DNA from: SAR116 cluster bacterium
GTDB lineage: Bacteria > Pseudomonadota > Alphaproteobacteria > Puniceispirillales > Puniceispirillaceae
Assembly (NCBI GenBank): GCA_004212735.1
Contig: SHBD01000017.1
Location: 1-36,555, forward strand
DNA length: 36,555 bases
Reading direction: 5' to 3'
A program made the position numbers and the translations under genes. The notes under the pieces are model-generated. The model was not told where the DNA came from and did not search any database. It was given only the letters and a program-made list of their open reading frames with translations. How positions within the stretch are numbered: the stretch's first letter is position 1; each line of letters opens with the position of its first letter. Of this stretch, positions 1 to 36,555 are shown in pieces.

Positions 1-95
1 ACCTCGAACCAGAGGATCTGTGCGCCCTGACCATCGAGGCAGCTGCAATGGCCGGCGTCCCTTTGGCCGGAACAGACTGGATCCCAGGACGTTAA
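1..95 (+). CDS. C-terminal end of an unidentified protein (partial)
   Basis: An open frame enters from the left edge (first full codon at base 3) and stops with TAA at 93-95. Only about 30 residues are visible, rich in Ala/Gly and ending in GTDWIPGR. That is too little to assign a family. The frame has no internal stop and codon use like the following gene, so it is likely the tail of a real gene on the same strand as the formamidase that starts 92 bases later. Function unknown. Confidence 0.5.
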   Translation, partial: LEPEDLCALTIEAAAMAGVPLAGTDWIPGR

Positions 96-187
96 GAGAT
101 TTTAGATTTTCGTCACAGACCTCTGGGTTACTTTATTAATCAGAATGAAACCAACGCTTTAATAGAGCAGATTCAAAGGAGAGCCAG

Positions 188-1513
188 ATGCCAGATGACG
201 CAAAAATGTCAGGTGCCAATAAACGCAGTCTTGTTGTTGAGGGCTTTACGAATAGTGTTCTGGACCCGAACGAGCCAATGCTTGGGCCGATTGAGAATGG
301 TGGCACAATCATCGCCAACACCGCGCCGGGCTGTTGGGGCCCGATGATTACACCGAGGCTGCGTGGTGGACATGAAGTCACACAGCCTGTTTATGTCGAT
401 AGCGCAGAACCGGGTGACGGGATTATCATCCGCATTCGAGATGTCACGGTAACGTCAATCGCCACTGCATCCGGGCATGACACATCACCGGAGGGATTTT
501 GTCTGGGTGATCCCTATGTTGCGGCAAGATGCCCGACCTGTGAGACAGTGTGGCCGGAAACCTATGTTCAGGGCGTCGGACAGGATTCTGTCAAGTGCGA
601 GGCATGTGACAATCCGGTAAAACCGTTTGAGATTCTGCATGGTTACACGGTTACTTTTGATGGCACCAATAATGTCGGTGTTACGCTTCCACAGGCATCT
701 GCCGAGAAAGTGGCCGCGCGTGCCGATCATTACGCCGCGTTGCCTGACAACTCTCGCCAGCATTCGATTTTGCATTACGCACCGTCAGACATGCCCGCAG
801 TCATGGTCAGAATGAGGCCGTTTCTTGGGCAATTGGGCACTGTCCCCTCCATCGCAATGCCTGACTCTCACAATGCCGGTGACTTTGGCAGCTTTCTTGT
901 AGATGCGCCTCATCACTATTCAATTTCGCATGAGGAATTAATCGAACATAAAACAGATGGGCATATGGATATTGATGCGGTCAGACCCGGAGCAATCCTT
1001 GTTGCGCCTGTCAAAGTCAAAGGCGCTGGTGTTTATGTTGGTGACATGCACGCCGCCCAGGGTGATGGTGAAATTGCAGGTCACACAATGGATGTTTCAG
1101 GCAGCGTGACATTGCAGGTTGAGGTGCTGAAAGGCTTTGCAATTGACGGGCCTGTTCTCTTTCCCCTGCAAGAGGATTTGCCGCCACTGGCCAAACCATT
1201 TACCAGTGATGAACTCAGCAAAGGTGCCAGACTCGCAAAATCCTGGAACATCGAGGAGCTGGAGCGCCTTGCCCCGATCTCGGTAATTGGCACCGCCTCC
1301 AACTTGAATGACGCCATTGAAAATGGGCTTCACCGCGCTGCGACGCTGTTGGATATGACGGTTCCAGAAGTTCGGAACCGGGCCACCATAAATGGCGCGA
1401 TAGAAATCGGCCGCGCACCGGGTGTCATACAGGTGACGTTTCTGGCACCTCTGGCCAAGCTTGATAAAGCTGGCCTGGGTGATTTGGCGCGGGAGCAATA
1501 TAATATTGGCTAG
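188..1513 (+). CDS. Acetamidase/formamidase family protein with zinc-ribbon insert
   Basis: This 441-residue protein belongs to the FmdA/AmdA family, cytosolic hydrolases that release ammonia from formamide or short amides. Family landmarks are the TPRLRGGHEVTQPVYVD block (about 56-71), the AEPGDG turn (73-78) and the GDMHAAQGDGE core (285-295), which carries the likely metal and catalytic residues. Unusual for the family is a four-cysteine module, C115-x2-C118 and C137-x2-C140, that looks like a zinc ribbon inserted in the N-terminal half. The start is set by AAGGAGA at 176-182, 5 bases before ATG. The stop overlaps the convergent amidase stop by 4 bases, so no terminator fits between them. 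A shorter relative lies at 18111-19049. The family call is firm; the substrate is not known. Confidence 0.88.
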   Translation: MPDDAKMSGANKRSLVVEGFTNSVLDPNEPMLGPIENGGTIIANTAPGCWGPMITPRLRGGHEVTQPVYVDSAEPGDGIIIRIRDVTVTSIATASGHDTSPEGFCLGDPYVAARCPTCETVWPETYVQGVGQDSVKCEACDNPVKPFEILHGYTVTFDGTNNVGVTLPQASAEKVAARADHYAALPDNSRQHSILHYAPSDMPAVMVRMRPFLGQLGTVPSIAMPDSHNAGDFGSFLVDAPHHYSISHEELIEHKTDGHMDIDAVRPGAILVAPVKVKGAGVYVGDMHAAQGDGEIAGHTMDVSGSVTLQVEVLKGFAIDGPVLFPLQEDLPPLAKPFTSDELSKGARLAKSWNIEELERLAPISVIGTASNLNDAIENGLHRAATLLDMTVPEVRNRATINGAIEIGRAPGVIQVTFLAPLAKLDKAGLGDLAREQYNIG

Positions 1514-2829
1514 GGGTGAGGCTGGAGTTTTGGTATTTCACAGGATATCTGGAGATGGTCTGCGATAACCCTCGAATGTGCCAATAGAGTCTGGTCTGCG
1601 CCAAACCTCCCGACCAGCTGAAACGCAAGCGGCAGATTTGCGGTATCCCGGCCAAAAGGAAGGGTGACGGTTGGCACCCGCATCACTGTCCATAAACGAC
1701 TAAACAAAGGGTCGCCTGTTGCCTCAATACCGGCTGGCGCACCCGAGGTTGCTGCCGGTGTCATTATGGCGTCATAGCTCGACAGCAATTTTGCCAATGC
1801 CGCCTCACCGGCATCACGCGCAGCCAGTGCAGCATCATAATCTGCTCGTGAGGTGGAGAGACCCGTTTCAATCAAACCATAAAATGCGCTGCTCAATTGT
1901 TCCGGATGGTTGCGAAATTCAAAGTGTCGTGCGCGTGCCACTTCAAACGCCATAACGGTTTTGTGACACTCACTTAAGTGAGTGAATTCTGAGGGCGATT
2001 CCAAATCTGTCACGCTAACGCCCGCAGATCGCAAAGCCTCAGCGGCCGAAATACAGGCATCTTGCATGGATTGACTGGCCTCATGCCAATGCGGGCCTTT
2101 GAAAAACGCGATCTTCTGCGGGGATGAGTGCCCCTGTACGTCTCCTGGCAGGACAGTCCCACAAAGGGCCGCTCTTGCAAGAATCAAATCATCAATGCCG
2201 CGTGCCAACAATCCCAGTGAGTCGAGGCTTGCAGCCAGCCCCATCACACCCTGTAGATCAATTGATCCTTGGCTTGCCTTATAGCCAAATACACCACAAT
2301 AGGCGGCTGGCCGTGTCAGCGACGCCGCGGTTTGTGAGCCAAGCCCAAATACAGCCATGCCATCAGCCACCGCAGCCGCCGAGCCGCTCGATGACCCGCC
2401 GGGGGTATGGTCCAGATTATGCGGGTTTCGCGTTGCACCGGGAGAAAAATAGGCAAACTCGGTGGTCACAGTCTTGCCTATCGGGATAGCACCGGCGCGC
2501 ATCAGCATCTCTACACAGCTGGCATTTCTAGGCGCTTGAAAGCCCTTATAGATCGGGCTGCCCCAGCTGGTTGGCAAATCGACCGTATCAATAATATCCT
2601 TTACGGCGAACGGCACACCATGGAGGAGTCCCTTTTCTGGCTGCTGGTCGGCAGCGCGCGCAAGCCTTAAAGCCCTGTCGGCATCGAAATCTATGAAGGC
2701 ATTGACCGCTCTGTCCTGCGCGTCTATGCGGACAAGATGATCACCCATAACCGCCTCAGCGGTTAATTTTCCCGATGAAATATGAGCGGCAATTTGGGTA
2801 GCCGTCATCGAACAAGTGTCATTGCTCAC
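1510..2829 (-). CDS. Amidase (amidase signature family)
   Basis: This 439-residue amidase-signature hydrolase would convert an amide to an acid plus ammonia. The Ser-cisSer-Lys triad is readable: K77 in GVPFAVKDIID, the cis-serine in GGSSSGSAAAV (144-154), and the nucleophile S170 in QTAASLTRPA. The usual Gly-Gly or Ala-Gly before the nucleophile is Ala-Ala here. The GTG start overlaps the TGA of the upstream DUF1116 gene (GTGA, 4 bases), which indicates translational coupling. It is the last gene of the leftward ALDH-Rieske-DUF1116-amidase operon. It probably hydrolyses an amide or carbamoyl product of that pathway. An AtzF/allophanate-hydrolase-like role is possible, but the C-terminal allophanate domain is absent. 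Substrate unknown. Confidence 0.88.
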   Translation of the reverse strand: MSNDTCSMTATQIAAHISSGKLTAEAVMGDHLVRIDAQDRAVNAFIDFDADRALRLARAADQQPEKGLLHGVPFAVKDIIDTVDLPTSWGSPIYKGFQAPRNASCVEMLMRAGAIPIGKTVTTEFAYFSPGATRNPHNLDHTPGGSSSGSAAAVADGMAVFGLGSQTAASLTRPAAYCGVFGYKASQGSIDLQGVMGLAASLDSLGLLARGIDDLILARAALCGTVLPGDVQGHSSPQKIAFFKGPHWHEASQSMQDACISAAEALRSAGVSVTDLESPSEFTHLSECHKTVMAFEVARARHFEFRNHPEQLSSAFYGLIETGLSTSRADYDAALAARDAGEAALAKLLSSYDAIMTPAATSGAPAGIEATGDPLFSRLWTVMRVPTVTLPFGRDTANLPLAFQLVGRFGADQTLLAHSRVIADHLQISCEIPKLQPHP

Positions 2830-4061
2830 AAGATTGGTCCGGGCTCATATGATCGGTCCAGAGCGTCCATCGCCGATGCAAAAATGCTCAGGGGTGGGTC
2901 ATAGATCCCGCCACCAATACGGCCAAGCTCCCCAGCCTTGTCAATGATACCAAGGGCAACAATCGGACCCGCACCAAAATTCAGTGATGATCTGAGTGGT
3001 ATTCCGATTTTGGGTGCCGCCTCGGTAAAATCATAATGCGCGCCGATTTTCAGAGCCTCACTTCGGGCTTCAAAATCATCTGGCAGCACATTTTTAAAAA
3101 CCTTTACCTGCTCTGGCGCCCCAGATATCTGCATGGCACCAAGCCCCAAACCTTCAACCACCGCACTGTCGCCAATGGCGCCGAGCCGTCTGTCATCACT
3201 CAATTGCTCTTGGATTTCGCCGTTTGGTGGCGCGGCCATTTCAGTAAACCATTGGCCAGGTAGACCTGCAATCTGAAGCCCCATCCGAACCCCGTTACCG
3301 CCCATCGCCGTGATCATGCTGGAACCGGTGACGCCTTCGGCTGCAAGCATCATGGTTTTTGTTGCAGCCATCCAAAGGTTGAGGAACATGCTCGGCGATT
3401 TTCCAAAAAATTCAGATATTTCAGAGCTCACTACCCCGCCTCTTACGCGGCTTGCCAACTCATCAAAAAGGCATTTTGTCGCCGCTATGGTGCGGCCGTG
3501 ACAATCATCGCCGTGGCGCAGACCGGATGAGGCTATGGGGATCAACTCAACGCCCTCTCCAAGGCCGGAGACCATGAAATCCAGCACCGGTCCATTGATC
3601 CAGCGTAAATGCTCAACAGCCTCATCTGATTTCTGTCCAAGTCTGATGGCCGGGCCAGTTCCGCCATTGATCGGCGTCAGGCAAAATTGATTTCCATGAT
3701 TGCCATCATAGACATAATGCAGCGGCATTTTCGGCGTCACAACAGCCGCCAATGGTGTCACTACATTGAAATCTTGTGCCGGCTTTAGGATGATTTCACC
3801 AGAACGCACCATATCGATGGCGTCATCCAGATTTTTGGCCAGCCCCTCAAACACCGCACCAACAGCAGCTGAGTTCACTATAGGTTGGCATATCTCGTCT
3901 ATCGTGGTGAAAGCCGGGCCAGCATGCAGAAACACATTGTCGTCAATGCCGACCTGATTTTTCGCAGTCTCAAAGCCACGCCAGAATGGCTGCGCAACCG
4001 AAATCCGATCAAATGCCAGCAGATCTTTTGGGTGATGATTGAACTCCGTCATACCGTTCAA
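2826..4061 (-). CDS. DUF1116 family protein (AllG/YlbE/YahG-like, putative carbamoyltransferase component)
   Basis: This 411-residue protein matches the DUF1116 family as I recall E. coli YahG and YlbE. Shared blocks are LHAGP (45-49), FEGLAKNLDDA (71-81), HGDDCHGR (183-190), the NGVRMGLQIAGLPGQWF region (257-272) and IGDSAVVEGLGLG (296-308). The N-terminus is shorter than in YahG. YlbE (AllG) has been described as a component of oxamate carbamoyltransferase with AllF and AllH; neither partner is visible here. The gene starts 3 bases after the Rieske stop and overlaps the amidase start by 4. A TTG at 4061 has GGAA 7 bases upstream; an alternative ATG is at 4052. Carbamoyl transfer or oxamate-type chemistry is an inference. 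The family call is strong. Confidence 0.8.
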   Translation of the reverse strand: MNGMTEFNHHPKDLLAFDRISVAQPFWRGFETAKNQVGIDDNVFLHAGPAFTTIDEICQPIVNSAAVGAVFEGLAKNLDDAIDMVRSGEIILKPAQDFNVVTPLAAVVTPKMPLHYVYDGNHGNQFCLTPINGGTGPAIRLGQKSDEAVEHLRWINGPVLDFMVSGLGEGVELIPIASSGLRHGDDCHGRTIAATKCLFDELASRVRGGVVSSEISEFFGKSPSMFLNLWMAATKTMMLAAEGVTGSSMITAMGGNGVRMGLQIAGLPGQWFTEMAAPPNGEIQEQLSDDRRLGAIGDSAVVEGLGLGAMQISGAPEQVKVFKNVLPDDFEARSEALKIGAHYDFTEAAPKIGIPLRSSLNFGAGPIVALGIIDKAGELGRIGGGIYDPPLSIFASAMDALDRSYEPGPIL

Positions 4062-4064
4062 AGA

Positions 4065-5435
4065 TCAATTCCAAGTGTCTTCATATGCCTTGAGGCTCTG
4101 CTTGATGAAGCCCGCTCTCTCCTCGCCGAGAAGATGGTCTGCGCTGGTATAGATATCAGCAACGTCATGCGCCACTTTGCGCAATACCGCCTCATCGTCA
4201 CGGCCCTCCTGGACGGGGATGTTCAACATCGTGTCTCCGCCGTAAGTGGGAATGGGGCTATCACAATGTTCGCCCGGTTGGACAACATCACCACCATTTT
4301 GCACCTCGAGTATCGCCTGCTTCAATTTACGTCTCACCTTGGCAACGCCACGATCGGTGAAACACAAATTTTCCCGCGCATGAATGTTTTTGGGGCCTTG
4401 TGAAACCCACGCATCATAATCCCCGGGATCTGCCTGCATTTGTTCATAGGATCGGTCTGGACCCTGACCATAGAAATCCGTTTTGCCGAAGCCAACCTCG
4501 TCGCGATTGGTCAATCCCTGAGGATCCTCGCCTTCCCTGAAATGACGCCAAGCGATGACCCGGGTATTCTCATCATCAATTGGCACGACCCAACGAGACA
4601 AGCCGCACCGACCAAAATACATAGATTTATCCGGCGTCGGGAAATGTCCCCCATTCTGGGTGAATGACGGCAACACCTTGTCGTGTATTCTCAGCCAGAT
4701 TATGTCCCCTACCCGTCTGGTGTTGGTGTAGAAATCGCCAATTTTAGTAGAGAAATACTCAATGCGAGGCAATTCAGCGAATGCTTCGATAAATTGAGAG
4801 CGCACCGCTTTTGTGTGCAAATAAACCGTGTGGAACGGATCCCACGCGTTCTCCATGACCTGCAGCCAATTACAGGGCGAGTCGATCAAATATGGCAGCA
4901 TCTCGTCACCATCATCATCGAAGGTGTCATAGAATGGAAAAGGAGGGGTCTTGTCCGGCGGCCCCATATAGGTGAACGCCAGACCCTTATACTCAATAAC
5001 GGGATAGGCACCCAAACATACCTTTTCCTTTATTTTACTGGCTGGCGGCTCGCAGGGTGTCTCCAGAATGGTTCCATCAACGTCATATTTCCATCCATGA
5101 TAACTGCACCTGATGCCGCCCTCTTCGATAATGCCAAACTCCAGCGACATGTTTCTGTGCGCACAATGCAGGTGAACCAGGCCCAAGCGGCCTTTTGTCT
5201 CGCGGAACAAAACCAAATCCTCGCCCAAAACGCGAACCCGATAAGGCTTGTCGGAAAATTGATTGGTCATCGCAATCGGCAGCCAAAAACGGCGCTGATA
5301 CTCACCACACGGTGTTCCCGGACCGACCTCTGCAAGCAAGGGATCAGGCTTCTCGGACCACACATATTGCTTGGCATGCCCCCTGAAGTTACCCTCTGGG
5401 ACACTGGGGTTTGAGTTCAGCTTTCCATCTTCCAT
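4065..5435 (-). CDS. Rieske non-heme iron oxygenase, alpha subunit (copy 1)
   Basis: This 456-residue terminal oxygenase is of the phthalate-dioxygenase type and would hydroxylate or demethylate an aromatic or N-heterocyclic substrate. The Rieske [2Fe-2S] ligands are C91, H93, C110 and H113 (CAH...CSYH). The mononuclear iron site is DPFHTVYLH with H202 and H207; D199 bridges to the Rieske centre. A likely carboxylate ligand is the Asp of TDRG near the C-terminus. The start is ATG at 5435, chosen because GGGAG lies 7 bases upstream; a TTG at 5441 is too close to it. The neighbours (aldehyde dehydrogenase upstream, DUF1116 and amidase downstream) suggest a catabolic operon. The reductase at 8038 probably supplies electrons. 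It is a close paralogue of the gene at 11008. Confidence 0.92.
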   Translation of the reverse strand: MEDGKLNSNPSVPEGNFRGHAKQYVWSEKPDPLLAEVGPGTPCGEYQRRFWLPIAMTNQFSDKPYRVRVLGEDLVLFRETKGRLGLVHLHCAHRNMSLEFGIIEEGGIRCSYHGWKYDVDGTILETPCEPPASKIKEKVCLGAYPVIEYKGLAFTYMGPPDKTPPFPFYDTFDDDGDEMLPYLIDSPCNWLQVMENAWDPFHTVYLHTKAVRSQFIEAFAELPRIEYFSTKIGDFYTNTRRVGDIIWLRIHDKVLPSFTQNGGHFPTPDKSMYFGRCGLSRWVVPIDDENTRVIAWRHFREGEDPQGLTNRDEVGFGKTDFYGQGPDRSYEQMQADPGDYDAWVSQGPKNIHARENLCFTDRGVAKVRRKLKQAILEVQNGGDVVQPGEHCDSPIPTYGGDTMLNIPVQEGRDDEAVLRKVAHDVADIYTSADHLLGEERAGFIKQSLKAYEDTWN

Positions 5436-5553
5436 TTTCAACTCCCTGAACGAGCTTGCAACGCCTTTTAAGAAACATCGTTTATTCAGAATATACTAAA
5501 GCCCTCAATTAGGACAGTCAATTCTAGTGGCCAGACACAGACTGCCAAAGGCA

Positions 5554-7023
5554 CTATCTGGCGAAGGGATCTGGCACACCCACTTTGCCGTTCCAAATCA
5601 CCTTTTCCTGCATGAAATCCCGGATGGCGTTCGGGCCTAACTCCCTACCATAGCCGGATTTTTTAATACCGCCCACAGGTGCACATGCGCTCACTGATCG
5701 GTAATGATTTATGTAGACTGTGCCGGAGTCAATTTTACTGGCGATCTCGCTGGCAAACCCCTCATCGGTGGTCCAGATGCCAGCAGCGAGACCATAATCC
5801 GAGTCATTGGCCAAGGTTATAGCCTCCTCCTTATTTGAGAAGCTGTGAACACAAAGCACCGGCCCAAATACTTCCTTACGCCAAATTTCAGCGTAAGGAG
5901 ACACATTTTCCAAAATTGTTGGTTCCATGAAAAAGCCATTCTCAAACCCCGGAACAACTTTCTTTGAGCCGCCTGCCGCGATCGTTGCCCCCTCCTGCCT
6001 TGCACGATCCACCATCGACAGGATTTTATCAAATTGCGCTTCATTGGCGATTGGCCCGATGTCGGTGTCCTCACGCAACGGATTGCCAAAATGCAGACCA
6101 TCCAGCTTTTCTTTCAGGCGTTCGACAAATGCCCCCCTGATTTCATCATGGATGATCAATCTTGACCCGGCGACACAGCTTTGGCCGTTTGAGAGAAAAA
6201 TTCCCGACATGACACCATTTATGGCGCTCTCTAGATCAGCATCGGCAAAGACGATCTGGGGAGATTTACCGCCCAACTCCAGAGTCGATGGCTTCACATG
6301 TTTCGCCGCTGTGGTGGCAACTTTCGAGCCGCCAATCTCGGACCCTGTGAAAGAGACTTTTTTGACCGCATCAGCGTCAACAATCTCAGCGCCAACCTCA
6401 TCACCATAGCCGGTCACGACATTTATCAAGCCATCTGGCACCACGTCAGACAGCACCTCAGCAAACAAAACAGTTGAGGCTGAGGCCATCTCTGACGGCT
6501 TTATGATCACGGCATTTCCGCCCGCAAGCGCGGGGGCAACTTTCCAAGCCGCAATCATTAAGGGAGAGTTCCAGGCTGTGATCGCACCAATAACGCCGTA
6601 GGGTATCAATTCGAGATGAGCTGAAACCCCCTCCAGATCGAGGGTTAACTCCTCAACTTCCATTTTCGCAAGAGCGAGAGCAAAATGACGATACCATCCG
6701 CCAAGTCCGGCCATTTGGGCTGCGACCTCACGAATGCGTTTTCCATTGTCATTGATTTCAATTTCGATGAGCTGCTTATGCTCGCTATCCAACCGGTCAG
6801 CAATGCCATGCAGAATTTCGGACCGGTTGGCAGCACTGTCTCGCCAATCGGGCTGCTGAGACGCCGTGAGCGCAGCCTCAACAGCGAGGTCAACGTCAGC
6901 TTTGTTTCCTCTGGCAATCTGCGCCCAGACAGCACCCGTGGCTGGATTGATGCTGTCAATCCATTCACCGCTGTTTGGCGGGGTAGAATGCCCATTTATG
7001 AAATGTTGAAACCGCCTAATCAT
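5554..7023 (-). CDS. NAD(P)+-dependent aldehyde dehydrogenase
   Basis: This 489-residue protein has the full length of the ALDH superfamily. It oxidises an aldehyde to a carboxylic acid. Visible motifs are N152 in TAWNSP, the cofactor loop FTGSEIGG, the general base E249 in LELGGKSP and the catalytic C283 in NGQSCVAGSR. The start is ATG at 7023, with GAGGAG 6 bases upstream. A longer frame reaches a GTG at 7053 but lacks such a site. It is the first gene of the leftward operon, and 118 bases separate it from Rieske oxygenase 1. It probably oxidises an aldehyde released by oxygenase action or side-chain removal. The sequence resembles betaine-aldehyde and 5-carboxymethyl-2-hydroxymuconate-semialdehyde types, but the substrate cannot be read from it. 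Confidence 0.92.
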   Translation of the reverse strand: MIRRFQHFINGHSTPPNSGEWIDSINPATGAVWAQIARGNKADVDLAVEAALTASQQPDWRDSAANRSEILHGIADRLDSEHKQLIEIEINDNGKRIREVAAQMAGLGGWYRHFALALAKMEVEELTLDLEGVSAHLELIPYGVIGAITAWNSPLMIAAWKVAPALAGGNAVIIKPSEMASASTVLFAEVLSDVVPDGLINVVTGYGDEVGAEIVDADAVKKVSFTGSEIGGSKVATTAAKHVKPSTLELGGKSPQIVFADADLESAINGVMSGIFLSNGQSCVAGSRLIIHDEIRGAFVERLKEKLDGLHFGNPLREDTDIGPIANEAQFDKILSMVDRARQEGATIAAGGSKKVVPGFENGFFMEPTILENVSPYAEIWRKEVFGPVLCVHSFSNKEEAITLANDSDYGLAAGIWTTDEGFASEIASKIDSGTVYINHYRSVSACAPVGGIKKSGYGRELGPNAIRDFMQEKVIWNGKVGVPDPFAR

Positions 7024-7077
7024 GTCTAAGCTCCTCGCTACCCTATTCATCACACCTAAAACAATATGCTGCCATTT

Positions 7078-7093
7078 TGCAATTTACATTGCA
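7078..7093. promoter_or_regulatory. Inverted repeat in the divergent ALDH/hydrolase promoter region
   Basis: Perfect 6-base arms TGCAAT and ATTGCA are separated by TTAC. The site lies in the 168-base divergent gap between the ALDH start (7023) and the hydrolase start (7192). Its position and symmetry suit an operator for a dimeric regulator controlling both transcripts. No regulator gene was recognised in the window. Confidence 0.4.
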
Positions 7094-7191
7094 TAATGCT
7101 TATGTTGCCGGCCACGGCGCGGCGCTCGATCAAGAGACGGCCAAGTGAAGCAGAGGTGTTTCTTTTAAACCAAAAATTCTGGAGATTGTTG

Positions 7192-7983
7192 ATGAAAAAC
7201 ATTTTACCTCTGCATGGTGGCAATCTGGTTTACAAAAGTGTCGGCAAAGATGACGCCGACACCATTTTCTTTTGCCATTCACTCGGCGCCAATCAATCCT
7301 TGTGGGACCGACAGATTGAACAGCTGTCTCACACCTATCGCATCGTAAGCTGCGACCTGCGCGGCCACGGCGAGTCAGACATATTTTCTACCCCATACTC
7401 CATTGAAATGTTGGCAAAAGACATCCTTGCCCTGCTCGATCATCTTGATATTCCCTCCTGCCATTTCGTTGGGTTATCCCTTGGAAGCATGATTGGGCTC
7501 TGGCTGGGAGCCAATGCACCTGATAGGGTTAAACGCATGGTTCTGGCAGGGGCCAGCGCAAAAGTGCTGAACAGCGGCGCCTTCGGCAAACGCATAAGTC
7601 ATATCAAACAGCATGGTTTAACGTCGATGTTCACAGAGTTGGACACCCGTTGGTACGCCGATGGATTTACCACCACGCATCCTTTGATTGTTGACGCAAT
7701 ACGCACCATGGTAGCGAAAACACCGATCGAGGGGTATGTCGCCGCAACAATGGCTGTACGCGATTTTGACATCACCGGACAATTGCCCGATATCACCGCA
7801 CCGATGTTGCTGATCACTGGCGCTGATGACAAAGCAACGCCGCTATCAGAAGCCAAATTTATCAGCGAAACATGTCCAAATGCAGACCTCATCACACTCG
7901 AAAACGCCTCACATTTGGCACTGGTTGAAAAGCCGAAACTCTTTGATGATGCACTTGTCAGTTTTATCACGGGCAGTGGTTAG
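7192..7983 (+). CDS. Alpha/beta hydrolase, 3-oxoadipate enol-lactonase-like
   Basis: This 263-residue alpha/beta-hydrolase resembles PcaD and related enol-lactonases or esterases. The nucleophile is S96 in GLSLG, the oxyanion region is FCHSLGANQ (27-35), the acid is D212 or D213 in TGADDKATP, and the catalytic base is H241 in ASHLALVEKP. The frame is open back to 7066, but ATG at 7192 has GGAG 7 bases upstream and matches the family N-terminus, so that start was chosen. It is divergent from the ALDH operon and convergent with the reductase. A lactone or ester intermediate of the same aromatic/heterocycle pathway is a reasonable substrate. The specific reaction is inferred from family likeness only. 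Confidence 0.85.
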   Translation: MKNILPLHGGNLVYKSVGKDDADTIFFCHSLGANQSLWDRQIEQLSHTYRIVSCDLRGHGESDIFSTPYSIEMLAKDILALLDHLDIPSCHFVGLSLGSMIGLWLGANAPDRVKRMVLAGASAKVLNSGAFGKRISHIKQHGLTSMFTELDTRWYADGFTTTHPLIVDAIRTMVAKTPIEGYVAATMAVRDFDITGQLPDITAPMLLITGADDKATPLSEAKFISETCPNADLITLENASHLALVEKPKLFDDALVSFITGSG

Positions 7984-7992
7984 AGGCCGGGC

Positions 7993-8026
7993 CAAAGGAA
8001 CGGTAAATCCACAACTTCTTCCTTTG
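7993..8026. terminator. Weak hairpin between convergent genes
   Basis: Arms CAAAGGAA (7993-8000) and TTCCTTTG (8019-8026) pair perfectly over 8 bases around an 18-base loop. They lie between the convergent hydrolase stop and reductase stop. The long loop and lack of a clear U-run make this a weak candidate for a bidirectional terminator. Confidence 0.3.
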
Positions 8027-8037
8027 CAAATCCATGG

Positions 8038-8991
8038 CTACAAATCCAAAACCAATTTCTTCGATTTGCATCCAGCGACGCACAAGGCGACAGATGTTTC
8101 CTGTTCATCCGGCATTAGAACAACATCATTATGAACAGGCTCACCCTCTAGGTAATCAACCACACAGGTGCCGCACACACCCGCCTCACACGAGGTTTCC
8201 ACGTCAATATTTACCGCTTTGAGAGCTTCGATAATTGTTTGCCCCTCGCCAACATCGACCGTCAGACCGGAGCGCAGAAGCTCAACGGTGAAGTCACCAT
8301 CTTTTGACGCCTCGTCATCGGTCTTGGCACCTACCGGATTAAAATCCTCAGTGATCAATGACCCACCTTGCAGGTCAACCACCTCCGCAAGCGCAGTCAT
8401 CAAACCCCGCGGTCCGCAACAATAGAGTTGCGCGTTTGCCTCACTGGCCACCAATTCGGTTAAATTGATCGATTTGGAGGGATCACCCCCATCGTAATGG
8501 ACCAGCATGTTTTCCCCGAATAGAGGCGTGAGATGGTCAACAAATGCGGTTGTTTCAGGCGCTCTTGCGCAATAATAAAGTTTCATCGGTATGGCGTTGT
8601 GGCGACAATGATGTGCCATCGAGATAAAGGGTGTTATGCCAATTCCACCGGCGACAAAAACATGAGAAGTCGCGCCGTCAACAACTTCAAAATTATTCCG
8701 AGGATGGGACACCTCAATCACATCACCAACGCGAAGTGATTGATGAACGAAGGCCGAGCCACCACGGCCCTCATTTTCCAAAAGAACAGCAAATTGATAA
8801 CGGTTACTGTCCTTTGGGTCATTCATGAGTGAATACTGCCTCACAAGACCGTCACGGAGAAACACGTCGATATGACCACCGGCGCTGAAAGGGATGAGGT
8901 CATCAGCCTGTGCAGAGACCATTTCGACACTCAAGATTCCTTTTGCCTCGTGTCGCATCGCGCTTATGAGAACTTTTTGTTTCGCTACCAT
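8038..8991 (-). CDS. Phthalate-dioxygenase-type reductase (FMN, NAD(P)H, [2Fe-2S])
   Basis: This 317-residue class IA oxygenase reductase (PDR/VanB type) moves electrons from NAD(P)H through flavin and [2Fe-2S] to a Rieske oxygenase. In order, it has a flavin domain with RQYSLMND (FMN-type RxYS), a pyridine-nucleotide domain with GGIGITP and a CCGPRGLM segment, and a C-terminal plant-type ferredoxin with C268, C273, C276 and C304 (CEAGVCGTC, then ALC). The start is ATG at 8991 with AGAGG about 12 bases upstream; a TTG at 9012 is an alternative. It is the only recognisable oxygenase reductase in the window, so it probably serves one or both Rieske proteins at 4065 and 11008. It is divergent from the EamA gene. 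Confidence 0.93.
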   Translation of the reverse strand: MVAKQKVLISAMRHEAKGILSVEMVSAQADDLIPFSAGGHIDVFLRDGLVRQYSLMNDPKDSNRYQFAVLLENEGRGGSAFVHQSLRVGDVIEVSHPRNNFEVVDGATSHVFVAGGIGITPFISMAHHCRHNAIPMKLYYCARAPETTAFVDHLTPLFGENMLVHYDGGDPSKSINLTELVASEANAQLYCCGPRGLMTALAEVVDLQGGSLITEDFNPVGAKTDDEASKDGDFTVELLRSGLTVDVGEGQTIIEALKAVNIDVETSCEAGVCGTCVVDYLEGEPVHNDVVLMPDEQETSVALCVAGCKSKKLVLDL

Positions 8992-9083
8992 TTCAAAGCA
9001 TCGCCTCTGCAAAAAAGTGTTACTGATAAAGGTGGTTTACAAACGGAACATTCAGAAATGCACCGTTTGATAGAGTTTTCCAT

Positions 9084-10070
9084 ATGTTTTTCATGCGGTT
9101 TAACTACTCTCAACTTCCCACGGAGGACCGAATCATAATTTCACGTTACACATTGACCGCCCTGTTATTTGTTGGTGCGCTTGGCGCCGTGCGTGGCAGC
9201 GTGCCTGCCATCTCAAAAATAGTAATCCTCGGCGGAATTGATCCAATTTTTTACGCAGCCTCCATTTCGCTTTTTGGAGGTTTACTGCTCATTTTGGTCA
9301 ACCGCGTCCTTGGCTGGACCACACCGTTGACAATGCAGGTCGTGCGGTTCTCATTAATCGGCGGATTTGTCGGCATCACCATTCCACATATCATTTTCTT
9401 TAACGGTATCCAGAGCGTGGATGTTGGCATTGCCTCGGCAATGATCAGCGGCGTCCCCATCATCATTTATGTGCTTTCACTGATATTTAAACAGGAGACA
9501 TTCGCAATCGGGCGCTTCACGGGTGTTTTGTTTGGCCTCATGGGCGTTGCTTTGATTGCGGGTGCCGGAATAACAGAAGAGGCGCTGATCACTGCGTCTT
9601 TCGTTGGTATAGCACTCATTCTGTTATCCACCTTTTTCTATGCTTCAAATGTGGTCTACATATCGCTGTATCTGCCCGACAACTTATCCCGCATGCAGGC
9701 TGCTGCATGGATGATGATCTTTGGGTCGCTGCCAATTTGGCTCTACATCCTAATCGGTCATGATCTGTCTCTGATATCCAGAACCGCGCAAAATCCAGCC
9801 TTCATCTTTCTGCTGCTCCATTGTTTCGTTTCGGGTCTGGCTTACTATCTTTCTTTTTACATCATCTCAAATTACGGACCTGTGATTTACTCAGTGGCGG
9901 CCTATCTGATGGTTGCGTTCGGCATATTCGTTGGGGTGATCGCATTCGGTGAAAGTTACGCAACTTTTGATATGGTTGGCGTTGGGTTGATCATCCTTGG
10001 GGTTATTGCTGTGACCATGAAACGAAATCAAACTGGCACTGAACCAAGGCTTGATCCGCCGCAGACATAA
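9084..10070 (+). CDS. EamA/DMT-superfamily transporter
   Basis: This 328-residue inner-membrane protein has about ten hydrophobic helices arranged as two EamA repeats. It is typical of drug/metabolite transporters that export amino acids, amines or metabolites. Family-like segments include GGIDPIFYAASISLFGG in the first repeat and YSVAAYLMVAFGIFVGVIAFGE in the last. The true start is uncertain: ATG codons at 9084 and 9093 have only weak ribosome sites, while a strong GGAGG at 9122-9126 has no downstream ATG/GTG/TTG at good spacing. It is divergent from the reductase. Its 3' end overlaps the convergent SDR gene by 43 bases. Substrate unknown; export of a pathway intermediate is plausible. Confidence 0.85.
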   Translation: MFFMRFNYSQLPTEDRIIISRYTLTALLFVGALGAVRGSVPAISKIVILGGIDPIFYAASISLFGGLLLILVNRVLGWTTPLTMQVVRFSLIGGFVGITIPHIIFFNGIQSVDVGIASAMISGVPIIIYVLSLIFKQETFAIGRFTGVLFGLMGVALIAGAGITEEALITASFVGIALILLSTFFYASNVVYISLYLPDNLSRMQAAAWMMIFGSLPIWLYILIGHDLSLISRTAQNPAFIFLLLHCFVSGLAYYLSFYIISNYGPVIYSVAAYLMVAFGIFVGVIAFGESYATFDMVGVGLIILGVIAVTMKRNQTGTEPRLDPPQT

Positions 10071-10750
10071 AGCGTTTGCCCGGTGATGAAGGTGGCTTCG
10101 TCTGACATGAGAAACGCCACCATGCCAGCCACATCTTCAGGCCGGCCAAAACGTCCAAGGGGAATCTTGTCCAGCTTTTGTTGACGGATGGCACTGCCAG
10201 GTGGGTTGTTTTTGACAAACAACTCGGTCTCCACAGGGCCCGGAGCAATGGCGTTGCAGCAAATATTGTATTTGCCCAACTCGAGTGCCCAGGTTCTTGC
10301 GAAACTTGCGACGGCCGCTTTTGATGCTGAGTAGGCCGTACGTGTCGCAAATCCCAAAATCAACTCAGAGGAAATATTGACCACCCGCCCTTGTCTATTT
10401 TTGATCAGTGAGGGGATGATGGCTGCCGACAACTCAGCCACCGCAGTCGTGTTTACATCCATCACCCCCGCATAAATCTGATGATCAAACTCCTCAATCA
10501 AATTGGGGGTCGCGATTCCAGCATTGTTAACCAAGCCAAAAATATCGTCACGTTTGCCCAGATTTGCGAACACGGCGCGCCTGCCATCAGAATCCATCAA
10601 ATCGCAGGGCACGTGCAAGATATCTGTCGACGCAGGTTCAGTGCGGCTGAGTGAGATGACAGCAAAGCCCTTTGATAGCAAACACTCACAGGTTGCAGCG
10701 CCAATCCCACGACTACCGCCAGTCACAATCACCATTTTTTTATCTGACAT
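10028..10750 (-). CDS. SDR-family NAD(P)-dependent oxidoreductase (FabG-like)
   Basis: This 240-residue classical short-chain dehydrogenase interconverts an alcohol and a ketone. The cofactor motif is TGGSRGIG (10-17) and NNAG is at 75-78. The catalytic residues are N100, a serine in ISSE (127-128), Y140 and K144 (YSASK). The PGPVETEL segment and the C-terminal FITGQTLYVCGG segment are typical of FabG-like members. The start is ATG at 10750 with GGAAGAG 8 bases upstream. The last 43 bases overlap the convergent EamA gene. It is divergent from Rieske oxygenase 2 across 257 bases. A dihydrodiol or hydroxy-intermediate dehydrogenase role would fit the oxygenase context, but the substrate cannot be deduced. 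Confidence 0.9.
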   Translation of the reverse strand: MSDKKMVIVTGGSRGIGAATCECLLSKGFAVISLSRTEPASTDILHVPCDLMDSDGRRAVFANLGKRDDIFGLVNNAGIATPNLIEEFDHQIYAGVMDVNTTAVAELSAAIIPSLIKNRQGRVVNISSELILGFATRTAYSASKAAVASFARTWALELGKYNICCNAIAPGPVETELFVKNNPPGSAIRQQKLDKIPLGRFGRPEDVAGMVAFLMSDEATFITGQTLYVCGGSSLGSVPV

Positions 10751-10847
10751 TTAAAACGCTCTTCCAACTGATCCGTTATTCGCAGAACTCGCAGTAAATA
10801 TCCTGTAACCAGTCTGTTGTTAAGTATAGACAAAAATATTTCTCTTC

Positions 10848-10891
10848 ACGCAACAAATTTTCTTGATACGCAACCAGAATTCGATTTAACT
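10848..10891. promoter_or_regulatory. Candidate promoter and direct repeats upstream of Rieske oxygenase 2
   Basis: Two ACGCAAC copies (10848-10854 and 10868-10874) start exactly 20 bases apart, about two helical turns. They lie in the divergent gap between the SDR and Rieske oxygenase 2 genes. The second copy overlaps a possible rightward promoter: TTGATA at 10863-10868, a 17-base spacer and TTAACT at 10886-10891. On the other strand a TATACT hexamer lies around 10826-10831. This is suggestive only. Confidence 0.3.
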
Positions 10892-11007
10892 AATGTCCAA
10901 GGGATACAAACTTTCGCATTTTGGCGTGCGGCCACGTGACAGCGCCGCTTGGCAAACGGTGGTTTTCATCTTCTGACGATTAGATCACTTAGATTGGGAT
11001 TGAGGTT

Positions 11008-12390
11008 ATGGAAGACTATCGCGAGATCATCAAAGAATGGCGGCAGCGACCAAATGAAACTTATGGCGGTTATCATTTGGCTGACCGCCCTGCCCCAGAT
11101 CCGGAACTCACTGAGACAGGTCCACGCACTCCAGCTGGAGAATATTGGCGCCGTTTCTGGTTTCCAATTTGCCTGTCGGAGGAAGTGACAAACAGACCGC
11201 TTCGCAAGAGGATTCTCAGCGAAGATTTGGTTGTCTACCGCGATGGTGAAGGCAATTGTGGTCTTTTGCACCTGCATTGCAGCCACAGGAACATGTCACT
11301 CGAATTTGGCATAATCGAGGAAAGAGGCATTCGCTGCGCGTATCATGGGTGGCTATATGACTATGATGGCACGGTGATGGAAACACCAGGCGAGCCAGCA
11401 GGAAGCCCATTGTGCGAGAAAGTCAAGCAGGGCGCCTACCCCGTCCAGGAATTTCAGGGATTGGTGTTCGCCTATATGGGGCCGATGTCCGAGATACCTG
11501 ATTTTCCCATGTATGACACTTTTGATTTGGATGGACATGAATTGGTGCCGTATCGGCTGAGTTACCCGTGTAACTATCTGCAAGTCGCAGAAAACACCAT
11601 GGATCCGATTCACACTGTCTATCTGCACACCCTGGTGGGTGAGACTCAATTTGAAGAAACCTGGGGAATCACTCCTGTTCTAAAGTTTAATGATGGCGAG
11701 ACCGGTCTTTATTCCACCCTGACTTATCGTGTCGATGATATGATCTGGGTGCGAACACAGCAGACGGTGTTTCCAACTTTTTCCCACGTTGGAGCCTTTT
11801 GGGAGACCGGCAAGGATGAAAAATATTTCGTGCGTTCCAGCATTACCAAATGGACCGTGCCAATCGATGACACGAATAGCATGATCATTGCCTGGCGGCA
11901 TTTCGGCCCGGCGATTGACCCTGATGGCAAAGGCAAACGTGACGAGGTAAAGATCGAGTCCGTTGATTTCGAGGGGCAAACCGAAGCGCGTGACTATGAT
12001 GAAATGCAGCGCAACCCCGGTGATTACGAGGCGCAGGTGTCAATCGGTCCGATCGCACGACATGCCGCAGAGAATCTTGGCAAAACTGACCAAGGTGTGA
12101 TGATGCTGCGGAACAGGCTCAGACGGGGCATCAGAGACGTGGCCAACGGCAAACCCGTTGTGCATTACGACGGGGACAAGCCGATCAAGAATCTTTACAC
12201 GCAAGACACCGTGATGCCCATTCCAAAACGGGATGATATGGACGATGATGAGCTGATGGCTGCCGTCGCCGAAGAGGTTATGCGGATTGTTCGTGAAGGT
12301 GACAATTTTGCCGGCGCAGAAAGAGAAGCCTTCATTATCGAAAATCTGAAAAAGATTAAATCAGATAACCGTTTTGTTGTTGGTGAATAG
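11008..12390 (+). CDS. Rieske non-heme iron oxygenase, alpha subunit (copy 2)
   Basis: This 460-residue phthalate-dioxygenase-type terminal oxygenase is a paralogue of the gene at 4065. Rieske ligands C91, H93, C110 and H113 and iron residues D199, H202 and H207 (DPIHTVYLH) sit at the same residue numbers as in copy 1. Around the Rieske cluster, 22 of 25 residues match between the copies. The probable third iron ligand is the Asp of TDQG near residue 361. GAGG at 11002-11005 precedes the ATG closely. The stop overlaps the GTG start of the first permease by one base, so oxygenase and importer are translated together. The imported compound is therefore likely the oxygenase substrate or its precursor. 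Electrons probably come from the reductase at 8038. Confidence 0.92.
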   Translation: MEDYREIIKEWRQRPNETYGGYHLADRPAPDPELTETGPRTPAGEYWRRFWFPICLSEEVTNRPLRKRILSEDLVVYRDGEGNCGLLHLHCSHRNMSLEFGIIEERGIRCAYHGWLYDYDGTVMETPGEPAGSPLCEKVKQGAYPVQEFQGLVFAYMGPMSEIPDFPMYDTFDLDGHELVPYRLSYPCNYLQVAENTMDPIHTVYLHTLVGETQFEETWGITPVLKFNDGETGLYSTLTYRVDDMIWVRTQQTVFPTFSHVGAFWETGKDEKYFVRSSITKWTVPIDDTNSMIIAWRHFGPAIDPDGKGKRDEVKIESVDFEGQTEARDYDEMQRNPGDYEAQVSIGPIARHAAENLGKTDQGVMMLRNRLRRGIRDVANGKPVVHYDGDKPIKNLYTQDTVMPIPKRDDMDDDELMAAVAEEVMRIVREGDNFAGAEREAFIIENLKKIKSDNRFVVGE

Positions 12391-13244
12391 TGGAAAATCG
12401 TTGGATTGCATATTTAATCCCACCATTCATTGTCACTCTGCTTTTGGTGGCGGGATCACAATTTGTATTCATTCAAAACAGCTTCTATCAAGACCTTGGG
12501 TTGGGTCGGACAGGAACTGATCTTACGCTGGTGAATTACTTGAATTTTTTCACCGACAGTTTCTATCTGAAAACCTTTTGGATCACGATAAAAGTGTCTG
12601 CGCTTGCCTCGCTATTTACTCTTTTTCTGGGTTTTCCGATCGCCTATGTGATCGCCAGGATGAAATCCAGATTGGCAATGTTGCTGTTAGCGGGCATCGT
12701 CGTGTCCACCTTTGTGACCATCGTGATCAAAGTCTTTGGACTGATTATCATCTTTTCCGCGGATGGTGTTTTGAACACGACGCTGATGAATTTAGGGCTT
12801 ATCGACAGAGCCTACAGCATCATTGGAACGCAAGAAGGTATTGTTGTTGGCCTGATGCACTTCACCATCGGGTTTAGTGTTTTGCTTCTCTACAGCGTGG
12901 TTGTGACCGTGCCGCCATCGTTGGAATATGCTGCACAAATCCATGGGGCATCGAGGTGGAGGGTTTACCAAAGGGTGATCATTCCCCTGTGCACGCCCGG
13001 CTTTGTCGTTGGTGGATTGATGATCTTCAACATGTGTATGGGTGCCTTTACCTCGGCCGCACTTTTGGGCGGAGGACGGGTGCTTACGCTTCCTGTGCTG
13101 GTTCAGCGAACAGTGATGATGGAGGTAAAATATTCGACAGCAGCCTCTATCGCTTTCGTTTTGCTGGTGTCTGTCATTCTCATAAATCTGATTTCATTGA
13201 TCGCGATCCGGCGCCTCAGATCAGCCCGGCTGGTCATCGCATAG
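12390..13244 (+). CDS. ABC importer permease, PotB-like (importer 1)
   Basis: This 284-residue inner-membrane permease is of the spermidine/putrescine-type (MetI fold) family, with about six transmembrane helices. The cytoplasmic coupling loop reads EYAAQIHGASRWRVYQRVII (about residues 178-197), the EAA motif that docks on the ATPase. It starts with GTG at 12390, sharing one base with the Rieske stop codon, and ends 9 bases before the second permease. It is part of a complete importer: two permeases, binding protein and ATPase. The substrate is not readable. A polyamine-like or other small cationic or N-containing compound is the usual range for this family. Confidence 0.9.
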   Translation: MENRWIAYLIPPFIVTLLLVAGSQFVFIQNSFYQDLGLGRTGTDLTLVNYLNFFTDSFYLKTFWITIKVSALASLFTLFLGFPIAYVIARMKSRLAMLLLAGIVVSTFVTIVIKVFGLIIIFSADGVLNTTLMNLGLIDRAYSIIGTQEGIVVGLMHFTIGFSVLLLYSVVVTVPPSLEYAAQIHGASRWRVYQRVIIPLCTPGFVVGGLMIFNMCMGAFTSAALLGGGRVLTLPVLVQRTVMMEVKYSTAASIAFVLLVSVILINLISLIAIRRLRSARLVIA

Positions 13245-13253
13245 AGGACAGAT

Positions 13254-14087
13254 ATGCAAACCTGGGTAGAAAAAGTTATTTTATTTGTCTGGTGCGGCTT
13301 TTCCTACGTGTTTCTGCTGTCGCCGATGGTCGTTGTCATGGGCGCTTCTTTGCATGGCGGTGAATTCTCCGCGGCGATCAAATTTCCGCCAGAGGACCCT
13401 TCTTTTCAATGGTATTCGAAAATCCCAATGCAGCAATTTGAAGCGCTGGGTTTGAGCCTGATCGTTGCCGCGGTGGCAACCTTTCTGGCAGCGCTGATCG
13501 CAGTACCGGCCGCTTTGGGCCTCGTGCGAAGCAATTTTAAGGGAAAATTTATCGTAACAACAATTTTTCGCGCACCATTGCAGATTCCAGCGATCGTCTC
13601 CGGCATCGCCTTTTTACAGTTCTATTATCTCATCTATGACAATAGCAGCCTGATGTTGGCAGGCACCATACCGGGAATGCTGATTGGCCACGTGTTTATC
13701 GCCACCCCCTTTCTGTTTGGCACAATAGTGGCGGTGCTCCAGCGCTTTGATCATCGCCTTGAAGAAGCAGCACACAGCCTTGGCGCGGGAAAATGGCGCA
13801 CCCTTTACAGGGTCACGATCCCGACAATAATGCCCGGCATATATTCAGGTGGATTATATGCTTTCATGGTGTCTTTTGCCGACGTGCCAATGTCGATCTT
13901 TTTAACAGCGCCTGGGTTCGTGACTTATCCGGTCGAACTTTTTTACGCGCTTGAGAATGACTTTGACCCCAGTATTTTGGCGTCATCGTCTTTGGTAATC
14001 ATTTTCTGCCTCATCATGCTTCTTGGGGTTCAGAAAATGGTTGGCCTTGAAACATTGCTCCGTTCGGGTGGGGGCAGTGCAAGATAA
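13254..14087 (+). CDS. ABC importer permease, PotC-like (importer 1)
   Basis: This 277-residue inner-membrane permease partners the preceding PotB-like protein. It has about six hydrophobic helices, and its EAA loop reads EEAAHSLGAGKWRTLYRVTI followed by PTIMPG. AGAGGA about 6 bases before the ATG at 13254 supports the start. It lies between the first permease and the binding-protein gene. Type-1 importers of this class need the permease heterodimer, and both members are present and intact here. Confidence 0.9.
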   Translation: MQTWVEKVILFVWCGFSYVFLLSPMVVVMGASLHGGEFSAAIKFPPEDPSFQWYSKIPMQQFEALGLSLIVAAVATFLAALIAVPAALGLVRSNFKGKFIVTTIFRAPLQIPAIVSGIAFLQFYYLIYDNSSLMLAGTIPGMLIGHVFIATPFLFGTIVAVLQRFDHRLEEAAHSLGAGKWRTLYRVTIPTIMPGIYSGGLYAFMVSFADVPMSIFLTAPGFVTYPVELFYALENDFDPSILASSSLVIIFCLIMLLGVQKMVGLETLLRSGGGSAR

Positions 14088-14119
14088 GATAAGTGAGTGT
14101 TAACCAAAGGGAGAAAGTT

Positions 14120-15190
14120 ATGAACAAAATAACAAAAACTTTTACATCAGTCGCGATGGCAGTTGGGATAGTCTCTGCTGTTGCCACCTCTGCCACGGCG
14201 GGTGAATTTGATGGCGTAACCTTGAAGGTAGCTACATGGGGTGGCTCCTGGAAGGAAAATATGGAAAAAGTCATCGTGCCTAAATTTGAGGCGCTCGGTG
14301 GTAAAATCGAATTTGTCACAGGAAGTCCGGCATCAAGCTTTGCAAAGCTGGTGGCCGGCAGAGGTAGAGCACCATTCGACGTTATGGAAGTGTTAGACGC
14401 ACAGGTTGGTGACTTTGCGCAGGTTGACTATCTGCAGCCTATCAACCTTGACCTCATTCCCAACAAATCGAACCTCCAGCCGTTCCAATATAACACCACC
14501 TATGTCGGTAGCTGGTTCACCCAAGAGGTAATTTGTTACAACACCGAAAAATTCAGTGAGCTCGGAATTCCAGCCCCAAAAACCTATGCTGATCTGGCTG
14601 TACCAGCCCTTCAGGACAAGGTCTCATTGCCTGACATTAACTCAGGTGCCGGTCTGGCGAATTTTGGCGGCGTTATTTTTGCAGCAGGTGGAGACGAGCA
14701 GAACATCCAGCCCGGCCTCGATTTGATGGCAAAGATCAATGCCACCAAATTCTGGAAGCGCGGTGGAGAAACAAAGACACAGTTTGAAACAGGCGATATC
14801 TACGCCGCAGTGGTCCATGCAGGATGGTGTGCAAGAGCGGCACGTGCTGGCTCTCCGGTGATGTCAGTTCATCCTGAAATCAAGCCTGGTGTGAAGGGTC
14901 TGGCCAAAGAAGGATGGCTTGGCATCATGAAGTCCAGCGAGAATGTGGCAGCTGCCCATTGGTTCATCAATGAGTATCTCACCACTGATTTTCAGTATGA
15001 GTATGCGATCAACAGCGGTGTGTTCCCATTGAACTCAGAAGCCATTGAAAAAATGAAATCCGACGAAATCAATGCGCGTCTGATGGAAATGGATGCTGGA
15101 AACATCTCAAAAATGCTCCGCATCGATTACAACAAAGTGGACAAGACAGCTTGGATTGATGGCTGGAACAAGACACTGACAACCAACTAG
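14120..15190 (+). CDS. ABC importer periplasmic binding protein, PotD-like (importer 1)
   Basis: This 356-residue secreted binding protein has a signal peptide: basic MNKITK, a hydrophobic stretch, and likely cleavage after SATA near residue 27. The mature protein begins with the VATWGGSWKENMEK pattern typical of spermidine/putrescine-type binding proteins. It captures the substrate in the periplasm for the two permeases upstream. ATG at 14120 was chosen over an upstream in-frame codon at 14093 because AAAGGGAG lies about 6 bases before it and the signal peptide then starts properly. The ligand cannot be deduced from the sequence. The co-translated Rieske oxygenase suggests an organic compound that is then oxidised. 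Confidence 0.92.
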   Translation: MNKITKTFTSVAMAVGIVSAVATSATAGEFDGVTLKVATWGGSWKENMEKVIVPKFEALGGKIEFVTGSPASSFAKLVAGRGRAPFDVMEVLDAQVGDFAQVDYLQPINLDLIPNKSNLQPFQYNTTYVGSWFTQEVICYNTEKFSELGIPAPKTYADLAVPALQDKVSLPDINSGAGLANFGGVIFAAGGDEQNIQPGLDLMAKINATKFWKRGGETKTQFETGDIYAAVVHAGWCARAARAGSPVMSVHPEIKPGVKGLAKEGWLGIMKSSENVAAAHWFINEYLTTDFQYEYAINSGVFPLNSEAIEKMKSDEINARLMEMDAGNISKMLRIDYNKVDKTAWIDGWNKTLTTN

Positions 15191-15198
15191 TCGTTGGT
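15182..15198 (+). terminator. Hairpin spanning the binding-protein stop codon
   Basis: Arms ACCAAC (15182-15187) and GTTGGT (15193-15198) flank a 5-base loop that contains the stop codon. There is no strong U-run, so it is more likely an mRNA-stabilising or attenuating hairpin between the binding protein and the ATPase than a full terminator. Confidence 0.3.
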
Positions 15199-15242
15199 CG
15201 AAAGTATAAACAAAACAACGTCGCTGAGTTTGGTTGGGTAAA

Positions 15243-16310
15243 ATGTCCGGTGTAAAACTTGATAATATCGTGAAAAGCTACGGGTCAACTGTTGCCGTAA
15301 ATGATGTCTCTTTGGACATCAAGGAGGGTGAGTTTCTCACCCTTCTCGGGCCATCTGGCTGTGGTAAAACGACAACATTGCGTTTGATATCGGGCTTTAT
15401 CCAGCCGACCAGCGGCGCTATTCATTTTGGCGATAAAGATGTGACAGGGATTGCCCCACAGCATCGACAAATCGGCATGGTATTTCAAGACTATGCCCTA
15501 TTTCCCCATTTAACGGTAAGCGAAAATATTGGCTTTGGCTTGGTTGAACGTCGCTATGATAAGGCGGCAATCAAGAAACGCGTAGATGAGTTGTTGGCAT
15601 TGATCAAACTTGAAGAAGCTGCCGACCGCTACCCAAGTGAGATTTCCGGTGGTCAGGCACAGCGGGTTGCCGTGGCGCGAGCCGTGGCTCACCCCCCTAG
15701 TGTCTTGCTGATGGATGAACCTTTGGGCGCGCTTGACCTGAAACTTCGTGAAACGATGCAGACAGAGCTTAGGCGTATTCAACAGGAACTTGGCATCACT
15801 GCTGTTTATGTGACGCATGATCAATCTGAAGCGATGAATATGTCCGACAGAATTGTCGTGATGAATGCAGGCATCATTGAGCAAATCGGCTCACCAAAAG
15901 GTATATATGCGAATCCACAATCTGTTTTTGTGGCAAATTTCATTGGTCAGGTGAATATTCTGGACTGCCATGTAACAACTCAAGTCGATAAAACGACTGA
16001 ACTTGATTACCACGGTCAAAAGATCACGGCACAAATTGAAAAATCATTGCGACAAGGAACAGCCATATTTCTGGCGATCCGGCCCGAGGATATCAAGATC
16101 ACGGCAAGAGCCGCTGGCAAATCGCAAAATAGTCTAAAAGGCGTTGTCTCAGAGGCATTGTTCTCAGGCAATGTCATGAAAATATCGGTAGCCCTTGATA
16201 GTGGCGATGTGATCAAAGTCGAGTGCCAGCCAAAGGCGAATAGCTTTGACATTGGTGACCATGTGCATGTCAATTGGTTGCCAGAAGATTGCAACATTCT
16301 GTTAAACTAG
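15243..16310 (+). CDS. ABC importer ATPase, PotA-like (importer 1)
   Basis: This 355-residue ATPase energises importer 1. Walker A is GPSGCGKTT (36-44), the Q-loop lies in GMVFQDYALFPH, the signature is ISGGQAQR (Ile replacing the usual Leu), Walker B is LLMDEPLGALD, and the switch His is in YVTHDQSEA. A C-terminal TOBE-type domain with AIRPEDI follows. ATG at 15243 is preferred over a TTG three codons upstream. A typical Shine-Dalgarno is absent, with only a G-rich stretch. Two orphan paralogues follow within 20 bases and 9 bases, so they are probably in the same transcript. Confidence 0.93.
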   Translation: MSGVKLDNIVKSYGSTVAVNDVSLDIKEGEFLTLLGPSGCGKTTTLRLISGFIQPTSGAIHFGDKDVTGIAPQHRQIGMVFQDYALFPHLTVSENIGFGLVERRYDKAAIKKRVDELLALIKLEEAADRYPSEISGGQAQRVAVARAVAHPPSVLLMDEPLGALDLKLRETMQTELRRIQQELGITAVYVTHDQSEAMNMSDRIVVMNAGIIEQIGSPKGIYANPQSVFVANFIGQVNILDCHVTTQVDKTTELDYHGQKITAQIEKSLRQGTAIFLAIRPEDIKITARAAGKSQNSLKGVVSEALFSGNVMKISVALDSGDVIKVECQPKANSFDIGDHVHVNWLPEDCNILLN

Positions 16311-16329
16311 ACCTGGTGAGGATGATATT

Positions 16330-16956
16330 ATGGACCGAATATCTGTCAATCCGGGCTCCGTGGAATGGTCCGGCGAAAACCCCGGCATTTATCTCAAGTC
16401 AGACCCTGATGGTGATTATTCAGTTGTAGCGCTGTTTTTCAGGATTGTGTTGTCACCGCATGGACGAGGTGTTGGCGCCATCATCCTTGGCGATCCTGAC
16501 ACCGCGGCCGGCTATCCAGAGGTTCCAAATCTGTGCCTCACTGATAATCGCCCCATGATGACGTATCTGCTCGATAATTTTGCCTCCAAATTTCCAACAT
16601 TAGTCGGCAGGGCCGGTGTTGAGGCGATGAGTTGGCATGACGTTACCAAGAACAATCAAGATAATCGCAACATGCCACACAGCTACAGCGAGGAACTGAC
16701 TGCGGGTGACGTAACCGTACAAATGACATGGAAAGACCTTCAGCCACCGATGGCCATTGAGGTCGGCCCCAATGAATCTGCCACCAAAGCGCATGATATG
16801 TATGCCGTATTTTTGGAGGCCACCGATGCGCGGATCACGATAAATGGAACGGCATTGCAAGGTCAGGTGGTTGACCGGCAGTTTTTTGGCCGGACGATGA
16901 GCACCGCTTTTCTGGCATTATCTGAAACCTGGGTTAATCCTAACGAGAATGGGTGA
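16330..16956 (+). CDS. Conserved-looking protein of unknown function (tandem paralogue A)
   Basis: This is a 208-residue soluble protein without signal peptide or membrane segments. I do not recognise a family. It is clearly related to the next gene. Shared landmarks are VEWSGENPGIYLK (13-25), DGDYSV then LFFRIV, a central DN-R/E-x-M region, and a C-terminal STAFLALSETWVNP. A strong GAGG lies 8 bases before the ATG at 16330. It sits 19 bases after the ATPase of importer 1 and 9 bases before paralogue B. The conserved Trp, Asp and Glu residues could form a ligand pocket or enzyme site. It is acidic overall. A substrate-processing enzyme, or a small-molecule-binding pair acting downstream of uptake, would fit, but no function can be claimed. 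Confidence 0.75.
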   Translation: MDRISVNPGSVEWSGENPGIYLKSDPDGDYSVVALFFRIVLSPHGRGVGAIILGDPDTAAGYPEVPNLCLTDNRPMMTYLLDNFASKFPTLVGRAGVEAMSWHDVTKNNQDNRNMPHSYSEELTAGDVTVQMTWKDLQPPMAIEVGPNESATKAHDMYAVFLEATDARITINGTALQGQVVDRQFFGRTMSTAFLALSETWVNPNENG

Positions 16957-16965
16957 GGAAAGACC

Positions 16966-17589
16966 ATGCCAATAAAACCAAATGTGAGAACAGGTGGCGT
17001 CGATTGGACGGGTGAGAATCCGGGAATGCTTCTGAAAACCGATCCAGCGGGCGACTGGTCAGTTTTGATGCTTTTTTTCCGGATCGTTTGGTCGCCTGTT
17101 GGCCCTGGCAATATTCTGTTGTTGTATGAAAATCCCGGCAAAGGCGCTGGCTTGCCAGAATGCTGCAATGTGATCATGGCGGATAATGAAGCGCTACGTG
17201 ACTACATCAAGACCGGTTTCATCGAAAAGCTGGGCACCTTTAGTGATGCCCCTGCATATGCGGCGTCCTCACAACTGACCATTGATAATGTCGTTAGCGA
17301 TGGAGACCCGTGTGGAGATTTCTACAGCGAGACTGTGACGGGTGGCGGTTTGACAATCAAATTGGTCTGGGAAGAGCTGGGCAAGCCAACGGCACTTGAA
17401 TTGCCGCCGGAGCTCACCGGTACCGGTGAGCACGTTATGTATAGCCTGCTTGTTGACTCAAAATCTTGTTATGTTGAGGTCAATGGACGGCGACTTGAAG
17501 GGCATCCTGTGCCTCGTGAGCAGGCGGGCCTGCCGCTCTCAACAGCGTTTCTGTATTACTCGGAAACCTGGATTTTTCCCGACAAGTGA
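16966..17589 (+). CDS. Conserved-looking protein of unknown function (tandem paralogue B)
   Basis: This 207-residue paralogue of the preceding gene shares VDWTGENPGMLLK, DPAGDWSV with LFFRIVWSP, and the C-terminal STAFLYYSETWIFP. The middle third differs more, including a CC pair (PECCNV) and extra cysteines not shared with paralogue A. GAGG about 8 bases before ATG at 16966 supports the start, and the gene begins 9 bases after paralogue A ends. Divergence together with retained order suggests a heteromeric pair or two successive steps rather than a recent duplication. It is the last gene of the rightward operon and converges on the GlcG-like gene 18 bases away. Function unknown. Confidence 0.75.
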   Translation: MPIKPNVRTGGVDWTGENPGMLLKTDPAGDWSVLMLFFRIVWSPVGPGNILLLYENPGKGAGLPECCNVIMADNEALRDYIKTGFIEKLGTFSDAPAYAASSQLTIDNVVSDGDPCGDFYSETVTGGGLTIKLVWEELGKPTALELPPELTGTGEHVMYSLLVDSKSCYVEVNGRRLEGHPVPREQAGLPLSTAFLYYSETWIFPDK

Positions 17590-17607
17590 CCGTGGAGTCA
17601 TAACCGG

Positions 17608-18021
17608 CTAACTGGCACCGATGGCGGCAAGTCCCGCCCGGGCCACATCCAAATCATCATCGCCTGAACCACCACTGACGCCAATGCCGCCGACATGGAC
17701 ACCATCGAGGACGATTGGCAAGCCACCTGGAAGATTGGTGTATTGACCGCCTGTGGCAAAAGCCACACCAACTTCAAATTCCGCAGGCAAGGCGCCCGAC
17801 GGGTGTTGGCGTTCTGCTGCAACCCGAGCCTTCGCATAGGCTGGGCCAGAGGCAAGGTCAGCCGCCCCATCAGTTCTGGCAAAGCAAACAAGACCGCCTG
17901 ACGGGTCCATAATGGCGATACATTGCGGCACATTCATCTCGTCAGCCCTGGCAACTGCCGCCGCCATCATTTTGCTTGCCGCCAGATAATTGATCCGTGT
18001 CATGCTGGTTGTATATGCCAT
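17608..18021 (-). CDS. GlcG/HbpS-like (DUF336) heme-binding-family protein
   Basis: This 137-residue protein is of the GlcG/HbpS family, small oligomeric proteins of mostly unclear role often encoded beside catabolic enzymes. Matching segments are the opening helix with LAASKMMAAAVARADEMN, the MDPSGGLVCFARTDGA strand (about 38-53), a KARVAAERQHPSG helix, LPGGLPIVLDG (about 99-109) and the glycine-rich GGIGVSGGSGDDD near the C-terminus. The frame is open 54 codons further upstream, but ATG at 18021 has AGGGAG 9 bases before it and the upstream part is repetitive and unlike the family. It follows formamidase 2 in a leftward operon. It may be a cofactor-binding or accessory protein; the role is uncertain. 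Confidence 0.85.
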   Translation of the reverse strand: MAYTTSMTRINYLAASKMMAAAVARADEMNVPQCIAIMDPSGGLVCFARTDGAADLASGPAYAKARVAAERQHPSGALPAEFEVGVAFATGGQYTNLPGGLPIVLDGVHVGGIGVSGGSGDDDLDVARAGLAAIGAS

Positions 18022-18048
18022 GAGATATGTCTCCCTAAAGTGATGCCC

Positions 18049-18081
18049 TGTTGTTTGGCTGTTGTTTGGCTGTTGTTTGGC
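18049..18081. repeat. Three tandem copies of an 11-base unit
   Basis: TGTTGTTTGGC occurs three times head to tail without mismatch, in the 89-base gap between the GlcG-like start and the formamidase 2 stop. It looks like a small slipped-strand repeat. It lies in the leader of the GlcG-like gene on the minus strand, where it reads GCCAAACAACA. Confidence 0.85.
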
Positions 18082-18110
18082 TGGTGCCTGATCTTGCGTA
18101 TTTTTCTGTG

Positions 18111-19049
18111 CTAAAGCTGGTTCAAAACGTCTTTTGATATTTTGCAAATATAGCTGTATTTCGGATTGACCATCTGCGTGCATCTTGCTTCTGCCACTTG
18201 TCCAAGAAGCATATAAGCCTCCTCATAGCTGAGGCCGTAATCAGCATTCAGCCAATACACCATCTCCTGAAATGCTGTCCGCATCGCATCTTCGAGAGGC
18301 CGCGCACAGCCTATTGTGCAAAAGTGGGTCGGCGTCTCAATCCGCGGCCATGTCATCTCCAATGGACGTGGGCAGACTTCAACTTCGACCGTTAAATGTG
18401 CGGCGATTTCAATCGCGCCCATGCCATTACACTCACCATCGCCCTGAATGGCGTGGCAATCGCCCAAATAGAGATAAGCCCCATCATGATGCACGGGTAG
18501 CATTACAACGTTGCCGTCCGTCACTTCCTGTACATCCAGATTGCCACCAACCTTGTCACAATCAACTGTCATCAGCCCACCATTGACCGGTGCTGTCGCG
18601 ATACAGCCGATCATCGGCTTTACCGGCAGCTTCACCTTATCCGACCAATGGACGATCCCATCTTTGACCAGAACATTATGGTTTTGGATGCCAAATTCCT
18701 TTTGCCGACACCAATCTGGAAAGATGCCAACCCCCGGCCACAATGCGGTGGTGCCGATGCCTTCAACAGCGACTTTGTGAATTATCACCTTGAGCATGTC
18801 ACCAGCTTTGGCGCCTTTGACCTCAATCGGACCTGTCACCGGATTAACAAAGGGAAGCGTGACATCATCTTCGGTTAGCTGTTTATCCAACCCCGTTAAC
18901 ACACCGCCATTTATGTTTATCTCTGCTTCAACCTCAAAGACTTCACCGGGGGTGATGCTGCCAACGAAATCATCCGTTGCCGCGAACGCAAATTTAAGCT
19001 CATCCCTGTGAAAGAGCACTCTACCGTCTTTGGTTCTGCCTTTTGTCAT
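18111..19049 (-). CDS. Acetamidase/formamidase family protein (second, shorter copy)
   Basis: This 312-residue FmdA/AmdA-family amidohydrolase has the common compact length. Core blocks are PGEVFEVEAEININGG (34-49), TGPIEVKGAKAGD (72-84), GCIATAPVNGG (148-158) and GDCHAIQGDGE (196-206). It lacks the four-cysteine insert of the copy at 188. ATG at 19049 has AGGAAA about 9 bases before it. It lies 53 bases downstream of the MetX-like gene and 89 upstream of the GlcG-like gene, all leftward. Following a nitrile hydratase locus, hydrolysis of an amide or formamide to acid plus ammonia is a sensible role. The actual amide is unknown. Confidence 0.9.
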   Translation of the reverse strand: MTKGRTKDGRVLFHRDELKFAFAATDDFVGSITPGEVFEVEAEININGGVLTGLDKQLTEDDVTLPFVNPVTGPIEVKGAKAGDMLKVIIHKVAVEGIGTTALWPGVGIFPDWCRQKEFGIQNHNVLVKDGIVHWSDKVKLPVKPMIGCIATAPVNGGLMTVDCDKVGGNLDVQEVTDGNVVMLPVHHDGAYLYLGDCHAIQGDGECNGMGAIEIAAHLTVEVEVCPRPLEMTWPRIETPTHFCTIGCARPLEDAMRTAFQEMVYWLNADYGLSYEEAYMLLGQVAEARCTQMVNPKYSYICKISKDVLNQL

Positions 19050-19102
19050 ATCAACTTTTTCCTGAATATCAGCAATGGAAACCGAGGTTTATTTTACCAT
19101 GT

Positions 19103-20119
19103 TTAGGATGCAAGCAATTCACGGTGGGCGTTGTCAATAAAGGCGCTATCGACCGGGTTAAGTCCGGGTGCACCTGCAATATGGCCCCAATCAGATGGGA
19201 TAGGCCGCAATTCAACATTCGACATCAATGATGCCTGAATCTCATTGTCGGCGACTGGAAAATAAAGATCTGTCTCGCATGGCATAAGGATTGTCTTTGC
19301 CGTAATTGCCTTGCAAGCGGCCTCGAAGTCACCCTCGTAAAGATCATTATCTGCGATGTTCGCCACTTGCCATGTGTGCATCATCCCCAAAAGATCATTT
19401 GCATCAAAGGCCAGAAAGTTTGGTTCCCAGAACTCCTGCATATGATCTGCAGCCGTTTCCTGACCCAATTGCTGATGCAATTTATGTCTGTAAAAAGCCT
19501 GAGAGGGCCCCCAACCAGCCCAAATCCGGGCAAAGGCGCGGATGCCCGCCTCCGGGATAGCTGTGTATGCGCCATTGGCAAATGTGGGATCAGCCAAAAG
19601 GCCAGCCTTTACACCCTCAAGAAAAACCCAGTTGTGAGGGGCTGTCGCCGCGCTGCCGCACCATGAGATCATCCTCGCAACGCGGTCCGGGAAGATTGCA
19701 GCCCAGTGATTTGCCTGTTGTCCACCCATGGAAAAGCCAGTCACCAGTGCGAGCGATTCAATTTCATATTCCTGCTCAAGCATTTTCTGCTGGGCATGCA
19801 CATTATCCCAATGGGTGATTTTCGGAAAATCCGCACCTGAAAATGGCGCGTCGCTGTTCGAGGGAGATGATGAAAGGCCATTACACATCATATCCACCGC
19901 TATGATAAAATATCGAGACGGGTCCAGAGCCTTGTCAGCACCTATCATCGCCTCATAGTCAGTGTGTTTGCCGCCATAGAATGTGGGCATTAGAATGGCA
20001 TTGCTGCGCGCCGCATTCAACGTTCCAAAAGTGGCGTGTGAGATCTTTAGATTTGGCAGGACAACGCCGCTTTGCAACTCGATTTCACCAAGATTTACAA
20101 CGGAAGCAGCGACTGACAT
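19103..20119 (-). CDS. MetX-like alpha/beta hydrolase (homoserine acetyltransferase family)
   Basis: This 338-residue alpha/beta-hydrolase has the MetX-like layout: LKISHATFGTLN near the start, TFYGGKH, the nucleophile S130 in GFSMGGQQ, a CETDLYFPVADNE acid segment and H313 in DWGHIAG. True homoserine O-acetyltransferases normally show a GGSMGG elbow; here it is GFSMGG. The protein is also shorter and sits beside amidohydrolases. An ester, amide or thioester hydrolase or an acyltransferase acting on pathway intermediates is therefore at least as likely as methionine synthesis. ATG at 20119 has only a weak GATGGG site upstream. It begins the MetX-formamidase-GlcG set, 182 bases after the hydratase alpha gene. 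Confidence 0.8.
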   Translation of the reverse strand: MSVAASVVNLGEIELQSGVVLPNLKISHATFGTLNAARSNAILMPTFYGGKHTDYEAMIGADKALDPSRYFIIAVDMMCNGLSSSPSNSDAPFSGADFPKITHWDNVHAQQKMLEQEYEIESLALVTGFSMGGQQANHWAAIFPDRVARMISWCGSAATAPHNWVFLEGVKAGLLADPTFANGAYTAIPEAGIRAFARIWAGWGPSQAFYRHKLHQQLGQETAADHMQEFWEPNFLAFDANDLLGMMHTWQVANIADNDLYEGDFEAACKAITAKTILMPCETDLYFPVADNEIQASLMSNVELRPIPSDWGHIAGAPGLNPVDSAFIDNAHRELLAS

Positions 20120-20239
20120 TGGCCCATCTCATAAGACAACTTTTAATATTTAACGCTACCATAAACAGAATGAATAATCATGTTTTTAGGACGCTTTTTG
20201 CAGGCGACTGAGAGATTTCTGCGATCACTGAGGCAAAGG

Positions 20240-20267
20240 AGTCCGGTCCGCTAAACAGGCAGTCCGG
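20240..20267. promoter_or_regulatory. Direct repeats AGTCCGG, 21 bases apart
   Basis: AGTCCGG occurs at 20240-20246 and 20261-20267 in the 182-base gap between the nitrile hydratase alpha stop and the MetX-like start. Spacing of two helical turns suits an operator upstream of the MetX-like gene. No clear terminator was found in this gap. Confidence 0.25.
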
Positions 20268-20301
20268 CCCTAAATGACAGATGAATGTTGGTGGTCATGC
20301 T

Positions 20302-20952
20302 CTAGGGCAGTTTTGGAAGTCCAACGCCAATCATGCTGTCTCGAGTGATGATCGTCTGAAGGTGCGTGACGGGCATATCCTCGGCACCGGGCGGACAAAG
20401 CGGCATGACCATATATCGCAAATCAGCCGTGCTGTCATAAACCCGAATTGTTGTCTCGGCGCTTATATTGAGCCCGAATTCGATTAAAACCTCACGCGGG
20501 TCACGTACCACACGCGCGCGATAGGCAGCACTGCGGTACCATTCGGGTGGAGGACCAAGCATATATCGGGGGTAGCAGGAGCATAAGGTGCAGACAACGA
20601 CATTGTGGACATCCACCCTGTTTTCAACAATTACCAGATCAGGCATTGTCGAGACATCATGCCCGAGATCGGCAATCGTTACTTTGGGATTGGCCAAAAG
20701 CGCCTTTTTGAATTTCTGATCCTTCCAAGCCCTGGCAATGATGGATGCCCCAACAGCAGCCGACTGAGATGCTGTTCTATTCATCTGATCATTGAGTTCG
20801 GGTGTGGTTATGACCCCTTTTTCCAAAAGCAACTCGCGCAGAGCCGCTTCCCAAACTTCACCTTCCAACAGAGTGTGGCCGTCAAGATCAGGATCGGTGG
20901 CATGGGTATGGGTATGGGTATGGGCATGGGTATGGTCATGGTGGTCTGCCAT
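20302..20952 (-). CDS. Nitrile hydratase alpha / thiocyanate hydrolase gamma subunit, cobalt type
   Basis: This 216-residue catalytic metal-binding subunit would hydrate a nitrile to an amide, or hydrolyse thiocyanate in the SCNase branch. The claw motif is C121-T-L-C124-S-C126. Thr after the first Cys is typical of cobalt enzymes, where iron enzymes have Ser. C124 and C126 are the cysteines oxidised to sulfinate and sulfenate in this family. YRARVVRDPREVLIEFG (144-160) is a family block. The N-terminus is extraordinary: eight histidines in the first 17 residues (HHDHTHAHTHTHTH), probably a metal-binding tail. ATG at 20952 lies 2 bases after the preceding stop and has GGAGGG upstream. No other alpha-like gene is present. 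Confidence 0.93.
   Translation of the reverse strand: MADHHDHTHAHTHTHTHATDPDLDGHTLLEGEVWEAALRELLLEKGVITTPELNDQMNRTASQSAAVGASIIARAWKDQKFKKALLANPKVTIADLGHDVSTMPDLVIVENRVDVHNVVVCTLCSCYPRYMLGPPPEWYRSAAYRARVVRDPREVLIEFGLNISAETTIRVYDSTADLRYMVMPLCPPGAEDMPVTHLQTIITRDSMIGVGLPKLP
20902..20943. repeat. Hexanucleotide repeat encoding the His-rich tail
   Basis: Seven head-to-tail hexamers of the ATGGGT type (two degenerate at the 20943 end, one with C for T) encode the Thr/Ala-His repeats at the N-terminus of the hydratase alpha subunit on the minus strand. Because units are 6 bases, gain or loss of a unit would keep the frame and change the number of histidines. Confidence 0.85.
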
Positions 20953-20954
20953 CG

Positions 20955-21242
20955 TCAGCCCTCCGGCTCACAGAGCCATTTTCCCGCAAGATCAGCATAA
21001 ATTTCATCGGTTTGACTGCCGCCCCACAGATGCGCATGTGTGAAACGGACGCGGTAGAGAATATGCTGGTCAGAGCTCTTCTTGAAATACGCGGTCAACT
21101 CCGGGTTTTCGACAGGGCCGAGGCATGTCGCGACCTGACCAATCTTGCCTTTCAAATAAAAGGGAACCCGATGATGATCTGTTGGCCAAAGCCGTTTTAC
21201 GCGCACCATCTGTCCTATCGAAAATTCCTGCGTTTCAGCCAT
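20955..21242 (-). CDS. Nitrile hydratase beta C-terminal domain as a separate subunit (SCNase alpha-like)
   Basis: This 95-residue protein matches only the C-terminal SH3-like barrel of nitrile hydratase beta. The sequence FSIGQMVRVKRLWP (7-20) then HHRVPFYLKGKIG (23-35) corresponds to the FxxGxxVRV...HxRxPxYxRGxxG pattern. It is followed by LYRVRFTHAHLWG (62-74) and a terminal LCEPEG. R25 is the candidate for the conserved beta arginine that contacts the oxidised cysteines. It starts 3 bases after the N-domain gene stops and ends 2 bases before the alpha gene. A free C-domain subunit is seen in thiocyanate hydrolase and in toyocamycin nitrile hydratase, not in ordinary two-subunit nitrile hydratases. 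Confidence 0.9.
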   Translation of the reverse strand: MAETQEFSIGQMVRVKRLWPTDHHRVPFYLKGKIGQVATCLGPVENPELTAYFKKSSDQHILYRVRFTHAHLWGGSQTDEIYADLAGKWLCEPEG

Positions 21243-21245
21243 GTC

Positions 21246-21641
21246 TCAATCGCTTTTCCTTTGCTGGCCGGCTTTGTTTTGCGATAGCACCTGCTGTTGT
21301 TTGGCCTGCCATTCCTGGTCTGAAAAAACACCGGTTTCAATGCAAAGTGCCGCCATCGCCTTCAACCACCGGTCATAATAGGACAGCTTCAGATAATCCT
21401 CATGGGTGAATTGTTCTGACGCCCGCCGCATTGCATGGATATTCAACAAGCCTTTTCCCGCATTGCTAAGCAACAGCAGCATAGCATCAGCACGTTCTTC
21501 ATAGGGTGTCTTGGGCATTTCCTCACGTGATATGCGCGCGTCAATGTCATGGGCCAGCAAATGATTGAGAAAACCACCAAGGTCATGCGCACCTCTTGTC
21601 CCATCATGAGTATGGCTCTTGGCCTGTTTATCATCCGTCAT
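21246..21641 (-). CDS. Nitrile hydratase beta N-terminal domain as a separate subunit (SCNase beta-like)
   Basis: This 131-residue helical protein matches the N-terminal half of nitrile hydratase beta. GAHDLGGF (17-24), LNIHAMRRASEQF (66-78), EDYLKLSYYDRWLKAM (81-96) and ETGVFSDQEW (102-111) follow the beta pattern HDxGG...R..E...Y...SYYexWL...G. R72 aligns by eye with the beta arginine that contacts the active site. An N-terminal KSHTHDGT stretch adds two histidines. ATG at 21641 is used; upstream in-frame codons lie within the Mo-enzyme gene, whose stop at 21631 it overlaps by 11 bases. A nitrile hydratase accessory protein (related to this domain) is an alternative reading, but no other beta N-domain exists here. 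Confidence 0.88.
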   Translation of the reverse strand: MTDDKQAKSHTHDGTRGAHDLGGFLNHLLAHDIDARISREEMPKTPYEERADAMLLLLSNAGKGLLNIHAMRRASEQFTHEDYLKLSYYDRWLKAMAALCIETGVFSDQEWQAKQQQVLSQNKAGQQRKSD

Positions 21642-23739
21642 GGGCTTTAATCCATACCGCATTGTCATGAAACGCCACGCCACCAACCGGAGCAACAGGG
21701 TCCGCACCGGTAAGGCTATTCACGCCAATGCCGCCGATATAGCTTTTGTTCGGCCACAGGCTCTCGACCACAAGAACACCCCGTTTTACCCCGTCAAAAT
21801 ACTTGGTGTGGATAAGAATTTGCCCGCGATCATTGCCAATCTGACAAACGCCACCATCAGCAATATTACACTCATCCGCATCAAGAGGATGGATCATCAC
21901 GCAGGGACGCCCCTCAAGTCTGCGCGATGTTTTGGTTTCGGTGAAACTCGAGTTCAGAAAATGTCTGGCTGGCGCGGTCACCAGACAGAATTGCATCTCC
22001 GCTCTGGTGGATTCTAATACGTCCCAATGATCGGGTAATGCTGGCATTGTGTTCAGGACATCATCACTTACGTAGCCACTGGGCAACAGCGCCTTCCAAT
22101 CAACTGAAAAGCGGAATTTGCCGTCTTCAAATGAAAAGCCGTCCAAATAATGCGATTGATTAAAATCAGGCTGGCAGTCAAACCACGGATCGTCTGCGAA
22201 TTTGTCCAATGTTGGCTTCTTGGACTCTTCGAGGGTGTGGCGGAGAACATCATTTTCCGCCATCTCAAATCCGGCATGGGACCCTCCCAGTCGCTTGCCA
22301 AGCTCTGATATAACCTCATGATTTGAACGACATGCCCCCGGCGCATCGACAATCTTCTGACCCAGCATGATATGTTGATGGCCGCCCCCCTGATAAAGGT
22401 CATCATGCTCAAGAAACATGGTGGCCGGTAACACAATGTCGGCCAGGGCAGCGGTTTCGGTCATGAATTGCTCATGCACGACGAGGAATAAATCATCTCG
22501 ACACAAGCCTTGAAGAACTTTGTTCGTATCAGGTGCAACAACCGCTGGATTGGTATTCTGGATCAGCATCGCCCTCACCGGGCCACCACCACGCAAAGCC
22601 GCGGTGTCTCCGCACAGAATTTCACCGATGCGTGATTGATCCAACATTCGGGCCGGCGCATCAATATCCAAGCCCTCTATCAGCGTTTTGTTCCAACGGT
22701 AGATATTGGTGTTGTTGTGAAAGGCGCCACCACCCTCATATTTCCACGCGCCAAGAACTGTGGCGATTGAGAGAGCGGCGTGCATGTTGACGGTTCCATT
22801 GCGCTGGCGGGTGAAACCATAGCCAAGGCGAAAATAGCTTCGCGGCGTCGCGCCGATGAGCTGTGCAAATGCCTCAATTTCATCAATCGACAAGCCGGTA
22901 ATCTCGCTGGCCCATGCGGGTGTCTTGGTAGTCAGATGATCTCGCAACGCATCGGGGCAATCGGTATAGCTGCCGAGATAATCGAGGTCTGCATAGCCAT
23001 CACGAAACAGGATATGCATCACCGCACAGGCAAGCGCAGCATCAGTGCCCGGCTTAATGATCAATGCCATATCTGCCTGTTTGGACGTGGCATTGTGGTA
23101 AACATCGACATGCACAATTTTTGCGTTTCGCGTTTTGCGAGCCTTTAAGGCATGCCGCATGACGTTGACCTGGGTGTTCACCGGGTTGGTGCCCCAAAGA
23201 ACAACGCAGTCGGAGAGCGCCATTTCACGCGGATCAACGCCAGCAATCAAACCGGTGCCAGCCATGAAACCCGTCCAAGCAGGATTTACGCAAATGGTGC
23301 CATACATGCCGGAATAGCCTTTTGCCCGGGCAAGACGATTTATGCCATCGCGCATCAGCAAGCCCATCGTCCCAGCAAAGTAATATAACCACACCGCCTC
23401 GCCGCCATATTGCTCAGCAACGTCACCGAAGCGTTGGGTAATCTCATCCAACGCCTCTTCCCAGCTTATCTCAGTAAATTTGCCAGCACCCTTTTCCCCC
23501 ACTCGGCGCAGAGGAACTGTCACCCTGTCAGGATGATAAATCCGCTCGCTGTAACGTGAAACCTTTGCACAGATGACCCCATCCGTGTAGCTGTGCTGTC
23601 GGCCGCCATGCACTTTGGCAATTTTTCCATCTGCATCCAGCTGTACCTCAAGTCCACAGGCAGACGGGCAATCATGCGGACAAACAGTTTTAAAAATCCG
23701 CGTTTGCGGGTTTGATTTGGTATTTAGCGCCTGTGCCAA
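21631..23739 (-). CDS. Molybdopterin (bis-MGD) oxidoreductase with [4Fe-4S] cluster
   Basis: This 702-residue protein belongs to the DMSO reductase/formate dehydrogenase superfamily. The N-terminal [4Fe-4S] cysteines are C20, C24, C28 and C57 (CPHDCPSAC, then GVICAK). TICVNPAWTG (148-157) aligns by eye with the formate dehydrogenase-H active-site segment and places C150 where selenocysteine ligates the metal. The C-terminal dinucleotide-binding domain is intact, with NSSFTETKTSRRLEG and IHPLDADECNI. No ATG precedes the cluster motif. The start is TTG at 23739 with AGGGG about 10 bases upstream. It has no Tat signal, so it is probably cytoplasmic. It overlaps the hydratase N-domain gene by 11 bases. 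Substrate unknown: formate, or a heterocycle or thio compound, is conceivable. Confidence 0.88.
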   Translation of the reverse strand: MAQALNTKSNPQTRIFKTVCPHDCPSACGLEVQLDADGKIAKVHGGRQHSYTDGVICAKVSRYSERIYHPDRVTVPLRRVGEKGAGKFTEISWEEALDEITQRFGDVAEQYGGEAVWLYYFAGTMGLLMRDGINRLARAKGYSGMYGTICVNPAWTGFMAGTGLIAGVDPREMALSDCVVLWGTNPVNTQVNVMRHALKARKTRNAKIVHVDVYHNATSKQADMALIIKPGTDAALACAVMHILFRDGYADLDYLGSYTDCPDALRDHLTTKTPAWASEITGLSIDEIEAFAQLIGATPRSYFRLGYGFTRQRNGTVNMHAALSIATVLGAWKYEGGGAFHNNTNIYRWNKTLIEGLDIDAPARMLDQSRIGEILCGDTAALRGGGPVRAMLIQNTNPAVVAPDTNKVLQGLCRDDLFLVVHEQFMTETAALADIVLPATMFLEHDDLYQGGGHQHIMLGQKIVDAPGACRSNHEVISELGKRLGGSHAGFEMAENDVLRHTLEESKKPTLDKFADDPWFDCQPDFNQSHYLDGFSFEDGKFRFSVDWKALLPSGYVSDDVLNTMPALPDHWDVLESTRAEMQFCLVTAPARHFLNSSFTETKTSRRLEGRPCVMIHPLDADECNIADGGVCQIGNDRGQILIHTKYFDGVKRGVLVVESLWPNKSYIGGIGVNSLTGADPVAPVGGVAFHDNAVWIKAHDG

Positions 23740-23806
23740 TGGTTAGAGCCCCTGTTTCTTGAAATAGGGAAAACGCGATATTCTGCACCTCCCTCCTGTA
23801 ATCACA

Positions 23807-24232
23807 TCAGACTTCCTCATATGTCGATACGGGCGCCACTCCATCTTTGGTATTGAGGAGTGTTGAGAGCGCGTCACGCAAACACGAGAGATAAAGAATA
23901 AATTCCTCGGATTTATCGGATTGGATGGTGATTTTTTGGTGCAGCGATGCGTGCATTTGCCGATTGTGGAAAATTGTTGCGTCCAAAAAGGTGAAAGCCT
24001 CGATCAACTCACTCGCCGATTGAATTGAACTATCACACCGGTCCAAACAATATCGAACTTTTGGGTCTAGCGCGTTCGACAGGGCGTCCCTCGCAACGTA
24101 ACCCGAAGCAATATTTATCTGACCGAGGAGGCTCTCAATCTCTTTCAAAATAGTGAAATCATCCGCCCAGGTGATATTGAAGTCACTGCCCTCACCAATC
24201 ACAATCGAGGTATTTCCCGATCCATAATCCAT
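23807..24232 (-). CDS. Hypothetical protein, 141 residues
   Basis: I do not recognise a family. The protein is soluble, has no signal peptide, and appears mainly helical after a Gly/Ser-rich start (MDYGSGNTSIVIGEGSDFNIT). Cysteines occur in YCLDRC (61-66) and LSCL. A strong GGAGGG sits 4 bases before the ATG at 24232, which supports a real gene. It ends 67 bases before the Mo-enzyme start on the same strand, so it may be the first gene of that leftward transcript. It could be a small accessory or regulatory protein. No DNA-binding motif was seen. Confidence 0.65.
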   Translation of the reverse strand: MDYGSGNTSIVIGEGSDFNITWADDFTILKEIESLLGQINIASGYVARDALSNALDPKVRYCLDRCDSSIQSASELIEAFTFLDATIFHNRQMHASLHQKITIQSDKSEEFILYLSCLRDALSTLLNTKDGVAPVSTYEEV

Positions 24233-24296
24233 GTGCCCTCCACGCTTTCATAAAACAAAATTCAATACCGACAACGATGACTAACAGCAAAATAAC

Positions 24297-24314
24297 AGAT
24301 TTCTGTATAAATCT
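24297..24314 (-). terminator. Candidate terminator of importer 2 operon
   Basis: Arms AGATTT and AAATCT pair over 6 bases around a 6-base loop. Read leftward, the stem is followed by GTTATTTTG, a short U-rich tail. It lies 52 bases after the stop of the last permease gene of importer 2. The stem is AT-rich, so this is a weak candidate. Confidence 0.35.
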
Positions 24315-24365
24315 CATTCCAGGAGAGCAGGGTGTTTTTCAGACCTCATGAAACTGATTTTTACA

Positions 24366-25280
24366 TCAAGTGCGCGTGATGCCCCTAAGTCGTTCGGAGC
24401 GCCGACGCAGCAATTCGATCACGGTCAACAGAACAATCGACAACAGCACCAGCAATGTTGCGACTGCGAGAATTGTCGGGCTGATCTGCTCACGGATACC
24501 TGACCACATTTGCCGGGGGATTGTCCGCTGCTCAGGGCTGGCAAGGAATAGTACGGCCACAACCTCGTCAAAGGATGTAATGAAGGCGAACAGACCACCA
24601 GAAATCACACCGGGGACAATCAGCGGCATCTGAATTTTGAAGAACGTCTCAATCGGTCCGGCGCCAAGCGAGTTTGATGCCCGGACAAGCGATTTATCAA
24701 AGCCGACAAGGGTTGCCGTCACGGTGATGATGACGAAAGGTGTTCCCAGAACCGCATGCGCCATGATCACACCCAGATAGGTCTGGCTGAGATGCACTTT
24801 TGAATAGAAGAAGAACATGCCGGCCGCGGTGATCACCAGCGGCACGATCATTGGCGAGATTAAGATGGACATGATCAGACGCCGATGCGGCATCTCCGAA
24901 CGGCTGAGGCCGATCGCCGCCACGGTTCCAAGTGATGTGGACAACAATGTAGCGCAAATGCCGATGAAGAAGCTGTTGCGAATGGCCCGCATCCATTGGC
25001 TGTTGTTCCAGGTATCGGACATCCATGCCCAGTCAAGCGGCGCGTCAGGCGCCTGCATGCCGTTGCGGAAAATATCCTTGTACCAGCGCAGCGAGAACGC
25101 ATCCGGATCAAAGGCCAACATCCCCGGAGTAAAGCTGAAATAGGGCTCTACGTTAAAGGACAGTGGCAGGACGATCAAGATTGGCAAGATCAGAAACAGA
25201 AAAATCAGGCCACAGATGAACCGGAAGGTGTAGTGCCAGATTCGCTCGCCGGTGGTGGTGTAGGGAGGAAGTTGCGCCAT
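24366..25280 (-). CDS. ABC importer permease, PotC-like (importer 2)
   Basis: This 304-residue inner-membrane permease of the polyamine type has about six helices. Its EAA coupling loop reads VRASNSLGAGPIETFFKIQM followed by PLIVPG. ATG at 25280 lies 3 bases after the stop of the other permease, so the two are translated together. It is the last gene of the leftward ATPase-binding protein-permease-permease operon. This order differs from importer 1, so the two importers are not a simple local duplication. Confidence 0.92.
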   Translation of the reverse strand: MAQLPPYTTTGERIWHYTFRFICGLIFLFLILPILIVLPLSFNVEPYFSFTPGMLAFDPDAFSLRWYKDIFRNGMQAPDAPLDWAWMSDTWNNSQWMRAIRNSFFIGICATLLSTSLGTVAAIGLSRSEMPHRRLIMSILISPMIVPLVITAAGMFFFYSKVHLSQTYLGVIMAHAVLGTPFVIITVTATLVGFDKSLVRASNSLGAGPIETFFKIQMPLIVPGVISGGLFAFITSFDEVVAVLFLASPEQRTIPRQMWSGIREQISPTILAVATLLVLLSIVLLTVIELLRRRSERLRGITRT

Positions 25281-25283
25281 GAT

Positions 25284-26537
25284 CTATCCGAGCTTCATGT
25301 TGTCGATGCCAATGATACGGTCATACGCCCAGTAAAGAACCAGAACACCGCCAAGCAGGATGCCACCCAACGCCGCAGCAAGCGACCAGTTGAGCGACTT
25401 TTGCATGTGATAGGCAATCATGTTTGAAATCAACTGGCCATCCTGACCACCCACCAGCGCTGGTGTGATGTAATAGCCAATCGCCAGAATAAAGACGAGC
25501 AACCCGCCAGCACCAATGCCGGGAACAGTCTGCGGCATGTAGACCCTGATAAAAGCCAGCGTCGGTGTGGCCCCAAGAGAGCGCGCCGCCCGCATATAGG
25601 ATGGCGGAATGGTTTTCATCACCGAATAGAGCGGCAATATCATGAACGGCAACAGGATATGCGTCATCGCAATAATCGTACCGGTCATGTTGTAGATCAG
25701 CGAGAACCGGCTGTCATCGGCGGTAATCCCGACCCATACAAGCAAATCATTGACCACGCCCTGTGATTGCAGAATGGCAATCCACGCTGTCGTCCGCACC
25801 AGCAGTGATGTCCAGAATGGCAAAAGCACCATGATCATAAGCAGGTTTGAGTATTTGAGTGGTAGTGTCGCCAATAGATAGGCAACGGGATAACCAAGTA
25901 GCAGGCACAAAAACATCACCGAGCCAGAGATGAATAATGTGCGGATAAACAGCTTGGTGTAAATCTGGCGTTTTTTGTCCCGCTCAATAAAGCCCTGATC
26001 CACCGTGTATCTCTTGTCCAGCGAGGTGGCATAATAACCCGGTGTCAGGCTCTCATTGGTCAGTTTCATCGCCTGCCAGACCTCGAGCTTGCCCCACTTC
26101 TTTTTGATCTTGACGAGGCTTTCCCTGTAAGGAGGTTCAATCTTCTCGGCCTTACGTGCGGTCGAGGTGAACAGCGAGCGTGTGCCTGACAGCTCCTGAT
26201 TGACCCGCGAGGCAACCTTGCCAATCGTTCTATCGGCACGGTTCTGTTTCAGATCCAGCACAAGCAGCGCGTACATTTCCTCGGTCGGCTCGCTGACACC
26301 GTCCCATATCCGCAATTCCTCGGTCAGGTTGGGCATCAATCGCTCAAAGGTGTCGTTGTAAACCCCCTGCCACATAAGTGCCAGAATCGGAAAAACGAAC
26401 GATGCCAAAACAAAGCCCAGAAGAGGAAGTACAAGCCCAACGGCACGGACGCGGCTGCGAAACATGGCCTGCGCCAACTTCTTTTTCAGCGGCGTGCCAT
26501 CGGCGGCGGTCAGAGGCGTTGTCGATATTTCGCTCAT
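25284..26537 (-). CDS. ABC importer permease, PotB-like with long periplasmic insert (importer 2)
   Basis: This 417-residue permease is longer than the usual ~280-300. After a first helix (about 35-55) comes a polar stretch of roughly 130 residues, rich in charged residues, which by topology should be periplasmic. The standard membrane domain begins around residue 200. The EAA loop reads MRAARSLGATPTLAFIRVYM followed by PQTVPG. ATG at 26537 is preferred over a TTG two codons upstream. The insert might contact the binding protein. Substrate not readable. Confidence 0.9.
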   Translation of the reverse strand: MSEISTTPLTAADGTPLKKKLAQAMFRSRVRAVGLVLPLLGFVLASFVFPILALMWQGVYNDTFERLMPNLTEELRIWDGVSEPTEEMYALLVLDLKQNRADRTIGKVASRVNQELSGTRSLFTSTARKAEKIEPPYRESLVKIKKKWGKLEVWQAMKLTNESLTPGYYATSLDKRYTVDQGFIERDKKRQIYTKLFIRTLFISGSVMFLCLLLGYPVAYLLATLPLKYSNLLMIMVLLPFWTSLLVRTTAWIAILQSQGVVNDLLVWVGITADDSRFSLIYNMTGTIIAMTHILLPFMILPLYSVMKTIPPSYMRAARSLGATPTLAFIRVYMPQTVPGIGAGGLLVFILAIGYYITPALVGGQDGQLISNMIAYHMQKSLNWSLAAALGGILLGGVLVLYWAYDRIIGIDNMKLG

Positions 26538-26596
26538 GATCAACTCAGGACAGATTTCAGATGAAAGCTCATAAAAGGAATGAACATGATAATAAA

Positions 26597-26621
26597 GTGA
26601 TCACGGACAGGCCGTGATCAC
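26597..26621 (-). terminator. Strong intercistronic hairpin after the binding-protein gene
   Basis: Arms GTGATCACGG (26597-26606) and CCGTGATCAC (26612-26621) pair perfectly over 10 bases with a 5-base loop. Read leftward it is followed by TTTATTATC. It lies 41 bases past the binding-protein stop and before the permease start. It probably acts as an attenuator or 3'-end stabiliser that raises binding-protein expression above permease expression. Confidence 0.7.
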
Positions 26622-26662
26622 CAGTTTCAAGACAGGCAGGCTGTCACAAACCGCTTACCAGT

Positions 26663-27754
26663 TTACTGAGCCAACCATGAATTGAAGCGCTCATTCAGCT
26701 CATCTGAATTATCTGCCCAGAACTCAAAATCGTTCTGCAGAGCATTCTTGAAGTTAGCTGGTGCTGTTGGCATATGGTCCGCCATGTTGATGCTTGGATC
26801 AGCATGGTAGCCACCAATCAGAGCAACAGATGACGCACGGGCGGGACCATAGGAGATCCATGATGCCTGATTAGCCAGCTGCTCAGTTGCTGTTGAGAAT
26901 GATACGAAGTCGAGGGCAGCGTCAACATTCTTTGAGCCCTTTGGGATCACCCAGAGGTCGAGGTCATAAATCTGACCGTCCCATACCATTTCAAATGACT
27001 GGTCCTCAGCCGCAACAGCGTTGAATACGCGGCCGTTCCAGGCTGTGGTGAAGATCACCTCGCCGTCAGCCAGAAGCTGTGGTGGCTGTGCACCGGCTTC
27101 CCACCAGATCACGTCATCCTTAATTGTATCGAGCTTGGCAAACGCACGCTCGACACCCTCTTCAGTACCCAGAACGTCATAGACTTCGCTGACCGGAACG
27201 CCATCGGCGATCAGAGCAAATTCCAGCGTGACCTTTGGCGACTTGCGCATGCCGCGCTTGCCGGGGAAAGAGTCGGTGTTGAAGAAGTCAGCCATTGTCT
27301 TTGGCGCGTTCCAATTACGAACCTTGCTTGAATCATACACATAGACTGATGACCATACGATGTTGGCAACCGCACAATCATGCAGGGTGCCCGGCAGGAA
27401 ATCCTCTGCAGCTGGCGTGCCGTCTGGCGCCGCTGGCAGCATTGAATGGTCGATTGGCTCGAGGAGACCCTCATCACAGGCGCGAATGGCGTCTGACAGT
27501 TCTACGTCGACAACATCCCAAGTGACGTTACCTGACTCGACCTGCGCCTTAATCTCTGCGATGCCCCCGCCGTAATCTTCGGAGATGATGTTGTGGCCAC
27601 TGCTGGCCATCCAAGGCTTATGATAGGCTTCTACCTGGGATTTGGTGTAGGCACCGCCCCATGAAACGACCGTCAGGTCGGCAGCGGATGCTGCACCGAC
27701 AACCAGAGTTGTCATGGCAGATGCAACAACTGCATTCTTAATGATTGAAGACAT
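26663..27754 (-). CDS. ABC importer periplasmic binding protein, PotD-like (importer 2)
   Basis: This 363-residue secreted binding protein has a clear signal peptide: MSSIIKN, a hydrophobic core, and likely cleavage after GAASA near residue 24. The mature protein opens with DLTVVSWGGAYTKSQVEAY, the pattern of spermidine/putrescine-type binding proteins. AGGGAG about 10 bases before ATG at 27754 supports the start. It is flanked by hairpins on both sides, consistent with its being the most highly expressed gene of the operon. The ligand is unknown. The divergent creatinase raises the possibility of a guanidino compound such as creatine. Confidence 0.93.
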   Translation of the reverse strand: MSSIIKNAVVASAMTTLVVGAASAADLTVVSWGGAYTKSQVEAYHKPWMASSGHNIISEDYGGGIAEIKAQVESGNVTWDVVDVELSDAIRACDEGLLEPIDHSMLPAAPDGTPAAEDFLPGTLHDCAVANIVWSSVYVYDSSKVRNWNAPKTMADFFNTDSFPGKRGMRKSPKVTLEFALIADGVPVSEVYDVLGTEEGVERAFAKLDTIKDDVIWWEAGAQPPQLLADGEVIFTTAWNGRVFNAVAAEDQSFEMVWDGQIYDLDLWVIPKGSKNVDAALDFVSFSTATEQLANQASWISYGPARASSVALIGGYHADPSINMADHMPTAPANFKNALQNDFEFWADNSDELNERFNSWLAQ

Positions 27755-27771
27755 GATGTCTTTGCTCCCTT

Positions 27772-27790
27772 TAATGTTAACGTAACATTA
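27772..27790 (-). promoter_or_regulatory. Inverted repeat in the binding-protein leader
   Basis: Arms TAATGTTA (27772-27779) and TAACATTA (27783-27790) match perfectly over 8 bases around ACG. It ends only two bases upstream of the Shine-Dalgarno of the binding-protein gene. It could act as an operator or as an mRNA hairpin that controls ribosome access. Confidence 0.45.
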
Positions 27791-27802
27791 CGTTCTTATA
27801 GT

Positions 27803-27820
27803 GATACCCGAGAGGGTATC
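27803..27820 (-). terminator. Hairpin between ATPase and binding-protein genes
   Basis: Arms GATACCC (27803-27809) and GGGTATC (27814-27820) pair perfectly around a 4-base loop, 53 bases past the ATPase stop read leftward. No T-run follows, so processing, stabilisation or partial attenuation is more likely than full termination. Confidence 0.45.
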
Positions 27821-27872
27821 GATAATCCCGTCAGGCGTGGCTGACAGGAATTCTTCAATATCCTAGCCAGTT

Positions 27873-28970
27873 TTATGACCGGTAATCAAGCGCACGGCAG
27901 TCATCTGTTTCCCAGCCAACAAACACTTCAGCACCAATCTGCAGACCGAGCTGGCCTGAGGTATTGGGCACTTTCACGATAAATTCATCGTCACCGGCGA
28001 CATTCATCCGGCACCGAATATGGTCACCAAGATAGATAAGCTCCTCAATGCGGCCATTAAGCGCGCTCATGCCGCGTGTTTTATTTGGGGTGACGATGCA
28101 GCGCTCAGGACGAACCGACAGCAATGACCGCTCACCCTCACCGGCAACATTGACGGCCAGAGCCTTGACCATGTCGCCATTGTCCAGCTCGACCGAGGCA
28201 ACACCCTTGGCGATATCCTTGACCGTTCCCATCAGGCGGTTGTTCTCGCCGATGAACTGGGCAACGAAGGCATTCTCCGGCTTCTCATACAATGTCACCG
28301 GATCGGCCAGTTGCTGGATCACACCATCATCAAACACAGCAATGCGGTTTGACATGGTCAGCGCCTCTGACTGGTCATGCGTCACATAGACCACGGTCAC
28401 ACCAAGCGATTCATGGATATGCTTGATCTCATACTGCATATGCTCACGCAGCTGTTTATCCAGCGCACCAAGCGGCTCATCCATCAGCACAAGATCTGGC
28501 TCGAACACCAGCGCCCGCGCAAGGGCGATCCGCTGCTGCTGGCCGCCTGACAGCTGCGCCGGCTTGCGATCGCCAAAGGCACGCATCTGCACCATGTCCA
28601 AAACCTTGGCCACTTTGTCCTCAACCTCGGCGGCACTCATCTTTCGGACCTTTAGGGGGAAAGCCAGATTTTCAGCCACCGTCAGATGCGGAAACAGCGC
28701 GTAATTCTGGAACACCATGCCGATGCCACGCTTGTGCGGCGGAATGTTGTTGATCGGCCGACCGCCAAGCTCGATGTCGCCATGTGTCGCTGTCTCGAAC
28801 CCCGCCAGCATCATCAGGCAGGTTGTTTTTCCAGAGCCCGATGGTCCAAGCATGGTGACGAATTCACCAGCAGCAATATCGAGATTGAGGTCTTTGACAA
28901 CGAGCGTTTCGCCGTCATAACTCTTTTGAACATTTTTGAAACGAACAAAAGGATCGCCACTGTCGAGCAT
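27873..28970 (-). CDS. ABC importer ATPase, PotA-like (importer 2)
   Basis: This 365-residue ATPase has all landmarks: Walker A GPSGSGKTT, Q-loop GMVFQNYALFPH, signature LSGGQQQR, Walker B LVLMDEPLGALD, switch His in YVTHDQSEA, and a C-terminal regulatory domain with LSVRPERCIV. ATG at 28970 is used; a GTG one codon upstream is possible. The ribosome site is weak. It is the first gene of the leftward importer 2 operon and divergent from creatinase across a 255-base gap. Its C-domain is more conventional than that of importer 1. Confidence 0.94.
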   Translation of the reverse strand: MLDSGDPFVRFKNVQKSYDGETLVVKDLNLDIAAGEFVTMLGPSGSGKTTCLMMLAGFETATHGDIELGGRPINNIPPHKRGIGMVFQNYALFPHLTVAENLAFPLKVRKMSAAEVEDKVAKVLDMVQMRAFGDRKPAQLSGGQQQRIALARALVFEPDLVLMDEPLGALDKQLREHMQYEIKHIHESLGVTVVYVTHDQSEALTMSNRIAVFDDGVIQQLADPVTLYEKPENAFVAQFIGENNRLMGTVKDIAKGVASVELDNGDMVKALAVNVAGEGERSLLSVRPERCIVTPNKTRGMSALNGRIEELIYLGDHIRCRMNVAGDDEFIVKVPNTSGQLGLQIGAEVFVGWETDDCRALDYRS

Positions 28971-29073
28971 CACATTACCGCTATGAATTGAAAAATTGGG
29001 GACGCCTTAATAAAAGCACGTTACCATGTTGCTTGGCAAGTACTGAGGACATCCTATTTTCGACGCTTATTTT

Positions 29074-29132
29074 TCCCGTTTAACGCTTGGGTTTCTCCCG
29101 TTTAACGCTGGTGCTTTTCCCATTTTAACGCC
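29074..29132. promoter_or_regulatory. Three direct repeats at exact 22-base intervals upstream of creatinase
   Basis: TCCCGTTTAACGCT begins at 29074 and 29096, and a variant TCCCATTTTAACGCC begins at 29118. The 22-base phase is two helical turns. A degenerate fourth copy (TTTCGACGCT, 29058-29067) precedes them. They lie in the divergent gap between importer 2 and creatinase, where they may be the binding array of a regulator shared by both transcripts. Confidence 0.6.
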
Positions 29133-29225
29133 TCGGGAGCAACTCTGGTTCAGGCGGCTTTTACGGGCTTGACCGGCGTCTGCAAACTGGCTAATGGCTC
29201 TGCCAATCACTAGTGGAGTAAGCTC

Positions 29226-30443
29226 ATGTCCAACGATCAAATGATTCACGTAACGCGCTGGCACAATGGTGAGAAGACATTCTCCCCCTTTTCCGATGCC
29301 GAGATGACCCGCCGCAGCAGCGCCATGCAGGCGCTGATGGCGGAAAATGACATCGATGCCTGTCTGTTCACCTCCTACCATAATGTCTGTTATTTCTCCG
29401 GCTTTGTTTACTGCAAGTTTGGCCGTCGTTACGGCGCGGTGCTGAACGGTGATGGCGTGACCACGATCTCGGCCGCGATTGATGGTGGGCAGCCATGGCG
29501 GCGGTCGGTTGGCGATAATGTCACCTACACGGACTGGCGGCGCGACAGCTATTTCACCGCGCTGAAGGATTTGTTGAAAAATGTCAAACGGCTTGGCGTG
29601 GAATTCGACGAAGTCAATCTGGATTTGAAAACGCTTTTTGAGGAGCATTTTCCGAATGTTGAATTGGTTGATTGTGCGGCGGCAGCCATGCGCCTGCGCA
29701 CCATCAAGAGCGCCGAGGAACACAAGCTGATCCGCAAAGGCGCCGATATCTGTGCGGTTGGCGGGCGCGCCGTCATGGCCGCGGTCAAGGCCGGCGTTCC
29801 AGAGCATGAGGTGGCCATCGCCTCGACCAACGCCATGGTCCGCGAGATTGCCAACTCTTTTCCCTTTGTCGAGTTGATGGACAGCTGGACCTGGTTTCAG
29901 TCCGGGATCAACACCGATGGCGCGCACAATCCAGTGACCAACAAGATCATCGAAGAGGGCGATATTCTCTCACTCAACACCTTTCCGATGATTTTCGGCT
30001 ATTACACCGCGCTTGAGCGCACGCTGTTCTGCGGGTCGGCCTCGAACGCCCATAATGATTTGTGGCAGAAAAACTGCGCGGTCCATGTCAAGGGCATGGA
30101 ACTTTTGAAGCCCGGCGCTGTCTGCGGCGAGGTGGCAACCGAGCTGAACGAGATGTACCGCGAATGGGATTTGCTGAAATACCGGTCATTCGGCTACGGC
30201 CATTCCTTTGGCGTGCTGTGTCACTATTACGGGCGCGAGGCATCGGTAGAGCTGCGCGAGGATATCACCACCGTTCTCGAACCGGGCATGGTTGTCTCAA
30301 TGGAGCCGATGATCATGATCCCGGATGGCGAGCCAGGCGCTGGCGGCTATCGTGAGCATGACATCCTGATCATCACCGAGGATGGGGCGGAAAACATCAC
30401 CAAATTCCCCTTTGGCACCGATGAGATGATTGTCGGGCGGTAA
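29226..30443 (+). CDS. Creatinase (creatine amidinohydrolase)
   Basis: This 405-residue cytosolic creatinase splits creatine into sarcosine and urea. The M24 'pita-bread' fold is metal-free in this enzyme. Active-site H234 (INTDGAHNPV), E264 (YYTALERTLF) and E360 (VVSMEPMIMIP) correspond to H232, E262 and E358 of Pseudomonas putida creatinase with a constant offset of two. Large blocks match from memory, including FTSYHN, IDGGQPWRR, DTWTWFQSG-like and GYGHSFG. GGAG 8 bases before ATG at 29226 supports the start. Next to a polyamine-type importer and a ureohydrolase, it suggests use of creatine or a related guanidino compound as nitrogen source. No creatininase or sarcosine oxidase is visible here. 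Confidence 0.94.
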   Translation: MSNDQMIHVTRWHNGEKTFSPFSDAEMTRRSSAMQALMAENDIDACLFTSYHNVCYFSGFVYCKFGRRYGAVLNGDGVTTISAAIDGGQPWRRSVGDNVTYTDWRRDSYFTALKDLLKNVKRLGVEFDEVNLDLKTLFEEHFPNVELVDCAAAAMRLRTIKSAEEHKLIRKGADICAVGGRAVMAAVKAGVPEHEVAIASTNAMVREIANSFPFVELMDSWTWFQSGINTDGAHNPVTNKIIEEGDILSLNTFPMIFGYYTALERTLFCGSASNAHNDLWQKNCAVHVKGMELLKPGAVCGEVATELNEMYREWDLLKYRSFGYGHSFGVLCHYYGREASVELREDITTVLEPGMVVSMEPMIMIPDGEPGAGGYREHDILIITEDGAENITKFPFGTDEMIVGR

Positions 30444-30508
30444 CCCCCTCCCCCCGCATATGCGGTTGATCAAAATGCGGGAAATTACATAGCGGGGACG
30501 CAAAACAG

Positions 30509-30534
30509 CCCGGCCACTGATCGCAGTGGCTGGG
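30509..30534. terminator. Bidirectional terminator between creatinase and M24 gene
   Basis: CCCGGCCACTG (30509-30519) pairs with CAGTGGCTGGG (30524-30534) around a 4-base loop, 11 pairs including one G-T. It lies between the convergent creatinase stop (30443) and the M24 stop (30553). Read leftward it is followed by CTGTTTTG, so it best serves the leftward transcript. Confidence 0.7.
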
Positions 30535-30552
30535 GGTTGTCACTATCCACCC

Positions 30553-31704
30553 CTACCCCACAAACAGATCGCGGGAAGAACGGCTGAGCCGGTGGCCCGT
30601 GCCATTCTCCAGAACAAAGCTCTCACCCAGATTCATCGCCCTGCCGGTCTCGCTGTCCATCAGGATCATGTGCATGAAGAACACCATCCCCTCCCCCAGA
30701 ACCACCGGATTGCCGTGATAGAACATCGGCCAGTCCATCCAGTTCGGGGCGAAGGTCGTTCCCATCGAGTAGCCACAGGCATTCAGGCGCGCATGCTGGT
30801 AGCCGCGATCATCCATCACCTGTGCATGGGCATCAAACACATCGCCAACCAGATTGCCCGGAACAAAAGCGGCGTGACAGGCCTCAAGCGCCTCAACGCA
30901 GGCGGCGTGCATGGCCAGATGTTCCGGCTGGGCGCGGCCAACCGGAATGGTTCGCATCATCGCCGCATGGTAATGCCGATAGGCACCGGCCCATTCAAGG
31001 GTTAGCTGGTCCTCGGCATCTAGCGGACGCCGCCCCGATTTATAGCGACACAGGAGCGCGTCCGGCCCCGAGCCGATGACAAATTCATTGCCCGGATCAT
31101 CACCGCCCCCACGATAGATGGCGCTGTGCATCGCCGCCAGAATATCGCCCTCATCAACACCGCCAGCGATCAGCGCATGCGCCGCATCAAGCGCGTCATC
31201 AGCGAGCGCGCCAGCGCGGCGCGTATAGGCAATCTCGGCTGCGGATTTGACCAATCGCAGACGCGAGACCATCTCCGATTCATCGACCAGCGTGGCAAAC
31301 CCATCAAGCGCCGCATTCAGCCGCATCGCATTGCGCCCGGTCAGGCCATAGGCCTCATATTCGATGCCAAGCCTGCCACCTGCCAGAGCCAGCTCATCCA
31401 GAATGGCGCGCAGATCATCGGCCGGACTGGCACCATCACGATCCACCCAGATGCGGATGTCGGCAATGTTCGAGGTGTTCTGCGCCTGGCGCAGATCGGG
31501 CGCGCGTGTCATCAACACAACACGGCCATCGGCGGTCAGAACCAGTGATTGAAAATAGACATAGCCAAAGGTGTCATAGCCGGTCAGCCAATACATTGAT
31601 TCCTGCCGGAACATCAGCAAGGCATCGATGTTGGCATCCTGCATGCTGGCCAGCAGACGGGCTTTGCGATCGGCAAATTCGGTGTCGGTAAAATGGAGTG
31701 CCAT
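30553..31704 (-). CDS. M24-fold hydrolase lacking metal ligands (Xaa-Pro peptidase / DoeA-like)
   Basis: This 383-residue protein has the creatinase/aminopeptidase-P (M24) fold. The N-terminal domain includes MYWLTGYDTFGYVYFQ. In the catalytic domain the usual metal positions are replaced: the DxG...D stretch reads LEWAGAYRHYHAAMMRT, the GHG histidine region reads GYSMG, and the first C-terminal Glu region reads FFMHMIL. This pattern is like creatinase and ectoine hydrolase (DoeA/EutD), which hydrolyse C-N bonds without metal. A small-molecule amide or amidine hydrolase is therefore more likely than a peptidase. It starts 34 bases after the ureohydrolase stop, in the same leftward operon. The exact substrate is unknown. 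Confidence 0.85.
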   Translation of the reverse strand: MALHFTDTEFADRKARLLASMQDANIDALLMFRQESMYWLTGYDTFGYVYFQSLVLTADGRVVLMTRAPDLRQAQNTSNIADIRIWVDRDGASPADDLRAILDELALAGGRLGIEYEAYGLTGRNAMRLNAALDGFATLVDESEMVSRLRLVKSAAEIAYTRRAGALADDALDAAHALIAGGVDEGDILAAMHSAIYRGGGDDPGNEFVIGSGPDALLCRYKSGRRPLDAEDQLTLEWAGAYRHYHAAMMRTIPVGRAQPEHLAMHAACVEALEACHAAFVPGNLVGDVFDAHAQVMDDRGYQHARLNACGYSMGTTFAPNWMDWPMFYHGNPVVLGEGMVFFMHMILMDSETGRAMNLGESFVLENGTGHRLSRSSRDLFVG

Positions 31705-31738
31705 TGTTGGGTCCGTTCATTATTCAGGATATTTGGGG

Positions 31739-32695
31739 TTACGAGCGATTATGCTTTATCCGGCCGATGAAATTGAGAAGCAGTTGCGCGGCAAGCGTTG
31801 TCGTGCTGCCGGACAGATCATAATCAGGTGCCACCTCGACCAGATCAACGCCGATGACATCACCCCGCTTGGTCAGCCCATCCAAAAATTCAAGAATTTC
31901 ATAATAGAGAAAACCGCCATGCGAGGGGGTGCCGGTGCCGGCAGCAATCGAGGGATCAAACCCGTCAATGTCGATGGTCACATAATAGCGTTCACCCGCT
32001 GGAATGCGCGCCAGCATACCCTCTGGGCCGAGGGTGCGAAACTGGCGGACTGATTGGATGTCGGAGCCCATCCGGCGGGCATCTTCATAGCCGTCGCGCG
32101 CGGTCGAGGAGACATTGCGGATGCCAATCTGCGACAGGCCAGTGACATAGGCTTTCTCCGCCGCCCGGCGCATCGGGTTGCCATGGCCGTATTTGACGCC
32201 ATGACGTTCATCGACAAAATCAAGATGCGCATCAATCTGGACAAGGTGAAACGGTGCCTCATCACGAAAGGCGTTGATGCAGGGAATATTCACCGAATGG
32301 TCGCCGCCAAGGACGATCGGCACGGCACCGGCACGCAGAACCGACCTGACACCTGCCTCAATGTTGGCATGGCTCTTGATTGTGTCAGTATGCACGATGT
32401 CAGCGTCCCCGATATCAACAATTCTGATTTTGTCGGCCTCTAGATAGGTGACGTCATCCTCATGGTCGTAGGCACCGGTATGGCCAAAGGAAAACAGGGT
32501 CGAAGCCTCACGGATGCCACGCGGGCCAAAGCGCGCGCCAGCCCGAAACTGGGTTCCAAAATCAAAGGGCGCGCCCAAAATGGCGAAGTCAGCCTCGATG
32601 TTGTTCCAGTCAGGTTGATAGGGGAATTTGCCAAAGCTGCACAGCCCGACAAAGGGCAGATTCAGCCGCCCCGATTCATATCCATGTTCGCTCAT
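31739..32695 (-). CDS. Ureohydrolase (agmatinase/guanidinobutyrase family)
   Basis: This 318-residue enzyme of the arginase/agmatinase family removes urea from a guanidino substrate. All manganese ligands are present: H133 (GGDHS), D155, H157 and D159 (DAHLD), D242 and D244 (DIDGFDP). The N-terminal part includes GAPFDFGTQFRAGARFGPRGIRE, typical of agmatinase-like members rather than arginase. GGA about 11 bases before ATG at 32695 is the ribosome site. It leads the leftward pair with the M24 protein and is divergent from PhyH. Candidate substrates include agmatine, guanidinobutyrate, guanidinopropionate or guanidine. The sequence alone does not choose between them. Confidence 0.92.
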   Translation of the reverse strand: MSEHGYESGRLNLPFVGLCSFGKFPYQPDWNNIEADFAILGAPFDFGTQFRAGARFGPRGIREASTLFSFGHTGAYDHEDDVTYLEADKIRIVDIGDADIVHTDTIKSHANIEAGVRSVLRAGAVPIVLGGDHSVNIPCINAFRDEAPFHLVQIDAHLDFVDERHGVKYGHGNPMRRAAEKAYVTGLSQIGIRNVSSTARDGYEDARRMGSDIQSVRQFRTLGPEGMLARIPAGERYYVTIDIDGFDPSIAAGTGTPSHGGFLYYEILEFLDGLTKRGDVIGVDLVEVAPDYDLSGSTTTLAAQLLLNFIGRIKHNRS

Positions 32696-32847
32696 TTGAT
32701 CTGTTTTCCTTCGCTACAAAAGCTGCCCAGCACCTGTCTGACGCTAGTCGAATTTTATCCTGTTCAGCAAACGCTTTTTACTTTACCGAACGGCAAAAGC
32801 TGACGCATGCTCTGGCAGGAATTACCGACGACAAAAGGCCACCAGCC

Positions 32848-33678
32848 ATGTTGAAGAAACTGACCGCTGCCCAGCGCGCCGCCTATGATGAAAATGGCTA
32901 TGTCGACAGAATTGATATTTTCACCGCCAGCGAGGTCGAGGAGATCGTTGCCGAACTGGCAGAGGCCGAGGCGACCTTTGGACATGAGCTTGACGCCGCA
33001 GGGCGCAACAATGCGCATTATGTGCTGCCCGTGCTTGACCGGATCACCCATGATCCCCGCATTCTCGATGCGGTTGAGGACCTTATTGGCCCGGATATTT
33101 TGGTTGTCGGTACCACCCTGTTTATCAAGGAGCCAGGGACCAAAGGCTTCGTCAGTTGGCATCAGGACGCCCGCTATATCGGCCTTGAGCCTCATAATTG
33201 GGTAACTGGCTGGGTCGCTCTTGGCGATGTATCGATGGAAAATGGCTGCATGCAGATGATTCCCGGCTCGCATAAGGCGCCGCTGCGTGAGCATGTGGAT
33301 ACTTTTGGCAAAGATAATATTTTGACCCGCGGCCAGACAGTGCCGGATGTCGACGAGGCCAGCGCCATTCCCGTTGAGATGAGGGCTGGCCAGCTGTCGC
33401 TGCACCATCCGCGCATCGTGCATGGCTCCGGACCAAATCTGAGCCAACGTCGCCGCCTTGGCTTTGCCATCCAGAGTTTCATTGCTCCAGATGTTGATCA
33501 GGTGATTGGCAGGAACTGGACCCAGCTGGCGCGTGGTGAGGACAGATATGGCCATCATGGCACTGCTGGCCATCCCAAGGGGGTGATGGATCCACACGAC
33601 ATCGCCTTTCGCAACATGACCAATGAAGAACTCTCAAAAATCTTCTACGCCGGTGCGGCGCAGAAGGGAAAATTCTGA
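32848..33678 (+). CDS. Phytanoyl-CoA dioxygenase (PhyH) family Fe(II)/2-oxoglutarate oxygenase
   Basis: This 276-residue oxygenase has the facial triad H105 and D107 (SWHQDARY) and H192 (RIVHGSG), with an arginine run at 201-203 as the likely 2-oxoglutarate anchor. PhyH-type landmarks are WVALGDVSMENGCMQMIPGSH (three segments around 122-142) and the RAGQLSLHHPR segment. It hydroxylates or N-/O-dealkylates a small molecule. It lacks the ectoine-hydroxylase signature, so EctD is not supported. It starts a rightward operon, 11 bases before the diaminopropionate lyase. The substrate may be an amino acid or amine that the later genes degrade. Confidence 0.9.
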   Translation: MLKKLTAAQRAAYDENGYVDRIDIFTASEVEEIVAELAEAEATFGHELDAAGRNNAHYVLPVLDRITHDPRILDAVEDLIGPDILVVGTTLFIKEPGTKGFVSWHQDARYIGLEPHNWVTGWVALGDVSMENGCMQMIPGSHKAPLREHVDTFGKDNILTRGQTVPDVDEASAIPVEMRAGQLSLHHPRIVHGSGPNLSQRRRLGFAIQSFIAPDVDQVIGRNWTQLARGEDRYGHHGTAGHPKGVMDPHDIAFRNMTNEELSKIFYAGAAQKGKF

Positions 33679-33689
33679 GGAATCGTGCC

Positions 33690-34865
33690 ATGACCGATCA
33701 GACACATATCGCAGCCGCAGAGGCTGGCCATATCAACGCCCGCCTTGTTACCAACACCGCGCATGTAAGACAGGCCTTTCCCGATGCGCCGCATCTGCTC
33801 AACAACGCCAATATGGGCCGGGCTTTTGATACCATCAGCAATTGGCCCGGCTATACGCCAACACCGCTTGTTGATCTGCCGGAAATTGCCACGCATTGCG
33901 GAGTGGCGCGTGTTGTTTACAAGGATGAATCAACACGGCTTGGCCTTGGTGCCTTCAAGGCACTCGGCGGTGCCTATGCGGTGGCTGATCTGGTCCGCGA
34001 GCAGATGGAAAGCGGCATTAATGCTGGCGAGGTAACGGTGGCCACTGCGACCGATGGCAATCATGGACGATCTGTCGCCTGGGGTGCACAGCTGGCGGGA
34101 TGCAACGCCAAGATTTATATCCATGAGCATGTCAGCAAGGCACGTGAGACTGCGATGCAGGCCTATGGCGCGGAGGTCATTCGCGTTCAAGGTAATTACG
34201 AAGTGTCGCTGGCAGATTGCAAGGCGGATGCCGAGGCGCATGGCTGGCATCTTGTGTCCGACACCTCCTGGGAGGGCTATGTCGATGTGCCACGGGCAAT
34301 AATGGCCGGCTATACGGTGATGGGCCGCGAAATTATTGACCAGTTGGGCAAGGATGAGCTGACACATGCGTTTCTGCCGATTGGCGTTGGCGGCCTTGCC
34401 GCTGGGGTTGCGGCCCCTCTCTGGGCACACATGGGGGCGCAGCTGTGCAATCTAATCTCGATTGAGTCCGCGATGTCCTGTTGTTTTGCTGACTCGATTG
34501 CGGCTGGCAAACCGACGCTGTTCGACATCACCGAGGAGACACTGATGGCGGGCCTGTCCTGTGGTGAGGTATCGCTTGTCGCCTGGGAAATCCTGCAGCC
34601 ATCTCTCAGTCATTCGATGGCAATCAGCGACGAGGCAGTGGCCCCGTTGATGCGCTGGTTCCATGAACGGTCACCCAGCATCGAGGCGGGCGAATGTTCA
34701 ACCTCCGGTCTGGCCGGCCTGCTTCAGGCCCACAAAAATCCACAGCATTGGCAGAGCATGGACTTTGATGCCAATTCGGTGGTTCTGCTGATTGGCACGG
34801 AGGGTGCGACCGATCCCGACCTCTATGCCAAAATCATTTCCGGAAACCAGAGCCATGCAGAGTAA
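33690..34865 (+). CDS. dpaL: Diaminopropionate ammonia-lyase
   Basis: This 391-residue fold-type II PLP enzyme converts 2,3-diaminopropionate to pyruvate and two ammonia. The PLP lysine is K90 in LGLGAFKALGGAYA, preceded by the YKDES motif. The proposed catalytic Asp pair is D122 (TATDGNHG) and D191 (SDTSWEGY), offset by two from D120 and D189 of E. coli DpaL as I recall them. A glycine-rich phosphate loop, GVGGLAAG, follows. GAGG about 9 bases before ATG at 33690 supports the start. Its end overlaps the M24 gene by 11 bases. In this operon it may act on a diamino acid released by a neighbouring hydrolase. A threonine-dehydratase-like EutB role is the alternative. Confidence 0.9.
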   Translation: MTDQTHIAAAEAGHINARLVTNTAHVRQAFPDAPHLLNNANMGRAFDTISNWPGYTPTPLVDLPEIATHCGVARVVYKDESTRLGLGAFKALGGAYAVADLVREQMESGINAGEVTVATATDGNHGRSVAWGAQLAGCNAKIYIHEHVSKARETAMQAYGAEVIRVQGNYEVSLADCKADAEAHGWHLVSDTSWEGYVDVPRAIMAGYTVMGREIIDQLGKDELTHAFLPIGVGGLAAGVAAPLWAHMGAQLCNLISIESAMSCCFADSIAAGKPTLFDITEETLMAGLSCGEVSLVAWEILQPSLSHSMAISDEAVAPLMRWFHERSPSIEAGECSTSGLAGLLQAHKNPQHWQSMDFDANSVVLLIGTEGATDPDLYAKIISGNQSHAE

Positions 34866-36036
34866 GCATACACCGCCGCCCCGCGGCTTTGACGACAGCG
34901 AATATGCCGCCCGCTGCGCCGCCGCACAGGCAGTCATGGCCGAACATGGCCTAGGAGCAATGCTGTTCGCCTCGGAAACTGATATCCGCTATTTCACCGG
35001 TTTCATGACACAATTCTGGCAAAGCCCGACGCGCCCCTGGTTTGTCGTTCTGCCGCCAACAGGCAAACCGATTGCTGTGATCCCGACCATTGGTGTGCCG
35101 CTGATGCGTGACTGCTTTGTCGATGACATCCACAGTTGGGCCTCGCCTGCTGCGAGTGATGACGGTGTCAGTCTGCTGGTCTCTACGATCCGCGCGGTGA
35201 TGAGGGGCGGTACACTCGGCGTGCCGATGGGGCGCGAGACGGCATTGCGCGTACCACTGGCCAACATTCTGGAGATCATCGCCGCGCTCGATGATATTGA
35301 GCTGGCCGATGTGACGCCTGAAATCCAGCATATCAGGATGGTCAAATCACCGACAGAGATTGCCAAACTGGGGCATGTCTGCGGCATCGTCTCAGACGTC
35401 TTTGCGACCATCCCCGACTGGGTGCATGCCGGGCTGCCCCTTTCAGAGCTGTTTCGCCAGTTCAAGATACGGGCACTTGAGGCCGGTGTTGACGATGTCA
35501 GCTATCTTGTCGGTTCCGCCGGTCCAGGTGGCTATCACGATATCATTGCCCCACCAAATGAACGCCGCTTGGCAACAGGCGATGTATTCATGCTCGATAC
35601 CGGCAGCGTCTGGGACGGCTATTTTTCAGATTTTGACCGCAATTTTGCCATTGGCCATGCCAGCGATGGCGCACATGCAGCTCATCAGAAATTGTATGAT
35701 GCAACCGATGCCGCGCTTGCAATTGCCCGACCGGGAGCCACCGCCGCCGATCTCTACAGGGCAATGGATGCAGTGCTGCGGCCGGATGGCGATGGCGATG
35801 GCGGTGATGATGTCGGCCGCTACGGGCACGGGCTTGGTATCCAGCTGACCGAACCACCATCACATACCAGCTGGGACACTACAGTTCTGAGTGACAACAT
35901 GGCGCTGACACTGGAACCATCGATCGTCTATGACGACGGCTTTTTGATGGTTGCTGAAGAGAATATACTGATCACAGAAAGCGGTGTAGAGTTGCTGTCA
36001 AAACGGGCGCCGCGCGATTTACCGATTATCGCATAA
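34855..36036 (+). CDS. M24-family metallohydrolase (Xaa-Pro aminopeptidase-like)
   Basis: This 393-residue M24 protein keeps all five metal ligands: D248 and D259 (LDTG...YFSDFDR), H325 (GYGHGLG), E354 (LTLEPS) and E369 (AEENIL). It contrasts with the metal-less copies at 29226 and 30553. An acidic insert DGDGDGDGG-like run (residues 311-319, from GATGGC repeats) precedes the GHG motif and is unusual. ATG at 34855 overlaps the lyase end by 11 bases, so they are translationally coupled. It is probably a cytosolic dipeptidase or amide hydrolase that releases an amino acid for the lyase. EutD-like ectoine hydrolases are related, but those I recall lack this metal site. Confidence 0.88.
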   Translation: MQSKHTPPPRGFDDSEYAARCAAAQAVMAEHGLGAMLFASETDIRYFTGFMTQFWQSPTRPWFVVLPPTGKPIAVIPTIGVPLMRDCFVDDIHSWASPAASDDGVSLLVSTIRAVMRGGTLGVPMGRETALRVPLANILEIIAALDDIELADVTPEIQHIRMVKSPTEIAKLGHVCGIVSDVFATIPDWVHAGLPLSELFRQFKIRALEAGVDDVSYLVGSAGPGGYHDIIAPPNERRLATGDVFMLDTGSVWDGYFSDFDRNFAIGHASDGAHAAHQKLYDATDAALAIARPGATAADLYRAMDAVLRPDGDGDGGDDVGRYGHGLGIQLTEPPSHTSWDTTVLSDNMALTLEPSIVYDDGFLMVAEENILITESGVELLSKRAPRDLPIIA

Positions 36037-36084
36037 GTGGCAAAATGAGTGATCAAGTGAATGATCAAACGGCCAATCAAATGG

Positions 36085-36096
36085 TCAGTTAACTGA
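36085..36096. promoter_or_regulatory. 12-base palindrome upstream of the EutA-like gene
   Basis: TCAGTTAACTGA is a perfect palindrome in the 105-base gap between the M24 stop and the next start. Two TGATCAA copies lie just before it. The site suits an internal promoter operator, but no -10/-35 is convincing. Confidence 0.3.
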
Positions 36097-36141
36097 TGGT
36101 GCAAACCCCACCCACACGAGGGCCCAAACAAGGAGAACGAT

Positions 36142-36555
36142 ATGGATGAAGCAAAAATCAGCAATGTTTCGTTCCAAAATTATGATTATGAGGTCATTGC
36201 CGATGACCGGCGCGCGGCCCAACTGGGCCTTGTCACGCTGGAGACGGATCTGACCATCGAGGATGAGCTCCGGTTCTTTTTCGCCGGGCCACCGACAGGT
36301 GTGCATAAGGGCGGCCTGTCACTTCTGCACAGCCGCATTCCCTGTGACGACCAGGTAACAGCAGAAAATCTGCAGCGGATGGAAGGTCATTTCGCGGCAT
36401 CGCTGGCGCTGTTTCCGCCGGGACATGCGTTCGATGTCATCGGCTATGGCTGTACTTCAGCCTCGCTGTTGATTGGCGCGGACAAGGTTGAAGCACTGGT
36501 CACCAAGCAGATTAACGTGCCGCATGTGACAACACCGATCACCGCAGCTAAACGC
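36142..36555 (+). CDS. Maleate isomerase / EutA-like (Asp/Glu racemase superfamily), 5' part
   Basis: The first 138 residues are visible; the gene runs off the right edge. The catalytic first-half cysteine is C104 in VIGYGCTSASLLIG, and FFFAGPPTG with HSRIPC precedes it. This pattern is shared by maleate cis-trans isomerase, arylmalonate decarboxylase and the ectoine-utilisation protein EutA. The second catalytic cysteine lies beyond the window. AAGGAG about 8 bases before ATG at 36142 is a strong ribosome site. Following M24 and PLP-lyase genes, it recalls the eut ectoine cluster (EutD-EutA-EutB), though the lyase here looks like DpaL. Isomerase or racemase function is inferred. Confidence 0.85.
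   Translation, partial: MDEAKISNVSFQNYDYEVIADDRRAAQLGLVTLETDLTIEDELRFFFAGPPTGVHKGGLSLLHSRIPCDDQVTAENLQRMEGHFAASLALFPPGHAFDVIGYGCTSASLLIGADKVEALVTKQINVPHVTTPITAAKR

Follow-up and report, generated by a model that had tools for sequence, protein, structure and literature searches.

At one end of an operon for a Rieske oxygenase and an ABC importer, a contig of a SAR116 cluster bacterium carries two adjacent genes whose products, here called A and B, resemble each other and match no named family. The locus raises the question of what such a pair contributes to the catabolic setting in which it lies, and whether the two proteins make that contribution together.

Tandem paralogues without a named family

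The genes were examined in a window, by which we mean the whole 36,555-nucleotide stretch of DNA that was analysed (Table 1). A preceding sequence-only reading had given lengths and coordinates for A and B, together with spacings of 19 bases between the importer ATPase ORF (ending at 16310) and the start of A (16330) and of 9 bases between the end of A (16956) and the start of B (16966), all of which proved correct when the ORFs were re-checked. BLASTP aligned A with B end to end with zero gaps, 75 of 204 positions being identical (37%; E = 6e-49); the paralogy is full-length and far beyond chance. The N- and C-terminal blocks that had been singled out are present in both proteins (W[ST]GENPG, LFFRIV, and STAF-xxx-SETW), and the accompanying description of diverged middles is right as to degree, although the ungapped alignment extends through the middle as well. 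In two comparisons per gene, made with two SAR116-type relatives, dN/dS was 0.10 and 0.14 for A and 0.04 and 0.12 for B (an overall span of 0.04–0.14), indicating that A and B are proteins under purifying selection. Inspection of the sequences by eye revealed no obvious signal peptide or membrane segment in A or B, and the two are therefore probably cytoplasmic.

Table 1 Positions of the tandem pair and of neighbouring genes in the window.
Feature	Position	Strand	Description
Protein A	16330..16956	+	208 aa, orphan family, first of tandem pair
Protein B	16966..17589	+	207 aa, paralogue of A, second of tandem pair
Rieske oxygenase 1 (phthalate/LigXa type)	11008..12390	+	Pfam Rieske, LigXa_C; first gene of the operon ending with A and B
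ABC importer permease 1	12390..13244	+	Pfam BPD_transp_1
ABC importer permease 2	13254..14087	+	Pfam BPD_transp_1
Importer solute-binding protein	14093..15190	+	Pfam SBP_bac_1
Importer ATPase	15234..16310	+	Pfam ABC_tran and TOBE_2
Amidase, amidase-signature family	1510..2829	-	Nearest solved sequence malonamidase E2
AllG (DUF1116) homologue	2826..4061	-	Pfam AllG, E 2.3e-62
Rieske oxygenase 2	4065..5441	-	67-74% identical to most of the Rieske proteins that immediately precede A in Rhodobacterales
Aldehyde dehydrogenase	5554..7053	-	Shares strand with AllG, amidase, and Rieske oxygenase 2
Likely Rieske reductase	8038..9012	-	FAD, NAD, and Fer2 domains
Nitrile hydratase alpha	20302-20952	-	Alpha subunit
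NHase_beta_C	20958-21242	-	C-terminal piece of the split beta subunit
NHase_beta_N	21246-21707	-	N-terminal piece of the split beta subunit

The solved sequences nearest to Rieske oxygenase 1 are, by name, a Rieske domain protein and a putative phthalate 4,5-dioxygenase. This oxygenase is of a second type, 50% identical to Rieske oxygenase 2, which lies on the other strand of the window between 1.5 and 7.1 kb together with AllG, an amidase, and an aldehyde dehydrogenase. Several further genes surround the cluster. Members of the acetamidase/formamidase (FmdA_AmdA) family flank it on either side (188-1513, plus strand, and 18111-19049, minus strand), so that the stretch looks like an amide/nitrile catabolic island. 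The nitrile hydratase at 20302-21707 (minus strand) has its beta subunit split over two genes, an arrangement that is also that of thiocyanate hydrolase, and in two SAR116 loci (L017 and L022) the alpha subunit and the N-terminal piece of beta are arranged as in the window. An HbpS-like (PF03928) gene is convergent with B (17608-18183, minus strand), a neighbour of this kind likewise comes after B in the SAR116-type loci L017, L020, and L022, and a second PotABCD-like importer operon occupies 24366-28973 on the minus strand.

The earlier reading recognised no family for A and B, which was borne out by searches of Pfam, NCBIfam, and PDB sequences. Neither A nor B matched any Pfam or NCBIfam family at E ≤ 10 (0 families for each); a Pfam scan of 88 family members returned only scattered families, each matched by at most two members (best E 0.0031); no PDB sequence matched A, B, or the family profiles with an E value below 0.18; and the PADLOC defence library contained no match for A or B at E ≤ 1. 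A search of open-licence papers found nothing on this gene cluster or on the function of the family. Counting the window's own genome, 8 of 101 relatives have the family; it also occurs in 38 of 385 genomes of the class, in 2 of a sample of 299 from the phylum (one being again the window's own), and in 4 of 72,556 plasmid records. A scan of GTDB contigs confirmed 243 stretches that carry it, and the locus set compared below consists of the best 80 of these 243, which are the nearest to one seed rather than a random draw, include many Rhodobacterales, and are not independent samples. Record titles among the best 80 of 243 name Alpha-, Gamma-, and Betaproteobacteria and SAR324. A family of 243 GTDB stretches is thus without a Pfam or NCBIfam model, and its paired form lies in a conserved catabolic cluster of SAR116 and Roseobacters, both of which are abundant marine groups.

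A single duplication and the conserved company of the pair

The sequence-only reading had supposed that the tandem paralogues are kept together, and this is the case: among the best 80 of 243 loci, A and B lie side by side in 58, while 22 have a single member, two of the 22 having no room for a second. In all 57 pairs measured, A precedes B on one strand with a gap of -25 to 54 bases (mode 2), as calculated from the start codons that we picked and with the 58th pair (L068), whose B is identical to another, left out. We built a maximum-likelihood tree of 113 sequences (40 A, 34 B, 24 single-copy, and 15 distant members) with a midpoint root. All 40 A rows form one clade (support 99/96) and all 34 B rows form another (support 100/99); the labels A and B had been given by similarity, and the single origin of each is a result of the tree. 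The split between alpha- and gammaproteobacterial sequences is mirrored within the A clade and within the B clade, the 24 single-copy relatives branch outside both, with L080 and L082 beside A and L091 beside B (the latter with moderate support) as the nearest single-copy kin, and the 15 distant members make up a separate clade. One old duplication gave rise to A and B. In L070, a contig titled as a Bordetella parapertussis MAG whose organism label looks doubtful, A and B branch first within their respective clades.

A-type genes without B were found in L025, L071 (where only 741 bases of room are left beside A), L075 (which is absent from the tree), and L081. Loss of B is nevertheless rare, since the two further A-type loci without B, L059 and L069, have no room for it. 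Distance matrices for A and B over 49 loci correlate with r 0.93, hardly above the 0.90 obtained for either A or B against AllG, so that co-evolution of A and B beyond co-inheritance is unsupported.

Neighbours were labelled with HMMs built from the same loci, and the labels of the key neighbours were borne out by independent Pfam scans of example proteins; gene calls are crude in high-GC loci. Of the 58 pair loci (best 80 of 243), 51 contain a phthalate-type Rieske oxygenase, which in 34 is the gene immediately before A; 50 contain an AllG (DUF1116) homologue, which in 43 immediately follows B; and all 58 have at least one of the two within the DNA fetched. The catabolic oxygenase setting that had been suggested for the pair therefore gains support. 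Other genes recurring in these 58 loci (best 80 of 243) encode a HisC-like aminotransferase (37), a two-subunit TPP enzyme (37, counting the alpha subunit), an amidase (26), and sarcosine-oxidase alpha (17). The tie to the importer, which had been the other part of the suggestion, did not hold. An ABC ATPase lies directly upstream of A in only 12 of the 58 pair loci (best 80 of 243), which rules out the importer as a general partner and sets A and B apart from a PotABCD-type importer accessory protein, for which consistent linkage would be expected; moreover, the importer beside one single-copy relative (L086) is Liv-type, not PotABCD-like. The conserved partners of the pair are the Rieske oxygenase and AllG/DUF1116, not the importer.

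The eight pair loci that lack AllG in the fetched DNA are the SAR116-type L017-L022, L039 (with 613 bases left), and L070. In SAR116 (the window, and genome G010 in L220), AllG lies about 12 kb from the pair on the other strand, with the amidase, Rieske oxygenase 2, and the aldehyde dehydrogenase, and in a gammaproteobacterial locus (L063) the two modules share a single stretch. The outer neighbours vary, as separate modules of an apparently single pathway, but A and B remain adjacent. A plasmid of Ruegeria conchae (L127) provides an annotated example of a pair locus. On a plasmid of Paracoccus aminovorans (L129), a single-copy relative is accompanied by genes for a ring-hydroxylating oxygenase, a reductase, an NAD(P)-dependent oxidoreductase, DUF1116, a VOC protein, an amidase, and an ABC importer, the family member standing between the oxidoreductase and DUF1116. 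In L077 (4792-11309), the pair and AllG are followed at once by a run of five amidase-labelled genes, a local gene expansion.

Beyond the pair, the association loosens. Rieske or AllG genes occur in 10 of the 22 single-copy loci (best 80 of 243), and none was labelled, with crude gene calls, within about 6 kb of 19 single-copy or distant loci from whole genomes (L182-L200). It had been reasoned that homologues lying mostly outside oxygenase and importer settings would refute the proposed role; the survey finds Rieske or AllG at every pair locus and the wider family mostly outside this setting. Two distant members (L197 and L200), whose genomes belong to one family, have genes for an aldehyde dehydrogenase and for a protein of the amidase family at a distance of a few kb, and Pfam scans of ten neighbours of distant members disclosed no common theme. 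Among the 385 class genomes, a comparison of two lists shows the family in 38, AllG in 37, and both in 14; in 12 of these 14 the two are on different contigs, one contig carrying both only in SAR116 genomes G000 and G010. The link with AllG therefore does not extend to the family at large; it is confined to the tandem pair and to some of the nearer single copies.

Predicted fold and conserved residues

AlphaFold models of A and B are confident (pLDDT 95.6 and 95.7, respectively; pTM 0.91 each), and their strands and helices follow one another in almost identical order. Foldseek found no match to either model in the PDB at E ≤ 1e-3, and a viral structure library likewise gave no match at E ≤ 1e-3. 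Among the structures listed by VIA-align, the acetoacetate decarboxylase (ADC) superfamily comes first, taking rows 1-9 for A (Z 8.2-8.8) and rows 1-8 for B (Z 8.6-9.2) with alignments of 146-161 residues at rmsd 4.3-5.5; a best Z of 7-8 is usual for models without a clear match, and values of 8-9 are only just above this. A second group, of AttH, pericyclases, 25-phosphosteroid lyase, and kievitone hydratase, follows for both models (Z 6.3-8.6, 131-143 residues, rmsd 3.5-7.0), after which Z drops to 5.2 and below (under rank 24 for A and rank 23 for B). The two models thus retrieve the same two groups, which consist mostly of enzyme structures (Z 6.3-9.2). The profile and fold searches that had been proposed for the pair therefore yielded no confident characterised family, and did yield a predicted beta-barrel near ADC and AttH/pericyclase structures (Z 8-9, with Foldseek E above 1e-3). 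We take this as a lead to the fold class and not as proof of kinship.

The likeness to either group has limits. Members of the ADC superfamily (PF06314; Swit_4259, MppR, aldolase-dehydratase) align with the predicted beta-barrels of A and B (Z 8.2-9.2), but profile similarity is lacking (hhalign against 14 ADC homologues gave a probability of 0.9% over 30 columns) and the matched chains exceed A in length by 36-58 residues. The barrels of AttH, the Diels-Alderase pericyclases, kievitone hydratase, and 25-phosphosteroid lyase come second among the fold matches, but AttH-type chains have 320-381 residues and two barrels, and A and B align to only part of them at 6-13% identity. ADC is a Schiff-base lysine enzyme, and the LTDN...K stretch of A resembles what we take to be the ADC lysine segment. 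We rejected K87 as a Schiff-base lysine: its column holds K in 57, R in 17, and H in 7 of 88 members, and the profiles do not match. No lysine is found among the columns of the 88 members that are invariant or at least 90% conserved, which makes decarboxylase chemistry of the ADC type unlikely for A and B.

Other residues are conserved across the family. At 24 positions, including W13, N17, N67, E121, W134, R183, S198, E199, and W201, conservation is at least 90% in A, B, and single-copy members, and 16 of the 24 (V11, G15, N17, P18, L22, G45, G47, E121, W134, P140, G178, R183, G187, S198, E199, and W201) are kept in distant members too. R183 and E199 are invariant in the 88 members and E121 is present in over 90% of them. 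A and B show fixed differences at 8 positions (among them F161/L, F185/Q, F186/A, M190/T, and A196/Y). In each of the two, moreover, conservation is relaxed at 7 positions where the other agrees with the single copies. These fixed and relaxed positions argue for two specialised proteins, not one live and one dead, and on the same grounds we discarded the idea that B is a degenerate, inactive copy.

What the pair may do

The simplest reading of the two genes is that their products form a heteromer, in which we have moderate confidence; the fixed differences and relaxed positions are what one would expect if both subunits had specialised. The fuller proposal that this heteromer performs one step of the Rieske-initiated breakdown of an N-containing acid is our tentative preference, although we stop somewhat short of calling it probable, and for the chemistry assigned to it our confidence is low. 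According to this proposal, the ABC importer would take up an N-containing (hetero)aromatic or N-acyl acid, which the neighbouring Rieske oxygenase would attack; A and B, as two unlike subunits of one cytoplasmic heteromer whose beta-barrels resemble ADC and AttH and enclose a pocket of polar and aromatic character, would then act on the Rieske product in one non-redox step, perhaps a hydration, an isomerisation, a ring opening, or a lyase reaction; and the amidase and the AllG-like enzyme would finish the breakdown. Computation supports the paralogy, the single duplication, the fixed order of A and B, their linkage to Rieske and AllG, the common predicted fold, and the conserved polar residues, whereas the heteromer, its pocket, a role as enzyme and not as binding protein, the place of its step, and the substrate are inferred.

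That the compound may be an N-containing acid is suggested by the company of the pair, namely the type of the Rieske oxygenase, the amidase, and, in the Roseobacter form, an aminotransferase, sarcosine-oxidase subunits, a deacylase resembling solved chains of aspartoacylase type and of N-acetyl-diaminobutyrate deacetylase, and a TPP subunit whose nearest relative is a putative phosphonopyruvate decarboxylase beta subunit. From these neighbour families one might guess at histidine/imidazoleacetate, homarine, creatinine-like compounds, or purine breakdown products as substrates. Because single-copy relatives occur in other gene settings, a substrate made by a Rieske oxygenase does not follow from the fold itself. 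The pair is a tangible point of entry to a pathway, as yet unassigned, by which a nitrogen compound is degraded.

A comparable set of tools has been described in the lumichrome cluster (Lum genes) of Nocardioides simplex, where a Rieske oxygenase, amidases, and a two-subunit thiamin-dependent decarboxylase act on a heterocycle acid (PMC12746152). The available part of that account suggests a toolkit similar to that of the pair loci, 37 of 58 of which (best 80 of 243) have the TPP-enzyme alpha subunit, but it comes from a different phylum, names no A/B-like gene, and gives the Lum Rieske oxygenase alpha and beta subunits (PMC12746152).

The frequent presence of AllG supplies the main competitor to this proposal. 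According to the part of the source available, oxamic transcarbamylase of E. coli is the product of three genes, allF, allG, and allH (PMC11326118), and A and B might be partners of AllG that replace AllF and AllH in a novel transferase of three parts, which would move a carbamoyl or acyl group and have a ureido or oxamate-like intermediate as its substrate. We regard this as possible but on the unlikely side. It would accord with the fact that AllG is the next gene after B in 43 of 58 pair loci (best 80 of 243), with the ATGA overlap between AllG and the stop codon of B in 23 of the 49 junctions measured, and with the conservation in AllG of 24 positions, D186 and H189 among them, at 95% or more over 102 rows that include pair-type sequences and in some cases the same gene fetched twice. 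It would also accord with the absence of the usual partners: in the window's genome, which is 96% complete, the best match to AllH scores 13 bits (cut-off 25) and that to AllF 41.9 bits (cut-off 433), and a search of 7 further genomes and one plasmid record that carry the family found no AllH match either. From its sequence, the AllG of the window is an orphan relative of a carbamoyl-transfer enzyme whose AllF and AllH partners are missing, which raises the question of how AllG works without the two partners reported in E. coli.

Against such a transferase, the SAR116 AllG stands well away from the pair on the other strand; one genome (G007) has AllG, the amidase, and Rieske oxygenase 2 yet no match to A or B, on a contig that ends 1.5 kb past the reductase; fairly high-scoring AllG homologues occur in regions without the family (L204 and L205); and AllG was unseen in 16 of the 22 single-copy loci (best 80 of 243), for some of which the fetched DNA is short. 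Carbamate kinase has no match over the cut-off in 3 of 3 SAR116 genomes, so that carbamoyl phosphate, if made, would go elsewhere. Homology of A or B to AllH was rejected for want of profile similarity. AllFGH resembles the set of A, B, and AllG in its three-gene make-up with AllG present, and differs from it in that neither AllF nor AllH reaches the cut-off in the genome of the window, that A and B are unlike AllH, that the setting here is one of oxygenases, and that carbamate kinase is lacking over the cut-off in the three SAR116 genomes. The most specific form of the idea, in which A, B, and AllG would be a new three-component transferase whose heterodimer of ADC/AttH-like barrels replaces AllF/AllH and closes an undescribed marine pathway begun by Rieske attack on an N-heterocyclic or N-methylated acid, we consider unlikely.

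A and B could instead be separate homomeric enzymes that act on successive or alternative substrates of one pathway and are adjacent through operon selection only. A family member can evidently work alone, as the single-copy relatives in 22 of 80 loci (best 80 of 243) indicate, A-type genes are found without B, and A and B differ at fixed positions; because the two stay together while other cluster genes rearrange, and because loss of B is rare, we find this reading distinctly doubtful and keep to the heteromer. Least of all do we expect A and B to be lipocalin-like carriers or sensors that bind the imported compound, a very unlikely role to which the beta-barrel fold and the avidin-, FABP-, and OmpW-type barrels among the lower-ranking matches (Z 3-5) might point, but which sits badly with the retention of R183, E199, and E121 as far as the distant relatives, with top fold matches that are mostly enzymes, and with an importer class that changes while the family stays.

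Single-copy relatives also follow a creatininase-family gene (L096), a TPP-enzyme gene (L189), and a gamma-glutamyltranspeptidase-family gene (L085). The last of these, identified by Pfam scan, lies directly before the single-copy member in Elioraea (L085, 1641-3952), and a gene of the same length occupies the same place in a second Elioraea locus (L088, 8304-10615). The oxamate amidohydrolase HpxW belongs to the gamma-glutamyltranspeptidase family, and the gene beside the Elioraea members is thus a further hint of oxamate-like chemistry.
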